DNA of 64,000 bases from Okeania sp. KiyG1 (GTDB lineage Bacteria; Cyanobacteriota; Cyanobacteriia; Cyanobacteriales; Microcoleaceae). Location: assembly GCF_014132355.1 (NCBI RefSeq), contig NZ_BLZO01000085.1, positions 124,001 through 188,000 on the forward strand, in the 5' to 3' direction. A program made the position numbers and the translations under genes. The notes beneath the pieces were generated by a model, which worked only from the letters and a program-made list of their open reading frames with translations, made no database searches and was not told the origin of the DNA. Below, piece by piece: positions 1-64,000 of the stretch. Numbering within the stretch: the first letter of the stretch is position 1; each line of letters opens with the position of its first letter.

Positions 1-60
1 TATAGATATAGATATATATTTTTTGTTGGATTGCGCTTCACTTAACCCAACCTACAATAT

Positions 61-1227
61 TTAACCAAAACTATCAGATATGAAAAAACCTACATTTCGA
101 TTATCATCATCAATACCAATAAAAATTATCCCATCGTTACTACTATCACCAGAATCTAAATTATTATCTGAAGCTGAAGTATAACCATTAGCAACTGCTT
201 GAGTTTTAGCAATACCTTGAGAAACTACTTGTAGTAATTTACGAGGAGAAAAAGATTCTAATTCTACATAAAATCCTGCCTCTAACCATTCTAGTTCATC
301 TTTTGATAAAGTTTCCTTGACTTCTGTTGGTATTTTTCGCCCTTGTCCTGCTGAGTCATCTGATTTTAAAATCCACATATTCTTACTAGCAAATACATGA
401 CGTGGCAATAATCCTAAATCATAAATAATTAGATTATTTCCCACAAACCAATTAGGACTATTTCGCAGTTCATTGATCGTCGTAACTCCACGGGGGGTAG
501 CACTATGAAAAGCATAAACTTTTAAATCTGGATTTTGTTTTAACATTTGCATTACGGTACTAAAAATATTCTCGGGATATCCATCAATACTTAGTACAGC
601 GCAATTATGTTCAAAGTGGAAATTATTAGCTATTAAAAACTGAGCAATTTCGGCAGTGTCACACACAATAACTCTGTCAAAACTATAAGCTGTAACTTCA
701 GAATTAATTTGCATAGGTTCGCTCATTTCTCTGGAAGGAGGCAAAATATTTGTCACCTCACCATTAATTTCTTGCCAACATCTCAACCATCGGATAATTT
801 CACTTTGATAAAACCGAAGTCGTTGAGGTATTTTATGTTGAAGAGTTAGTTGTCGCTTACCCAAATAAATTAAGAATATTCCTAAACCAATACCTAGCAA
901 AAATAAGAAAAATGCTGTATTTGTCACAGTGGAGAATTTAAAAAACCAAACTAAAACAGCAACTAGAATTAATCCTCCAAGAATTTGCATAGCTCTGGCA
1001 AAAATCATTCTGGTTTTAGGTTGATAATTATTAGATTTACTTGCCCAAATAAAGTATAAAATCACGGGTACAAATATGATAATTATTATAATAGGTGATA
1101 AAAGATGTAACTGTATTGCTACACTAACAGGAATTATAAATTGTAATAAAAAAATGAGAAAAATAAGGAAACAACTGCTGGACCAATATCTCCTTTTTTC
1201 GCCAAACGCTTCTCTAAGAAATACCAC
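61..1227 (-). CDS. Zinc-ribbon membrane protein copy 1, C-terminal part (split gene)
   Basis: Carries the membrane and cytosolic part of a repeated protein family of unknown function. The start of the frame is a hydrophobic linker, followed near residue 80 by the conserved block FARAMQILGG, a pair of membrane segments (residues about 80-125) and a soluble domain of about 240 residues containing DRVIVCDTAEIAQF and FHSATPRGVTTINELR, then a Ser/Asp/Asn-rich tail. The soluble domain is nearly identical in the three neighbouring copies. The frame overlaps the zinc-ribbon ORF (1134-1418) and lies in its -1 frame; the intact copy at 4602-5918 shows that both halves belong to one polypeptide. Its own methionine lies inside sequence that encodes the other ORF, so separate initiation is doubtful. 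Last copy of the minus-strand array. Confidence 0.7.
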   Translation of the reverse strand: MVFLREAFGEKRRYWSSSCFLIFLIFLLQFIIPVSVAIQLHLLSPIIIIIIFVPVILYFIWASKSNNYQPKTRMIFARAMQILGGLILVAVLVWFFKFSTVTNTAFFLFLLGIGLGIFLIYLGKRQLTLQHKIPQRLRFYQSEIIRWLRCWQEINGEVTNILPPSREMSEPMQINSEVTAYSFDRVIVCDTAEIAQFLIANNFHFEHNCAVLSIDGYPENIFSTVMQMLKQNPDLKVYAFHSATPRGVTTINELRNSPNWFVGNNLIIYDLGLLPRHVFASKNMWILKSDDSAGQGRKIPTEVKETLSKDELEWLEAGFYVELESFSPRKLLQVVSQGIAKTQAVANGYTSASDNNLDSGDSSNDGIIFIGIDDDNRNVGFFISDSFG

Positions 1228-1418
1228 AACTGCTTAGGGGTAAAAAACAAGGTATTTTCAGAGGAAATAGTCTGAATAGAATTGTTGAAAAATATATCTG
1301 TAAATCTACTTCCTGCTTGTGGGTCAAAAGCAAAAGGATGATTACAATTTTTACATCTACCTCCAGCTTCTGTTCTTTCTTTTAAATTATTATCTGTGTT
1401 ACATTTCACGCATTTCAT
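1134..1418 (-). CDS. Zinc-ribbon membrane protein copy 1, N-terminal part
   Basis: Starts with MKCVKC and has a second CKNC pair near residue 22: a four-cysteine zinc ribbon, followed by a conserved stretch (RFTDIFFNNSIQTISSENTLFF) and KQLWYFLEKRL. Translation then enters a hydrophobic T-rich stretch and stops. A shift to the -1 frame in that stretch, which contains a T7 run on the coding strand (1148-1154), restores the continuous protein seen in copy 4. A strong Shine-Dalgarno (GAGGAG) lies seven bases before the ATG, so this start is well supported. Either a programmed or slippage frameshift, a real disabling deletion, or an assembly error. Confidence 0.7.
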   Translation of the reverse strand: MKCVKCNTDNNLKERTEAGGRCKNCNHPFAFDPQAGSRFTDIFFNNSIQTISSENTLFFTPKQLWYFLEKRLAKKGDIGPAVVSLFFSFFYYNL

Positions 1419-1599
1419 CTATTTACTCCTCAGTTAAAAGTTGATTTAATCAAGGAAAATATTCTTCAATACTTCTAAAATAATCTTATATATCAATATT
1501 CCTACTTTTTTGCCCTCAAACTGTTGATTACTGACAACTGATAACTGAAATAACTACTCCAACTCTAATTATTTGTAGCTTAACTAGATGAAACTGCTA

Positions 1600-2694
1600 T
1601 TAACCAAAACTATCAGATGCAAAAAAACCTACATTTCGATTATTATCATCAATACCAATCAAAATTATCCCATCATTACTACTATCACCAGAATCTAAAC
1701 TATTATCTGAAGCAGAAGTATAACCATTAGTAACTGCTTGAGTTTTAGCAATACCTTGAGAAACTACTTGTAGTAATTTACGAGGAGAAAAAGACTCTAA
1801 TTCTACATAAAATCCTGCCTCTAACCATGCTAATTCATCTGTTGATAAAGTTGACTTAACTGCTGTAGGTATTTTTCGCCCTCGTCCTGCTGATACATCT
1901 GATTTTAAAATCCACATATTCTTACTAGCAAATACATGACGTGGCAATAATCCTAAATCATAAATAATTAGATTATTTCCGCCAAACCAATTAGGACTAT
2001 TTCGCAGTTCATTGATCGTCGTAACTCCACGGGGGGTAGCACTATGAAAAGCATAAACTTTTAAATCTGGATTTTGTTTTAACATTTGCATTACGGTACT
2101 AAAAATATTCTCGGGATATCCATCAATACTTAGTACAGCGCAATTATGTTCAAAGTGGAAATTATTAGCTATTAAAAACTGAGCAATTTCGGCAGTGTCA
2201 CACACAATAACTCGGTCAAAACTATAAGCTGTAACTTCAGAATTAATTTGCATAGGTTCGCTCATTTCTTTGGAGGGAGCTAAAACATTTGTCACCTCAC
2301 CATTAATTTCTTCCCAACGACTCAACCATTGGGTAATTTCACTTTGCTTAAACTGAAGTGACTGGGGTATTTTATATTGAATACTTAGTTGTCGCGTACC
2401 AAAATAAATTAAGAATATTCCTAAACCAATACCTAACAAAAATAAGAAAAATGCTGTATTTGTCACGGTGGAGAATTTAAAAAACCAAACTAAAACAGCA
2501 ACTAGAATTAATCCTCCAAGAATTTGCATAGCTCTGGCAAAACTTCTTCTGGTTTTAGGTTGATAATCCTGTGATTGACTACCAGAAGTAAAAAGTAATA
2601 TTAACACTAAAAATACTATAGATAAATATATTCTTATTTCTAATTGAAAACCCAAACTAAAAATCCTAAGAAAATAATGAGAAAAACTGAACAT
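1600..2694 (-). CDS. Zinc-ribbon membrane protein copy 2, C-terminal part (split gene)
   Basis: Same membrane-plus-soluble module as copy 1, 364 residues, and identical in protein sequence to the ORF 1501 bases further on (3101-4195). It starts within the hydrophobic linker; two membrane segments follow FARAMQILGG at about residues 55-100, then the conserved soluble domain and acidic/Asn-rich tail. It overlaps the zinc-ribbon ORF 2640-2939 by 55 bases in the -1 frame. It differs from copies 1 and 4 at a short patch: STDELAWLE here, SKDELEWLE there, which suggests gene conversion between copies. Function unknown. Confidence 0.7.
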   Translation of the reverse strand: MFSFSHYFLRIFSLGFQLEIRIYLSIVFLVLILLFTSGSQSQDYQPKTRRSFARAMQILGGLILVAVLVWFFKFSTVTNTAFFLFLLGIGLGIFLIYFGTRQLSIQYKIPQSLQFKQSEITQWLSRWEEINGEVTNVLAPSKEMSEPMQINSEVTAYSFDRVIVCDTAEIAQFLIANNFHFEHNCAVLSIDGYPENIFSTVMQMLKQNPDLKVYAFHSATPRGVTTINELRNSPNWFGGNNLIIYDLGLLPRHVFASKNMWILKSDVSAGRGRKIPTAVKSTLSTDELAWLEAGFYVELESFSPRKLLQVVSQGIAKTQAVTNGYTSASDNSLDSGDSSNDGIILIGIDDNNRNVGFFASDSFG

Positions 2695-2939
2695 CCAAAT
2701 GGGTTAATATTGTTTTTATTCACCAAACGCTTTTCTATAAAATACCACAACTGCTTAGGGGTAAAAAACAAGGTATTTTCAGAGGAAATAGTCTGAATAG
2801 AATTGTTGAAAAATATATCTGTAAATTTACTTCCTGCTTTTGGGTCAAAAGCAAAAGGATGATTACAATTTTTGCATCTACCCCCAGCTTCTGTTCTTTC
2901 TTTTAAATTATTATCTGTGTTACATTTCACGCATTTCAT
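2640..2939 (-). CDS. Zinc-ribbon membrane protein copy 2, N-terminal part
   Basis: A 99-residue frame with the CxxC...CxxC zinc ribbon (Cys3, Cys6, Cys22, Cys25) and the conserved KQLWYFIEKRL segment, then a hydrophobic stretch ending in VWVFN and a stop. The downstream half of the gene continues in the -1 frame. A GAGGAG Shine-Dalgarno stands seven bases before the ATG. Identical to the ORF at 4141-4440. Confidence 0.7.
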   Translation of the reverse strand: MKCVKCNTDNNLKERTEAGGRCKNCNHPFAFDPKAGSKFTDIFFNNSIQTISSENTLFFTPKQLWYFIEKRLVNKNNINPFGCSVFLIIFLGFLVWVFN

Positions 2940-3100
2940 CTATTTACTCCTCAGTTAAAAGTTGATTTAATCAAAAAAATATTCTTCAATACTTCTAAAA
3001 TAATCTTATATATCAATATTCCTACTTCTTTGCCTTCAAACTGTTGATTTCTGACTACTCCAATCCTAATTAGTTCTAGCTTAACTAGATGAAACTTGTA

Positions 3101-4195
3101 TCAACCAAAACTATCAGATGCAAAAAAACCTACATTTCGATTATTATCATCAATACCAATCAAAATTATCCCATCATTACTACTATCACCAGAATCTAAA
3201 CTATTATCTGAAGCAGAAGTATAACCATTAGTAACTGCTTGAGTTTTAGCAATACCTTGAGAAACTACTTGTAGTAATTTACGAGGAGAAAAAGACTCTA
3301 ATTCTACATAAAATCCTGCCTCTAACCATGCTAATTCATCTGTTGATAAAGTTGACTTAACTGCTGTAGGTATTTTTCGCCCTCGTCCTGCTGATACATC
3401 TGATTTTAAAATCCACATATTCTTACTAGCAAATACATGACGTGGCAATAATCCTAAATCATAAATAATTAGATTATTTCCGCCAAACCAATTAGGACTA
3501 TTTCGCAGTTCATTGATCGTCGTAACTCCACGGGGGGTAGCACTATGAAAAGCATAAACTTTTAAATCTGGATTTTGTTTTAACATTTGCATTACGGTAC
3601 TAAAAATATTCTCGGGATATCCATCAATACTTAGTACAGCGCAATTATGTTCAAAGTGGAAATTATTAGCTATTAAAAACTGAGCAATTTCGGCAGTGTC
3701 ACACACAATAACTCGGTCAAAACTATAAGCTGTAACTTCAGAATTAATTTGCATAGGTTCGCTCATTTCTTTGGAGGGAGCTAAAACATTTGTCACCTCA
3801 CCATTAATTTCTTCCCAACGACTCAACCATTGGGTAATTTCACTTTGCTTAAACTGAAGTGACTGGGGTATTTTATATTGAATACTTAGTTGTCGCGTAC
3901 CAAAATAAATTAAGAATATTCCTAAACCAATACCTAACAAAAATAAGAAAAATGCTGTATTTGTCACGGTGGAGAATTTAAAAAACCAAACTAAAACAGC
4001 AACTAGAATTAATCCTCCAAGAATTTGCATAGCTCTGGCAAAACTTCTTCTGGTTTTAGGTTGATAATCCTGTGATTGACTACCAGAAGTAAAAAGTAAT
4101 ATTAACACTAAAAATACTATAGATAAATATATTCTTATTTCTAATTGAAAACCCAAACTAAAAATCCTAAGAAAATAATGAGAAAAACTGAACAT
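3101..4195 (-). CDS. Zinc-ribbon membrane protein copy 3, C-terminal part (split gene)
   Basis: Exact protein duplicate of the frame at 1600-2694, displaced by 1501 bases. It has the same overlap (55 bases) and the same -1 frame relation to its zinc-ribbon ORF (4141-4440). Because the lesion or shift site is shared by copies 2 and 3, it predates their duplication, unless an assembly has repeated one copy. Two membrane segments near the start and a soluble domain of unknown function. Confidence 0.7.
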   Translation of the reverse strand: MFSFSHYFLRIFSLGFQLEIRIYLSIVFLVLILLFTSGSQSQDYQPKTRRSFARAMQILGGLILVAVLVWFFKFSTVTNTAFFLFLLGIGLGIFLIYFGTRQLSIQYKIPQSLQFKQSEITQWLSRWEEINGEVTNVLAPSKEMSEPMQINSEVTAYSFDRVIVCDTAEIAQFLIANNFHFEHNCAVLSIDGYPENIFSTVMQMLKQNPDLKVYAFHSATPRGVTTINELRNSPNWFGGNNLIIYDLGLLPRHVFASKNMWILKSDVSAGRGRKIPTAVKSTLSTDELAWLEAGFYVELESFSPRKLLQVVSQGIAKTQAVTNGYTSASDNSLDSGDSSNDGIILIGIDDNNRNVGFFASDSFG

Positions 4196-4440
4196 CCAAA
4201 TGGGTTAATATTGTTTTTATTCACCAAACGCTTTTCTATAAAATACCACAACTGCTTAGGGGTAAAAAACAAGGTATTTTCAGAGGAAATAGTCTGAATA
4301 GAATTGTTGAAAAATATATCTGTAAATTTACTTCCTGCTTTTGGGTCAAAAGCAAAAGGATGATTACAATTTTTGCATCTACCCCCAGCTTCTGTTCTTT
4401 CTTTTAAATTATTATCTGTGTTACATTTCACGCATTTCAT
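4141..4440 (-). CDS. Zinc-ribbon membrane protein copy 3, N-terminal part
   Basis: Identical in protein to 2640-2939: four-cysteine ribbon, conserved linker, first hydrophobic stretch, stop at 4141. Same Shine-Dalgarno GAGGAG seven bases upstream of the ATG. Read with 3101-4195 as one split gene. Confidence 0.7.
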   Translation of the reverse strand: MKCVKCNTDNNLKERTEAGGRCKNCNHPFAFDPKAGSKFTDIFFNNSIQTISSENTLFFTPKQLWYFIEKRLVNKNNINPFGCSVFLIIFLGFLVWVFN

Positions 4441-4601
4441 CTATTTACTCCTCAGTTAAAAGTTGATTTAATCAAAAAAATATTCTTCAATACTTCTAAA
4501 ATAATCTTATATATCAATATTCCTACTTCTTTGCCTTCAAACTGTTGATTTCTGACTACTCCAATCCTAATTAGTTCTAGCTTAACTAGATGAAACTTGT
4601 A

Positions 4602-5918
4602 TCAACCAAAACTATCAGATGCAAAAAAACCTACATTTCGATTATTATCATCAATACCAATCAAAATTATCCCATCATTACTACTATCACCAGAATCTAA
4701 ACTATTATCTGAAGCAGAAGTATAACCATTAGTAACTGCTTGAGTTTTAGCAATACCTTGAGAAACTACTTGTAGTAATTTACGAGGAGAAAAAGACTCT
4801 AATTCTACATAAAATCCTGACTCTAACCACTCTAGTTCATCTTTTGATAAAGTTGACTTAACTGCTGTAGGTATTTTTCGCCCTCGTCCTGCTGATACAT
4901 CTGATTTTAAAATCCACATATTCTTACTAGCAAATACATGACGTGGCAATAATCCTAAATCATAAATAATTAGATTATTTCCGCCAAACCAATTAGGACT
5001 ATTTCGCAGTTCATTAATCATCGTAACTCCACGGGGGGTAGCACTATGAAAAGCATAAATTTTTAAGTCTGGATTTTGTTTTAACATTTGCATTACTGTA
5101 CTAAAAATATTCTCGGGATATCCACCAATACTTAGTACAGCGCAATTATATTCAAAGTGGAAATTATTAGCTATTAAAAACTGAGCAATTTCGGCAGTGT
5201 CACACACAATAACTCGGTCAAAACTATAAGCTGTAACTTCAGAATTAATTTGCATAGGTTCGCTCATTTCTTTGGAGGGAGCTAAAACATTTGTCACCTC
5301 ACCATTAATTTCTTCCCAACGACTCAACCATTGGGTAATTTCACTTTGCTTAAACTGAAGTGACTGGGGTATTTTATATTGAATACTTAGTTGTCGCGTA
5401 CCAAAATAAATTAAGAATATTCCTAAACCAATACCTAACAAAAATAAGAAAAATGCTGTATTTGTCACGGTGGAGAATTTAAAAAACCAAACTAAAACAG
5501 CAACTATAATTAATCCTCCAAGAATTTGCATAGCTCTGGCAAAATCTCTTCTGATTTTAGGACTTTCCGATTTACTTGTAGATTTACTTGTAGATATAAC
5601 GAGCGTAATTATAATAAGAGTAACAACAGGGGATATAAAAATTGTCAATGTACTCACAATAATTAAAACACCTAAAGTTCCCCATGAAGTACTTTTACTC
5701 ACCAAACACTTTTCTAAGAAATACCACAACTGTTTAGGGGTAAAAAACAAGGTATTTTCAGAGGAAATAGTCTTAATAGAATTGTTGAAAAATATATCTG
5801 TAAATCTACTGCCTAATTGTGGGTCAAAAACAAAACGATGATGACAACTTCTACATCTACCTCCAGCTTTTGTTCTTTCTTTTAAATTACTATCCATTCC
5901 ACATATTACACATTTCAT
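4602..5918 (-). CDS. Zinc-ribbon membrane protein copy 4, intact
   Basis: The only undivided copy, 438 residues, which defines the architecture: zinc ribbon with Cys3/Cys6/Cys22/Cys25, conserved segment with KQLWYFLEKCL, hydrophobic linker with a predicted membrane segment (about residues 78-108), Ser/Lys spacer (STSKSTSKSESPK), a second hydrophobic pair after FARAMQILGG (about 130-175), then the soluble domain and acidic tail. The soluble part contains DRVIVCDTAEIAQF and RNSPNWFGGNNLIIYD. I do not recognise an enzyme family. It begins 11 bases after the stop of the decarboxylase-like gene, whose stop overlaps its AAGGAG Shine-Dalgarno, so both are probably cotranscribed. The linker is the least conserved part between copies. 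Confidence 0.8.
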   Translation of the reverse strand: MKCVICGMDSNLKERTKAGGRCRSCHHRFVFDPQLGSRFTDIFFNNSIKTISSENTLFFTPKQLWYFLEKCLVSKSTSWGTLGVLIIVSTLTIFISPVVTLIIITLVISTSKSTSKSESPKIRRDFARAMQILGGLIIVAVLVWFFKFSTVTNTAFFLFLLGIGLGIFLIYFGTRQLSIQYKIPQSLQFKQSEITQWLSRWEEINGEVTNVLAPSKEMSEPMQINSEVTAYSFDRVIVCDTAEIAQFLIANNFHFEYNCAVLSIGGYPENIFSTVMQMLKQNPDLKIYAFHSATPRGVTMINELRNSPNWFGGNNLIIYDLGLLPRHVFASKNMWILKSDVSAGRGRKIPTAVKSTLSKDELEWLESGFYVELESFSPRKLLQVVSQGIAKTQAVTNGYTSASDNSLDSGDSSNDGIILIGIDDNNRNVGFFASDSFG

Positions 5919-5929
5919 CTATTTACTCC

Positions 5930-7147
5930 TTAACTAAAAATTTGACCATTCAATAAAATATTATAATCTTCTCTCTGACGAATTAATCTATGCTTACCTT
6001 CTTCTAACAAAACTTCAGCAGGGCGAGGTCTATGTAAAAAATGAGAAGACATTGCATAACCATAAGCACCCGTATCCAAAATAGCTAAAATATCTCCTTT
6101 TTCTAAAGTAGGTAACTGACAATTTTTACCCAAATAATCACGGGAATAAGTTGTATTGCCACAAACATCCGTCAAATATAAATCTGACTTATTTACTTCC
6201 CGAAAACTAACAATTTCTCGATAACCCCCATGGACGGATGGCACAGATAAATTAGCCACAGTTGTGTCAACTCCAACTATTTGTTTATCTCCCTGCCATT
6301 TCACAGAAATAACTTTAGTTAAAATTTGACCTGAACCAGCAATAGCAGCTCGACCAGGTTCAATAATTAATTTAATTTTTCTGCCTACTTTTTCTATCAC
6401 TGCTGTTAACTCCGCGCCAAAAGTTTGCCAGTCAAAAGCTATCCCATTGTGATTATAAGGATAACCAAAACCACCACCAAAATCTAAATATTCCCAGTCG
6501 GCTAAAAATTTACCAGTTGCTAATATTGGTTCAATTACTTGAGTAAAAGCTTTCGTAGCATTTGTGCCAGTACCTCGATAAAAATGTAAACCACTCAACT
6601 TTAAACCCACTGACTTTGTAATTTGAATTGCCCGGGAAAATTCCTCTGGTCGAACACCAATTCGACCTTCTCCCGTTAGTTCTGGTAAATTCAGTCTCAA
6701 GCCTAATTTTGGCGTAATTTCTTTGGCAAATTTATCTATATATATATCGCAAAATAACTGTAGTTGACTCACACTATCTAAATTAAAAGTAGTTACACCC
6801 CAATTTAATAGTCGTGAAAATTCTTGAGCGTTTAAATTACTCCCGCTATAGACAATTTTCTCAGGGGAAAAACCAGCTTTTAATCCCAGAAAAACATCCC
6901 CCGGTGTATTAGCATGAAGACCCCATTGATACTTTTGAAAAATTTGTAATAAAGATACATTGCCATTAGTTACGCTGGCAAAATGAAATTCTGTGTGGGG
7001 ATAGGGAATAGATTCAGTAATATGATTTATCGTTTTTATCAGAATCTCACTATCATAAACATAGAGAGGAGAACCATAATTTTCTAGTAATTCGTAGGCA
7101 AATCCCAGAGAAAAAAGAGTAACAAAATTTGGCATATTTTCTACCAT
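5930..7147 (-). CDS. Fold-type III PLP decarboxylase-like protein lacking the PLP lysine
   Basis: Resembles the Orn/DAP/Arg decarboxylase 2 family (LysA-like): YGSPLYVYD near residue 24, beta-barrel segments with GFSPEKIVYSGSN, LDFGGGFGYPY (PLP phosphate region), IIEPGRA, and the C-terminal GAYGYAMSSHFLHRPRPAEV. In LysA the Schiff-base lysine lies in Y-A-x-K-A-N; here the aligned segment reads F-A-S-V-T-N (residues 56-61), so the lysine position is Val59. The codon GTA is clear on the minus strand. The usual CES motif of the second active-site loop is also altered (VCGNTTYSRDYL). About 405 residues, normal family length. Either a non-catalytic homologue or an enzyme with changed chemistry. 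First gene of the presumed operon with the zinc-ribbon array. Confidence 0.8.
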   Translation of the reverse strand: MVENMPNFVTLFSLGFAYELLENYGSPLYVYDSEILIKTINHITESIPYPHTEFHFASVTNGNVSLLQIFQKYQWGLHANTPGDVFLGLKAGFSPEKIVYSGSNLNAQEFSRLLNWGVTTFNLDSVSQLQLFCDIYIDKFAKEITPKLGLRLNLPELTGEGRIGVRPEEFSRAIQITKSVGLKLSGLHFYRGTGTNATKAFTQVIEPILATGKFLADWEYLDFGGGFGYPYNHNGIAFDWQTFGAELTAVIEKVGRKIKLIIEPGRAAIAGSGQILTKVISVKWQGDKQIVGVDTTVANLSVPSVHGGYREIVSFREVNKSDLYLTDVCGNTTYSRDYLGKNCQLPTLEKGDILAILDTGAYGYAMSSHFLHRPRPAEVLLEEGKHRLIRQREDYNILLNGQIFS

Positions 7148-7433
7148 AGTTAACTAAACGAGTAACAGTCTAGATTATAATCTATGTTATCAGTAGAGAG
7201 TATGCCATTGGCTAATATTTTAGTATCAACTAATCATACTAAATCTGGTTTGAAGAAGTAGCTTATAATTTATCCATATGTCAAGCAGCGATAGTTCGTT
7301 ATACCAATTCTAGTTTATATAAAGAGATTTATTACTCCTCTTTTTATCATTATTTATAGAAAGGATTTATCAATATTTTTCTATCCTGGTAATTTCCCAA
7401 GTGAAACCACATTATTCCCTTAATAAAACGAGT

Positions 7434-8121
7434 TTATGGGGATTCAAATATTGAAGTTTCCCAGTCATAACCTTCATCAACATTTGTCACTTTGTCTATA
7501 TCAATTTTTATTTTGTAGCCATCAGATAAAGAAGACAAAATTGTAAAATCACTAGCTATACGTCTGTCATTTAATTCTATAACTGCAAAATTCTCTCTTT
7601 CTGTTGAAAATTGTCTTTGTTTATCAGCCTTATTCAAGAGTTTTTTTATGACCGATAAAAATGCTTCTTGTGTATGAGTTTGAATGTTTATTACTCCATC
7701 CTCATCTTCTTTAAAATGGCATTATACAAAAAACTTCGAGGTAATATTTAGAGATATCACAACGCTCAACTATAACATCAAATTCATCAGTTTATAATGA
7801 TAAATATTTGACCAATTTCTCTCTAATTAGTGGAAGATATTTGTGGTAAATAATCATTTCAGATATGACAGCTTCGCAATATTTCCATTCCTTCTGTTGA
7901 GCTTTTATTCTTTTTGTAAAAGAAGCTGCATGGCTGAGATTATATTGATTAATTTATTGGAAGTATTTAAGAATTTTTAAATAGTTTCAATATGGGTTAA
8001 TTGGGAAATCATTATTTCTGTGGTCTAAATATTCTTCTTTATGTCGTTTTATGTACTCAGTTTCAAGTAAATTATGGCTGTATAAATATTCTTCTCTAAA
8101 ATAAATTTTGTTTTTAATCAT
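7434..8121 (-). pseudogene. Decayed gene of unknown function
   Basis: The last 67 codons (7434-7637) are open and read as the C terminus of a longer protein. Reading upstream on the minus strand, coding-like sequence continues in the same frame (EDEDGVINIQTHTQEAFLSV), then needs one frame change near 7720, and further upstream reads in one frame with stop codons between coding-like stretches (KRIKAQQKEWKYCEAV, ISEMIIYHKYLPLIREKLV), back to an ATG at 8119-8121. At least three in-frame stops and one frameshift. I do not recognise the family. The claim rests on amino-acid composition and continuity of frame, so boundaries are approximate. Confidence 0.5.
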
Positions 8122-8296
8122 AATTTATTCAAAGAATAAGAAATAAGGAAGAAGGAAGAAGGAAAAAATAAAAATTTTCGTTGTCTGAGTTTTAAGCTGT
8201 TTATATGTCAAATACAGTAATGGCAACTACTATAATTACACATACTCTAAAGCTCTAAAGTTTATGTTGTAAAAATTACAGAGAATAAAATTAAGG

Positions 8297-8505
8297 TAAG
8301 CATTCAGCCGTCAGCTATCAGCTATCAGCTATTTCTTTTAGTAGGTGATAAAAGTTTTATTAATTGAGAAACGAAAAATCTGACTACAAAAGTTAACTCC
8401 AAAGTCTATATTCATTTAAACTCTGTCCTTAAGCACAGGGTCTTATTGCTGATAGCTGACAGCTAATAGCTGTTTGCGCAGCATGACCTAGGAAATGCTT
8501 ACAAA
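8297..8505. repeat. Family D repeat (TCAGCTAT runs)
   Basis: Bounded by runs of TCAGCTATCAGCTAT on the left and GATAGCTGACAGCTAATAGC on the right, i.e. inverted relative to each other, with the family marker GCGCAGCATGACCTAGGAAATGC at the right end. Related copies lie near 14980, 19861, 31778, 37262, 39370, 40450 and 59890. The gene-free stretch 8122-8931 otherwise holds only this element, a partial family A element (8535-8622) and a full one (8623-8876). Confidence 0.6.
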
Positions 8506-8622
8506 TTAAGTAATTAATTTTGCTTAAGTACTTACCGAAAAATTAAGGTATAAAGCCTCTCCATTCATGGAGAAAAAAGAACAAAACTCCTTTTAACCCA
8601 ATCCTCTTCTTTTCAAGGAGAG

Positions 8623-8876
8623 TTCATTAATTGATAATTGATAATTGATAATTGATAATTACCTCTGGTTAAAACCGCTACGGAATTGAATATAAGGAAA
8701 TATTATTTCTTCTCTTGGTCGATTGGATATGGCGAGGAGACCGCTCTTATCAGAGCCGCTCCGCTTTTAGCGCAGCTTTGCGATAGCAAACGCCATCCCT
8801 CGACCGCTTTTTTCCCCTTAAAAGGGGAGGCTTTCAACCAGAATTATTTAATTATTAATAATTAATAATTCGGTAA
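8623..8876. repeat. Family A repeat element
   Basis: Begins with TTCATTAATTGATAATTGAT heptamer runs, then ACCTCTGGTTAAAACCG, a GGAATTGAATATAAGG block, a TCTTGGTCGATTGGATATGG block, a GC-rich variable core, TTTCCCCTTAAAAGGGGAGG, and ends in AATAATTCGGTAA. The same blocks in the same order recur at 18382, 19515, 41763, 41937, 59716, 63170 and reversed at 60568, so this is a dispersed element and not chance sequence. No ORF. Confidence 0.75.
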
Positions 8877-8931
8877 TTCTAAATTATAAATTCTAAATTC
8901 TAAATTCTTGAAAATTTTTATCAGATCAAAT

Positions 8932-10637
8932 TTAACTTTTAACTTGCTCAACCCACCTCCACCACCAAGGCGGTAATAATAAAGGATTATACCCAGAATT
9001 ACTAATAGTAGATTCTCCTAAAATTGTTACTCGCCAAATTTCCCAAATCATCAATAACCAGAGAATTTCACCCACCCGTCTACTCCTAATTTTTCCCCCT
9101 AATTTTCCTTGAATTATCGTAATAGCTAAATCCGAAATAAATCTACCTTCTGCTTGTAAAACTTCTGGGTTTAACCATTGCCTAATTTCTGACCATAATT
9201 CATTTAAACACCAATAACTTAAAGGTACTCCCATCCCCCTTTTTTCTCGCCAAACAACTTCCGGTGGTAACCAAGACTCTACTGCTTTTTCAATATATAT
9301 TTTTCATTTGAACCTTTTAAATTAAATTCTCCTGGTATTTGAAAAGTCCATTCAGTTAGCTCTAAATCACAAAAAGGCGATCGCACAACTAACCCATTAC
9401 TAAATGCCAAATTTGTCGCCCTGGGATGAATATTTTGTGCCCCTTTTAAAATCAAACTAGCGCGACGTAATTTATGAATTAATCCCGTACAAAAAGTTTC
9501 ATCTAAAGCAAATTCCACCCACTTTTCTGCTGAAATATATTGTACTTTTTCATAAATTTTTTGTTGAAAAACTTTCTCTTCATAACCCCATAATTTGTGA
9601 AAAGTCTGCAAATATTGTTGAATGAAATTTTCTTGTTTATTGTAAACAGCAGCAGCAATAATTGGTTTATTCGTCCACCCACCAAATAATTGATCTCCTC
9701 CTTCCCCATTGAAAATTACAGAAACTTCTTGAGCTGCAGTTTGACACAATAAATATAAAGGTACTGTCACCCCATCACCAAAAGGTAAATCTAAAGCCTT
9801 AACTGTATCTAATAAAGCACCTTTAATTAGCTTTGGAGTTACAGATACCTTCATTAAAGGTATATCTAAATGTTGAGCAACTTTTTCTGCATATTCCCAT
9901 TCTGAAAAACTATTTTTCCCAAAATCTAGAGTATATGCACGCACTTTTATTCCCTCTTGTACTAATAAAGCTGCAACTATTGAAGAATCTAAACCTCCTG
10001 AAAGAAAAACTCCTACCGGTTCAGAATTTAAGTCAATAATTTGCCGATTAATCGCATTTTTAAGTAGGGTTTGTAACTGTGTAATTGCATTATTTTTATC
10101 TTCAACTTGTATGAGATTTTCTCGCCAGTCATAATGACGTTGAATTTGTATTTCTGGCTCCAAAAAAATTTGTTCTGTTCCTGCTGGTACTGCAAAAATA
10201 TTCTCCACTGGAGTGAGTGGAGTTGGTACATAAGAAAAACAAGTATAACCATAAAATCCAGGAATACTAATAGATGGCTCATAAATAATAGGTAACAATA
10301 ACTTGAATTGAGAAGCAAACCAAATAACTTTTTCTATTTTTGCCCAATATAAAGGCACTCTTCCAAAAGGTTCCCTACCTAAAATTAATTGATTATTTTC
10401 TTGTTTAACCCAAGCATCAATACTATCAGATAAACCAGAAGCAGATAAAGAAGCAATTAAAGTCTCACCCCTGGCTAATTCCATTTCTTCCCCACCAATA
10501 TAACTAATTCCACCAACAGTTATTCCCTGATGAAAATTAAACACTTTTGTCTTTTTTTCATCAGTTATCTTGGTGAGAATAGTATTTAATTCTGATGGGG
10601 AACCAAATCCCCAATAACCAATAAATTGATATTGCAC
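8932..10637 (-). pseudogene. Asparagine synthetase-like protein, frameshifted
   Basis: Reads as two frames: 9279-10637 (452 codons) and 8932-9234 (about 100 codons plus upstream sense). Together they make an asparagine synthetase B-type protein: N-terminal glutaminase-like domain, PPi-loop SGGLDSS near residue 213, FNGEGGDQLFGGW, and C-terminal RSPFCDLEL. At 9286-9290 the coding strand has a run of five A where six would give the expected LKKAVESWLPPEVVW; the missing base puts the C terminus in the -1 frame. The protein starts MQYQF, lacking the Cys2 nucleophile, so even a repaired product would probably use ammonia or be a non-canonical amidotransferase. Downstream partner of 10652-11287, 14 bases apart. 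Confidence 0.85.
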
Positions 10638-10651
10638 TTAATCACAAAATT

Positions 10652-11287
10652 TTACTTAACTGTAAACTCAGTTTTACTAAGAAAGCGATCGCCTAAATAC
10701 ATCTCCACCTGCCAATTTCCCACAGGTGAACCAGAATGAAATTTATACTTACAATAAGTCAGCCAAACTGCTTTATTAATTTGCTTAGTTTGGTAACTAT
10801 TTTGATGACTAATGTCACCATTAGAATTAATCCAGTTGCACCCTAAAGAAAGTTTTTTTCCTACTGGTGCATCTTGTAGAGTTACCCAATAAAATACTTC
10901 TGGATTTTGTTGACTATCTACTATAGTCAAACTTTTTCTACCACTATTTGTTTCAAATGTCAACTGACTTTGTCCTGAATTAGTATAGACATTATTTAAT
11001 ACTTGTTTTTGAGTTTCAAACCATAAGAAACTAGCAGCTATAACTACTAGCAACCCAGAAAACACCCCCACAGTAATCAATTTATTCCGCTTTTTCTCTA
11101 CTGCCAGTGCTTCTCGCCTTCGCAACTGCATTATTACCTCATCTACTAAATCAGTCGGGAGATTTAGCTCTTGTAAAATCTGCTGCATCTGCTCTCGCTC
11201 AATTTCTTCGTCGCGCTGTCTAGATAATTGCTCAACTTCTGCCACCAGTTGAGTAAATTGTACTTGTGTCAGTCGTTCTTCTGTCAT
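10652..11287 (-). CDS. Single-pass membrane protein with charged N-terminal helix
   Basis: 211 residues. Residues 1-65 form a strongly charged helical or coiled region (EEIEREQMQQILQEL), residues about 67-88 are one membrane segment (LITVGVFSGLLVVIAASFLW), and the rest is a predicted beta-rich extracytoplasmic domain with two cysteines that could pair (LGCNWINSNG, YCKYKF). The C-terminal sequence VGNWQVEMYLGDRFLSKTEF looks like an immunoglobulin-type fold; this is inference. Lies just upstream of the asparagine-synthetase-like gene on the same strand, so an operon is likely. Family not recognised. Confidence 0.65.
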   Translation of the reverse strand: MTEERLTQVQFTQLVAEVEQLSRQRDEEIEREQMQQILQELNLPTDLVDEVIMQLRRREALAVEKKRNKLITVGVFSGLLVVIAASFLWFETQKQVLNNVYTNSGQSQLTFETNSGRKSLTIVDSQQNPEVFYWVTLQDAPVGKKLSLGCNWINSNGDISHQNSYQTKQINKAVWLTYCKYKFHSGSPVGNWQVEMYLGDRFLSKTEFTVK

Positions 11288-11408
11288 AAATATTAAGTTA
11301 GAAAAATTATAACGCGCAGAAAAATAAGCAAAATAACTATTTATAAGTAAAGTTTAGTTTTCAATAGTTAAACTATATTAATTATGTGGAAAAAGTTTTA
11401 AATATTAC

Positions 11409-11917
11409 TTATAATTTTGAAACTCTAGGGTCATTAACCATTAACTTAGTAAGCTCTTGTTTCATAGGATTTAAAAGTTTAGGATTAGAAATTAAAAAAT
11501 TTAGTTTTTTCATCAATTTAGTTGTTTTTATTTTCTCTTCCTCAATTATTTATTTCAATGCTTTTATTTCTTCTGATTGGGGATTTAGATAATTATATAT
11601 TATCCAATATAAATAAGGGAATATTTCTGAATATAGGGTAAATTTTTTTCTCTGTCTCCTATTTTAAAAACATGATTTACTCCACTTCCTGCACTCAAAT
11701 CAGTCAATAAACCATCAATTAAGTTTAAATTAGAAATACACTTTTGATAACCTTCCCACAATTTTTCTTTTTCCCAACTCTTGCTATCTTTCTTCAATTG
11801 ATAACGATTATTTAAGAAAGTGACAAATATCGCGATGCCTCCACCAACTAACGAGCTAATAACATATTTCCAAGCATCAGGAATTTCTGGAATAACCATT
11901 GATTTTATTTTTCTCAA
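11409..11917 (-). pseudogene. Small membrane protein, decayed
   Basis: The first 105 codons (11600-11917) encode one membrane segment (YVISSLVGGGIAIFVTFL) followed by a charged helix (NRYQLKKDSKSWEKEKLW). The frame stops at 11600, but coding-like sequence continues in the -1 frame (NPQSEEIKALK, one TAA, then IIEEEKIKTTKLMKKLNFLI and NPKLLNPMKQELTKLM) to a stop at 11409. One frameshift plus one nonsense codon. No family recognised; the decay claim rests on composition and continuity. Confidence 0.5.
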
Positions 11918-12113
11918 TTCAAATATGCAGCAATTGAATTATCAAAAATTTATTTGTTTATAGTTGCGCTGGATGCCCCCTAAATATATCTGGGAGAGCT
12001 AAAGCGCAACAACGACTTTTATTTAGGTAAAAAATCAGCTTTCTGATACAAAGCTATATATAAGGGCAGACAAATAACCTCCATCATAAAGATGAATTGT
12101 AACCACGACTATA

Positions 12114-12318
12114 TGACTTTTAACTTTCATTTCCCAAGCATTATTCTTAACTTGTGCCTCTTGACTTTTGACTTTTAACTTTCATTCTTTTGACTTTTGA
12201 CTTTTAACTTTCATTTCCCAAGCATTTATTCTTAACTTTTGCCTTTTGACTTTTAACTTTTAACTTTCATTCTTTTGACTTTTGACTTTTGACTTTCATT
12301 CTTTTAACTTTCATTTCC
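12114..12318. repeat. Minisatellite of CTTTTGACTTTTAACTTTCATT type
   Basis: About ten imperfect units built from GACTTTTGACTTTTAACTTTCATTC-like and TTTCCCAAGCATTATTCTTAAC-like words run into the 3' end of galE. The word AAGTCAAAAGT also recurs singly at 14790-14822 and 18293. The gene-free stretch 11918-12310 is otherwise featureless. Confidence 0.75.
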
Positions 12319-13312
12319 CATGTCGCTGCTGATGCCATTGCCAAGCATGGCTAACAATTTCTTTAACCTCTGGATATTTAGGAGACCAACCCAATACTTT
12401 CCTTACCTTGTCGCTACTTCCTACCAAAACAGGTGCATCTCCTGGTCGGCGATCGCATTCTATTACTTTAAAATCTTTCCCAGTTACATCCTTAACCGTT
12501 TCTATCACTTCCCTGACAGAAAACCCATTACCATTACCCAGATTAAATACTTCACTATCACCACCATTCAATAAATATTCTAGCCCCAAAACATGAGCAT
12601 CCGCCAAATCACATACATGAATATAATCCCGAATACAAGTCCCATCATGGGTAGAATAATCTGTACCAAAAATTGATATAGCATCTCGCTTACCTAATGC
12701 TGCCAATAAAACCAGTGGAATTAGATGAGTTTCCGGATTATGATCTTCTCCAGTTAAACCATTAGGATGCGCCCCTGCTGCATTAAAGTAGCGAAAACAA
12801 ACAGACTTAAAATCATAAGCAACCTCAAAGTCCGAAAGTATTTGCTCTACCATCAATTTACTCGCCCCATAAGGGTTGATCGGATTTTTGGGATGGTCTT
12901 CAGGAATAGGACTACTCTGTGGTTCCCCATAAATAGCAGCAGTAGAAGAAAATACAAATTTTTTCACAGATGCTGCCAACATTGCTTCTAATAATGTCAG
13001 CGTACCTACTACATTATTATGATAATATTTTTGGGGGTCCTTAACTGACTCTCCAACAAAAATATATGCAGCAAAATGCATTACTGCTGCTATATTGTGA
13101 GTGGCAAAAATTTTGTCTAATAGAGAGCGATCGCTTGTATCTCCGACAATCATCTCTACTTTCAGGACATTTTCTACTATATCCCGATGTCCATAGACAA
13201 GATTATCCAGAATTACGACTTCATAACCTGCAGTTTGTAGGGCCTGCACTGCATGAGAGCCAATATATCCCGCTCCCCCAGTCACTAAAATAGTTGGCTT
13301 AGTTTGTGACAC
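12311..13312 (-). CDS. galE: UDP-glucose 4-epimerase
   Basis: Interconverts UDP-glucose and UDP-galactose for polysaccharide and galactolipid synthesis in the cytosol. 333 residues, the usual length. The NAD-binding TGGAGYIG is at residues 11-18; the short-chain dehydrogenase catalytic set is SST at 122-124, Tyr148 and Lys152 (YGASK). The late motifs RYFNAAGAHPNG, GTCIRDYIHV and RRPGDAPVLVGS are all GalE signatures. Monocistronic as far as can be seen; HIP1-type GCGATCGC octamers lie inside it near 12451 and 13127. The extreme C terminus abuts the minisatellite. Confidence 0.95.
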   Translation of the reverse strand: MSQTKPTILVTGGAGYIGSHAVQALQTAGYEVVILDNLVYGHRDIVENVLKVEMIVGDTSDRSLLDKIFATHNIAAVMHFAAYIFVGESVKDPQKYYHNNVVGTLTLLEAMLAASVKKFVFSSTAAIYGEPQSSPIPEDHPKNPINPYGASKLMVEQILSDFEVAYDFKSVCFRYFNAAGAHPNGLTGEDHNPETHLIPLVLLAALGKRDAISIFGTDYSTHDGTCIRDYIHVCDLADAHVLGLEYLLNGGDSEVFNLGNGNGFSVREVIETVKDVTGKDFKVIECDRRPGDAPVLVGSSDKVRKVLGWSPKYPEVKEIVSHAWQWHQQRHGK

Positions 13313-14038
13313 TTTTTTAGTCTTCCTTAATTGCTATTAATTTAGTTATTAGCCGTCCTCAAATTAATCTTCGGTAGGCTTAAAATAACTTTTTTGTCTT
13401 CACCCTAGACTATTTTAGTCCTTATAGAACTCATTTGGGAGCTGTTATACCAATTTGAAAAAAGAATGCTATGAAAAGTGCCACTCTATCAGATATGCTT
13501 AAAAATAGTGGCCATCGTGGATTTTAGATAGTTATTTATATCGTTTTTACCTTTTTTCAATATTTCCTTCTTCCTCCTTCTTCCTTCTTCCTTCTTCCTT
13601 CTTCCTTCTTTCTTACTTCTACTATTTGTAACAAACACTTATCAAATTGGTATTAGGCATTTTTAGAGAAGAGGGAGTAGGGACGTTGCATACAACGTCC
13701 GTACATAGTAGGCGGAAAGAATTAATGAATAAGAGTTATGATTATTAATTTGATTTTTTATTATTGGAAAATTCTATTTATTTACTTAAATATCGATATC
13801 CTGACCCCTGATTTTTTTGTCAAAAACTCCTACCTTTGCCAATATTCCAAATATAGTTATTCTGAATAAGAATGGGGCACTTTTTCAGCTCAAACCCTTT
13901 CACAGCAAGAAAAACTCGTCTCAATCTAAACCAGAATGACTATAGCTTCTATATTACAAATAAACAGCAGAATATTTCCAATCCCCAACAAGAGATTGGA
14001 ACTAGAGAAACTTACTACAAATTAGCAATCTTTATATG
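13313..14038. other. Gene-free stretch with CTTCTTCC tract and a palindromic element
   Basis: 13558-13617 is a pyrimidine tract of TTCCTTC units. 13660-13780 is a degenerate family B-like element (AGAAGAGGGAGTAGGG ... TTTTTTATTATTGG), here enclosing the palindrome GGACGTTGCATACAACGTCC at 13681-13700. The related GGACGTTGCATGGAACGTCC is found inside a family B copy near 58641 and a rearranged half near 40050. No convincing gene. Confidence 0.6.
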
Positions 14039-14713
14039 TTATGCTTCTAAACTAAAATGTTTTTCAATCACATCAGGAATTTCTGATGAACTAATCCGGC
14101 TATAACGGGCTTTGTTAGGCATAATTACTAGATTAGGTCCTGCTTTACACTTTTTGAGACATCCAGTCTTCTTAATGGTCACATGGTCTTGTAAGCCGCG
14201 ATCACTTAATGCTTCTGATAATGCTTGACAAACTTTGCCTGCACCCCTTTTTTGGCAATCTGATTTTTGGCATACCAAAATCTGAGCTTTTTTCGCTGCA
14301 CATTTAGAATTACTTCCAGTGATTTCTTGTGGAGATTTACTACAACTATGTTTAGTTTCAGACAACTTCTGCTCTTTTAGTTGGCTAGATAAAGTTTCAA
14401 CTAATCCCACACTATGATTCTGACATGGTGTTGTTGCATTTTTGCTAAAATCTGGTATAATCTTTAAAGCCTTTAGTTCTTCTTCACCAGTTTTCCGATA
14501 AACTGTTCTTTCTCCAGTTACTTTTACTCCTAAACCAGGTATTAATACTGAGGCAAAAATCTTCCGTAAAGGTTTGGCAAGTTTAACGGTATAATTATTA
14601 CCCCCTGGTGTTTCTACATTAATGTATTTCAGTTTGTAGCCGTCTTTAACGGTAACTTCTTGTATTTGTCCTTCTAAGATAAATTTTGTCATTTGCTTCT
14701 TGGATTTAGACAT
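14039..14713 (-). CDS. Thioredoxin-like [2Fe-2S] ferredoxin domain protein
   Basis: 224 residues. The C-terminal 80 residues carry the thioredoxin-like ferredoxin pattern ILVCQKSDCQKRGAG ... GCLKKCKAGPNLVI, with four ligand cysteines (C-x4-C and C-x3-C), as in NuoE/shethna-type and cyanobacterial (2Fe-2S) ferredoxin proteins. The N-terminal 90 residues (EGQIQEVTVKDGYKLKYINV) look like a small beta domain, joined by a Cys-containing linker. Probable electron carrier; partner not shown by context. Starts 47 bases before a stretch with no clear promoter. Single gene. Confidence 0.8.
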   Translation of the reverse strand: MSKSKKQMTKFILEGQIQEVTVKDGYKLKYINVETPGGNNYTVKLAKPLRKIFASVLIPGLGVKVTGERTVYRKTGEEELKALKIIPDFSKNATTPCQNHSVGLVETLSSQLKEQKLSETKHSCSKSPQEITGSNSKCAAKKAQILVCQKSDCQKRGAGKVCQALSEALSDRGLQDHVTIKKTGCLKKCKAGPNLVIMPNKARYSRISSSEIPDVIEKHFSLEA

Positions 14714-15120
14714 TGTTGGTTATTTTTGCTTGGTTATGGTCATCGATGCGGCTAGGGGTCGGTTTAAATACTTACTACCGTTTCACTAAAGTCAAAAGTC
14801 ATGCATTCAAAAGTCAAAAGTAAGAAGTTATATTTTAAGTACTTAAAACCTCTACTCTACAGTAATTTCAGCTTATTATTTGACTTCATCAGTTACCGAA
14901 AAATTGTGGGTATGCGCCTCCCCCTTTTAAGGCAGGGGATGAAAAAAAATAAAGTTCAATATTTCAATTCACTTTACTTTCCTGCGGAATGCTGCGCAAA
15001 CAGGCAGAGGTACTGATAACTGATAACTGATAACTGAAATGGTATTACTAAAAGTTTTGTATTTCTACTGATAAATACATTACTTTTGCCCCTCTCTAAC
15101 TTATGGTATTAATCAGCATA
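14714..15120. other. Gene-free stretch with repeat fragments
   Basis: Holds AAGTCAAAAGT words (14790-14822), a partial family A element (CAGTTACCGAAAAATTGTGG ... CCCCCTTTTAAGG, 14888-14940) and a TGATAACTGATAACTGATAA run at 15011-15035 next to a family D marker (CTGCGGAATGCTGCGCAAAC). No gene seen. Confidence 0.5.
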
Positions 15121-15366
15121 TTAGCTAACCTGCCAACAGCGTTGTAACAATTGCACCAATTCGCAACGATTAGCAGTGAATTGTTTTAAAACACTCTCTA
15201 ATTGGGTAGCTTCATTTGTGTTTTTGAGCTGTACCCGCAATGGCTTTTCTGCTTCACACCAACAATGAATATCTAACTCTTGTAAGCGTTTATAGACTTC
15301 CCATCGGTCTACCGAGCTTATTTGTAAAATTTCTCTAGTGTCTGGCCTTAGATTAAATGTACTCAT
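15121..15366 (-). CDS. Small conserved cyanobacterial protein, function unknown
   Basis: 81 residues if started at the internal ATG (MSTFNLRPDTREILQISSVD); the frame is open nine codons further upstream to 15393, but that extension (MLIYCNCKK) looks unlike a protein start. The product is predicted alpha/beta with RWEVYKRLQELDIHCWCEAEKPL, two Cys in CWC and a C-terminal helix. It has the look of a small asr-type conserved cyanobacterial protein; no function assigned. Stop at 15121 is 526 bases from dps on the opposite strand. Confidence 0.6.
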   Translation of the reverse strand: MSTFNLRPDTREILQISSVDRWEVYKRLQELDIHCWCEAEKPLRVQLKNTNEATQLESVLKQFTANRCELVQLLQRCWQVS

Positions 15367-15646
15367 TTTTTTACAATTGCAATATATTAGCACTAAATTT
15401 ACTCTTAAGGATTCTAGTAGTCCTGATGTGTCTCTACCAGAGTACCTATATTTTTGACTATACAGTAGCTGCCAAATTTTCTCAATAGTTCAATAGAAAA
15501 AATTTGCTAACTTAGAATATCTTCTATCTGCGGTCTTGGCTCAGGTTGACTCTCCTATTAACTGTGATAGACTTAAAACTGTTAGCAATAAATCAAGCTA
15601 GATAACTAGCAATAAATTAAGTTAATTGAAAGGAGAATACATTAAA

Positions 15647-16180
15647 ATGACTACAGCTACTCCAGTACAAGCATTTGGTGAAGTTAAGGATAATCCAGTT
15701 GGATTAGAAAAAGAGGTGACAACACCAGTATGTGAAGGTATGAACGCTGCCTTGGCCAGTTTCCAAGCTTTATATCTCCAATATGAGAAACATCATTTTG
15801 TTGTGGAAGGATCTGATTTCTATCAACTCCATGAGTTCTTTCAAGAAAGTTATGATGATGTCAGAGGTCATGTCCATGACTTGGCAGAACGCTTAAATGG
15901 TCTAGGTGGCGTTCCAGTTGCTAGCTTTGCTAAGTTGGCTGAAATGTGCTGCTTTACTCCTGAAGAAGATGGAAGTTTTGGCTCTAGAGCTATGGTCGAA
16001 CACGATCTAGGAGCAGAACAGGAAGTAATTAAGTTATTACGTCGTCTTGCTGGACAAGCTGAAAGTTTAGGCGATCGCGCTACTCGCTACCTCTATGAGC
16101 AAATTTTACTCAAAACTGAAGAGCGTGCATATCACTTAGACCATTTCCTTGCTCCAGATACATTAGTAGTTTTGAACTAG
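15647..16180 (+). CDS. dpsA: Dps-family DNA-protection ferritin
   Basis: 177 residues. A dodecameric ferritin-like protein that oxidises and stores iron with peroxide and shields DNA under stress. Visible family features: [24 protein letters not shown] carries the ferroxidase His and the intersubunit Asp/Glu, followed by [20 protein letters not shown], and a C-terminal long helix. The reading frame is open to a TTG at 15626, but AGGAG at 15631-15635 lies 11 bases before the ATG at 15647 and the protein start [20 protein letters not shown] matches cyanobacterial DpsA, so the ATG was chosen. A monocistronic gene. Confidence 0.9.
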
Positions 16181-17468
16181 ATTTCAATACTTATAGGTAG
16201 CAATTCAAGCATTTCTGGGAAAATGAACTATACAAAAGAAGCTGGTAGATGCAACACCTAAACTTTTGTTGTCTTACAATCTTTAATACACTAGCAAAAA
16301 ACTCTATTTTAGTAGGTATTTGCAAGCAAAGCTTGAGAAATTCAACTTCTTAAACTTTAATTGCCTACAAAACTTTCACTTAGATAGATATAGAACACGA
16401 GAATATAGTTGGCAGAGAGATACACCCATCTTCTCTGTCAAATTTTTTTTTGCTAGATAAGTAGTTACTCACTAATTCAAAGTATACCCCTGTTGCAAAA
16501 TTTTTGCAACTACCCTGAATAAAATTTAATTTTTGTAAAATTAGTTACTGATTTTTGAATTATGAATTATAGCAGAGGGAAGAAGAAAGAAGCAAGAAGG
16601 AAGAAGGAAAAGTATTACCTTGTCTGAGTTTTAGAGCTTCTCGATCTGCCCTAACCTTTGTTTCGACTGCTATATATTATTTCCGGATAATTAGTGACAA
16701 AAAAACCTTAAGAGCTTCTATTATACATTCCGAACTTCAAAATATAGTATGAAAAATTAGGAGTCATATCAAATCCTTTTAATTGGACATAAAAAAATCT
16801 TCAATTGTCATAACTATGCTCATCAAAGTGATTCTCTCTCCTCCTGACTCGGTCCTTCCCCTCCTGGGAGGGGCTAGGGGTGGATTGACTTCCCCTCCTG
16901 GGAGGCAGGGCTAATTCTTTGTCGTCAGAGAATATTAAGTTATATCATGTCCGGTAGCATCGATATTGCATAGAGAAGATAAGGAAGAAGGAAGAAGGAA
17001 GGCCGATTTTTCAGCCAATAAGCGTCCTTTTTGCTCTGAGAGGATATTTGGGTTTTAGACCCATATTATTTTGATAAATAGCTGATTTGTAAACTTCGCT
17101 AAAAGTCTTATATTACCTAGCTGTTAGTAATTTGGGGTTGAATGGACAATTGATCATCAAACCTAAGTATAGCAAGCTATTCAGCGTTTTAATATTTACT
17201 TGATATAGCAATGTGCGCTGGCATATTTACAAATTGCAGGAGGTGTTCAATAACTAAAAGTCTTATAGCGCTATAAATCAGCTCTAAGTGACACAAATCA
17301 CAAAAACACAAAAATATACTCACATTTTGAGATGATATTAACTACAAATTGAGTTGACAACAATTATAAACTAAACATTACTTGAATCACTTTATTTAAT
17401 TGTCAAACATCTAATAATAAAAATGAAAGCAATGAAAGCTTTAGTTAGTCATTAGTTAATTAATTTGT
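16181..17468. other. Gene-free stretch with repeats
   Basis: Contains purine tracts (AGAAGGAAGAAGGAAAAG at 16595 and 16985) next to the words CTTGTCTGAGTTTTAGAGC (16619) and CATGTCCGGTAGCATCG (16947). The first recurs near 8183 and 58159, the second near 46558, each beside purine tracts. A CCCCTCCTGGGAGG hairpin block at 16860-16905 is the same unit as near 40095 and 60206. No gene seen. Confidence 0.5.
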
Positions 17469-17672
17469 ATGAAATTACTCAATATATCATCCAAACAAAA
17501 AGCGCTTGAAGAATTATTTACTCAAATAATGTGTTCCAGTGTTATTACTCCCCATGAACGCCAGCAAATTCAGAACATCTTATTAGCTGGTTATCTGAAT
17601 GATGATGAGTATGCCATCATTAATAGGTTATTTTATAACCTCCGCCGTGGTTGGATAAAACTTGTTGACTAG
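17469..17672 (+). CDS. Small helical protein, conserved-looking, unknown
   Basis: 67 residues: helical throughout, with KALEELFTQIMCSSVITPHERQQ followed by LNDDEYAIINRLFYNLRRGW. The composition and the tight helix-turn-helix-like layout argue for a real gene; similar short proteins are common in filamentous cyanobacteria. No Shine-Dalgarno is obvious before the ATG. Isolated between two gene-free stretches. Confidence 0.6.
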   Translation: MKLLNISSKQKALEELFTQIMCSSVITPHERQQIQNILLAGYLNDDEYAIINRLFYNLRRGWIKLVD

Positions 17673-18717
17673 CATTTTAGTATTCAATAAGTAAGAAAGG
17701 TTCAACAATTGATAATTAAAACGTGAATAATTAATAATTACTTTTGTCTAAAAGGAAGAAAATTGATATAGCCGAAGAAATTGTTAACTTTTTCTTATGA
17801 AAAGAATACGCTTTAAATATTGATTAATTAATTATCAATTATGAATTTGCAATAAATATTATGTATCTTAATCAATACTCACAAATCAAAAAAGTTGTGA
17901 GGGAGACCAGAGTAGGGAGTAGGGGAAGGAGACGATGGAGAGAATTTAGAAGAGCTTTTTTATTATGTCTAATTAATGAGATTCGGTCCAAGAGACTGTT
18001 GTAAAAGGAATGTTAAATCCAGGTGTGGTAGACGCTCCACAGCTAAAACTATGCACTCTTATTTTTGTTTATAGATGTCTTTTTCTCCCCACACTCCCCA
18101 CACTTCCCACCCTCCCCATTTAACGCACTATTTTAGATGAAACAGTCCAGTAGGGTTGGTTAAGAATCGCACAACATTAAAAGGCGACAATACTTATGAG
18201 CCGCTCCCCAAAATCTTAACTGTCCGCTGTAACCCACCTAACATATATTTAACCCACATTCCGCACCACAAAATGTAGTATAAAAAATAAGTCAAAAGTC
18301 ATGCATTAAGAAGGAAGTAAGAAGTAAGAAGTAAGAAGTAAGAAGTAAATTATAGTGGTCAATAGGAGTCAAGGATTCATTCATTAATTGATAATTGATA
18401 ATTACCTCGGGTTTTAACCGTTACGGAATTGAATATAAGGAAATATTATTTCTTTATTTCCCCGATCAAGGGGAGGCTTCAAGGCGCGAATTATTTAATT
18501 ATTAATTATTAATTATTAATTATTCGGTAAGTGTTTATGCTGGCATAAGTAATCTGAGAATTTGACTCTCGATTGAGGTAAATGAAGATAATTTATACAG
18601 TATAAATATCTAAGCAAGCTACGGATTTTATACTAATTTTTATGTTACGCTCTTGAAGTGCGGAATGTGGGATTTAAGTTTTAATAAAACAAATTAATAT
18701 TTATATTGACATCTAAA
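17673..18717. other. Gene-free stretch with repeat elements
   Basis: Contains a GAAGTAAGAAGTAAGAAG run at 18309-18347 and a complete family A element at 18382-18530 (heptamers, CCTCGGGTTTTAACCG, GGAATTGAATATAAGG, CCCCGATCAAGGGG, TTATTCGGTAA). CCACACTCCCCACACTTCCC at 18090-18118 is a low-complexity block. No gene seen. Confidence 0.55.
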
Positions 18718-19506
18718 TTAATCAAATTCTACTACTACTGGAAAATGGTCTGAAGGAAGTATTCCATCATATTTTTTATTCTCTACTTTTACACTGTGCA
18801 AATTTAATCTACTGTCATAATAAATAGTATCAATAGGCAGAAAAGCTTTGTCTGTAAAATCATTATAGGTCATCTGCTTATTTAATTTTAAATCAGATAA
18901 AACATCTCATAAATACAATGCATTTTTCAAAGGATTTAAAAAAGTATTTCGTGCGGTCGATCCTGGTTGGTCATTAAAATCTGCTGTGACAAAAATAAAT
19001 GATTCTTTGTCAGGATTTAATTTTTCTGTTTGTAGGAAATCAAAGATTAATTTAGCACCCAATTATCTAGCTTTTTTACTGTCATAATCCAAGTGCGTAT
19101 TAATAATAACTATTTGCCGATTATCTTCAACAATATTAAATCTTGCCCAACTAGCTATTCTAGGTAAATGATTTCCCCAACTAGAAGTAATACTAGCTGG
19201 TACATTTGGTGTTTCACTCAGCCAAAAATCTCCATGGTCAAGACAATTTAATCTATCTTTCTTATAAAATATTGCACAGTGTTCATCATCACCCGTACCT
19301 CTTCTATCACCTCCAAGACTGTAATAATTAGGCAATAATTTCTGTAAATCTAATAACTGATTTACTTTAACTTCTTGAGTGCCAATTATATCTGGAGCAT
19401 ATTCATAAATTAGGCTAGCTACAGCATTTTTTCTGACCTCCCATCGATAATTTCCAGGGTCGGGTTTATCATATCGAATATTAAAAGTAATAATTTTGAT
19501 TCCCAT
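18718..19506 (-). pseudogene. Endonuclease/exonuclease/phosphatase family protein with two stops
   Basis: 263 codons in one frame, interrupted by TAA at 19063-19065 (probably from CAA, Gln) and TGA at 18907-18909. The conserved order of the EEP superfamily is complete: FNIRYDKPDPGNYRWEVRK at the start, PDIIGTQEV, GTGDDEHCAIFYKK, INTHLDYDS, then after the first stop VTADFNDQPGSTARN, and at the end ILPSDHFPVVVEF. These supply the catalytic Glu, Asp-Asn pair and Asp-His. No frameshift is needed, so the lesions are two point mutations. A phosphodiesterase-type enzyme before inactivation. Confidence 0.85.
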
Positions 19507-19514
19507 GGTTTTTT

Positions 19515-19856
19515 CATTAATTGATAATTGATAATGGATAATTGATAATTACCTCTGGTTAAAACCGTTACAGAATTGAATATAAGGAAATATTATAGCA
19601 ATCCTAAATAGGTTGCGACAAATCAAAAAGTAGATAAAAAAACTGAAACTCTTACCTGTTCCCTGTTCCCTCTCTTGGTCAGCATTCCGCAAGCGAGCTA
19701 ACGGCGACGCGGGGTCTGACCGCTGTTCCCTAAAAAGCAGTAAGATTTTTGACACGAATAAAATAGGATTGCTATATTTATTTTTTTCCCCTTAAAAGGG
19801 TAGGCTTTAAACCAGAATTATTTAATTATTAATTATTAATTATTAATTATTCGGTA
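19515..19856. repeat. Family A repeat element, long form
   Basis: Starts TCATTAATTGATAATTGATA, ends AATTATTCGGTAA. The GC-rich core between GGAATTGAATATAAGG and TTTTCCCCTTAAAAGGG is expanded to about 180 bases and contains CTGTTCCCTGTTCCCTC, AGCTAACGGCGACGCGGGG and a GTTGCGACAAATC segment not seen in other copies. Confidence 0.7.
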
Positions 19857-20040
19857 AGTATTTAGCGGTCAGCTATCAGCTATCAGCTATGAGTTATTAG
19901 CCCATTATCACACCAAAGGAGGAATTAGTCTCCAAGGACTGGAAAAAGCTTACAGTACTTACAGCTTTGAATAAAGAGTTTTTAACCCTTAGATCACTGA
20001 AAGCCTTAGCTAGCAATAGTTATTCCAAGAACTTTGCACT

Positions 20041-20102
20041 GTCTATTTATTAATTATTAGTTATTAATTATTAATTATTAATTATTAATTATTAATTATT
20101 AA
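20041..20102. repeat. Heptanucleotide short tandem repeat (TAATTAT)
   Basis: About eight consecutive units of TAATTAT with the first ones imperfect. Short versions of the same heptamer lie at the ends of family A copies and before ribD (39123). The rest of 19857-20334 contains a family D fragment (GTCAGCTATCAGCTATCAGC) and no gene. Confidence 0.8.
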
Positions 20103-20334
20103 AGGAAAGCCTCTCAGAGAGCAATAGCAACACTGTGAGGCCGATCTATCTATACAGAATCTAGTTATCTTCTGACAATAAATTTTAGGTAAGGTTCCCT
20201 AACTACTCAAATTTCTTAAATTTTCATTTATATTCTATCAAAATGCTTAAATATAATCGAAAATAAATAGGCATAATTTATTTAGTGAATTATGACTTTA
20301 AAGATAGTAATAAGTATTTTGAGTTTTTGGGAAA

Positions 20335-22230
20335 ATGATAGCAAAAAACAAAATTCAACAATCAATTTTAGCTAGTCAAAAATATCTATTGAATCTGCAA
20401 AAAACAGAAGGGTACTGGTGGGGTGAATTAGAGTCAAATGTAACAATAACAGCAGAAATAGTTTTACTACATAAAATTTGGCAAACTGATAATAAAAGAC
20501 CTTTTGATAAAGCAAAAAATTATCTAATTTCCCAACAACGAGAACATGGAGGTTGGGAATTATTTTATGGGGATGGGGGAGACTTAAGCACTTCTATTGA
20601 AGCTTATATGGCTTTGAGATTATTAGGTGTTGCAAAAGCAGATCCAATCATGCTTAAAGCACAAGAATTTATTATTAAAAAAGGAGGTATTAGTTGTAGT
20701 CGAATTTTTACTAAATTACATCTGGCTTTAATTGGATGCTACAATTGGCAGGGTATTCCTTCTATTCCTCCTGGCATAATGCTACTTCCTGAAGATTTTC
20801 CATTTACTATTTATGAAATGTCAAGTTGGGCAAGAAGTAGCACTGTTCCACTTTTAATTGTGTTTGATAAAAAGCCGATTTTTTCCATCAACCCCACAAT
20901 TAATCTGGATGAACTTTATGCCGAAGGAATTAACAATGCTACTTTTGAATTACCTCGTCAATACGATATGACGGATTTATTTTTGGGGTTAGATAAAGCT
21001 TTTAAATTTGCAGAAAATTTTAATTTAATGCCTTTGCGGGAAGAAGGATTAAAAGCAGCAGAAAAATGGATTTTGTCAAGGCAAGAAGTTACGGGTGACT
21101 GGGGAGGTATTATTCCGGCGATGTTAAATTCTATGTTGGCATTGCGGTGCTTAGGATATGATGTGGCAGACCCTGTGGTGGTGCGGGGGTTGGAGGCTAT
21201 AGATAGGTTTGGTATAAAAACTGAGGATAGTTATTGGGTACAACCTTGTGTTTCTCCAGTTTGGGATACTGCTTGGGTAATACGTTCGTTGGTTGATTCT
21301 GGTATTCCTCCTAGTCATCCCGCAGTGGTTAAAGCTGGGGAATGGTTATTGGAACAACAAATTTTGGATTATGGTGACTGGGCGGTTAAGAATAAATTGG
21401 GTAAACCGGGGGGTTGGGCGTTTGAATTTATCAATCGTTTTTATCCAGATATAGATGATACGGCAGTGGTGGTTATGGCTTTGGATGCTGTGGAGTTGCC
21501 GGATGAGGAATTGAAAAGTCGGGCGATCGCTCTTGCTATGGAATGGGTAGCTTCGATGCAATGTGAACCTGGGGGTTGGGCAGCTTTTGATGTGGATAAT
21601 AATCAAGACTGGTTGAATGGTATCCCCTACGGAGATTTAAAGGCCATGATAGATCCGAATACGGCGGATGTGACGGCGCGGGTGTTGGAAATGGTTGGTT
21701 GTTGTGGATTGTCTATGGATAGTTGGCGGGTGAAACGGGCGATCGCTTATTTGGAAAGGGAGCAGGAAGGGGAAGGTTGTTGGTTTGGTCGGTGGGGAGT
21801 TAACTATATATATGGTACGAGTGGAGTAATTTCGGCTTTGGCTGTTGTGGCAGGGGAAAGTCACCGAGGTTTTATTGAGATGGGGGCAACTTGGTTGGTT
21901 GGTTGTCAAAATTCGGATGGGGGATGGGGAGAGAGTTGTTGGAGTTATAACGATCCTTCGTTGAAGGGGATGGGGAAAAGTACGGCCTCTCAGACTGCTT
22001 GGGCGTTGATAGGGTTATTGGCTGCGGGGGAGGTGACTGGTAATTTTGCTAGGGATATTATTGATAGGGGAATTGATTTTTTGGTTTTGACTCAGAATGA
22101 TGATGGGAGTTGGGCGGAGTCGGAATTTACTGGTACTGGTTTTCCCTGTCATTTTTATATTAAATATCATTTTTATCCGCAATATTTTCCTTTGATGGCT
22201 TTAGGGAAGTATGAGAATTTATTGAGTTAG
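20335..22230 (+). CDS. shc: Squalene-hopene cyclase
   Basis: Cyclises squalene to hopene and diplopterol on the membrane face, giving hopanoids. 631 residues, the usual length. The acid motif D-x-D-D-T-A is present as DIDDTA near residue 372 and the repeated QW motifs are visible (REHGGWELF, EVTGDWGG, ILDYGDWAV, CEPGGWAAF, SDGGWGES, DDGSWAE). The aromatic-rich centre and the FELPRQYDMTDLF segment match bacterial SHC. The third quarter is richer in G than its AT-rich neighbours (GGT/GTT-rich codons), which may be local bias. The start ATG follows TTTTGGGAAA, a weak Shine-Dalgarno; a tnpB follows 77 bases downstream. Confidence 0.95.
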   Translation: MIAKNKIQQSILASQKYLLNLQKTEGYWWGELESNVTITAEIVLLHKIWQTDNKRPFDKAKNYLISQQREHGGWELFYGDGGDLSTSIEAYMALRLLGVAKADPIMLKAQEFIIKKGGISCSRIFTKLHLALIGCYNWQGIPSIPPGIMLLPEDFPFTIYEMSSWARSSTVPLLIVFDKKPIFSINPTINLDELYAEGINNATFELPRQYDMTDLFLGLDKAFKFAENFNLMPLREEGLKAAEKWILSRQEVTGDWGGIIPAMLNSMLALRCLGYDVADPVVVRGLEAIDRFGIKTEDSYWVQPCVSPVWDTAWVIRSLVDSGIPPSHPAVVKAGEWLLEQQILDYGDWAVKNKLGKPGGWAFEFINRFYPDIDDTAVVVMALDAVELPDEELKSRAIALAMEWVASMQCEPGGWAAFDVDNNQDWLNGIPYGDLKAMIDPNTADVTARVLEMVGCCGLSMDSWRVKRAIAYLEREQEGEGCWFGRWGVNYIYGTSGVISALAVVAGESHRGFIEMGATWLVGCQNSDGGWGESCWSYNDPSLKGMGKSTASQTAWALIGLLAAGEVTGNFARDIIDRGIDFLVLTQNDDGSWAESEFTGTGFPCHFYIKYHFYPQYFPLMALGKYENLLS

Positions 22231-22307
22231 GAGCATTGACTTAATCAGAGAATAATGATACAATAGTTATTTAAGCATACTTTTAGACAGGCTGCACTCA
22301 CTCAGGA

Positions 22308-23450
22308 ATGAAATCCATTAGAACAAAGCTGAAACTTAATAATAAACAGAAAACTCTGATGGCTCAACACGCTGGCTATTCACGCTGGTGTTATAACTGG
22401 GGTTTAAGTTTGTGGAATGCTGCTTACAAAGATGGTTATAAGCCAAACGCCCGTAAGCTCAGAAAGGTTTTTACCAATCACACAAAACCCCTCTACCCCT
22501 GGATGAAAAACTTATCGTCTAAAGTTTATCAATATGCTTTTATTAACTTGGGTGAAGCATTTAAAAGGTTTTTTCAAGGTCTAGGTAAACGCCCACGGTT
22601 TAAGAAGAAAGGTAAGTCTGATTCATTCACAATTGATAATTGTGGAAAACCAATAGAATTAAACGGATGGAGTCACAAATTACCTTTTATTGGTATTGTG
22701 AAAACTTATGAACCCATTGAAGCAACAACTCAAAAAATAACTATCAGCAGACAAGCTGGTGATTGGTATTTAAGTTGTAGGGGCGAACGGCCGTTCGCCC
22801 CTACGAATGAATTTACTCCGACTTCAACACCAAAAACTACAGAAGTTGTAGGTGTAGATTTAGGAATTAAGACACTAGCAACACTAAGTACAGGTGAAGT
22901 CTTCGAGAGTGTTAAGCCTTACAAAAAAGCGCAAAACAGATTAGCTAAATTACAACGACAACTAAGTAGGAAAGTTAAGCATTCAAGCAATTGGTACAAA
23001 GCAGTAGTCAAGCTAGCCAAACAACATAGACGAGTAGCTAATATCCGTAGAGATGCACTTAATAAATTGACAACATATTTAGCCAAAAACCACGGCATTG
23101 TTGTGATTGAGGATTTGAATGTATCTGGAATGTTAGCTAACCATAAGCTAGCTAAGTCTATAGCCGACCAAGGATTTTACGAGTTTAGAAGACAGCTAGA
23201 ATACAAGTGTCAATGTTATGGCGGTGAATTAGTAGTAGTAGACAGATTTTTTCCATCTTCTAAGACTTGCTCTAGTTGTGGTCATGTACAGGATATGCCT
23301 TTGAATATCAGAACTTATGACTGCCCAGAATGTGGCCTATCAATTGACCGAGACTTGAACGCCTCAATTAATTTAAGAAATGCGGTCGGCTTGACCGTGA
23401 ATGCCTGTGGACGGAGTGCTGCCGACAGTTCCGGTGGAAGCAGGAAGTAA
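22308..23450 (+). CDS. tnpB: IS200/IS605-type TnpB nuclease, stand-alone
   Basis: 380 residues with the complete RuvC set: GVDLGIKTLATLSTG (Asp near 183), VVIEDLNVSGML (Glu near 267) and DRDLNASINL (Asp near 349), with the zinc finger CSSCGHVQ ... CPECG between them. TnpB is an RNA-guided nuclease. No TnpA is next to it, so it is an orphan or IS607-like remnant. A 28-bp perfect palindrome (22777-22804) sits in frame in the protein, encoding RGERPFAPTN just ahead of the first RuvC motif. The frame is intact. Start ATG follows TCAGGA; the 5' leader carries the partly palindromic GCTGCACTCACTCAGGAATG. Confidence 0.9.
   Translation: MKSIRTKLKLNNKQKTLMAQHAGYSRWCYNWGLSLWNAAYKDGYKPNARKLRKVFTNHTKPLYPWMKNLSSKVYQYAFINLGEAFKRFFQGLGKRPRFKKKGKSDSFTIDNCGKPIELNGWSHKLPFIGIVKTYEPIEATTQKITISRQAGDWYLSCRGERPFAPTNEFTPTSTPKTTEVVGVDLGIKTLATLSTGEVFESVKPYKKAQNRLAKLQRQLSRKVKHSSNWYKAVVKLAKQHRRVANIRRDALNKLTTYLAKNHGIVVIEDLNVSGMLANHKLAKSIADQGFYEFRRQLEYKCQCYGGELVVVDRFFPSSKTCSSCGHVQDMPLNIRTYDCPECGLSIDRDLNASINLRNAVGLTVNACGRSAADSSGGSRK
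22777..22804. repeat. 28-bp perfect palindrome inside tnpB
   Basis: GTAGGGGCGAACGG followed directly by its reverse complement. A near-identical palindrome (GTAGGGGTTGACGG ... one mismatch) is intergenic at 60921-60948 and a right half (ATTCGCCCCTAC) occurs at 46160-46171. A mobile palindromic unit that landed in phase in a coding sequence. Confidence 0.9.
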
Positions 23451-23627
23451 ACATTAAAATGTCACTAATTATGACGTTTTATATCGGTTTTATGAAGCAG
23501 GTACTCTCAAGTGCTAAGTAACTCTTTTGAGAAAATTGAGTCAGACATTCAAAGGTTTGTCTTGCGAAACTTTTCTATTACAAAAATATGCTTTCTGATA
23601 CTCAAACGCTTTCCTCATTTGTACATC

Positions 23628-23755
23628 TTGTCGATGATCGACAATAAAGATCGACATTTTTTGACAAATTCCAAAATCATTGTACAGCAATATATTCAGC
23701 ATTAATTTAGGTAATATCGACAACAAAATTTTTACACCTTGTCGAAAATCGACAA
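23628..23755. promoter_or_regulatory. Two operator-like palindromes upstream of the CHAT gene
   Basis: TTGTCGATGATCGACAA at 23628-23644 (8-bp arms, 1-bp spacer) and TTGTCGAAAATCGACAA at 23739-23755 (7-bp arms, 3-bp spacer). Half-sites of the same word lie between them (GATCGACATTTTTTGACAAA at about 23648, ATCGACAACAAA at about 23716). The spacing and repetition suggest a repressor or regulator binding region for the gene starting at 23910. The regulator is unknown. The remainder of 23451-23909 holds a CAGTTAACAGTTATCAGTTA run. Confidence 0.5.
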
Positions 23756-23909
23756 AATTAAATTATCAGCATGGTTTAATAACAGTTAACAGTTATCAGT
23801 TATCAGTTAATAGTTATTAGCCATCTTTAGATGACCTCTGCTGTGGGCTAATAAATGAATTTCTTGGCGGATGAAAAAGAATCATTTAAACTTTCAGGGA
23901 GCAAATCCA

Positions 23910-26900
23910 ATGCTAATTCATTCATCTAAACAACAACGCAAAAATTATCAAGGCCGTTCTTTTAAAAATCAAGATTTGAGAGGTGTAGATTTCTCTTATG
24001 CAGATATAAGAGGAGCAGATTTTACTGGAGCAAATCTCACGAATGCTAAGTTCAATTATGCTTTAGCAGGATTAACAAAATCTCAGGTTATTAGACTATT
24101 TATTATTACAGCTATCCTATTTCTAACTGCGGGTATTGCAGCATTTATTGCCGTCTATGTTTCCTCACATTTTTTCCCTGATAAATCAGATGAAATAAAT
24201 TCTATTGTTGCAGTCATTTTAACACTTCGAGTATTTGTCAATATTAGTTTATTAGTAATTACTATTCGCAAAGGAATTTCAGAAACAATAAAATATTTCT
24301 TTTACCTGATTTCTCTAATTATACTAACAATTCCAATACTTACACAGTTGGGGATGAAGGAGGAAAAAGTTGATAGAGTTTTCCGTTTTTTCGGAATTTC
24401 AGAAGCACCAGATTGGGTTGTTTCATTAACAGGAAAATTAACAGTGTTCAGAAGTAGCAGCAGTATTATCAGAAGTGCAAATGATCTGTTAAATAGTAAT
24501 AGAGATGTAAGTCCGGTTGTGGATACAATTGTCACTATGATTATCTCTATAGCGGCCATATTTGTATTGATTTTCACCTTCAGTTTAGCAGTGGTTTTAG
24601 CTGAAATTATTGCTGAAAAATGGTTGAAAAATACAGCAGTAGTAGGAATATTAGCAGTAATTTCTGGAGTATCTACTGTTTCAAATTATTTTAGAAGTCG
24701 TCCTCGTTCATGGATTATTATTATCGTATATATAGCTTTTTCTTCAGCTCTAATATTAATAGCTAAACATCTGGCAAAAAAGATATTAGCTGAAGACCAA
24801 AATAATATTTTTCTCCGACGATTAGCTGTTGCCATTGGAACTCTAGGAGGCACTTGTTTTAAAAATGCAAATTTAACCGATGCCGACTTTAGTCATGCCA
24901 TCCTTAAAAGCACAAATTTTCGATTTGCTAATACTACTAGAACATTCTGGCGACAAACCAAATATTTAAAATTTGCCAGAGTCGAAGCAACTATATTAGA
25001 AGATATAAAAGTCAGAGAATTATTAATAACCGGATATGGAAAAGACCAACAATATATAAGTGCCAACTTAAGAGGAGCAAACCTCATGAGTGCCGACTTG
25101 GGTAACGCCAATTTCAAACTAGCAGACTTAGGAGAAGCTTCCCTCAAAACTGCCAACTTAAACAACGCAAATTTAACCGAAACATTAGCAATAGGCACTA
25201 ACTTTACCACCGCTCAAATGTCAGGAACTTGTTTAGAAGGTTGGAATATTGACCACACTACTATCCTCGATCATATTGAATCAAAATACATCTATTTATT
25301 AGAAGAACCAAAACCAGAAACAGACGATAGAGAACGTCGTCCCAGTAGTGGATATTTCCAAAAAGGAGACTTTACAAAATTATTCACAGAAGTCTTAAAT
25401 ACTGTAGATTTAATATTCCGAAATGGAGTAGATGCCAAAGCATTTATGTCATCTTTCCAAGAAGTACAAGGGGAAAACCAAGACATCCCCATGAAAATTA
25501 GAGGTATGGAAAATAAAGGGGATGGAGTAGTAGTAATTACCATTGATGTACCCCCAGAAACAGATAAAGAAAAAATCCATCAGCAGTTTTTCCAATTCTA
25601 TGATGAAAATCTCAGAGTACTAGATGAAAAATATCAAAAAGAATTACAAGAAACCAAACGACAGATAAATCAAAATCTTCAGGACAGTGAAATAAAACAT
25701 CAGATAGAGTGGGCAGAAATCAAAAAACAAAATGCTCGCTCAGAAGAACAAAATAAATACATGATGTCTTTAGTTAATCAGATATTTCAAAAATCAACCT
25801 CTGCCAATTATTTAGTTACCCTCAATTTTGAAGGAGGAAATTTTCAAACAGGTTTTCCAGTAATTAGAGCAAATATTTGGTCAGACGGTCATCCTTTACC
25901 AACTTCTTTTGCCAGTAACTTACCCCCAAACTTAAAAATTCCTCAACTCTATCAATACTGGGGCCAAAAATATGAACAATTAAGAGAATACTATCGAATT
26001 TTAGGCTTCCTTCCTAGAATCAAAATGAAGGAAGAGCAGACAAAAAATTTTTCCAAAAAAGATATAGAGAAGAAAGCTCAGAAAATAATTATTCAGATTC
26101 GGGAATTAGAGAAAGAATGGCAGCTTCTCCTCAACAACTGGTTAAACAATTCAGATTTTAATCACATAGAAAAGGAACTACGGACTAAATTTAACCCCTC
26201 AGATAAAGTCCGACTAATTATCCAATCTGAAGATAATTTAATCCAGCACATTCCCTGGCATTTATGGAATTTTTTCTCAGATTATAAATCTGCTGAAACT
26301 GCCATAGGTCTGCCAGAAGCTAACCGAGTAGAAAAGTTAAATACTGCCAGGGAAAAAATCCGCATCTTAGCAATTTTTGGAGACGACAAAGGAATAAATG
26401 TTGAAGCAGATAAAGAATATTTGTCTAGTTTCTCCACAGAAGCAGAAATTCTCCCTTTAGTTAAACCAAGTCGCCAAGAACTAGACCAAAAATTATGGGA
26501 TGAAAAAGGTTGGGATATTATTTGTTTTTCTGGTCATAGTGAAAGTAAGCCTGATGGGAGTACCGGATACTTCTATTTAGGAAATCAAACAAAAATAACA
26601 ATAGAGGAATTAGAAAATTCTCTGGCAAAAACTATTAGGAAAGGTCTACAGTTAGCAATTTTCAATTCTTGCGATGGATTAGGTTTAGCCAGACAACTTG
26701 CTAAGTTACATATTCCAGCAATTATTGTGATGCGAGAAGAAGTAGCAGATGTAGTTGCCCAGAAATTTTTACAGGATTTTCTGGAGTTATTTGCTAGTGG
26801 TAAATCTCTATATATTTCTGTGCGAGAAGCGAGGGAAAAATTACAAGTAATGGAAGATAAATTTCCTGGTGCGAGTTGGTTGCCAGTCATTTGTCAAAAT

Positions 26901-26951
26901 TCTGCAGAAATATCTCCGTCATTCCAGTGCGGGCATCTTGCCCGCCAGTAA
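23910..26951 (+). CDS. Pentapeptide-repeat membrane protein with C-terminal CHAT protease domain (copy 1)
   Basis: About 1013 residues. In order: pentapeptide repeats (residues about 15-55, A-D/N-F/L pattern as in ADFTGANL), five to six membrane segments (about 57-290), a second pentapeptide block (about 316-460, including NLRGANLMSADLGNANF), a coiled coil (about 550-620), and a CHAT domain with FSGHSES (His near 875) and FNSCDGLGLA (Cys near 919), the caspase-like His-Cys dyad. The start was moved 13 codons in from the first ATG (23871) because AGGGAG and the MLIHS... start match the paralogue at 28522. It ends 26951 in a hairpin (26929-26945) that replaces the last 110 residues present in the paralogue. 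Paralogue identity is high throughout. Likely a membrane-anchored protease effector. Confidence 0.85.
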   Translation: MLIHSSKQQRKNYQGRSFKNQDLRGVDFSYADIRGADFTGANLTNAKFNYALAGLTKSQVIRLFIITAILFLTAGIAAFIAVYVSSHFFPDKSDEINSIVAVILTLRVFVNISLLVITIRKGISETIKYFFYLISLIILTIPILTQLGMKEEKVDRVFRFFGISEAPDWVVSLTGKLTVFRSSSSIIRSANDLLNSNRDVSPVVDTIVTMIISIAAIFVLIFTFSLAVVLAEIIAEKWLKNTAVVGILAVISGVSTVSNYFRSRPRSWIIIIVYIAFSSALILIAKHLAKKILAEDQNNIFLRRLAVAIGTLGGTCFKNANLTDADFSHAILKSTNFRFANTTRTFWRQTKYLKFARVEATILEDIKVRELLITGYGKDQQYISANLRGANLMSADLGNANFKLADLGEASLKTANLNNANLTETLAIGTNFTTAQMSGTCLEGWNIDHTTILDHIESKYIYLLEEPKPETDDRERRPSSGYFQKGDFTKLFTEVLNTVDLIFRNGVDAKAFMSSFQEVQGENQDIPMKIRGMENKGDGVVVITIDVPPETDKEKIHQQFFQFYDENLRVLDEKYQKELQETKRQINQNLQDSEIKHQIEWAEIKKQNARSEEQNKYMMSLVNQIFQKSTSANYLVTLNFEGGNFQTGFPVIRANIWSDGHPLPTSFASNLPPNLKIPQLYQYWGQKYEQLREYYRILGFLPRIKMKEEQTKNFSKKDIEKKAQKIIIQIRELEKEWQLLLNNWLNNSDFNHIEKELRTKFNPSDKVRLIIQSEDNLIQHIPWHLWNFFSDYKSAETAIGLPEANRVEKLNTAREKIRILAIFGDDKGINVEADKEYLSSFSTEAEILPLVKPSRQELDQKLWDEKGWDIICFSGHSESKPDGSTGYFYLGNQTKITIEELENSLAKTIRKGLQLAIFNSCDGLGLARQLAKLHIPAIIVMREEVADVVAQKFLQDFLELFASGKSLYISVREAREKLQVMEDKFPGASWLPVICQNSAEISPSFQCGHLARQ
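26929..26945. repeat. GCGGGCA hairpin ending the CHAT reading frame
   Basis: GCGGGCA-TCT-TGCCCGC, a 7-bp inverted repeat of the type scattered in cyanobacterial genomes. It lies in frame at the very end of the CHAT protein (last residues CGHLARQ), and homology to the paralogue stops just here. It therefore probably truncated the gene. Confidence 0.65.
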
Positions 26952-27226
26952 TGTACCTTTATTAATTATCAGTAGGTGCTTATCAATTAAATCAGATAAT
27001 AACTAATTGCCCAAATTTGATAGGACTATAAAGAGTCAATAATATTGTCACACTTTTACTATTGTTAGACACAAATATAGGTAGAGGTACTGTGGAGCGC
27101 TAAGTCATTTCTATTATGAAAATTTAGTCAGACTAGAAAGTATAGTACTGCAACACCAAATTTCAAAAAGGTGCTTACAGTAAAATAATCTACAAAACCC
27201 AGACCTTTACCAAAAAAGCATTAGAA

Positions 27227-28318
27227 ATGGATGACTTAAATCACGAACTAAACAGTAAGATAGGCAGGATGCTAGATTCTAAATATTTTCTGGCATTTAT
27301 TGATAAAAAGCTTAAGCAATTTAGATTACATTCTTATTATGATGCAATTTATATAGTTGTCAAAACCCGTGAAATTGCTTTAGAAAAAATTGTATCTGGA
27401 GAAATGCTTGATGCTTGCTTAAAGAGAATTTGTTTGAGTGTTATTAAAAATCTTGAGGAAAAAACAGAGTCTGAAAAATTAGTAGAAAATAAAACTAATG
27501 ACTTCAATCAAGAAGTAAACAGTAAGATATACGGGATGCTAGAGTCTGAATATTTTCTGGCATTTATTGACCACAAGCTCAAGCAACATAGGCTAGATTT
27601 TTATTATGACTTGATGGATATAGTTGTCGAAGCTCGTGAAATTGCTTTAGAAAAAATTATATCTGGAGAAATAGTTGAAAATTTTGATGCTTGGTTCAGG
27701 AGAATCTGTTTTAACGTTATTAGAAATCTTGCCAAAAAAACAAAGTCTCAAAAGTTCGTAGAAAATAAAACTAAAGAAGTCAACCGCGAGATATACAGGA
27801 TGCTAAAGTCTGAATATTTTCTGGCATTTATTGACCACAAGCTCAAGCAATATAGGCTAGATTTTTATTATGACTTGATGGACGTAGTTTTAAAAGCTCG
27901 TGAAATTGCTTTAGGAAAAATTATACCTGGGAAAATAGTTGTTGAAAATTTTGATGCTTGGTTCAGAAAAATCTGTTTTAACGTCATTAGAAATTTTGCC
28001 AAAAAGACAAAATCTGGAAAATTCGCTGAATCTAAACTAAAAAACAAAAGCAGTCTAACTAACCCAAAAGAAGATTTAATATATGCAACAGAGCCTAACC
28101 TGAAATTATTAGGTAAGGGTTGGGAAAAGTTAAGTGAAGTAGAAAAAGTTATTTTGTGGTTGAGAGAGGTTGAAGAATATTCATGGAAAGAAGTGGCAAA
28201 AAGCATTGCTGATTTTGAGGAATTAATTATTAAGGATTTAGATGATGAGAAAAAGTTGGTCGATAGGGTTCGACAAAAAGGAAGAAGAGCTTTACAAAAA
28301 TTACGAGATTCGTTTTAG
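27227..28318 (+). CDS. Sigma-70-like protein with triplicated sigma-2 region
   Basis: 363 residues. Three tandem copies of a module of about 92 residues (1-91, 92-185, 186-285), each with ESEYFLAFIDHKLKQHRLDF-type and VEAREIALEKIISGEI-type helices, NFDAWFRRICFNVIRNLAKK and a Lys/Glu-rich link. Each module resembles sigma region 2 of ECF-type factors (AWxxRIxxNxxxN). The C-terminal 70 residues (WEKLSEVEKVILWLREVEEY followed by a helix-turn-helix and RRALQKLR) look like sigma region 4. No sigma-3. Repeat 1 is degenerate (no Ala-Trp in the third helix). Placed between the two CHAT genes, same strand. Might be a transcription or assembly adaptor rather than a working sigma factor. Confidence 0.7.
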   Translation: MDDLNHELNSKIGRMLDSKYFLAFIDKKLKQFRLHSYYDAIYIVVKTREIALEKIVSGEMLDACLKRICLSVIKNLEEKTESEKLVENKTNDFNQEVNSKIYGMLESEYFLAFIDHKLKQHRLDFYYDLMDIVVEAREIALEKIISGEIVENFDAWFRRICFNVIRNLAKKTKSQKFVENKTKEVNREIYRMLKSEYFLAFIDHKLKQYRLDFYYDLMDVVLKAREIALGKIIPGKIVVENFDAWFRKICFNVIRNFAKKTKSGKFAESKLKNKSSLTNPKEDLIYATEPNLKLLGKGWEKLSEVEKVILWLREVEEYSWKEVAKSIADFEELIIKDLDDEKKLVDRVRQKGRRALQKLRDSF

Positions 28319-28521
28319 AGAAAATTATTAGTACAACTCAATTAATTATACGGAAGGTTAAAGGGGATTAGTTAAAATAAATATTGTATACAGTTAAGAT
28401 ATTCTTCTATCTCTAAAGAATTTGGTGGTGGTGATTGAGAAAAGCTAAGGTTTAGTTAGTCTGAAAAAATATTGGGGGGGATAGAGAAATTATTGAGACG
28501 AAAGAAATAGGAGTTAATCCA

Positions 28522-31500
28522 ATGCTAAATCATTCATTTCAACAACCACGCAGAAATCTTTCTAGTCGTTCGTTTAAAAATCAAGATTTGAGAGGTGCAG
28601 ATTTCTCTTATGCAGATATTAGAGGAGCAGATTTTACTGGGGCAAATCTTAGGGATGCTAAGTTCAACTATGCTTTAGCAGGATTAACAAAACCTCAGAC
28701 TAGACTTATTTTTATTTTGGTAGTTATCCTATCTATAGTTGCAGCTATGGCTGTATATGTTGCTGGTTATATTCCGATCAAATTTATTCTTAATCAAATA
28801 AACCAATCAATTCCTATTTATATCAGTTTAGTTCTTTTAATTCTGCAAGAACTTGGAAGTATTGGCTTATTAGTAGTCGCAATTCGTCAAGGAGTTCAAA
28901 GAGCTATAGGATATTTATTTCCTGTAATTTCTCTAATGATAATAACAATTCCAATATTGGCAGTATTTGGCGTGCCTGAATATCAAGTTATGGAATGGTT
29001 GATTTTTTTTGGAGGATGTTTAAGCTTTTTAGGAATTTTTGTATTAATTTTTAGTCTTAGTTTAGCAGTAGCTTTAGCTGAAATTATTTCTGGTAAGTGG
29101 TTGGCAAATATAGTGTTTATTGGAACAGTTACTCTGTCTATTGGAGGAATTATTACTAAAATTTTGCACGACTATGACCGAGATAATATGACTCTTTGGT
29201 GGGTAGCTATTATCCTATCTGTAGGTATCTCCTTAACTTTTATATTAATAGCTCAATATCTGGCAAAAAAGATATTAGCCGAAGACGAAAAAAATATTTT
29301 TATCCGACAATTAGCTGTTGCCATTGGAACTATAGGAAGCACCAATTTTGAAAATGCTAATTTAACCGATGCCGACTTTAGTCATGCCATTCTCAAAAGC
29401 ACAAATTTTCGATTTGCTAATACTACTAGAACATTCTGGCGAGAAACCAAATATTTAAAATTTGCCAGAGTCGAAGCAACTATATTAGTAGATATAAAAG
29501 TCAGAGAATTATTAATAACTGGATATGGAAGAGGCCAACAATATATAGGAGCAAACTTAAGAGGGGCAAACCTCATGTGTGCCGATCTGAGTAACGCCAA
29601 TTTAAAACTAGCAAACTTAGGGGAAGCTTCCCTAAAAGCTGCTTGTTTAAACAATGCAAATTTAACAGAAGTATCAGCAATAGGCACTAATTTTACCAAC
29701 GCTCAAATGTCAGGAACTTGCTTAGAAGCTTGGAATATTGACTACACTACTATCCTCGATTATATTGAATCAAAATATATCTATTTATTAGAGGAACCAT
29801 TACCAGAAACTTGCGATAGAGAGCGTCGCCCTAGTAGTGGATATTTTCAACCGGGAGACTTTACAAAATTATTCACAGAAGTCTTGAATACTGTGGATTT
29901 AATTTTCCGAAATGGGGTGGATGCTAAAGCTTTTGTGTCATCTTTCCAACAGATACAAGTGGAAAAAGAGGGCATACCGATGAGAATTCAAAGTATGGAA
30001 AATAAAGGTGATGGAGTAGTGGTAATTAGAATTGATGTCCCCCCAGAAACGGAGAAAGAAAAAATACATCGGGAGTTTCTGCAATTATATGATGAAAATT
30101 TGAGAGTGCTAGAGGAAAAATATCAGAAAGAATTGCAAGAAATCAAACGACAGATAAATCAAAATATTCAGGAAGGTGAGAGAAAATATCAGATAGAGTT
30201 GGCAGAAATAGAGAGAAAATATCAGATAGAGTTGGCAGAAATAAAGAAACAAAATGTTCGTTCAGAAGAGCAAAAGAATTACATGATGTCTTTGGTTGAC
30301 CAGATATTTCAAAAATCAACATCTTCTAATTATTTGGTGACTCTCAATTTTGAAGCGGGAAATTTTGAAACAGGTTTTCCAGTTATTAGAGCAAATATTT
30401 GGTCAGACTCTCATCCTTTACCAATTTCTTTTAGGGGTAACCTAACCCCCAAATTAGAAATTCCTCAGCTATATCAAGACTGGAGAGAAAAATATGAACA
30501 ATTAACAGAATTACATAGTCATTTAGGCTTGCTTCCTAGAATTAAAATGAAGAAGGAACAGACAACAAATTTTTCCAAAAAAGATATAGAGAAGAAAGCT
30601 CAGAAAATAATTAGTCAGATTCGGGAATTAGAGAAAGAGTGGCGATCGCTCCTTAATAACTGGTTGAACGATCCAAATTTTAACCGCATAGAAAAGGAGC
30701 TACGAACTAAATTTAATCCCTCAGACAAAGTAAGGTTAATTATCCAATCTGAAGATATTTTAATTCAGCGTCTTCCCTGGCACTTATGGAACTTTTTCTC
30801 AGATTATCTATTTGCTGAAACTGCTATAGGTTTGCCAGAAGCTAACCGAGTCGAAAAGTTTAATGTTGCTAGGGGAATAATCCGCATCTTAGCAATTTTT
30901 GGAGATGACAAAGGGATAAATATTGAAGCAGATAAACAATATTTATCTAGTTTATCCAGAGAAGCAGAAATTGTTTCTCTAGTTAAACCAAGTCGCCAAG
31001 AACTAGACCAAAAATTATGGGATGAAAAAGGTTGGGATATTATTTGTTTTTCTGGTCATAGTGAAAGTAAAGCTGATGGCAGTACCGGATGTTTTTATTT
31101 AGGAAATGAAACAAAAATGACAATTGAAGAATTAGAACAATCCCTGGCAACAGCTATTAGTAAAGGTTTACAATTAGCGATTTTTAATTCTTGCGATGGA
31201 TTAGGTTTAGCTCGACAACTTGCTAGGTTACATATTCCGGCAATTATTGTTATGAGAGAGAAAGGGCCAGATATAGTTACCCATAAATTTTTACAGGATT
31301 TTCTAGAGTTATTTGCTAGTGGAAAATCTCTATATATTTCTGTGCGACAAGCGAGGGAAAAATTACAAGTAATAGAAGATAAATTTCCTGGTGCGAGTTG
31401 GTTGCCAGTTATTTGTCAAAATTCCGCAGAAATACCTCCTAGTTGGCAAAGTTTACAAATTTCTCATGCCAATTTTGAGGGTGGTTTGACCAAATTATTA

Positions 31501-31776
31501 TCGTCTATTGAAACTGAAAAGTTTAAACGCCTCGCTTCAAAGCAAAAAAGTCTACTTCAACATTATTATGAATTGACAAATCTCTCAGAGTTATCTAAAC
31601 ATGAAGCCGAACAAATGGAAAAAATACTTGAAAGAGCAGAATCAGACGATTTACTAAATTATTGGATTGAAAAAATAGATCGCTTAGTTTATGAGGATTT
31701 AGGTTTATTTACTGAAGAAAAGCTTGACTATTATGAGAAGCAAAAAACAAGGGGTAAAGAATTTTTTGTTGATTAA
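28522..31776 (+). CDS. Pentapeptide-repeat membrane protein with CHAT protease domain (copy 2)
   Basis: 1084 residues, paralogue of the gene at 23910. Layout: pentapeptide block (13-56), membrane segments (58-250), pentapeptide block (273-413), the linker with RNGVDAKAFVSSFQ and PPETEKEKIHREF, coiled coil (510-583), then CHAT with FSGHSES (His near 845) and FNSCDGLGLA (Cys near 890), and a C-terminal helical tail (973-1084, with ASKQKSLLQHYYELTNLSEL). The coiled coil has an internal duplication (ERKYQIELAEI twice) absent in copy 1. AGGAGT precedes the ATG by ten bases. Downstream of the sigma-like gene by 203 bases. No separate substrate gene is visible. Confidence 0.85.
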   Translation: MLNHSFQQPRRNLSSRSFKNQDLRGADFSYADIRGADFTGANLRDAKFNYALAGLTKPQTRLIFILVVILSIVAAMAVYVAGYIPIKFILNQINQSIPIYISLVLLILQELGSIGLLVVAIRQGVQRAIGYLFPVISLMIITIPILAVFGVPEYQVMEWLIFFGGCLSFLGIFVLIFSLSLAVALAEIISGKWLANIVFIGTVTLSIGGIITKILHDYDRDNMTLWWVAIILSVGISLTFILIAQYLAKKILAEDEKNIFIRQLAVAIGTIGSTNFENANLTDADFSHAILKSTNFRFANTTRTFWRETKYLKFARVEATILVDIKVRELLITGYGRGQQYIGANLRGANLMCADLSNANLKLANLGEASLKAACLNNANLTEVSAIGTNFTNAQMSGTCLEAWNIDYTTILDYIESKYIYLLEEPLPETCDRERRPSSGYFQPGDFTKLFTEVLNTVDLIFRNGVDAKAFVSSFQQIQVEKEGIPMRIQSMENKGDGVVVIRIDVPPETEKEKIHREFLQLYDENLRVLEEKYQKELQEIKRQINQNIQEGERKYQIELAEIERKYQIELAEIKKQNVRSEEQKNYMMSLVDQIFQKSTSSNYLVTLNFEAGNFETGFPVIRANIWSDSHPLPISFRGNLTPKLEIPQLYQDWREKYEQLTELHSHLGLLPRIKMKKEQTTNFSKKDIEKKAQKIISQIRELEKEWRSLLNNWLNDPNFNRIEKELRTKFNPSDKVRLIIQSEDILIQRLPWHLWNFFSDYLFAETAIGLPEANRVEKFNVARGIIRILAIFGDDKGINIEADKQYLSSLSREAEIVSLVKPSRQELDQKLWDEKGWDIICFSGHSESKADGSTGCFYLGNETKMTIEELEQSLATAISKGLQLAIFNSCDGLGLARQLARLHIPAIIVMREKGPDIVTHKFLQDFLELFASGKSLYISVRQAREKLQVIEDKFPGASWLPVICQNSAEIPPSWQSLQISHANFEGGLTKLLSSIETEKFKRLASKQKSLLQHYYELTNLSELSKHEAEQMEKILERAESDDLLNYWIEKIDRLVYEDLGLFTEEKLDYYEKQKTRGKEFFVD

Positions 31777-32048
31777 GATGTAAGCATTTCCTGCGGAATG
31801 ATGTTGTAGCTAGACAAATTAGGTTTAGCTCAACAAAAAATATATTTGTTGAGTTAATCTTTGGGAAGCAATCTAAGTTTTTCAACTAAATATACAAGAA
31901 ACTATTTTTCTGATTAGATATCTAGCAGACTTGATAATCAGAAGCAAAAGAAAGTAATTTCTAAATCAATTCCAAAATTACCGAACTTCTGGATAAAATA
32001 CTCTCCCAGAATCTTGAGAGAGCTAACCAATAAACAAAACTCATTTAA

Positions 32049-32300
32049 TTACTCAAGAACTGTGGCTTTACCCTCCTCCTTAACTTCTTCCTGAATATCA
32101 ACCTTAATTTCCTTAACAGAATCACTATCACTATTTCTTTTATCTACATCGGTCGTAATTTTCAATCCTTTAGGAGTTACTTCAAGATGAAAAAGATATC
32201 GACCGTTAATCATGTGAATTGTGGTTAAAGCTCCAATAGAAAAAATGAGAACTCCGCAAAGTGGTAAGGTCAGTTGCCAGACCGGAAACTTTTGCTTCAT
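32049..32300 (-). CDS. Small single-pass membrane protein, acidic tail
   Basis: 83 residues: an N-terminal membrane segment (about 10-30, LTLPLCGVLIFSIGALTTIH), then a soluble acidic tail with many Asp, Glu and Lys (EIKVDIQEEVKEEGKATVLE). Convergent with the CHAT operon. No family recognised. A short Lys-rich N terminus and a central Gly-Leu motif are the only signals; coding status moderately likely. Confidence 0.5.
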   Translation of the reverse strand: MKQKFPVWQLTLPLCGVLIFSIGALTTIHMINGRYLFHLEVTPKGLKITTDVDKRNSDSDSVKEIKVDIQEEVKEEGKATVLE

Positions 32301-33630
32301 AAAATACTTACCTCGTGGTTAAATAAATGTATTTTTTAGAGAGAGTTCCTACTAACTTCAGACTTACTTTTAATCCCTCTATATATTTATGTGGCTTTTC
32401 AATGAGGTGTCGTGACACTGTTTCCACAAAACTACTAAAATCATCCCGCATTTATGCAATGCCTACTAAATTTAGCGATCGCCAACCAAAATCTCTAACC
32501 TTTCACAACTGCTACCAAAATTTTCACTTTCTTCTCAGGAAAGCGATCGCTAATTATCAAAAAGTAGCTTTAAAGCAAAAATTAGACAAGAAGAAAAGTA
32601 TAGGTTTAACTTATCAAGTAAGCTATTAAAATTGTTTATTCTTATTAAACAAGTCCTGATTTTTCCCAAATCATTACAAAATATTTCACGAACTTGCGTT
32701 ATTTCAGCAATTTGGTATCATACTGATACATAGCTTATTGTGCCAATGTTGTATTTAAAAATAAGAAATTTTGTCTAAAAAAAGCTACAACCTTCTATTT
32801 TTCGTAAATATAGAGTGCAAAAATTTATACTTTCTCCACGGTTGAATAAATCTCAAAAAAACAAATTTTGAATAGGTATTAGTGCTTAAGCAATTATAGC
32901 CATTGACAGATTTCTTTTTATAGGGTAAAAAAAAATTTTACTTCAAGATAAAATATGTCAGAAATGTCCAGATAATGCTCGATCTATAATTTTGTTCTTA
33001 GAGCGATCGCCAATCAAAATTTTTAATCTCAACTTCAAGAGGCGATCGCGCAAAATTATAGTGGTTTTCATAACAATGAAACACAGACTAAGAACTGCAA
33101 TTTTTGTAGAGACCCTCTATGGAAAGTCTCTACTATGGTCTAACAAAACTCAAACCTATGCGGGATAATGTGAACAAAGCAGCCAGATTTGTTATCAACT
33201 GCTTCATTTAGCATCAAATGGGTACAGTAGTTTTTGGGTGGAATCAACTTAGAATCTAGGGTGTTTTAACCCCTAGAGACATCAATTCTATAAAAAGCAG
33301 TAAAAAAATTCTTTCAAATCTTTTGATTCCTAAATTCTGAATTATATCTTAGTGATGAAAAAACCTATACTTCATTATACAGGGCAAATATCCCTATTAT
33401 GGGACTAGCAAAAAAATAGACTACCAGCTAATTGATAGAGTAGAGATTGCTTCGGCTGGCTTGACTATTTCCGATTGAGATTGAGTCTCATGTTACCGCC
33501 TCGATTCGGACAGCCACGGAACTTTTTATACACTAATAATCGGTACTTTATTAAGTTGCAAATCCCTATTCTCGCTCCTTATTCCCTACTCCCTACTCCA
33601 TTATTTATAAGTATTCAAGCAGACATGATA
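32301..33630. other. Gene-free stretch with HIP1 clusters and a transposase remnant
   Basis: Four HIP1 octamers or near copies (32475, 32546, 33002, 33043), an ORF at 32327-32629 that I do not trust, and a tnpB remnant at 33158-33250. The words GCGATCGCCAAYCAAAAT at 32475 and 33002 are a short direct repeat. Nothing else coding seen. Confidence 0.5.
33158..33250 (+). pseudogene. Fragment of an IS605-type tnpB
   Basis: Reads MRDNVNKAARFVINCFI, a stop, then HQMGTVVFGWNQ in one frame, which aligns with RDGINKAARIVINHC ... GTIVFGWNKG of the tnpB at 56311-57606 (RuvC II region). Only about 31 codons remain. It shows the same TnpB lineage was once inserted here or that a fragment was left by deletion. 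Confidence 0.7.
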
Positions 33631-34419
33631 TTATTCTTCTACCAAAGGGAATAATTCTAACTGATAACGATACAAGGCTACGGGATGATTACCTGCTACA
33701 AAATAATCAGGGTCTTGAGGTGATAAATAAATAGCAGTTATCTGATTTGCCTCAATTATTTCTCCTTGATTTTCATCGAGAATGTGATGATAATCTGTAG
33801 TTGTTTCTACCTCATTTAAGTAAATCATAGTCTCACCCTGAAATAGTTGCTGAGTTATTTCGCAGGTAATAAAATTATCTAGGTTTAATTGTTCCCTTGC
33901 CCTATTGGTAATAACTGAAACTAACTCTAGATTATCTCGCAAAATAGTTGTCTGACGATTAGGATTATTTTGGTCAATTTTTACAGATAAAATTGCATCG
34001 TCGCCCAAAAGTGCTTTGCCAATATTTAATCCGTTAAATTCTCGATCTGCAATAACTGCTTCTGGGGGTAAGTCTGATTTTTCAGTAGACCAATATATGG
34101 GCAAATTAATTAATTTTTTTGGGGATATTTCTTCGATATTCAAGTTTGGCTCGAACTTAAGAAATCGAACTTGAAAATTTACTGATTTATGCAAATATTT
34201 ACGATTATTTTCAAAGCCTGGCGTAACAATTTCTGGGGCTAACGGTGCAACCATATCTATTAAAGTACTTTTAACATTCCAATTTCCTGCCATCCAGTCT
34301 GGATAAATTAAGTCTTCTTTAGCAATGCTAATTGATGGTTTATTTTCCCAGTGAGGAAAATCATTAATTCTGGAAGTAAGCGTTTCTGCTATTGCATTAT
34401 TAGCCCTCAGCAAAATCAT
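33631..34419 (-). CDS. DUF6816-like cyanobacterial/plastid protein
   Basis: 262 residues, soluble after a probable signal segment. Segments FPHWENKPS, DLIYPDWMAGNWNVKSTLIDMVAPLAPEIVTPGFENNRKYL and EFNGLNIGKALLGDDAILSVKIDQN look like the DUF6816 family shared by cyanobacteria and plant chloroplasts (family name from memory). The ATG at 34419 cuts off what reads as a signal peptide upstream: the frame is open back to a TAG, giving KNHQKLWQVIWSLCLTTMI before the ATG, with no canonical start codon there. So the gene may use a non-canonical start, or has lost its start. Function unknown; probable thylakoid-lumen protein. Confidence 0.6.
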   Translation of the reverse strand: MILLRANNAIAETLTSRINDFPHWENKPSISIAKEDLIYPDWMAGNWNVKSTLIDMVAPLAPEIVTPGFENNRKYLHKSVNFQVRFLKFEPNLNIEEISPKKLINLPIYWSTEKSDLPPEAVIADREFNGLNIGKALLGDDAILSVKIDQNNPNRQTTILRDNLELVSVITNRAREQLNLDNFITCEITQQLFQGETMIYLNEVETTTDYHHILDENQGEIIEANQITAIYLSPQDPDYFVAGNHPVALYRYQLELFPLVEE

Positions 34420-34536
34420 TGTAGTTAAACATAAACTCCAAATTACTTGCCATAATTTTTGATGATTTTTCTAGATTTTTGCATTATTATAGTCGAGATT
34501 ATTTTTTGAATAATTTCCTAGTGTACCATTTTTATT

Positions 34537-35225
34537 AGACATCTCCGGAAAAGAGGGAGTAGGGTTCAACAATTAATAATTAATAATTAATAATTAGGGT
34601 TTGCGCTCAAAAGTCTTTTTGCTGAGGCAGGGAATAGGGAATAGGGAATAGGGAATAGTTAAGAGTCAGGAGGAACGGGGAGTTATAGAGAAGGTGATCG
34701 TTAATGATAGCAAGAGTGATTTTTCTGCCCCCCTCACCCCAAAATCCTCACTTTTTCAGCATGAAGAGCTAAAACAGGCGCACAATTTATAGACCCAAAA
34801 AGGCTAAAAGCTTTATCTGTAAATGCTTTTAGATTTAATCAGCAAGCCCTAATTAATAATTACCTCTCCTTGAAAACAAGAGGATTGACAAAGAGATGAA
34901 AATTTTTTATCTCTTGGTCGATTGGATATGGCGAGGTCTCCTCACTGGCCGACCATGGACCAAGAGAAAAGAGACTATTCCTTATGTCAAGCTCCTTATT
35001 ACAGAGGTACTGTTTTGCTACTGCACAACTCCGTTAACGCTCCGCGACTGAACAGCGTAGCTCCTCCGGAAGAGGCTAACTGATAACTGATAACTGATAA
35101 CTGAAATGACTCATTCCTCCTGACTCCTGAGGACTCAAAACAGTTATTTATTAAATTGATATAATACCTAAACCTACCACTCAATACCTACCACTCAATA
35201 CCTACCACCTACCACCTAATTATAT
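34537..35225. repeat. Composite of family B half, family C and family A pieces
   Basis: 34537-34570 is a half family B (ATTAGACATCTCC ... GAGGGAGTAGGG), 34597-34856 a family C element (AGGGTTTGCGCTC ... TAATCAGCAAGCCCTAATTA), and 34855-34960 the left part of a family A element (CTCTCCTTGAAAACAAGAGG, TCTTGGTCGATTGGATATGG). 35094-35215 has TGATAACTGATAACTG and ATACCTACCACTCAATACC runs. No gene. Confidence 0.6.
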
Positions 35226-35585
35226 TCAAGTATCTTGATAATTTAAAAATGAACTTAAAGTAACACAATCTCCTTGTTCTTGAGATTCAAATAAGGCTTC
35301 TTCTGCTGCTAAAAACAGACTACTAGGTTCATTTTCGCTAGGAATTGTACAAGCAATTCCCATACTCATAGTTACTATAGAATTAGGTAAATTAGTCAAT
35401 ATATCTCTATCAGGAGATAAAGTTAGTTCTTTGATTTCCCGAATAATTATTTCAGCAATAGAAATTGCTTTTACGCCATCTATTTTCGGCAAAATTATTA
35501 TAAACTGTTCGTTTTCTTTGTTGAAATGTATATTTTTAATATCCTGTAAAATTAGAGAAATTTTTTTGATATAATTTGTAAACAA
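35226..35585 (-). CDS. Degenerate GGDEF domain, C-terminal half of the split ATPase gene
   Basis: 119 codons, -1 frame relative to the ATPase frame (overlap 34 bases). Follows the GGDEF fold order: helix, then NEQFIIILPKIDG where an active diguanylate cyclase would have GGDEFxxxLP, then VTMSMGIACTIPSENEPSSLF (normally SxGxA...) and AEEALFESQEQGDC (normally ALYxAKxxGRN). Key residues GG[D/E]EF are gone, so no cyclase activity is expected; a receptor-type role or decay is possible. No Shine-Dalgarno found at its own start. Confidence 0.75.
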   Translation of the reverse strand: MFTNYIKKISLILQDIKNIHFNKENEQFIIILPKIDGVKAISIAEIIIREIKELTLSPDRDILTNLPNSIVTMSMGIACTIPSENEPSSLFLAAEEALFESQEQGDCVTLSSFLNYQDT

Positions 35586-36865
35586 TTCTGACTAAATTTA
35601 GTTCCATATTGATTTTGATAAACTGTATAATTATCTATTTCACCTAAAATCAAAGCAATAGGATAATTTTCAGCGACTATATTATCCCATTCTATCTTAG
35701 TGTAGAAGTTAAAAAAATCATGATTACTCATTTTTACAGAATTAATATTTGTAAAAACTTGTGGATGTAGATCGTCTTGATTTTTGTTTTTTTCTGTCAC
35801 AGTTCTACCGCTTGTAACCCCTAATTTTTGCCCTTGAAAATAGAGAGAATATAACTTACAGCAAGGAACACAAATATTTCCATCTATTTTGACTAATCCT
35901 AAATTTTCTAGTTGATAAGTAATAATCGGTTCCAATTGAATATTTGTTGGTTCTGTAATTAGCTGTGTAAATGTAGCTGCCAGTGCTGATTGTTTTTGCA
36001 ATACCATCCATAAACTGCGTAAATAATCACTATAAATTCCTCTTTGAGTAGGAGCATCTCTTAATAATTCTTCAAAAGTTAAATTGTGATGATATAAATT
36101 ATCTAAAGCTAGATGTACTAAATAGGGATGTCCGCCTACTAAATTCATCAGTTCTTGTATTTGTTCTTCCTGCAACTTCAGTCCATAACGTTGAGCAAAA
36201 TCTTTAACTTGTTCTTGTGTAAATTCAGATAATTTAATGGCTAAACCAAGATTAAATGGCGATTGATTCACACTTAATGAAACATATATTTCAGTAGTAT
36301 GAACTAACACTAATCGTAGTTTTTTCCAAATTTCTACTATCCGAGCTTGTTCATGCCAAAATCGTAATAATGGTAAAAAATCCTGAGTAATTTTAGTATA
36401 TTTAAAGACGCAATTAACTTCTTTAAAAATCAACACTACAGGAGTATCAATTTCATGTAATAATTCTTCAACAAAAATCGTACAACATACTTTATATCCT
36501 ATATCTTCGTCCCAATAATCATCTATATTATAAGTAGATTTTATCTGTCTAGTAAGATTAATACAAAACCAACGTAAAAATTTTTCTGTACTCTCAAAAA
36601 CTGCTGTATCAGTCTCTAAAAAATCTATAGTGATGATTCGGTAATCTAAAGTTTTAGTATAGTTAATCAATCGTAGTAGGAAAGAAGTTTTTCCTACTTG
36701 CCTCGGCCCTCTAATCCTAATCAAACTACCTGGAGTAGCAATTTCTTGATATGCATGTTCTTCGCAAGGCGATCGCTCAATATAAAATCTGGAGTTAAGT
36801 GCTATAGGTGCTCCGGGACGATCTGGCCTAGGAGCTATACTTTCTGAGTGAGGAATATATGTCAT
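35552..36865 (-). CDS. AAA-like ATPase with start of a degenerate GGDEF domain (split gene)
   Basis: 437 codons. Residues about 1-330 form a STAND/AAA_35-type ATPase common in cyanobacteria: Walker A RGPRQVGKTS near residue 55, Walker B-like TPVVLIFKEVNCVFKY, and LNLVGGHPYLVHLALDNLYHH. A GGDEF fold begins near residue 395 (NYPIALILGEIDNYTVYQNQ). The frame stops at 35552 inside the run ATA TCA AAA AAA TTT CTC TAA; the rest of GGDEF is in the -1 frame in 35226-35585. The site is a canonical slippery heptamer A-AAA-AAA, so one base fewer in the A run or programmed slippage are both possible. Signalling protein; the GGDEF motif itself is absent (see next entry). Confidence 0.8.
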   Translation of the reverse strand: MTYIPHSESIAPRPDRPGAPIALNSRFYIERSPCEEHAYQEIATPGSLIRIRGPRQVGKTSFLLRLINYTKTLDYRIITIDFLETDTAVFESTEKFLRWFCINLTRQIKSTYNIDDYWDEDIGYKVCCTIFVEELLHEIDTPVVLIFKEVNCVFKYTKITQDFLPLLRFWHEQARIVEIWKKLRLVLVHTTEIYVSLSVNQSPFNLGLAIKLSEFTQEQVKDFAQRYGLKLQEEQIQELMNLVGGHPYLVHLALDNLYHHNLTFEELLRDAPTQRGIYSDYLRSLWMVLQKQSALAATFTQLITEPTNIQLEPIITYQLENLGLVKIDGNICVPCCKLYSLYFQGQKLGVTSGRTVTEKNKNQDDLHPQVFTNINSVKMSNHDFFNFYTKIEWDNIVAENYPIALILGEIDNYTVYQNQYGTKFSQNCLQIISKKFL

Positions 36866-37908
36866 CAGATTTAAAAGATTTTGTATACATTTATAGCAAT
36901 TTTAGCTTTATTAGACTACAGTTCTATATCAGCTCTCTACAAGGATTATAGTTTTTACTGAGTATTCTATCTTCCTGAAAACTGCTCTAATTTATATTCA
37001 GATATAGCTAGTTTAAATGAATCGTGAAAAACTCAAAAATAGGTGAATTTTTTGTAATTCCTACCCTTGCTTTATAGTTCCTAAATTATATGGATATTCT
37101 CTAACAGTTCCAAATCTAAGGCTGATTTTATTTGTATAAATCTCATACTATTTGATTTCGTATTTACATTCTCAATTTAACTCAATATCTAATTTTATAT
37201 TTGTCTTTATTACTAAATACTTAATAATACTAATACTACCGGAAAATTGATAATTTATATGTAAGCATTTCCTGCGGAATGCTGCGCAAACAGCTATTAG
37301 CTGTCAGCTCTCAGCTCTCATGAGGCGAATTTAATTAATATAGACTGTTTCAGCCAGCTTTTATAGTAGAATTTAATTCAGACTCAATTAGTAAAGCTTT
37401 TATCTAGAACTAAAAAAAAGCAATAGCTGAAGTCCGTAGTTCCTCCGCAGGAGGCTGGCTGATGGCTGATAACTGACGCCTGAATGCTTAGATTTATATA
37501 TTTTAAGATCGATTATTCAAACATTTTGAATAATACCAAATTCAAGAAAGATTGTTACAGTAAAGTCCCGTGCAAAAGCATAGGAACATTTACACTTGTT
37601 CTCTTTCATTTCTACCACCTAACACCTAACATCTAGAAATCAACCAATGTAGCAATATTTTTTGAAAATGGTATAAAAATCTCCAGAAAAGAGGGAGTAG
37701 GGAGTAGGGACCCACCCCTAACCCCTACTAGGAGGGGAAAAAGGAACCCACCCTAACCCCTCCTAGGAGGGGAAAAATTGATAATTTATGTACGATAATT
37801 GATTTGATTTTTTATTATTGGAGATGTCTAATAAAAATCTATAATGAACAAACTATTTTCTACCTTCCACTCTTTCCTCCTGTCTTGCTGCCATCAAATT
37901 ATTAGTAT
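36866..37908. other. Gene-free stretch with D and B repeats
   Basis: Contains family D pieces at 37262-37320 and 37437-37490 (inverted halves flanking a GCTTTTATCTAGAAC core) and a family B element at 37677-37830 (ATCTCCAGAAAAGAGGG ... GGAGATGTCTA) that encloses CCCACCCCTAACCCCTACTA-type blocks. Nothing coding was seen in 36866-37260. Confidence 0.5.
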
Positions 37909-39021
37909 TCAGTCGAACAAAATATAACCGGTCAATAAATAGTCACAACCAACAGCACGAATACTAACATTTTCTAACTCAATAGCTTCCGTCATATTAA
38001 TTAATCCTAAATCTCCCACAGGTGAAGGTGCTCCTTTCCCACCAATAATTTTAGGAGCAATAAAAGTCCATATTTTCTGCACCGCACCATCAGCGATCGC
38101 CCTTGCTGCCAAAGTCCCCCCGCATTCCCAAAGTACAGAAAGAAATCCGCGATTGTAGAGATTTTCCATCACCTTTGTCGGAGTCAATAATGAAACTTCT
38201 ACTACTTCAACCCCTTTTTGCCTCAAATATTGCTGAAATTCTCGATTAGACCCTACTTCTGTAAACACTAAAGTATTAGCTTCATCAACATCCCATAAAT
38301 TAGCCTCTGTAGGTAAATCTAGACTGCGACTCATCACCACCCGCAAAGGATTATCAGTTTGACTGCTGCGACTCGTCAAAAGTGGATTATCTCGACGCAC
38401 CGTATTACCTCCAACAATCACAGCATCACAAGCAACCCGTAACTTATGTACTTCACTCCGCGCTGCGGGTGATGTCACCCATGCACTATGACCTGTAGTA
38501 GTAGCAATTTTGCCATCAAGAGTCATAGCATATTTCAAAATTCCAAAAGGTTTTTGGTGGAGTATTCGGTGAATAAAAGCTTCATTGAGTTGACGACATT
38601 CAGCTTCTAACACTCCAACCACCACTTGAATACCAGCTTCTCGTAATTTGGCGATACCACTACCTGCAACTAAAGGGTTCGGATCGATCGTTCCAACCAC
38701 AACCTTTGCCACACCTGCTGCAATTAAAGCTTCCGTACAAGGTGGCGTGCGTCCATAATGATTACATGGTTCTAAAGTTACATAGACAGTAGCTCCTTTT
38801 GCCTTTTCACCTGCCTCCTTGAGAGCAAAAACTTCTGCATGAGGATGACCTGCGCCAGGATGAAACCCTTTTCCCACAATTTGGCCATTTTGAACGACCG
38901 CACAACCTACCATGGGATTAGGGGCAGTTTTACCTAAAGCACGTTGGGCCAGCTCTAGACAATAACCCATGATTACCTGGTCAAATTTTTGTTGATTTTC
39001 ACTTCGATCTAATTCTGACAT
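37909..39021 (-). CDS. ribD: Bifunctional riboflavin biosynthesis deaminase/reductase
   Basis: Catalyses the deamination of diaminohydroxyphosphoribosylaminopyrimidine and the reduction of its product in riboflavin synthesis. 370 residues from the chosen start. Deaminase domain: HAEVFALKE and TLEPCNHYGRTPPCTEALI carry the zinc ligands (His, two Cys) and catalytic Glu; then GTIDPNPLVAGSGI. Reductase domain: KYAMTLDGKIATTTGHSAWV, VGGNTVRRDNPLLTSR, and WECGGTLAARAI. The reading frame is open 34 codons further (to 39123), but that extension runs into a TAATAATTAATAAT repeat and carries no family sequence, so MSELDRSENQQ at 39021 was taken as start. No gene is close, and riboflavin genes are not clustered here. 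Confidence 0.95.
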   Translation of the reverse strand: MSELDRSENQQKFDQVIMGYCLELAQRALGKTAPNPMVGCAVVQNGQIVGKGFHPGAGHPHAEVFALKEAGEKAKGATVYVTLEPCNHYGRTPPCTEALIAAGVAKVVVGTIDPNPLVAGSGIAKLREAGIQVVVGVLEAECRQLNEAFIHRILHQKPFGILKYAMTLDGKIATTTGHSAWVTSPAARSEVHKLRVACDAVIVGGNTVRRDNPLLTSRSSQTDNPLRVVMSRSLDLPTEANLWDVDEANTLVFTEVGSNREFQQYLRQKGVEVVEVSLLTPTKVMENLYNRGFLSVLWECGGTLAARAIADGAVQKIWTFIAPKIIGGKGAPSPVGDLGLINMTEAIELENVSIRAVGCDYLLTGYILFD

Positions 39022-39121
39022 CTTCAAATTTTTAGCTTCAAAGTACAAATTAAATAGACTTCTTGCAAAAGTCAGGGAATGGAGTTGAAATCTCCTTTCC
39101 GTTCCGGAATGCTTCTTCAAC

Positions 39122-40421
39122 AATTAATAATTAATAATTAATAATTAATAATTATGGTTTGCTGAAAAAGTCTTTTAGTCGTGTTATGAGGCAGGAGAAA
39201 GGAGACAGGAGACAGGATAAATGGGAATTAGCGAGGAGGTATAAGTAAGAATTTTCCCTTGATTTTTCTGTTCAACTATGCGTCTAAAATACTAACTTTT
39301 TGAGCGTTTTAGACTGAAACAGGTGCACTTTTTAAAGGCCCCAAAAAGGCACTTGTTTTTATATGTCAACTAAGCATTTCCTGCGGAATGCTGCGCAAAC
39401 AGCTATTAGCTGTCAGCTAGCCTCCTGGGTCGGAACTGCGGACTTCAGCAACAAGACTCTTTCTTATGGGACAGTGTTTAAATTAAAATAGACTTTAAGA
39501 GCTAGGGAGCCAACTTTTGTAGTAAGACAATTAATAAAGCTTTTAGTTTTAGATAAAAGCTTTACTAATTTAGGCAGAATTTATACTTAACTATAAAAGC
39601 TGGCTGAAACAGTCTATATTCATTAAAACCTCATCATGATAGCTGATAGCTGACTGCTAATAGCTGAATGCTTACGATAGGATTGACTAATAATGAAAAT
39701 TTTTTCTTCTCTTGGTCGATTGGATATGACGAGGAGACCAGCTCTTGACAGAGCCGCTCCGAATTGCGCCATCCCACCCTACGGGAAGCTCCGCTTTTTC
39801 CGTTTGTCATGCTGCGCAAACATGTCGGCGACAGCCGTTAACGTAGTTATGCGAAGCAAAACGGCCGCTTGTTTCTTCTTTAAAGGAGAAGCATTTTACC
39901 TTAATTAGGGCTTGCTGAATAAATCTCAAAGCATTTACAGGTAAAGGTTTTAGACTTTTTAGGTCTAGAAATTGTACCTGATTTTCAGCCCTTCATGCTC
40001 AAAGAAAGAGCGTATTTTGGGCCAGAGTTGGGCAAAAAAATACTCCCGTACGGACGCCCTTATGCAACGTCCCTACCCTACTCCCCTACTCCCCTTTTCC
40101 CCTCCTGGGAGGGGAGGGGCGAGGGTGGGTCCCCTACTCCTTAAAAAAGACTTTTTCAGCAAACCTTAATTAGGGCTTGCGCTCATAAATCTAAAAGTCA
40201 GGATAGCTAAAGTAATGAAGCTTTTTATATTCAATTTATCTCCTAAGTTATTGGCTACTTTGGCATTAATTTACTGAAATTTTCTGCTGAAATTCAAGAA
40301 AATTTCTTCACATAAAATTGCCGAAACCATTTCCTGTTCCTCACAAATCGACCCGTCCCCGCGTCTGGTGCGTCCCCCTGTCCTACCCCCGCCAACCAAT
40401 TTTTTCAGCAGACCTTAATTA
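39122..40421. repeat. Block of nested A, C and D repeats
   Basis: In order: heptamer TAATAATTAATAATTAATAA, a family C left end (GGTTTGCTGAAAAAGTC), family D (39365-39420 and 39630-39670), a family A element with an unusual GC-rich core (39675-39905, containing CATGTCGGCGACAGCCG), then two family C elements sharing a border (39901-40172 and 40166-40421) with CAGCAAACCTTAATTAGGGC at the junction. No gene. Confidence 0.65.
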
Positions 40422-40509
40422 TTGCGTAAGGGAGGGTGTCTCAAAAAAAATCTGCTGATTGCTGTTTGCGCAGCATTCCCCAGGAAAAGCTGACTGCTGA
40501 AGTGCTTCT

Positions 40510-41091
40510 TTAACTATTTTTAAGACGCTCCATTAATGCTTCAAATCTAGACTTAGCTACTGCACTATTGTCTGTTAATTTTTCAGTATTATCATTCCTA
40601 TAATTATCTTGATAAAGCAAATCTTGATGTTCGCTAAAGCGAGTTACAGTACCTCGTAATCGAGTCGATAAAAATTTAGTAATTGCTCGATAAAATCTTA
40701 GAGAAAATAATACATCTTGCTCTAACTTTTCATTTAATTTTTGTTTAGGGATAGACAGAATTAAAGTATTTTCTATCGCCTTTACAGTAGCAGATGGTAA
40801 TCGACCATCTACAAAAGACATCTCTCCCAAAATTTCACCAGAAGTAATAATACCTATTTCTTGATTTCCCACACCAGCTACATAAGCTTTCATTGTGCCA
40901 TCAAGTACAATATAAAGAGCATCAATTGGTTGACCTTCATGGATTAATACAGTGTTAGTAGTAATTTTTTCCTTACTACCATTAGCAATCATCCAATCAA
41001 TGTCACCATTGCTTAATTCCCCTAAAATAGCTAACACTTTACTCATAGGATATTTGTTTAATAATACATATTTCTCAATAGACATCTCCAA
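40510..41091 (-). CDS. Cyclic-nucleotide-binding domain protein without DNA-binding domain
   Basis: 193 residues. One CNB domain (about residues 17-130): SGEILGEMSFVDGRLPSATVKA is the phosphate-binding cassette, with Glu but Pro-Ser-Ala where CRP has Arg-Ser-Ala, so nucleotide affinity is uncertain. The C-terminal half is helical (LSTRLRGTVTRFSEHQDLLY, then a charged tail); no helix-turn-helix. Three starts are possible: TTG at 41091, ATG at 41085, and MSKVLAILGEL at 41046; the first two lie in a family B repeat end (41079-41089) and I prefer the last. A regulator or sensor of unknown target. Confidence 0.7.
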   Translation of the reverse strand: MEMSIEKYVLLNKYPMSKVLAILGELSNGDIDWMIANGSKEKITTNTVLIHEGQPIDALYIVLDGTMKAYVAGVGNQEIGIITSGEILGEMSFVDGRLPSATVKAIENTLILSIPKQKLNEKLEQDVLFSLRFYRAITKFLSTRLRGTVTRFSEHQDLLYQDNYRNDNTEKLTDNSAVAKSRFEALMERLKNS

Positions 41092-41189
41092 AAATCAAAA
41101 ATAGAATCAATTCTTATCCATAAATTATCAATTATTTCCCCCTGTTGCCTGTTGCCTGTTGCCTGTTGCCTCTTTTCTGGAGATGTCTA
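41079..41189. repeat. Family B MITE overlapping the 5' end of the CNB gene
   Basis: TAGACATCTCC at 41079-41089 and its reverse complement GGAGATGTCTA at 41179-41189. The inside has the family's AATCAAAAATAGAATCAATT word and a GTTGCCTGTTGCCTGTTGCC run. Terminal arms of 11 bp are perfect. Confidence 0.75.
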
Positions 41190-41339
41190 ATGACTGAACT
41201 TAAATATTTAACTGGACATAATACATTAAACCTGAAACGGCGATTTATTCTTACTATACAGATTTTACCAATATTAATACCAATGATCGAAAATGATACT
41301 ATAAAAAGGAATTTGGAATTTTATGCCTACTAAGAGGCC

Positions 41340-42190
41340 GATCGTCATATTTCTTACCGAAATATTGTGGTTTAAAGCCTCCCCTTTTAAGGGGATAATA
41401 AATAAAAATTTTCCTGTTCGTCAATCCTCTTCTTTTCAAGGAGAGGTAATTCTTAATTCTAAATTATTAATTCTTAATTCTAAATTCTTGAACTCATCTC
41501 TATCATTCATTTTTCTTCTTTTTTCTCCCTTACCTTTTTACGAAATTGTTTAAGCCAACAATTAGTACTAAATAACTACTAGGAAAACTTTTTTGCCTTT
41601 ACCACGCTCCAGTAGAATGCCACCACCATTCCTATTCATTAATGGATAATGGATAATGGATAATGGATAATTACCGAAAAATTGTGGTATAAAGCCTCCC
41701 CTTTTAAGGGGATAAAAAGAAAAAATTCTTTTGAGTCAATCCTATCCGTTTTAAAGGAGAGTTCATTAATTGATAATTGATAATGGATAATGGATAATTA
41801 CCTCGGGTTTTAACCGTTACGGAATTGAATATAAGGAAATATTATTTCTTTATTTCCCCGATCAAGGTGAGGCTTCAAGGCGCGAATTATTTAATTATTA
41901 ATTATTAATAATTCGGTAATTCTAAATTCTTAATTCTTGAACTCTGGTTAAAACCGTCCTCGATTGAATATAAGGAAATATTATTTCTTCTCTTGGTCTC
42001 ATGGATATGGCGCAGGTTTCGGAGCCATCCCACCCTACGGAAAGCTCCGAAGATAGAACTCCGTTCCGCTGTCGCGAACGACCGCTTTTTTACCCTTTTA
42101 GAGCGACAGCTCGCGGCGTAGCCAAGAGGAGGCTTTTAACCTGAATTATTTAATTAATAATTGTTAATTATTAATTATTCGGTAATTTTG
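41340..42190. repeat. Three or four family A elements in a row before purF
   Basis: 41342-41490 (CTTACCGAAATATTGTGG ... AATTCTAAATTC), 41642-41770 (GATAATGGATAATTACCGAA ... GGAGAGTTCATTAATTG), 41763-41930 (CCTCGGGTTTTAACCG ... TTCGGTAATTC) and 41937-42186 (CCTCGATTGAATATAAGG ... TTATTCGGTAATT, with GC-rich core CAGCTCGCGGCGTAGCC). They abut each other, which suggests insertion next to or into existing copies. 42190-42392 is the purF leader with no visible feature except AT-rich DNA. Confidence 0.6.
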
Positions 42191-42392
42191 TAAATCGAAG
42201 GGCTTGATAAATTATTGATCGCCCTGATGAGCTTAATATTTTAGATATTTAGTTTACAATACTTCACGAAGTTAGTTACTATAGTTTAAGATGAGGTTAA
42301 CTTTTTCCTAGTCTATCCATAGACCAGATAATTTACCACTTTGAAAAGAGTTATAAAAACTAATAATCCTGATAAGGAGTTAAAATATAACC

Positions 42393-43883
42393 ATGACTTA
42401 CAATTACCCTTCAACTACTGAGAAAAATTTAGAAAATTATCTTGAGATAGATAAACCAGATAAACCAGAAGAAGCTTGTGGTGTTTTCGGAATTTACGCC
42501 CCAGAAGAAGATGTAACTAAACTCACCTATTTTGGCTTATATGCATTACAGCATCGAGGTCAAGAGTCTGCAGGAATTGCTACTTTTCAAGACAATAAAG
42601 TTTACATACATAAAGGAATGGGGCTAGTATCTCAAGTATTTAATGAGTCCATCTTACAGCAGTTGCCTGGTAATATAGGAATTGGTCATACTCGTTATTC
42701 CACTACAGGATCTAGCCAGATTATTAATGCTCAACCTGCTCTTGTTGAGACTCCTCTTGGACCTTTGGCGATAGCACATAATGGCAATCTTGTCAATACA
42801 CAAGCATTAAAAAAAGAACTAATCAACCGTGGATGTAACTTTAAAAGCACCACAGATTCAGAAATGATTGCATTAGCGATCGCCACAGAAGTTAAAACTG
42901 GTAAAAGCTGGCTAGAAGCTGCTATTAGTGCTTTTCATTTATGTAAAGGAGCTTTCAGTTTAACAATTGGTACTCCAGAAGGTCTGATGGGAGTACGCGA
43001 CCCCCACGGTATACGGCCCCTCGTGATTGGTACTTTAGAAGATACCAACCCAAAAAGATATGTCCTCGCCTCAGAAACCTGTGCTTTAGATATTATTGGA
43101 GCAGAATATCTCCGAGATGTTGAACCTGGAGAATTAGTTTGGATTACAGAAGAAGGTATGGCTTCGTTCCACTGGAATCAGAAACCACAAAGGAAGCTAT
43201 GTATTTTTGAAATGATTTATTTTGCCCGTCCTGACAGCTTGATGGAAGGTGGTAGTTTATACAGCTACAGACTAAAAATAGGACGCCAGTTAGCAAGAGA
43301 ATCTTTAGTAGAGGCAGATATGGTAATAGGCGTTCCTGATTCTGGTATTCCAGCAGCCATAGGTTTTTCTCAAGAATCAGGCATTCCCTATGCTGAAGGA
43401 TTAATCAAAAATCGCTACGTTGGTCGTACCTTTATTCAACCAACTCAACATATGAGAGAATCAGGTATCCGAATGAAACTTAACCCTCTTAGAGATGTAT
43501 TAGAAGGTAAGCGATTGATTATAGTTGATGATTCCATTGTGCGTGGCAACACCAGTAAAAAAATCGTTAAAGCTTTGCGAGATTCTGGCGCAACAGAAGT
43601 TCACATGAGAATTTCTTCTCCACCAGTAACTCATCCCTGTTTTTATGGCATTGATACAGATAACCAGGAGCAATTAATTGGAGCCACAAAATCAGTTGCA
43701 GAAATTGCCAAACAAATAGGTGTTGACTCTCTAGCATACTTGAGTTGGGAGGGGATGTTAAGAACAACGGATGAAGATCCTAAGACTTTTTGTTCTGCCT
43801 GTTTTACTGGTGACTATCCTATTCCTTTACCAGAAAAATTGAAGCGTTCAAAATTAATGCTAGAAAATCCAGTTCAAGTTTAA
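42393..43883 (+). CDS. purF: Amidophosphoribosyltransferase
   Basis: First committed step of purine synthesis: PRPP plus glutamine to phosphoribosylamine. 496 residues. Cys29 (ACGVFGIYAPEED) is the N-terminal nucleophile after a 28-residue propeptide, as in the B. subtilis-type enzyme; LQHRGQESAGI, HTRYSTTG and HNGNLVN are the glutaminase motifs. The PRPP loop LIIVDDSIVRGNTSKK is near residue 377. Late cysteines (CSACFTGDYP) agree with a [4Fe-4S]-binding PurF. AAGGAG at 42374-42379 precedes the ATG. The stop codon TAA (43881-43883) is the first three bases of the target duplication of the downstream IS. Confidence 0.95.
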   Translation: MTYNYPSTTEKNLENYLEIDKPDKPEEACGVFGIYAPEEDVTKLTYFGLYALQHRGQESAGIATFQDNKVYIHKGMGLVSQVFNESILQQLPGNIGIGHTRYSTTGSSQIINAQPALVETPLGPLAIAHNGNLVNTQALKKELINRGCNFKSTTDSEMIALAIATEVKTGKSWLEAAISAFHLCKGAFSLTIGTPEGLMGVRDPHGIRPLVIGTLEDTNPKRYVLASETCALDIIGAEYLRDVEPGELVWITEEGMASFHWNQKPQRKLCIFEMIYFARPDSLMEGGSLYSYRLKIGRQLARESLVEADMVIGVPDSGIPAAIGFSQESGIPYAEGLIKNRYVGRTFIQPTQHMRESGIRMKLNPLRDVLEGKRLIIVDDSIVRGNTSKKIVKALRDSGATEVHMRISSPPVTHPCFYGIDTDNQEQLIGATKSVAEIAKQIGVDSLAYLSWEGMLRTTDEDPKTFCSACFTGDYPIPLPEKLKRSKLMLENPVQV

Positions 43884-43888
43884 ATAGT
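43881..43888. repeat. 8-bp target duplication, left copy
   Basis: TAAATAGT; the matching right copy is at 46070-46077. The first three bases are the purF stop codon, so the gene keeps its stop after insertion. Confidence 0.85.
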
Positions 43889-43992
43889 TTGGACTTTGGA
43901 CAAAAAAAAGTAGTTAGCGTAATAGTTACACTAACTACCAAAATTAAGGTTTAAAGACCGAATTCATACTGGAATTATCTTTGTTTTTGACA

Positions 43993-44420
43993 TTATTTAT
44001 CATCCCGAAGATCATAGGATGGGTCTGGTTCAATTTCTCCACCAAAACAAATATCTAAATAACTTTCTTGAAGGGAATGAACAACTCTCTCCAACTCATC
44101 AATAAGATTCCTTCGACTCATTTTTTCAACTGCATCAATATGAGCTTCACTACCCGCTTTGCCTAAATATTTATATTTAGTTTTTTCTGACTATCAGTAG
44201 CCATAGGAAAAATCGGTGAAGCAGATTGTAATTTATAATAATAGTAAAGTTTCTGATTTCTATTGACTTGATAACGGATGATATGAACTTCACGAGGAAT
44301 CACCTCTCCTTCTCGTTCAATTTTCTTAATTTTCTGCTTCATCTGACGGATTAAACCCTGAATTTGTTTCCCTCTAATGGCTGCAGGTTGAGTGGTTTGC
44401 TTGGATTTCGGTGTAGACAT
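43993..44420 (-). pseudogene. IS passenger gene, split by a -1 shift
   Basis: The first 85 codons (44163-44420) read MSTPKSKQTTQPAAIRG ... KLYYYYKLQSASPIFPMATD. After a run of six A (coding strand, 44181-44186) the frame stops, but in the -1 frame the reading continues as KYLGKAGSEAHIDAVEKMSR and LERVVHSLQESYLDICFGG to a stop at 43993. This is the layout of DUF6788-like small proteins that end in a KYLGK-like motif (family from memory). One A more would restore the gene. Lies divergent from the transposase inside the IS; may be an accessory protein. Confidence 0.65.
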
Positions 44421-44496
44421 GAGACTGAATAGTTAAGAAAGGATTTATGTTGGCGTAAAATATACACTAACATTCAGAGGTGTATTATTCACAACC

Positions 44497-45942
44497 ATGG
44501 AAAATCAAGAAAACAGTCAATCAATCAAGGAGTTCTTATCCTGGAGGCAAAACCTTTATCATGGAGTTAATGCAAGAATTGAAACTATTATAGAATTAGT
44601 AGATGCCCTTTCATCAAACTCCATCGCAAGTTCGGTAGTAGAATTGTCTGAACATCCTTTATTTCGACGAAATTATAACAGTTTATATAAAGGAATTCAA
44701 GAATTTTTACCTGATAAAAATGATGATAATTACTCACAACAAGTTAATTACTTATTAGAGGCTGCGTCTCAAACAATTCCTACTCCAGTTTCCCGACATT
44801 TTCATTTATTTGGAATTGATACAACTCCTTGTCCACGTCCTTTTTCAGCTACATTGGCCGACAAAACTTTTATCAATTATCCCAATCCAATTAAAGGAAA
44901 TAAACCCATTAGTATTGGCCATTATTATTCAGTTATATGCGCTTTACCAGAGAGAATAGCAACAGGTAATGTACCTTGGGCTGTTCCCTTATTAGGAGAA
45001 AGGGTTCCCTCGTCAGAAAAGGCTACTAACATTGGTAATAAACAACTGGAAAAAATCTTTAAAACTGCTTCTTTCTCTGGAGAGAAGTTATCAGTTTTAG
45101 TTGCTGACAGTTTCTACAGCCAAAGAAATTTTATTGGAGAACAAGTCAAGCATAAAAACTTAATTACCGTGACACGAGTGAGAAGCAATCGAGTCTTTTA
45201 CCGTCAATTTATCAGGAAAGAACACCAAGCAATTACTTCAGGACATCCCCGTTGGTATGGAGATAAATTTGACCTGAAAGATGAGAATACTTGGCATGAA
45301 CCTACGGAGGTTAGTCAATCCATTTTTACTACTAGAAAAGGTCGTCAATTGACAGTAACAATTTCGGGTTGGAACCAGATGTTAATGAAAGGAACTCAGA
45401 ACTATAAAATGAATCGTTATCCTTTTACTTTACTACAAATTAATATTACTGATGAAGTAGGTAATCAGATTGGGAAACCGATGTGGTTAATTGTTATTGG
45501 TTCTCGACGTCAAGAGTTAAGTTTGATTGATTGCTATGAATCTTATCGGCAACGTTATGACATAGAACATCTGTTCCGATTTGGTAAACAAAGATTATTA
45601 ATGACAGCTTATTCAACCCCTGATGTTGAACATGAAGAAAATTGGTTCAAATTAACATTAATTGCTTATGTTAATTTATGGGCTGCTAGGAATTTAGCCA
45701 TTGTTTTACCCCGTCCTTGGGAACATTATTTGAAGACTAATAAATCAGTTAAAATCACTCCCAGTTTAGTTCAAAGAGATTTTTATCGAATAATTTCGAC
45801 TTTGGGTACAATGACGACATCTCCTAAACGTCGAGGTTATTCTACCGGACGGATTAAAGGATATAAAACAACACCACGAACTCGTCATCAAGTTATCATC
45901 AAAGGCAAAAAAAAATCCAAAAAACAACGAAAAGTTTCTTAG
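44497..45942 (+). CDS. DDE transposase with YREK motif
   Basis: 481 residues. Catalytic Asp candidates FGIDTTPC (about residue 109) and VLVADSFYSQRNF (about residue 206); the C-terminal signature YRQRYDIEHLFRFGK reads Y-x2-R-x3-E-x6-K, the IS4-type YREK box, which supplies the catalytic Glu. The last 30 residues are very basic (RHQVIIKGKKKSKKQRKV). The frame is intact. It begins 608 bases inside the left terminal repeat, divergent from the small passenger gene. Confidence 0.9.
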   Translation: MENQENSQSIKEFLSWRQNLYHGVNARIETIIELVDALSSNSIASSVVELSEHPLFRRNYNSLYKGIQEFLPDKNDDNYSQQVNYLLEAASQTIPTPVSRHFHLFGIDTTPCPRPFSATLADKTFINYPNPIKGNKPISIGHYYSVICALPERIATGNVPWAVPLLGERVPSSEKATNIGNKQLEKIFKTASFSGEKLSVLVADSFYSQRNFIGEQVKHKNLITVTRVRSNRVFYRQFIRKEHQAITSGHPRWYGDKFDLKDENTWHEPTEVSQSIFTTRKGRQLTVTISGWNQMLMKGTQNYKMNRYPFTLLQINITDEVGNQIGKPMWLIVIGSRRQELSLIDCYESYRQRYDIEHLFRFGKQRLLMTAYSTPDVEHEENWFKLTLIAYVNLWAARNLAIVLPRPWEHYLKTNKSVKITPSLVQRDFYRIISTLGTMTTSPKRRGYSTGRIKGYKTTPRTRHQVIIKGKKKSKKQRKVS

Positions 45943-46077
45943 TAGTGGGCGACAACTCTTAATTATTGCCATTTTTCAGTGATTAAATTCACTGGAGACA
46001 GAGAAATATTTCTCTAATATAGTTAGCGTAAATATTACGCTAACTGTTTTCTTTTTGTCCAAAGTCCAATAAATAGT

Positions 46078-47059
46078 ATTATGTCTGGTTAATTAGGGTT
46101 TGCTGAAAAAGTCCTATGAGCGAGGTTAGGAGTCAGGTTAACGAAGTCAGAAGTGGCCATTCGCCCCTACATAAGTCATTTTTGTAACGGGGATTTGAGC
46201 TTCGCTCCAAAAATATTGCGCCTTAAGAGCTGATTTATAAAGTAAATATTAATAAGAGGATAAATGCTTTACAGTGTAAGGGTTCGACACTATCTAAGCC
46301 CCCAGGGCATAATTTTCCGCAAACCCATAGTAGAAAGGTGTTTCAACTCAGTTTACAAATCAGCTCTAAAAGGCGGGGTTGCGTTACCCTTATGATTTTG
46401 ATAAATGGGAATTATAGAGGAGGTAGTCGGATATATTTGTCCCTAGATTTTTCCGCCCTTATCTGCTGAAAAAAAACTACACCTCTTTTCAGATTATGCA
46501 GTGGTTTTTTCAATCCAAAGTAATATTTATATCATGTTCGGATAATCAGTTATGTCATGTCCGGTAGCATCGGTATTATATAGCAAAGGTAAGGAAGAAG
46601 GAAGAGGGAAGAGGGAAGAGGGAAGAGGGAAGAGGGAAGAAGAGGGAGGAAGGCTACCCTCGCAAGAAAAAAATGCTAAATTTCCTGTAGATATTCACCC
46701 TTGGGTTTACACAAACGATTACGTTCGGACATGATTTTATAAATAAAATTTAAGGACTGACAGTACCTACAGTACCAAAGAAATACTGAAATTATCTTTA
46801 CTTTTCTCCAATATTTAATAAGCATTCCTCCTTTATTCCCTCCTGACATCTGACTCCTCACAACAGTTATTTATAAGTATTCAACCGAAGATGATATAGC
46901 GTTTCTCAAAAAGCGTGAGATGCAGTTGTTTTTCTTTTTTTCTATCCCCTGTTTCTCGAATTACTACTCCCTACTCCCTACTCCCTACTCCCTACTCCCT
47001 ACTCCCTAAAACAAACGATTTTTTTACCTCACCAATATGAAAATTGCTATATTACTTGC
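46078..47059. other. Gene-free stretch with repeats
   Basis: Family C end at 46090 (AATTAGGGTTTGCTGAAAAAG), a purine tract GAGGGAAGAGGGAAGAGGGA (46601-46650), an inverted pair around TCATGTCCG (46555) and CGGACATGA (46726), and a CTACTCCCTACTCCCTACTC run at 46964-47008. The word CATTCGCCCCTACATAAG at 46159 is a half of the palindrome in tnpB. No gene. Confidence 0.5.
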
Positions 47060-47326
47060 TCATATTATCAATTCTTTTTTATATTCATCCTTATTTTCTG
47101 TTTTAAATAAATCATTCATTAGCCAATCTAATAACCCCATTTCATCATCATCAACATCATAATCGTCTTTACCAAAAATTGTCAGGAAATACCTTAAACT
47201 CTTATTTTCAAGATTATCATAAACTTCTTTTCTGACTTCACTATCAGAAATATTATCGTCTTTATTAGCCTCCTTGGCTTGCTTGATTAACTCTTGAAAT
47301 TTTTCTCTATCTTCTTGATTACTCAT
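47060..47326 (-). CDS. Small acidic protein, unknown
   Basis: 88 residues, very acidic and Lys-rich at once (DREKFQELIKQAKEANKDDN ... DDYDVDDDEMGLLDWLMNDLF). A GGAGGA Shine-Dalgarno seven bases before the ATG supports the start and coding status. Predicted helical with an amphipathic C-terminal helix; no family recognised. Confidence 0.6.
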   Translation of the reverse strand: MSNQEDREKFQELIKQAKEANKDDNISDSEVRKEVYDNLENKSLRYFLTIFGKDDYDVDDDEMGLLDWLMNDLFKTENKDEYKKELII

Positions 47327-47517
47327 ATTTTTCCTCCATTTTTATGTTAATTATAGACTTGAAGTTTAACCTTTCTAATCAATGCCTTACTAAATTATTT
47401 CATACAACTTTTACAGTTTTATACTTTTGATAATTTCTTAATACTAACGATTATTTCACATAACCTAGGTATGAAACTATTTGTAAAATATTTGAAAGTT
47501 AAATATGATAACAAATA

Positions 47518-48144
47518 TTACTTTGTAAAATCCCCATCAGTAACCTTTGTTGGTCCTAAATATTTCCTAAGATAAGGTGAAAATACCTCATAAATTAATG
47601 TCAGTGGCTGGCCATGATGCCAAAATAAGTAATGTCGTCCCCAAAATGGTCCTAACTCTTCAAAAGCTAACTCTAATTCTCTAGAATGACCATAATAAAT
47701 TCCCTGGACATCTCGATACAATTCAGTCCGCAAACGAGCCAAACTAGCCCAAATAGGCAAAGACCGATTTTGCAAATACTCATCCACATGACTCGCTTCC
47801 CACCAAGAAGCAGCATAAGCTAGTCTTTGTCCTGAAGTTGTTCTTAACCATACCTGCCGTCGCAGTCTAGGACCAGGTACAGCATTAATTAAGTCAGGGG
47901 CATTATCAAGATTCATACCAATGGGAGACATATCAATTACATCAACTTCTGTCGGTTCAGTTGTCAAAAGTTGTAAGTGACGAGTGGGAGAGCCATCTCC
48001 AAGTAGTAATATTTGCCATGCAGGTGAAAGTTGGGAGTGGGGTAGACCTTGGCGAACTACTTTTTCTCCTCCTTGCCATAACGGATCTAGGGAGTACCAA
48101 GGCTTGGGTTGTATAATAGGACTTTTGGGTGAAATAGCAGTCAA
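47518..48144 (-). CDS. Chorismate lyase-like protein
   Basis: Probable chorismate pyruvate-lyase, the UbiC/Sll1797-type that makes 4-hydroxybenzoate for plastoquinone. 208 residues, normal length. Motifs of the family: RRQVWLRTTSGQRLAYAASWW, LPIWASLARLRTELYRDVQGI and GPFWGRHYLFWHHGQPLTLIYE (Arg, Glu and aromatic residues expected around the chorismate site). Near the N terminus, WYSLDPLWQGG. Single gene; it ends 376 bases before the unknown protein on the other strand with a family C repeat between. Confidence 0.85.
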   Translation of the reverse strand: MTAISPKSPIIQPKPWYSLDPLWQGGEKVVRQGLPHSQLSPAWQILLLGDGSPTRHLQLLTTEPTEVDVIDMSPIGMNLDNAPDLINAVPGPRLRRQVWLRTTSGQRLAYAASWWEASHVDEYLQNRSLPIWASLARLRTELYRDVQGIYYGHSRELELAFEELGPFWGRHYLFWHHGQPLTLIYEVFSPYLRKYLGPTKVTDGDFTK

Positions 48145-48219
48145 TTTTTTTCTTTACAAAACTTAACTTATTGATTTCGATCATAGCGTCCCTACTCAAT
48201 TCTTTCTACTAGCATCAAA

Positions 48220-48476
48220 ATAATTAGGGTTTGCTGATGGAAGTCTTATGGGTGAGGGTAGGAGTCAGGAGGACCGAGTCAGAATTCAGGAGGAATGAGG
48301 AATTACAGAGGATGTAGTAGGAATAATTGTTCCTCAATTTTTCTGCCCTTGTCTGCTCAAAATCCTTATATTTTCAACTTAAGGGAGCAAAAACCTTGCA
48401 CTTTTTTAGTAAACGCCTTGACTAATATCTTTAATATATAAATGCTTTTAGATTTAATCAGTAAGCCCTAATTAAA
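48220..48476. repeat. Family C element
   Basis: Starts AATTAGGGTTTGCTGATGGA, ends TTTAATCAGTAAGCCCTAATTA, with the inside words GGAGTCAGGAGGACCGAGTC and TTTGCACTTTTTTAG. Inverted ends of about 20 bases with a few mismatches. Confidence 0.65.
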
Positions 48477-48626
48477 CGAAGTAATACCAATTAAATTAAA
48501 ATCAAGACTGACAGGTATTAAGCCCTAAAATTTTACAGATATTTTGAGTATAGCTTAGTGCTAACCCCTGTACTATTAATTCTCAGACATTAAGTATGAG
48601 ACAAGAGAGATAATTTATACAAAATC

Positions 48627-50261
48627 ATGAATAAAAAACAACCATCATCCTTATGGAAATCAATGACTGACAAGGCATCAACAGTCAGAGAAAATATTGG
48701 TAAAAAAGTATCTAAAGCGGGAAAGTCGATCGGTGAAAAAGCTGCCAAAACTGCTAAAAGTAAAGCTTCAGAAATGGAAGAAATTATCAGTAATAAAACA
48801 TCAAATGTTGATAACTTTTTTAGAGAAACTGTTAAAGAATCTACCTTGGGAAAACAGCAAACTAATTCTGAATCATCGCCAGAAATAGAAAATGATTTAG
48901 AACAAGAAGAAATATATCATATCTTTGTTGCTTATCAGGTTGCTAGTCAGGGAGGTACTCAAAAAGTAACTCTTAAATCAGGTAAAAGCTATAATGTGAA
49001 AATTCGCACTAATAGTACTGAAGGTTCTACTTTACGATTAAAAAAATGCGGTTTACAAGGAAATGATGCCTTTTTAGTTTTACATACTTTTTATAATCCT
49101 GAATTTAACCTAGACCGTCGGATGAATAATTTGATAATTAATTCATCAATTTATGAAAGAAGCAAAACTAGATGTTTAGAAGCTTATAACAGAATTAATG
49201 CTGGTTTATATGTTTATGATTTAGCAGCACTCAATCTATTAGATTTTCTTGTTAACTCTTCAAATATAGATTCTTTAATTGGTTTACGCTATACAATTGC
49301 CAGTGAAAATTCGCGGTGGATAGGTATTGATAAAAGTTTGGCAGAAGTTTTAGAGTTTGCCAATTTAAGCGAAGCTAAAAAATACCAAATCAAGAGTATT
49401 TATCAATATATTAAAGCAGCAGATCCTTTGCCTAAATTAGATGATTTTCAACAGTTAAATGCAATGATTTTAAATTCAGCGATCGCTTCTGAACTAAAAA
49501 ATAAATATTTATTGGCAAGTGCTACATCAACTGGGTTAAGGATAGATATGTTAATTGTAGATTTGATTTACAATAGCCCAGAAATAAATGATAATCAGCG
49601 TCGGAAATATTTATCGTTCTATCAACAGATTAAAGAAGGTGCAAAAGTGGCAGATAATTTTATTTCAAAAAGTTTAGACGCGATAATTATTCAGGCAAAA
49701 ATTCCGAGAATATGCAAGATTGTATATCAACTTCTAAGAGAAAGATATTTTGAAATAGAAATAGAATTAGAAAGGCTAGACAGGAAAGAATTTTATTCAG
49801 TTTTTAGCAAATTCAAGAAAGTAGAACAGTTTGTCAAACAGGCAGAAAATCCAATCAAAACTACAAATAGTTTCGGGAATATTGCCATTCAGAAAGGAAT
49901 GTTAATCGAGGAAGCAGATGATGCAGTAGTTAGTGGTGGTGTTGGAGTATTAGCAGGAGTAAAAGTATTAAAAGGAGGAGAAGCTTTAATTGGGGCCGTA
50001 GGTTTAGCAGCGATCGCCTCAACTTTAGAAATGAGTACTCAGGAGAAAATTAAATTAGGAATTACTGAGGAGGGAAATTTTTCTGGGGAGGTTGCTTATA
50101 GTGGAATTATGAATGCTATTAATCAAGTTAGTTGGATAATTGGTGATGGTGGAGAAAGAAAATTAGAGCAGAAATTAGATATTTTCGGAATGTTCAAAGG
50201 TAGTCAGGATAAAAAGCAAATTTTGCAAGAATTGGAAACTAAATTGTATAGTTCAAATTAA
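48627..50261 (+). CDS. Long protein of unknown function with Lys/Ala-rich start
   Basis: 544 residues. Residues 1-75 are Lys/Ala/Ser-rich with short repeated blocks (VSKAGKSIGEKAAKTAKSKA), predicted amphipathic or disordered. A beta-like module (about 90-150, HIFVAYQVASQGGTQKVTLK, KSYNVKIR) and a long helical part follow, then a glycine-rich hydrophobic stretch (about 430-455, SGGVGVLAGVKVLKGGEALI), as in membrane-tethered or pore-like segments. I do not recognise a family. A weak AGAGAG precedes the ATG. The gene converges on the GTPase at 50786 (525 bases apart), with a partial ORF between. Confidence 0.65.
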   Translation: MNKKQPSSLWKSMTDKASTVRENIGKKVSKAGKSIGEKAAKTAKSKASEMEEIISNKTSNVDNFFRETVKESTLGKQQTNSESSPEIENDLEQEEIYHIFVAYQVASQGGTQKVTLKSGKSYNVKIRTNSTEGSTLRLKKCGLQGNDAFLVLHTFYNPEFNLDRRMNNLIINSSIYERSKTRCLEAYNRINAGLYVYDLAALNLLDFLVNSSNIDSLIGLRYTIASENSRWIGIDKSLAEVLEFANLSEAKKYQIKSIYQYIKAADPLPKLDDFQQLNAMILNSAIASELKNKYLLASATSTGLRIDMLIVDLIYNSPEINDNQRRKYLSFYQQIKEGAKVADNFISKSLDAIIIQAKIPRICKIVYQLLRERYFEIEIELERLDRKEFYSVFSKFKKVEQFVKQAENPIKTTNSFGNIAIQKGMLIEEADDAVVSGGVGVLAGVKVLKGGEALIGAVGLAAIASTLEMSTQEKIKLGITEEGNFSGEVAYSGIMNAINQVSWIIGDGGERKLEQKLDIFGMFKGSQDKKQILQELETKLYSSN

Positions 50262-50424
50262 TCAACAGTATAGGGTTTTAAAATTAGATGATTCTGTATT
50301 TATTATCCAAGATTATCAAGGTTATATTTACAGAGATGGCAGTAGTGGAAAAGTATAAATTTTAATCGAAAAAATTAGAGTAAGTAAGGGAGTAAAAGCG
50401 TCTACAAAAACAAAAATAGTTACA

Positions 50425-50778
50425 TTGAAAGATGAGCAAATTTTAGATAAATTAAATTCTCTACAGGTAGCAGATGAAGTATATGTGTTTGAGAGTTTAA
50501 AGAAAGTTGATGATGTTAATAGTCTGAATTTTCCTGTTTCAAATAATTATTTATGGCCGATATGCTTAGAGGGGGAAAGGTTGATATTTCATGCTGCTAG
50601 ATTAGAGCAATTAGAAGTAGGAAATAGATACGGAACGGGACAATTAATAGTTATGAAGTTAGTTATTAAGAAATTTTTTATCGATAAACCCCCTTCAATA
50701 ATTCAAAGGGGTTATGAGATTACAGTGTGTTACAGATGGCCTGTTTATAATGACTTCAGCTTGCGTTTGAGAGTTTAG
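50425..50778 (+). CDS. ORF of unknown function, possibly a fragment
   Basis: 117 codons starting with TTG; no Shine-Dalgarno seen. The same frame is open upstream to a TAA at 50356-50358 and, before that stop, reads coding-like (VLKLDDSVFIIQDYQGYIYR, DGSSGKV) back to about 50257, so this may be the end of a gene broken by one nonsense codon. Product: LEGERLIFHAARLEQLEVGN and a beta-rich C terminus. Not recognised. Confidence 0.4.
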   Translation: MKDEQILDKLNSLQVADEVYVFESLKKVDDVNSLNFPVSNNYLWPICLEGERLIFHAARLEQLEVGNRYGTGQLIVMKLVIKKFFIDKPPSIIQRGYEITVCYRWPVYNDFSLRLRV

Positions 50779-50785
50779 GCTGTAC

Positions 50786-51931
50786 CTAGTCAGCAAAGCC
50801 TTTGAAATAAGAGGGATCTACTGCAAATGTCGGAATAGGCTCACCTTCACGCCGAGCCTTAGCACACTTAATTAGGTAATCATTGACTAAATTTCCAACT
50901 GCTTCAGTCAAACTAAACGCTAATCCAGATTGAATAACCGTACCCAACCCTGGAATTAATTTAGTCAAACTTGTTGCAAGCATTGTACCTGCTACTTGAG
51001 AAATCATAGGAGCAAAATAAGCTTTTACTCCTTCTTCAGTAAAACCGTACAATACAGTTAAAGATGCTATCATTCCATACTGAATTCCTGTAATCCATAA
51101 AGAATCGCTAAGTGGAATAGGATCAGCAGCAGCTACTGCTGCAGCTACTGCTGCTGTATGAATGATAGTTTGGGCCTTTCCCTGTTTGGATTCTAAATCA
51201 ATTAATTGTGCATTCATAATAGCTTCCTTATAGGCATCAGGCATCATTTTTATAGTTAGATTTAGTAATTTTTTGAGTTGCTTTTGGCTTTGTTTCTTTT
51301 TTTCACTTTCTATAGCCTCTGAATAGCCAGAAGTGGTAGATTTTAAACTATCATCATCATCATCATTTAGAAAGTCTAATGCCTCATAAGGTTCTGGTAT
51401 ATAAACAAAAACTGGAATAATTTTTTCTTTTGAAATATTTGCATCTGTCAATGTTTTAATCATCTCTTCAAGTTGTTTTTTACTCGTTCTGTCTACTTGA
51501 GTAATAATAGTAATGATATTTTTAAAACTCTTAATAAAATCAGTATCTGACTCTGTTACTCTTGCCAACGGCCCATGAATAGTATACCAAATCATATGAA
51601 TAGAACTATCAGGATTATTTTCTTTTGCTTTTATCCATTTTTTAGTTTCTTCTGTTAGCTCACTTTGAGCTTTATCATGTTCAAAACCTTTAGAATCCCA
51701 AACGTTAATATTAGGATTTTTATATTTTTCAAACCCTTGAGTCATTGGTTTACCATGACCAATTAACTTATCATCTACAGTATCTTTTCCAAATAAACTC
51801 TGAATTATTGAAGTCTTTCCAGTTCCCGTATAACCACAAACAAGTATATTAGGTACAGCTTGTTTTTCTTTTTCTTTAAAATACTTTTCCAAAAAATCCT
51901 TAAGATTCTCAGAGCTATAGCTTCCGTTCAT
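50786..51931 (-). CDS. Membrane-associated GTPase
   Basis: 381 residues. GTPase motifs: Walker A GYTGTGKTS (about residue 34), G2-like GKPMTQG, G3 WDSKGFE, and TQVD where NKxD is typical, so G4 is non-canonical (guanine specificity less certain). The C-terminal third is hydrophobic: AAAVAAADPIPLSDSLWITG, GTMLATSLTKLIPGLGTVIQ and FSLTEAVGNLVNDYLI, with the AAAxxPxPxSDxLxIT pattern of the DUF697-type membrane domain of Era-like GTPases. Likely roles are membrane remodelling or stress. Transcribed away from the satellite-like array, which lies 363 bases upstream of the ATG and holds its probable promoter region. Confidence 0.8.
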   Translation of the reverse strand: MNGSYSSENLKDFLEKYFKEKEKQAVPNILVCGYTGTGKTSIIQSLFGKDTVDDKLIGHGKPMTQGFEKYKNPNINVWDSKGFEHDKAQSELTEETKKWIKAKENNPDSSIHMIWYTIHGPLARVTESDTDFIKSFKNIITIITQVDRTSKKQLEEMIKTLTDANISKEKIIPVFVYIPEPYEALDFLNDDDDDSLKSTTSGYSEAIESEKKKQSQKQLKKLLNLTIKMMPDAYKEAIMNAQLIDLESKQGKAQTIIHTAAVAAAVAAADPIPLSDSLWITGIQYGMIASLTVLYGFTEEGVKAYFAPMISQVAGTMLATSLTKLIPGLGTVIQSGLAFSLTEAVGNLVNDYLIKCAKARREGEPIPTFAVDPSYFKGFAD

Positions 51932-52293
51932 ATATTAATATCCTAAGTTAATATTCTAAGTATTATCAAAACAGTGAGAAGTACGAAGTTTAAATTATTA
52001 CAGGCTTTTTGAAAATATTGACCTGTTAAATGTCAATTTTTCATCCATAATACATCCAAATGAAAAAGTTAAAAGTGTAATAATTTTACTATCATAACTT
52101 ACGGAGGGGATTCCGAAAATCTGGTTTTTTCGTAAACCCATTAAACATCAATCATGCTAATAAGCTAAAGTGTTAAATTATTTAGTTCAACAATTTTTTA
52201 TGTTTGAAAGACAGCTTGCAAAAAAGTTATTGTTAAAACTGCTCTAATCTTCATAAAACATAGTTTTTATCTTCTGACTATCCCCAAAAAATA

Positions 52294-52375
52294 AGCTATC
52301 GCCCCATCCCAAAAACACACCTTGAGGTATTTCTACAGCTCAAACATTAGAACAGCTATAGCACTATAGTTTTTG
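52294..52375. repeat. Direct repeat flanking the palindrome array, left copy
   Basis: About 80 bases from GCTATCGCCCCATCCCAAAA to CTATAGCACTATAGTTTT. The other copy is at 53552-53627, with about a dozen differences, including GCTATCGC here against the HIP1 form GCGATCGC there. Each ends in the imperfect palindrome CTATAGCACTATAG. Confidence 0.75.
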
Positions 52376-52376
52376 A

Positions 52377-53390
52377 TTGGAAGCTCACAAAATGTGACTG
52401 ACTGCCATGAGAAAACTATAACGTTATAGTTGAGACACTTCCACTCCCCAGTTAATCATTCTGAACGCCACCAAAAAATGGAGAGTGAGGTAGGTGAGTA
52501 GCAAAAAATCTCCCCTTTACCCATAATAATTGGAGGCTCACAAAATGTAACTGACTGCTATGAAAAAACTATAACGTTATAGTTGAGACACTTCCACTCC
52601 CCAGTTAATCATTCTGAACGCTACCAAAAAATGGAGAGTGAGGTAGGTGGAGAGCAAAAAATCTTCCCTTCACCCACAATATTTGGAGGCCCACAAAATG
52701 TGGCTGACTGCTATGAGAAAACTATAACGTTATAGTTGAGACACTTCCACTCCCCAGTTAATCATTCTGAGCGCCACCAAAAAATGGAGAGTGAGGTAGG
52801 TGAGTAGCAAAAAATCTCCCCTTTACCCATAATAATTGGAGGCTCACAAAATGTAACTGACTGCTATGAAAAAACTATAACGTTATAGTTGAGACACTTC
52901 CACTCCCCAGTTAATCATTCTGAACGCTACCAAAAAATGGAGAGTGAGGTAGGTGGAGAGCAAAAAATCTTCCCTTCACCCACAATATTTGGAGGCCCAC
53001 AAAATGTGGCTGACTGCTATGAGAAAACTATAACGTTATAGTTGAGACACTTCCACTCCCCAGTTAATCATTCTGAGCGCCACCAAAAATGGAGAGTGAG
53101 GTAGGTGAGTAGCAAAAAATCTCCCCTTTACCCATAATAATTGGAGGCTCACAAAATGTAACTGACTGCTATGAAAAAACTATAACGTTATAGTTGAGAC
53201 ACTTCCACTCCCCAGTTAATCATTCTGAGCGCCACCAAAAAATGGAGAGTGAGGTAGGTGAGTAGCAAAAAATCTCCCCTTTACCCATAATAATTGGAGG
53301 CTCACAAAATGTAACTGACTGCTATGAAAAAACTATAACGTTATAGTTAAGATACTTCCACTCCCCAGTCAATCATTCTGAGCGTTACCA
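52377..53390. repeat. Satellite-like tandem array, seven units of 153 bp with central palindrome
   Basis: The 18-bp perfect palindrome AACTATAACGTTATAGTT occurs at 52414, 52567, 52720, 52873, 53026, 53178 and 53331: spacing 153 five times (counting the last one), 152 once. Between them each unit repeats GAGACACTTCCACTCCCCAG, ATTCTGAACGC, AAAAAATGGAGAGTGAGGTA and ACAAAATGT. Two subtypes alternate (…GTAACTGACTGCTATGAAA against …GTGGCTGACTGCTATGAGA), so units 2+3 and 4+5 form a 306-bp higher-order repeat. No ORF crosses it. The units are spaced too far apart and too similar for a CRISPR. Confidence 0.9.
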
Positions 53391-53551
53391 ACATAGCACT
53401 ATAGTTATTCATTAGACAGGACTTAGGTCAAAGTACTATATATAGTAGATAAAAACTATAGCACTATGGTACATATAGTGGTTTTCTCGGAAAAAATCCC
53501 TTAGTCCTGACTAGAATAATTTTCGATTATCTAGCCAGAAAAATTTGCTAG

Positions 53552-53627
53552 GCGATCGCCCCATCCCAAAAAGACAACTTGAGGTATTTCGCCTGGTCAA
53601 ACATTAAAGCTATAGCACTATAGTTTT
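53552..53627. repeat. Direct repeat flanking the palindrome array, right copy
   Basis: GCGATCGCCCCATCCCAAAA ... CTATAGCACTATAGTTTT, matching 52294-52375. Between the array end and this copy are two more partly palindromic words, CTATATATAG near 53436 and AACTATAGCACTATGG near 53455. Confidence 0.75.
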
Positions 53628-53710
53628 AATTCTCCATATCTAACATTAATTCCTGAGTCCAAAAAAGAGAAAATCAGAGGTTAAGCTAATAACCCCCGAC
53701 CATTTTCCAA

Positions 53711-53791
53711 TGCGGATGGCGAGACTCGAACTCGCAAGGCAAAGCCACACGTCCCTCAAACGTGCGCGTATACCAATTCCGCCACATCCGC
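53711..53791 (-). tRNA. tRNA-Leu(GAG)
   Basis: The minus strand folds as a class II tRNA: acceptor stem GCGGATG / CATCCGC, D arm GGCGGAATTGGTATACGC, anticodon stem CACGT / ACGTG with loop TTGAGGG (anticodon GAG), a variable arm, T arm GCGAGTTCGAGTCTCGC, and discriminator A. No CCA is encoded. Reads CUC and CUU leucine codons. Confidence 0.95.
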
Positions 53792-54018
53792 TTAAATTAG
53801 TATTAATATCCCAGAAACTAAATCAAACCTAAAAATATTCATTAGATTCGAGAATATTACCTAACAAAATATAATAGTAGCACAAAATCATGAATTTTCT
53901 ACAACAGATTTGCAAATATCTTTTTTCACCTACTTACAACCTACAACCTTCTTCATTTCATCTTCCCTAAAAAGCCAAAAAGTCTTATCCTAGCTGAATA
54001 TCTAGCGAAAAGCAGAAA

Positions 54019-55377
54019 ATGCGGTTCACTAAAATCTTAATAGCCAACCGAGGCGAAATAGCCCTACGCATTCTCCGCACCTGCGAAGAAATGGGCATAG
54101 CAACCATCGCCGTCCACTCAACAATAGACCGCCATGCTCTCCATGTGCAAATGGCGGACGAAGCAGTTTGCATTGGTGAACCCACCAGCAGCAAAAGCTA
54201 TCTCAACATTCCCAATATCATTTCAGCAGCCTTAACTCGGGATGCCTCTGCCATCCATCCAGGCTATGGCTTTCTAGCAGAAAATGCCCGATTTGCAGAA
54301 ATTTGTGCTGACCACGACATTGCCTTTATTGGCCCTTCACCAGCAGGGATTAGGGCGATGGGGGACAAATCTACAGCCAAAGAAACCATGCAAAAAGCTG
54401 GAGTTCCAACAGTTCCAGGAAGTGATGGTATTCTCACAGATGAAAAAGAAGCAGAAGCGATCGCTAAAAAAATCGGCGTTCCCCTGATGATCAAAGCCAC
54501 TGCTGGAGGAGGGGGACGAGGAATGAGACTGGTTCGCCAAGAAAACGAACTGTCCAAACTGCTTCAGGCAGCTCAAGGAGAAGCAGAAGCAGCTTTTGGT
54601 AACTCTGGAGTCTACATAGAAAAATTCATTGAACGTCCACGTCACATTGAATTTCAAATTCTAGCCGATAGTCACGGAAACGTTATTCACCTGGGAGAAA
54701 GAGACTGTTCGATTCAGCGTCGCCATCAAAAGTTACTAGAAGAAGCTCCCAGTCCAGCATTAAGTCCTAAACTACGTCATAAAATGGGAGAAGCTGCGGT
54801 AAAAGCAGCCAAGTCCATCAATTATATAGGTGCTGGCACTGTAGAATTTCTCCTAGACCAGTCTGGTGAATTCTACTTTATGGAAATGAATACTAGGATT
54901 CAAGTAGAACATCCAGTCACAGAACTAATTACAGGACTTGACTTAATTGCCGAGCAAATTAGAATTGCCCAAGGAGAGAAACTGCGACTAACCCAAAAGC
55001 AGGTAAATTTTAATGGCCATGCAATAGAATGCCGAATTAACGCTGAAGACCCAGACCATAATTTTCGCCCCCATCCTGGTCGCATTAGTGGTTATCTACC
55101 ACCGGGAGGTTTAGGAGTGAGAATGGACTCTCATGTTTATACAGACTATGAGATTCCACCTTATTATGATTCTTTGATTGGTAAATTAATAGTTTGGGGA
55201 CAAGACCGTCCTACTGCCATTCAGAGGATGAAACGCGCTCTCAGGGAATGTGCTGTGACAGGAGTTCCCACAACTATCAGCTTTCATCAAAGAATTTTAG
55301 AGACTCCGGAATTTCTGGAGGGGCAAGTATATACAAACTTTGTTGAGACTGTGATGAAACCTGAGAGTAGTAAATAA
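54019..55377 (+). CDS. accC: Biotin carboxylase subunit of acetyl-CoA carboxylase
   Basis: ATP-dependent carboxylation of biotin on BCCP, the first half-reaction of fatty-acid synthesis. 452 residues, the family's standard length. N-terminal [20 protein letters not shown]-grasp loop [34 protein letters not shown], and the carboxylation signature [24 protein letters not shown]-type site present as [18 protein letters not shown] at 54019 follows GAAAAGCAGAAA; no other cotranscribed subunit (accB) is adjacent. Confidence 0.97.
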
Positions 55378-55378
55378 G

Positions 55379-55591
55379 TAGGGCTTGCTGAATAAAAGTG
55401 TAATCAATACCTGTAAAGGCTTCCAGGGTTAAAGATTGCTGAGGGGGTGTAAGGTTTTTGGCTCAATTAGTCTCAAAATGCTCATATTTTTCCCCTGAGT
55501 ATCAGAAAATTTGGCCGTAGTAGATAGTCTAAACTGTTCCCAGTTAAGTGTTCCCTATCATCACCATCAGACTTTTGAGCGCAAGCCCTAA
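55379..55591. repeat. Family C element after accC
   Basis: Starts TAGGGCTTGCTGAATAAAAG right after the accC stop and ends TTTTGAGCGCAAGCCCTAAG; the ends are inverted repeats of about 12 bases. Also includes a CTGCCTTCTGCCTTCTGCC run just downstream (55657-55685). No gene between accC and yggT. Confidence 0.6.
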
Positions 55592-55691
55592 GTAAGTTGA
55601 CGCAAAAAAAACTAAGTATGTAACAAAAAGTAAAGTGGATCTAAAACCTCTTCCCTTCTGCCTTCTGCCTTCTGCCTCCTGCCTTCATTAG

Positions 55692-55976
55692 CTACAGCAT
55701 CATTCTCAATAAACCTTGCTGGCCCAAAAGCAACTCTCGTAATAAGCTGAAAATACCTACCCAAATAATCGGACTAATATCTACTCCACCTAGAGGAGGC
55801 ACAATTTTCCTAGTGGGGGCTAAAAATGGTTCTGTCGGCCAAAAAATCAAATTAAATGGAAGTTGATTAATATTTACCTGGGGGTACCATGTGAGAACTA
55901 TTCGGAAGATAAATAAGAAAGTCATTAACCCCAGGATAATGCCTAGAGTCCAATTAGCTAATGTCAGATAGTCCAT
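55692..55976 (-). CDS. YggT-family membrane protein
   Basis: 94 residues with two membrane helices: LANWTLGIILGLMTFLFIFR at the start and IIWVGIFSLLRELLLG at the end, joined by a loop containing TWYPQVNINQLPFNLIFWPTEPFLAPTRK. The PTEPFLxPxRKxxPP box is typical of YggT/Ycf19, a thylakoid or plasma membrane protein with a role in cell and chloroplast division or membrane organisation. No partner genes are adjacent. The start codon is ATG at 55976. Confidence 0.85.
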   Translation of the reverse strand: MDYLTLANWTLGIILGLMTFLFIFRIVLTWYPQVNINQLPFNLIFWPTEPFLAPTRKIVPPLGGVDISPIIWVGIFSLLRELLLGQQGLLRMML

Positions 55977-56089
55977 AAGACAATAAAAAAATTAAATTTA
56001 GTCAAGTAAAAATTAGCTTTAATTGATTGTATTTCAAATTATCTCAACGTTGGTTAAAGACCCGCGCTTTCCATCCTCACTTATTTACC

Positions 56090-57645
56090 TAAATAAAACG
56101 GGAGCATGAAAGCCATCGTCTTTTAAGCGATGGATGAAAGGCGAGGAGTCGGATTTTTAATCCGATGTATTTTATTCTACCGAAAAGCAACGTTGAAGGC
56201 CCCCGTGTTTGAACTGTGGGGATAAAAACAAGGGAATCGTTGAGACTAGACAACTTTAGTTGTCCTCTGTTACTATAATCGACAATAACTTTTCATTCCG
56301 CCCGTTTCAAATGTACTCTTGTCAGCAAGTTTTAGTAGGTAAAAATCCCGAATTAATTCCCATTTTAACGTTCTTGTGCGAACAGTCTCACAAGCTTACT
56401 AACATGGGAATATATTATGGTCGGCAATTATTTTTTAAGTCTCACAAAACTCTGGGCAAGTTTGACTTGGAAAAAGTTTATAAACACAACTATCATTACA
56501 AAGTTTTATATTCCCAAGCAGCACAACAAATATTGAGAACTGTAGCGGAATCATTTAGGTCTTATTATAGTCTAATTCAAGCCTACAGAGAAGGAAAAAT
56601 CTCAGACAGACCAAGGATTCCTAACTACAGAAAAAAAGGGGGAATGGCTGCAGTTAGTTATCCTGCTCAAGCATTAAAACTTAAAGGCAATCAAATCAGA
56701 GTACCATTAGGCAATACCTGTAAACGCTGGTTTGGTTTGGATTGCTTTTTAATTCATAAGCCTAGTAATCTAGCATTTTCTACTCTCAAAGAACTGAGGC
56801 TATTACCAAGAAACAAATGTTTTTATTGGGAATTTATCTATGAAAAAGAAGTAGTTAAACCTCAATTAGATCGAGACAATGTCTTAGGAATAGACCACGG
56901 TTTAAATAATTGGTTGACCTGTATATCTAATGTAGGAACAAGCTTAATTGTAGATGGGAAACAGATAAAATAAATGAATCGTTGGTACAACAAACAAGTA
57001 TCAACTCTTAAAGAAAATAAACCGACTGGATTTTGGTCAAATAAACTAGCTGCCATTACAGAAAAGCGTAACCGTCAAATTCGTGACGGTATTAATAAAG
57101 CAGCCAGAATAGTCATTAATCATTGTTTAAAAAAATCTATTGGTACAATTGTTTTTGGTTGGAATAAAGGTCAGAAAAATCAAATAGAATTAGGAAAGAA
57201 AAGTAATTCTGAGTTTGTACCAATTCCTACAGCTAGATTGAAAAAAAGAATAGCTCAATTATGTGATGAGTATGGGATTATATTTATAGAAACAGAAGAA
57301 AGCTATACAAGTATTGCTTCGTTTTTAGATGGTGACAATCTGCCTATTTATGGTGAGAAACCCAATGATTGGAAACCATCAGGAAAAAGAATCAAGCGTG
57401 GTTTGTATAGAACAGGCAATAATTGGTGTGTGAATGCAGACTGTAATGGGGCTGCAAATATCATCACAAAAGTAAGCAGAAAGCTAGGGTTAAACTTAAG
57501 CCGACTGTGTAGGGACACTTTGACTTGTCCCCAGAGAATGTATCTTTGGTCAGCTAAGAAGAAACGGAGCAACACGGATTTATCCTGTTGCGTAGTATCT
57601 GCTTAGAATCCGCGTGACTTAAGTCCGGGGAGTAGTCAATACTAA
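56090..57645. mobile_element. IS200/IS605-type element with tnpB only
   Basis: Left part 56090-56310 carries hairpin-rich sequence (GCCATCGTCTTTTAAGCGATGG at 56112-56133, and AGTCGGATTTTTAATCCGA at 56147-56165). tnpB follows at 56311-57606. The right part (GAATCCGCGTGACTTAAGTC, CCGGGGAGTAGTCAA) is a typical RE end with a hairpin. No tnpA was found, so the element moves only in trans or is dead. Ends are estimated from the hairpins. Confidence 0.65.
56311..57606 (+). pseudogene. tnpB with one in-frame stop
   Basis: 431 codons plus stop in one frame, interrupted by TAA at 56971-56973 between VDGKQIK and MNRWYNKQVSTLKENK; the usual residue there is Ser (TCA to TAA is one change). RuvC I VLGIDHGLNNWLTC, RuvC II IGTIVFGWNKGQKN and RuvC III NADCNGAANI are present, with a zinc-finger-poor C terminus (no CxxC pairs before it), so it belongs to the shorter class of TnpB than the copy at 22308. 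The chosen start is MYSCQQVLVG (56311); the frame is open 17 codons further upstream with a TTG. Related to the remnant at 33158. Confidence 0.8.
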
Positions 57646-57730
57646 CAAAATTTGTACTGAAAAAAATCGCAAACCGCTATAATATTTAAAATTAAAGTAA
57701 ATTAAATTTTGTGGCAAAGGGCAATAATCC

Positions 57731-57850
57731 ATGACTCCTTCTTTATCAAACTTCTTATTAAGTCTACTGGCGGGAACTCTAATTGTAGTTATTCCTGCTA
57801 CAATTTTTCTGATATTCGTCAGCCAAAAGGATAAAGTTACTCGTTCCTAG
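57731..57850 (+). CDS. psbX: Photosystem II subunit PsbX
   Basis: A 39-residue single-pass thylakoid protein of photosystem [22 protein letters not shown] then [19 protein letters not shown]. The TPSL start, the membrane segment and the SQKDKxxRS end are the PsbX signature. ycf66 follows on the same strand; the two are neighbours in many cyanobacteria, here separated by almost 1 kb of repeat-filled DNA. Missed by long-ORF searches because of its size. The ATG follows AATAATCC with no strong Shine-Dalgarno. Confidence 0.9.
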
Positions 57851-58818
57851 ACCCTAAATAATAAACATTTTCCTTTTTGGAGCAAAGGTTAAGTCAGAAT
57901 ACCATTTCCTAGAAGTCTAACAATCACGAATTCTTCTTAGGAATAAACTTTTTTCTGCAATAACTTAACAGTTATGTGAAGAGCCGAAAAGCAAACTATT
58001 TTTGGTTTAAGTTTCAGCTAATTTTTTCGACAAAGACAAAGTGAAAGCCTCAGACTATAGAATAGGGGAGACAGTGATATAATTGTCCAAACCTAACAAG
58101 CTGAGGTTTTTCTTTGTTAAATTGATGATATAGCAGAAGGCAAAAGGAAAAATATGGCGTTGTCTGAGCTTTTAGCTTTTGATATAACGTTTCTCAAATT
58201 GGTCAGATACAGTTTTAGATCCCCCCTAACCCCCCTTAATAAGGGGGGAACCTTCACGCGTCCCCCTTTTTAAGCTATCCCTTATAAGGAACTCCTGAAA
58301 CCCTTGTGGAAGGGTGGGGGGTGTGGGAAGTAAGAATTTTGTCTACAGTCCTCACTCATAGTGTATTTTTCAATACAATTTTCTCCAGAAAAAGCCGCTC
58401 CCAGACTTACAAATAACTTGTCTTTTTGTCAAGTTTTATGTTAAGAAAGATATTTATAAAGCATAGCTTTTTAAGGGGGATAATGGGGGATCGTAAATGT
58501 ACCTCATCTTTATAAGAAATGCTATATATCAAATATAGTAATGGCGACTGCTATACAATATCCAACAACTCTATTAGACATCTCCAAAAATCCAAAATAA
58601 AATCAATTATCACATAGAAATTATCAATTCTTTTTCTGTACGGACGTTGCATGGAACGTCCCTACTGCCTACTACCTACTCCCTCTTTTCTGGAGATGTC
58701 TATTAAATAAGCTTTATATCTTTTATATCTACCAAGTAACTTCAAGTCTAGATACCAAGTCAGGGTAGAGATTTTAAACTTGAATTACTAATTTATTACT
58801 TAACTTAGGAGATTTATA
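57851..58818. other. Gene-free stretch with hairpin and MITE
   Basis: Holds the words TTGTCTGAGCTTTTAGC (58159), CCCCCCTTAATAAGGGGGG (58233-58251, a perfect hairpin) and a family B element at 58575-58702 (TAGACATCTCC ... GGAGATGTCTA) that contains the palindrome GGACGTTGCATGGAACGTCC. Nothing coding was seen. Confidence 0.55.
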
Positions 58819-59700
58819 ATGGTCAACTTAGGATTAAATTGGAGTAGTTTGCTGGGAATAATCCTGGCCGTAGCAGGAGCAGGACTATACTTCCTCCGCA
58901 CATGGCGTCCAAAACTAGCAAGAGACCACGATATTTTCTTTGCAGCAATTGGCTTACTATGTGGAGGTATTCTTATATTCCAAGGCTGGAGACTAGACCC
59001 TATTTTAGCTTTCGGTCAGTTTTTGTTAACTGGTAGTGCCATATTTTTTGCAGCAGAATCTATCAGAATGAGAGGTCTTACAACTAAGCAAGCTAGAGAA
59101 CGTACCCCTATTGTAGATGAAGAAAGACCGGTAAGCCCTGTTTATGGTTATGCAGAATCAGACTTAGATGAGTTAGAACCTTATGAAGAATATCCCGCTA
59201 ACCGTCGTATCAGAGGTTCTCAAGATTATCGTTCTTCTAGGCCAGATAATTTTGAGGATGACTACCGCCGTCGTCCTCCTAATCGCAGAAGTAGTTATGA
59301 TAGAGCAGGGGAAACAACCCCAAGACCGCGCAAGCGTAGTCCTCGTTCAGAAGATTATTCTACTAGAGCGTCTTCTGAGTATTGGGAAACTTCTGTAGAT
59401 TTAGAAGATAAGAGACCTACTTCTCGCAGTCGAGGTAATGTCAGTGATACTAATAGGCCAGAAGATAGACTACCTCGCCCTCGTAGTCGAGATAGTTGGG
59501 AGACTTCTACTACTGAAGAAAGGCCACCCAATAACCGTACTCGTCGCCCTAGTCCTGAAGCAAGCTACTCGGAAGAAACATCTCCTAGAACTAGAAAACG
59601 TCGTCCACCAGAAGCATCATCTACTGATGGAGGAGCAACATCAGAAAATTATGTAGAGTATACTCCTATGGATTCTGCTGATAGTGATGTTAATGGTTAA
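58819..59700 (+). CDS. ycf66: Ycf66 family protein
   Basis: 293 residues. The N-terminal 85 residues are the conserved Ycf66 membrane domain (NLGLNWSSLLGIILAVAGAG, YFLRTWRPKLARDHDIFFAA, and two to three hydrophobic segments). The rest is a low-complexity hydrophilic tail rich in Arg, Ser, Pro, Glu and Tyr (RRPPNRRSSYDRAGE, TTEERPPNNRTRRP), longer than in most homologues and probably disordered. AGGAG lies nine bases before the ATG. Photosynthesis-linked thylakoid protein of unclear role. Confidence 0.9.
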   Translation: MVNLGLNWSSLLGIILAVAGAGLYFLRTWRPKLARDHDIFFAAIGLLCGGILIFQGWRLDPILAFGQFLLTGSAIFFAAESIRMRGLTTKQARERTPIVDEERPVSPVYGYAESDLDELEPYEEYPANRRIRGSQDYRSSRPDNFEDDYRRRPPNRRSSYDRAGETTPRPRKRSPRSEDYSTRASSEYWETSVDLEDKRPTSRSRGNVSDTNRPEDRLPRPRSRDSWETSTTEERPPNNRTRRPSPEASYSEETSPRTRKRRPPEASSTDGGATSENYVEYTPMDSADSDVNG

Positions 59701-59715
59701 TTTAAGAAGGCAGAT

Positions 59716-59889
59716 ATTCAACAATTAATAATTAATAATTAATAATTAATAATTACCTCTCCTTGAAAAGAAGAGGATTAACGAAAATTTTTTCTTCTCT
59801 TGGTCTCATGGATATGGCAAGGTTTCCTCGCCATCCCTCGACCGCTTTTTCTCCTTTAAAGGAGAGGCTTTAAACCTTAATTATTCGGT
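59716..59889. repeat. Family A element after ycf66
   Basis: TTCAACAATTAATAATTAAT heptamers, CTCTCCTTGAAAAGAAGAGG, TCTTGGTCTCATGGATATGG, CGACCGCTTTTTCTCCTTTA and final TTATTCGGTAAGC. The core is short. Confidence 0.7.
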
Positions 59890-61609
59890 AAGCATTCAGC
59901 CTTCAGCGCTTCCCTGGGGGATGCTACGCAAACAACTATTGTTTTTAGTTTGAGATCAAAGTTTTACGTAAGCATTTCCTGCGGAATGCTGCGCAAACAG
60001 CAGTTAGCTATCAACTATTCCTACGGAATGCTGCGCAAACAGCTTTATTACCTTTAAAGGATAAAAAAGCAATTTTATCAAAGCTTCAGAGTACGAATAT
60101 CTGGTTAAGAATGTAGTAGAAATTAAATGAATGCTTGTTTTATTCATTAGACATCTCCAATAATAAAAAATCAAATCAATTATTGCACAGCAATTATCAA
60201 TTCTTCCCCTCCTGGGAGGGGAGGGGCGAGGGTTGGGTTCCCTACTCCCTATGCATGGAGGAGATGTCTATTAAAAAGCTGATAGCTGAATGCTTACAGT
60301 TTTACTAATTGAAGCATAATTTATACTTACTACCAAAGTCTGCTTTAAAGTCTATATTAATTCCTTCGACTGCTATAAAATGAAACTCTAATTGATTAAA
60401 TGTATTGTTTAATTTGCTATGCAATTGTATACATTTTAGAAGTTTTCAATTTAGTAAAGAATACAGAATACACATACATTAGCCTCAAATTAGAAGGTAC
60501 TTATTCTAGTAGTAAAAGTTATTTATTTTACTCAAGTCAAAAGTCTTATTGCTATGATTTTTAGGACTTACCGAATAATTAACTAATTAATAATTAAATA
60601 ATTCGCGCCTCTGTTGCCTCCCCTTTTAAGGGGAAAAAGCGGTCGTTTGCGTTTGCGATAGCATTCCGTAAGGAAAGCAGTCCGTAGGATGGGATGGCTA
60701 GGAAACCTGCGCCATATCCATGAGACCAAGACAGCGGTCGTAGCGGAGCGCACCCGTTGGGTGGGATGGCTAGGAAACCTGCGCCATACCCATAAGACCA
60801 AGAGAAGAAATAATATTTCCTTATATTCAATTCCGTTTCTGTTAAAACCAGAGGTAATTATCAATTATCCATTATCAATTATCCATTAATGAAGCACCCA
60901 TAGGAAATTATAGACCATTTGTAGGGGTTGACGGCCGTTAACCCCTACTATTTGTAGTGGTTATGCGTAAGTCTTGTTATTAATAATTTTATCTACAAAG
61001 CTTGCGTGAAGCTAATATAGAGAATATTTGAAAGCCAATTCCAAATACAATAATATAGAGAAATTCAATGTACTATCAATTTTAAGTCTTGTGCTAATAG
61101 TTATTAGAAGACGACTGATTGATCTGGGATGTGAAAACCAGATGCTATGAAAGAGGCAATAGAAAATAGTAAAGGAGGGAAAACAGCATTAAATAGTAGC
61201 GATCGCTACGGAGATAGGGGGATGGATAAGGGCGCTTTTTTTCTAATAAAAAAACTCAATCTATACTTATATCTCAAATAAAAACACTATATATATATCT
61301 ACTAAATTTGGCGTTGCATATTTGAGGGATAAATTCTAGTTTCGGAGAAAGGGGAAGTATTAAAGATGAGATTTACCTTTGCCCCAAAAGACATCTCCAA
61401 TAATAAAAAATCAAATCAATTATCCCACTCTTATTTATCAATTCTTTCCCCCTACTCCCTACTCCCTACTCCCTACTCCCTCTTTTCTAGAGATGTGTAA
61501 AGATTCATCCCTTGATTGAGGAATGCCCTAAATTTGATTGACTAAAATTAAACACTATTAACATCATAAGCGCTACACTAAAATCTAGCAAATTTTCAAG
61601 GGTTTTACG
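59890..61609. other. Gene-free stretch of stacked repeats before crtH
   Basis: Family D (59890-60060), family B (60148-60270), family A reversed (60568-60890, with the block GGATGGGATGGCTAGGAAAC repeated twice), a palindromic unit (60921-60948), and family B (61389-61500). 60949-61388 and 61501-61609 contain only AT-rich DNA and one HIP1 (61200). No gene seen. Confidence 0.6.
60921..60948. repeat. 28-bp palindrome, intergenic relative of the one in tnpB
   Basis: GTAGGGGTTGACGG followed by CCGTTAACCCCTAC, one mismatch from a perfect palindrome and sharing 10 of 14 arm positions or more with 22777-22804. Seen as a mobile palindromic unit. Confidence 0.7.
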
Positions 61610-63163
61610 ATGACAATTTCTCCTGCATCTCAGTCATTAACTGACAAATTTCCTCCAATACTTGAATATGATGCAATAGTTATCGGTTCTGGTATTGGTG
61701 GTTTAGTTACAGCTACTCAACTTGCAGCTAAAGGAGGCAAAGTTATAGTATTAGAAAGTTATACTATTCCTGGTGGTAGCTCTGGTTATTTTGAAAGGGA
61801 GGGATACACATTTGATGTTGGTGCATCAATGATATTTGGTTTTGGTAAGAAGGGTACAACAAATTTACTGACTCGTGCTTTAGATGCGGTAAATGTTAGC
61901 ATAGAAACAATCCCTGACCCCGTGCAAATACATTATCATCTACCAGATAATTTAGAGTTAAAAGTTCACCAAGAATATGAAAAGTTTATCCAAGAATTAA
62001 TTCAAATATTTCCCCATGAAAAAAAAGGAATTCGTCAATTTTATGATGAATGTTGGACAGTGTTTAATTATCTCAATTCTATGGAGTTATTATCTCTAGA
62101 AGAGTTAAAATATCTCTCCAAATCATTTTTTCAAAATCCTGGTTCTTGTCTGGGTTTATTGAAGTATTTGCCTCAAAATGTAGGTGATGTTGCACGTCGA
62201 TATATTAGCGATAAAAAATTATTAAAGTTTATTGATATGGAATGTTATTGTTGGTCAGTAGTGCCAGCAGATTTGACACCAATGATTAATGCAGGAATGG
62301 TGTTTTCGGATCGCCATTATGGTGGTATTAATTATCCTAAAGGTGGTGTGGGTAAAATTTCTCAAAAATTGGTAGAAGGTTTGGAGAAAACAGGGGGAGA
62401 AATTAGATATAAGTCTCGCGTTCAAGAAATTATTATCGAAAAGGGAAAAGCGGTAGGAGTGAAGTTAACTAATGGAAAGGTTTATCGAGGTAAACGGGTT
62501 ATTTCTAATGCGACGAGATGGGATACTTTTGGCAAGTTAATTCCAGCAGAAAATATACCGTCAAGTGAGAAAAAATGGCGCAGTAATTATCAAAAGTCAC
62601 CAAGTTTTTTAAGTTTACATTTAGGAGTGGAAGCTTCTGTATTTCCAGAAGGTACAGAATGTCATCATATTCTCTTAGAAAATTGGGAGAAAATGGAAGA
62701 ATCAGAAGGTACTATTTTTGTCTCTATTCCTACACTTTTAGACTCAGATTTAGCGCCAAAAGGTTATCATATAGTTCATAGTTTTACACCTAGTTATATA
62801 GAAGATTGGCAAGGATTAACAATCAAAGAATATGAAGCAAAAAAAGAAGAAGCTGCGGGGCGAGTTATTGATAGATTAGAAAAGATTTTTCCTGGTTTAG
62901 ATGCTGGTTTAGATTATATGGAAGTAGGAACAGCTCGTTCCCATAAAAGATTTTTAAATCGTGAAGATGGCACTTATGGACCTATTCCTAGTCATAAATT
63001 ACAAGGTCTATTAGCAATGCCATTTAATCGTACTGCAATACCTGGTTTATATTGTGTTGGAGATAGTACATTTCCTGGTCAAGGTTTAAATGCTGTGGCT
63101 TTTTCTGGTTTTGCCTGCGCTCATAAAGTTGCTGTTGATTTAGGATTAAAAAAAGGGGAGTAG
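61610..63163 (+). CDS. crtH: Carotenoid (prolycopene) isomerase
   Basis: Converts tetra-cis-lycopene to all-trans lycopene, in the carotenoid route to photosynthetic pigments. 517 residues. FAD-binding [20 protein letters not shown] with acidic end VLES near residue 28-50; [20 protein letters not shown], then the CRTISO motifs [33 protein letters not shown] and the C-terminal [20 protein letters not shown]. Length normal. ATG at 61610 is preceded by AAGGGTTTTACG. Not clustered with other carotenoid genes in this window. Confidence 0.95.
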
Positions 63164-63734
63164 GGGAGTTTTCAACAATTAATAATTAATAATTAATAAT
63201 TACCTCTCCTTGAAAAGAAGAGGATTGACGCGCCACTTTACGGGAAGCTTCACTAACGACCGCTTTTTTCTCCTTTAAAGGAGAGGCTTTAAACCTAAAT
63301 TATTCGGTAAACATCAGAATAATTAGGGTTTGCTGAAAAGCTGGCACTTTTTTAGACCCAAAAATGCTAAAACCTTTATCTGTCAATGGTTTTATATTTA
63401 TTCAGCCAACCCTAATTATCAAAAAGGTAATTCAGTCTGTATTAGACATCTCCTATAATCAAAAATAAAATCAATTATCGCACAGAAATTATCAGTTATT
63501 TCCTCTTACTCCTTCTTTTCCGGAGATGTCTATTAATTATTTAATAATTGAAGTTTCACCCAGGTATAGCGTGATTTTTGATAATTAGTATAAGAAGAAA
63601 AATCCTTGTACTTTCATAGAACTTCTATGGTCTACCAAGGGTGAAAAGTTCTATAATATCTACTCCTTATTCCCTACTATTTTTTCCCTGGTTTCTACTG
63701 CCAAAATGTACCCGCTCGACGAGGAAATTTTTGT
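63164..63734. other. Gene-free stretch with A, C and B elements
   Basis: Family A at 63170-63309 (ACAATTAATAATTAATAATT ... TTATTCGGTAA), family C at 63322-63417 (AATTAGGGTTTGCTGAAAAG ... TTCAGCCAACCCTAATTA, only about 95 bp, a short form), and family B at 63443-63532 (TAGACATCTCC ... GGAGATGTCTA). The three lie side by side in 370 bases. A GAGGAAAT Shine-Dalgarno precedes the next ATG. Confidence 0.7.
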
Positions 63735-64000
63735 ATGTTTAATCGCCTTAATTTAAGTACACTTAAAATTATTGCAGTGGCAGGATTGATGATATTTGGA
63801 TTAATTTCTACACTAGCGATCGCTAATTATATTAAAACTGCCAAAATTGTTAAGAATCAATCTATTAATTCTCAATTTGTTCTTAATCAATCTTCTCAAA
63901 AAATCTTAAATAATCAATGGATAATTAGCTCTGCTCAAGCTCAGGAATTAGTTGCACAAGGAGCAACAATTTTAGATGCTCGTTCTTGTAAAATATTGAA
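63735..64000 (+). CDS. Rhodanese-like protein, partial (runs off the window)
   Basis: Open from ATG 63735 to the last base. An N-terminal signal or membrane segment (about residues 10-30, KIIAVAGLMIFGLISTLAIA) is followed by a polar region with NQSINSQFVLNQ, and then the first strand and helix of a rhodanese fold, SSAQAQELVAQGATILDARS. GAGGAAAT stands about eight bases before the ATG. The active-site Cys would lie outside the window. Secreted or membrane-anchored sulfurtransferase-like protein by inference. Confidence 0.6.
   Translation, partial: MFNRLNLSTLKIIAVAGLMIFGLISTLAIANYIKTAKIVKNQSINSQFVLNQSSQKILNNQWIISSAQAQELVAQGATILDARSCKIL

Follow-up and report, generated by a model that had tools for sequence, protein, structure and literature searches.

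An ECF-type sigma factor beside a CHAT protease with a sigma-partner tail suggests a membrane signalling device in Okeania

Introduction

Among the CHAT proteins of cyanobacteria, HetF takes part in cell division and heterocyst formation, and we know of no pentapeptide repeats or sigma partner in it. A more direct connection between a CHAT protease and transcription comes from type III-E CRISPR systems, in which Csx29 (TPR-CHAT) controls the ECF sigma factor CASP-sigma through the inhibitor Csx30, as set out in the relevant part of PMC10028731; this was the only literature found that joins an anti-sigma function with a CHAT domain. In multicellular bacteria, neighbourhoods of EACC2-caspase, ECF sigma and DUF1822 genes have been proposed, in the section of PMC8195603 that deals with them, to act in signalling or immunity. 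ECF sigma genes are also adjoined by class I anti-sigma domains of the RseA and RsiW type, which the summary in PMC7406223 describes as being of about 100 aa, with four helices, and often as the N-terminus of larger proteins.

The window analysed here, the whole stretch of 64,000 nucleotides from the filamentous cyanobacterium Okeania sp. KiyG1, contains an ECF-type sigma gene flanked by two CHAT genes, CHAT1 and CHAT2, the second of which ends in an additional domain that we call the tail. The likeness to type III-E lies in the combination of a CHAT protease, an ECF sigma factor and a sigma inhibitor, the last presumed here; in type III-E, according to the same part of PMC10028731, Csx30 is encoded as a protein of its own and RNA held by Cas7-11 sets the system off, whereas the presumed inhibitor of the window is part of the membrane-anchored CHAT2. 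With the EACC2-caspase loci, as PMC8195603 presents them in that section, the window shares caspase-like protease genes beside ECF sigma factors, but the partner is the tail rather than DUF1822, for which Pfam gave no match among the 8 proteins scanned (20335 to 36865); nor did that scan list an EACC2 domain ahead of the caspase-like domain. The tail differs from class I anti-sigma domains in being carried C-terminally by CHAT2, and profile scans and hhalign detected no sequence similarity between the two. The likeness to HetF is that of a CHAT domain in a cyanobacterial protein, the HetF NCBIfam model matching CHAT1 weakly and far below its cut-off (E = 2.3e-5). Cas7-11 is larger than CHAT1 and CHAT2; no such effector was found nearby, and no complete open reading frame (ORF) of the window exceeds these two in size. 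Our analysis suggests that the sigma factor and the tailed CHAT protease work together in signalling, the protease keeping hold of the sigma factor and perhaps setting it free.

Results

Two paralogous CHAT proteins and a multi-module sigma factor

CHAT1 (23871-26951, 1026 aa), the sigma gene (27227-28318, 363 aa) and CHAT2 (28522-31776, 1084 aa) all lie on the plus strand, and the ORF list confirms the original prediction on this point. CHAT1 probably starts at 23910, from which point on it aligns with CHAT2. The description of the CHAT proteins as paralogues combining pentapeptide repeats, membrane segments and a CHAT domain with His and Cys also holds: they share 70% identity across 1023 alignment columns, both exceed the Pfam cut-offs for pentapeptide repeats and CHAT (PF12770, 41.2 and 32.7 bits against a cut-off of 24), and both have about six membrane segments in a hydropathy scan. 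The dyad residues of CHAT1 are H889 and C934, those of CHAT2 H846 and C891 (codons 31057-31059 and 31192-31194), and the GHS and NSC motifs of the dyad are kept in the relatives G057 and G058 too. CHAT2 runs from pentapeptide repeats through the membrane segments, further pentapeptide repeats and a coiled region to the CHAT domain (30652..31425) and a C-terminal tail of about 80 residues (31525..31767), which CHAT1 does not have. By profile and dyad both are CHAT proteases, with proteolysis itself predicted; a phmmer comparison of the CHAT region with solved structures gave no meaningful match.

An ECF sigma factor is expected to have one sigma-2 and one sigma-4 region, whereas family-profile matches place sigma-2 at aa 6-95, at 98-184 and at the start of 182-363 (about 27242-27511, 27518-27778 and 27770-28040, inner borders approximate), followed by a single sigma-4 at the end of aa 182-363 (about 28090-28315, border approximate). 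Over a 168-nt core the first module is 83% and the third 90% identical to the second. The predicted architecture of three sigma-2-like modules and a sigma-4-like end stands; repeated modules occur in 5 of 59 sigma ORFs. The family profile matches SigW (5wuq; E=2e-9, positions 7-180) and aligns with cyanobacterial ECFs at an hhalign probability of 97.9. Taken alone, the window protein gave sub-threshold sigma-4 matches and no sigma-2 match in Pfam, and a TIGR02937 match (E=9.7e-7) below that model's cut-off; tblastn against plasmids gave no match. The family is an ECF family by these profile comparisons, and binding of core RNA polymerase and promoters is predicted for it.

The tail is a widespread partner of ECF sigma factors

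A stand-alone ORF adjoining a single-module sigma gene shares 41% identity with the tail across 74 aa, and the tail's profile (A3) matches 65 of 388 Cyanobacteriia genomes and 31 of 160 genera, with 135 matches listed. About half of these were fetched as 60 stretches, the tail ORF being confirmed in 59. In 45 of the 60, an ORF of the sigma family is found no more than 1 kb from the tail, an adjacency that class I anti-sigma domains share; counting the whole stretch raises this to 48, the number also obtained with the first six-sequence profiles. In two stretches from genomes of the Microcoleaceae, L183 (12 kb) and L185 (a 3.7 kb contig), a tail ORF was present with no sigma match, and none of five generic ECF loci in the Okeania sp. 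KiyG1 genome, taken as the negative control, carried a tail. The 50 one-to-one pairs comprise 23 divergent, 18 sigma-first, 8 tail-first and 1 convergent arrangement. Tail and sigma distances co-vary (mirror correlation r = 0.825, 54 pairs, 40 genomes), also within genomes (r = 0.68, 18 comparisons, 10 genomes), whereas 2000 permutations of the pairing reached at most r 0.139; the nearest foreign partners of tail and sigma agree in 33 of 54. It is well supported by this linkage and co-variation that sigma and tail are partners, and scans of 47 members matched no Pfam or NCBIfam family. The tail is thus a widespread and so far unnamed domain, a sigma partner as judged from sequence.

A CHAT match accompanied the tail locus in only one of the 60 fetched stretches, with a profile built from 20 own-genome CHATs, CHAT1 and CHAT2 (an earlier, narrow profile had found none in 2935 ORFs), so the CHAT-tail fusion is local. 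This rules out a sigma gene beside a CHAT gene as a general rule. In the wider sigma family CHAT genes are rarely nearby, the tail being what usually accompanies it, and the rarity that the original prediction had named as a sign of chance neighbourhood is in this sense half borne out.

The sign of the tail's effect is a separate matter. By gene arrangement the tail is anti-sigma-like; linkage and co-variation establish partnership, and inhibition would follow by analogy. An unlikely alternative would make the tail a positive partner that docks sigma on CHAT2 for delivery, maturation or co-activation. Partnership as such fits either sign, and two proteins (L129, L130) combine the tail with a sigma-4 match below threshold (E about 1e-4) on one chain. 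The tail also gave an hhalign probability of 0.1 against class I anti-sigma domains, a comparison with only four zf-HC2-bearing proteins, and neither this nor the Pfam and NCBIfam scans gave sequence evidence for a class I assignment. Against a positive role, however, four proteins (L123, L083, L087, L100) have an N-terminal tail, a membrane segment and then a secreted or coiled part, which is the layout of anti-sigma factors as known generally and as summarised in part of PMC7406223; L123 joins two tails, a membrane segment and TPS/OprB parts in one protein. Of the 17 tail ORFs exceeding 250 aa, 11 have the tail at their N-terminus. On the other side, a membrane segment is predicted in only 12 of 64 tail ORFs, which speaks against the anti-sigma reading. 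Structure prediction, suggested at the outset, failed for the window sigma factor (pLDDT 34) and gave a weak helical model of the tail (AlphaFold without alignment, pLDDT 69.7; helices 6-43, 47-62, 66-84 and 89-102).

The conserved unit is sigma and CHAT2

In related Okeania genomes the gene order is cyclase-sigma-CHAT2 (G056, G058) or sigma-CHAT2 (G057), with no CHAT1 between sigma and the gene before it in any of the three. The intergenic stretch between sigma and CHAT2 (28319..28521, plus strand), in which no plus-strand terminator-like site was found, is alignable over its full length in three species, and the 3' part of the region upstream of sigma (26952..27226, plus strand) is alignable with G057. 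The conserved unit is therefore one of two genes, sigma and then CHAT2, not three. CHAT1 is probably not a required part of it but an extra neighbour of this lineage. Of the proposed CHAT/sigma/CHAT system, what survives is the association of a membrane CHAT protein with sigma, through the partner domain, its linkage and its co-variation, while the first CHAT gene falls away.

Signs of decay and of constraint occur side by side, and two further explanations have to be weighed against them. The sigma-like protein might no longer be a sigma factor, its modules serving as decoy, adaptor or CHAT substrate and the output being proteolysis or cell death. This is consistent with the rapid evolution of the gene (dN/dS against G057 of 0.54, with 0.34 for CHAT2 and 0.38 for the tail), with its repeated modules and missing Pfam sigma-2 match, and with the broken frame of the gene in G058 and its truncation in G056, two of the four genomes having the multi-module form. 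The sigma-4 end is nevertheless kept, at 82% identity to G057, and profile and hhalign support is strong across both sigma-2 and sigma-4, and we regard a complete loss of sigma function as quite improbable. Among single-module sigma genes of the genus, three of five are shortened or interrupted (C73, C184, G044:C361), which, like the damaged multi-module copies, weighs against our main reading.

It is also conceivable, but very unlikely in our judgement, that chance alone brought a sigma/tail pair next to a CHAT gene and that the fusion is functionless. CHATs are abundant, with 65 PF12770 matches in this genome; the CHAT-linked tail occurs in only 5 of 62 genomes of the family, in two genera; and decay is seen in G056, where the tailed CHAT is in pieces, and in G044, which has tandem CHATs, an out-of-frame tail 96% identical to that of the window and no multi-module sigma match. 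Yet the fused frame is retained in G000, G057 and G058, dN/dS is low for CHAT2 and the tail, and the spacer is conserved. Of the 13 genomes of the two genera, moreover, 4 have both the multi-module sigma and the CHAT-linked tail, 1 has the tail only and 8 have neither.

Palindromes belong with CHAT1, and no defence link appears

The palindromes reported before the first gene are present as two exact copies of TTGTCGANNNTCGACAA (23628..23644 and 23739..23755, 111 bp apart), though they are not tied to sigma. In G057 they precede a CHAT1 relative at another place in the genome, where no sigma profile match was found in the 11 kb fetched, and they are not upstream of sigma in L020 or L021. The window holds 8 matches at up to 3 mismatches against 1.92 expected (0 of 100 shuffles reach 8), while genome-wide, at up to 1 mismatch, there are 22 forward matches against 59 for the reversed control. 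At 8 of 10 places read in the own genome (up to 2 mismatches) the copies are closely grouped, mostly between unrelated genes. As far as these loci indicate, the palindromes travel with CHAT1 and not with the sigma unit. Since, in addition, CHAT1 is missing at the relatives' sigma loci, a three-gene operon run by the palindromes is rejected.

The proposed defence role found no support: none of the three cluster proteins had a significant PADLOC match (best E 0.048), 10 other window ORFs yielded only single matches to QueC (E=2.7e-9) and PDC-S27 (E=5.8e-5), and we found no link to phage defence.

Discussion

We infer inhibition of sigma by the tail and cleavage by CHAT, and give roughly even chances to a two-gene signalling unit in which the tail of a membrane CHAT protein holds sigma and CHAT action releases it. 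At rest, the tail would hold the sigma factor at the membrane; a signal at the pentapeptide and membrane part might then switch on the protease, which would cut itself, the tail or a neighbour, freeing sigma to transcribe its targets. The tandem sigma-2 modules could, speculatively, give the tail more places to dock or change how the sigma factor binds promoters or core, and CHAT1 would be an additional paralogue that lacks the tail and has a palindromic control region of its own. A bolder version, which we put forward tentatively and think rather doubtful, would make the tail a new anti-sigma class, unrelated in sequence to class I and serving an expanded ECF family, with CHAT2 as a single-chain sensor, protease and anti-sigma switch whose self-cleavage frees sigma, and with the sigma-2 modules tuning the number of docking sites.

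If the partnership and its proposed inhibitory sense are true, a group of cyanobacterial ECF sigma factors would gain a partner domain recognisable from sequence, and CHAT2 would show a caspase-like protease joined in nature to a presumed sigma inhibitor within a single chain. It would then become directly testable whether bacterial CHAT proteases outside CRISPR loci switch transcription rather than kill cells.

The CHAT–sigma–CHAT locus

The host genome spans 11 Mb, and the window lies on its contig C85. The three consecutive ORFs of the original prediction were recovered where it had placed them: CHAT1 (23871-26951), a sigma-like gene (27227-28318) and CHAT2 (28522-31776), all on the plus strand. 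Both CHAT proteins contain, as had been read from the DNA, pentapeptide repeats and a CHAT domain (both over Pfam cut-offs), the His/Cys dyad and about six hydrophobic segments each. They align at 70% identity, and a long C-terminal extension past residue ~976 is found in CHAT2 only; its last ~80 residues (31525-31767), hereafter the tail, are the proposed sigma-partner domain. An IS605/TnpB-like OrfB gene (22308-23450) lies between a squalene-hopene cyclase gene and CHAT1. On contigs C77 and C91 of the same genome, other C-termini take the place of CHAT behind the pentapeptide/membrane part that forms the N-terminus of the CHAT proteins. Elsewhere in the window, two minus-strand ORFs (1600-2694 and 3101-4195), 1.5 kb apart, are identical at 364/364 residues, reflecting either a recent tandem duplication or an assembly artefact; the copy scanned had no Pfam match at 1e-5, nor had a 544-aa ORF (48627-50261).

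Origin of the sigma-like protein

The predicted architecture of three tandem sigma-2-like modules and one sigma-4-like end was borne out, the outer modules being 83% and 90% identical to the central one across 168 nt. Of 59 sigma ORFs examined, 5 have repeated sigma-2 modules. The window's gene has two relatives in the named collection, both from Okeania MAGs, and on this basis we take the host for a filamentous cyanobacterium. Alone, the protein gave a weak match to NCBIfam sigma70-ECF (E=9.7e-7, below the cut-off). Since a 46-member sigma-family profile matches solved ECF sigma factors (SigW at E=2e-9, also SigL, SigH and RpoE) and hhalign against three cyanobacterial ECFs gave 97.9%, the protein descends from ECF sigma factors. 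As expected of generic ECFs, all 62 genomes of the family contain profile matches, most with E near 1e-8. An 824-aa protein on contig C55 of the same genome (L193:5035-7509) matches sigma-2 twice and sigma-4_2 twice and seems to combine two ECF units in a single chain.

Range of the tail domain and linkage to sigma genes

The end of CHAT2 resembles a small stand-alone ORF adjoining a single-module sigma gene elsewhere in the host genome (41% over 74 aa). At single-module sigma loci in this genome and two others (G043 and G044), a tail ORF adjoins sigma in 5/5 cases; in three of the five (C73, C184 and G044:C361) the sigma gene is shortened or interrupted. A six-sequence tail profile gave 135 matches, in 65/388 genomes of the class and 31/160 genera. 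The 60 stretches fetched represent about half of these matches, mostly top-scoring, plus lower-scoring ones with long frames; the tail was confirmed in 59, L135 being the one without it. A sigma-family ORF lies within 1 kb of the tail in 45 of the 60 and anywhere in the stretch in 48, compared with an estimated chance of roughly 1% for a random 12 kb stretch, derived from match counts in other genomes (mostly 1-4 per 5-7 Mb genome). Stretches lacking sigma comprise short contigs (L086, L109, L116), other architectures (L127-L130, L132, L133), and L114 and L136. The refined profiles (47 tail sequences, 46 for sigma) drew mainly on these loci, which means that their linkage counts and the models behind them are not independent; the initial six-sequence profiles likewise found sigma in 48/60 stretches. 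Two further tail ORFs, in the Okeania relatives G057 and G058, stand in stretches without a sigma match (L183, L185).

Tail and sigma distances across 54 adjacent pairs from 40 genomes correlate at r=0.825, a value inflated by the common ancestry of the genomes, and 2000 permutations all gave 0.139 or less. Within genomes, where species ancestry cannot act, r was 0.68 (18 comparisons, not all independent, from 10 genomes).

Most tail ORFs (47/64) are at most 250 aa long, and 11 of the 17 longer ORFs carry the tail at the N-terminus. Two tails precede a membrane segment with TPS and OprB parts in L123, or a membrane segment and coil in L083, L087 and L100; a tail precedes long pentapeptide arrays in L124-L126; and L129 and L130 combine a C-terminal tail with a sub-threshold sigma-4 match in one chain. 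Because the tail fits no Pfam, NCBIfam or PDB sequence family in our scans and does not align with four cyanobacterial zf-HC2-bearing proteins (which ECF genes adjoin where read), we regard it as anti-sigma-like by arrangement only, and apparently not a class I member.

Conservation of the locus in relatives

Among 13 genomes of two genera, four have the multi-module sigma and a CHAT-linked tail, one the tail only, and eight neither. The CHAT gene carries an in-frame tail in G057 and G058 and is in broken pieces in G056, where sigma, CHAT pieces and tail share one contig. In the stretches L020 (from Okeania SIO2F4) and L021, sigma is followed by a CHAT gene of which only the beginning is present before the contig ends; continuity there is inferred, since the tail ends lie on separate contigs (L184 and L182). 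The squalene-hopene cyclase gene is upstream in G056, G058 and the window, where the TnpB-like gene and CHAT1 intervene before sigma. In L020, repetitive ORFs with MSDETLRFLQRN-type units (7388-9697) lie between the cyclase and sigma genes. G044 has no multi-module sigma match; it holds tandem CHATs and an out-of-frame tail 96% identical to that of the window, and having a CHAT1-like copy here may thus be a trait of the window's genus. In G058 the sigma frame is interrupted and in G056 it is cut short, possibly through sequencing errors in these draft genomes. Between the window and G057, dN/dS is 0.54 (sigma), 0.34 (CHAT2) and 0.38 (tail); judged by these ratios, the sigma–CHAT2 unit is under moderate constraint, sigma least.

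Palindromes upstream of CHAT1

The palindromes upstream of CHAT1 (23628 and 23739) stand 111 bp apart, and the pair is kept before a CHAT1 relative in G057 (112 bp apart, surroundings 74% identical), with no sigma profile match within the 11 kb fetched. No palindrome match precedes sigma in L020 or L021, and the few near-matches fall inside the sigma gene. Genome-wide, the palindrome count is no higher than the reversed control (22 vs 59), and the case therefore rests on spacing and conservation. Comparable close groups occur at 8/10 other places read in the host genome. The TTGTCGANNNTCGACAA palindromes occur in groups, with a spacing of about 99-148 bp in most cases, and precede both unrelated genes and CHAT1 relatives (23628-23755; host contigs C6, C9, C94, C97, C106 and C143; L216:4057-4185), and are possibly a multi-site operator of a regulator.

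Comparison with known systems and proposed mechanism

The CHAT1, sigma and CHAT2 proteins had no PADLOC match, and the putative defence role of the cluster is possible. On host contig C94 (L037:1974-5899), what we take by eye to be a sigma-like ORF and a DUF1822-like ORF stand in a row with a CHAT gene; the tail and sigma profiles both gave no hit in this stretch. The general pairing of caspase-like genes with ECF sigma factors is not new, since the two have been described together, along with DUF1822, in an earlier report (PMC8195603). In the literature returned by our searches, we found no description of the tail domain, of its range or of its fusion to CHAT. The nearest proven case is Csx29, which cleaves Csx30, the inhibitor of CASP-sigma (PMC10028731).

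In the window, the sequence places an ECF sigma gene adjacent to and co-oriented with a CHAT protein bearing the usual partner domain of its sigma family. We propose that the tail would bind and restrain sigma, that the membrane part of CHAT2 would act as the sensor, and that CHAT cleavage would free sigma. The tail is a partner domain deserving a name.
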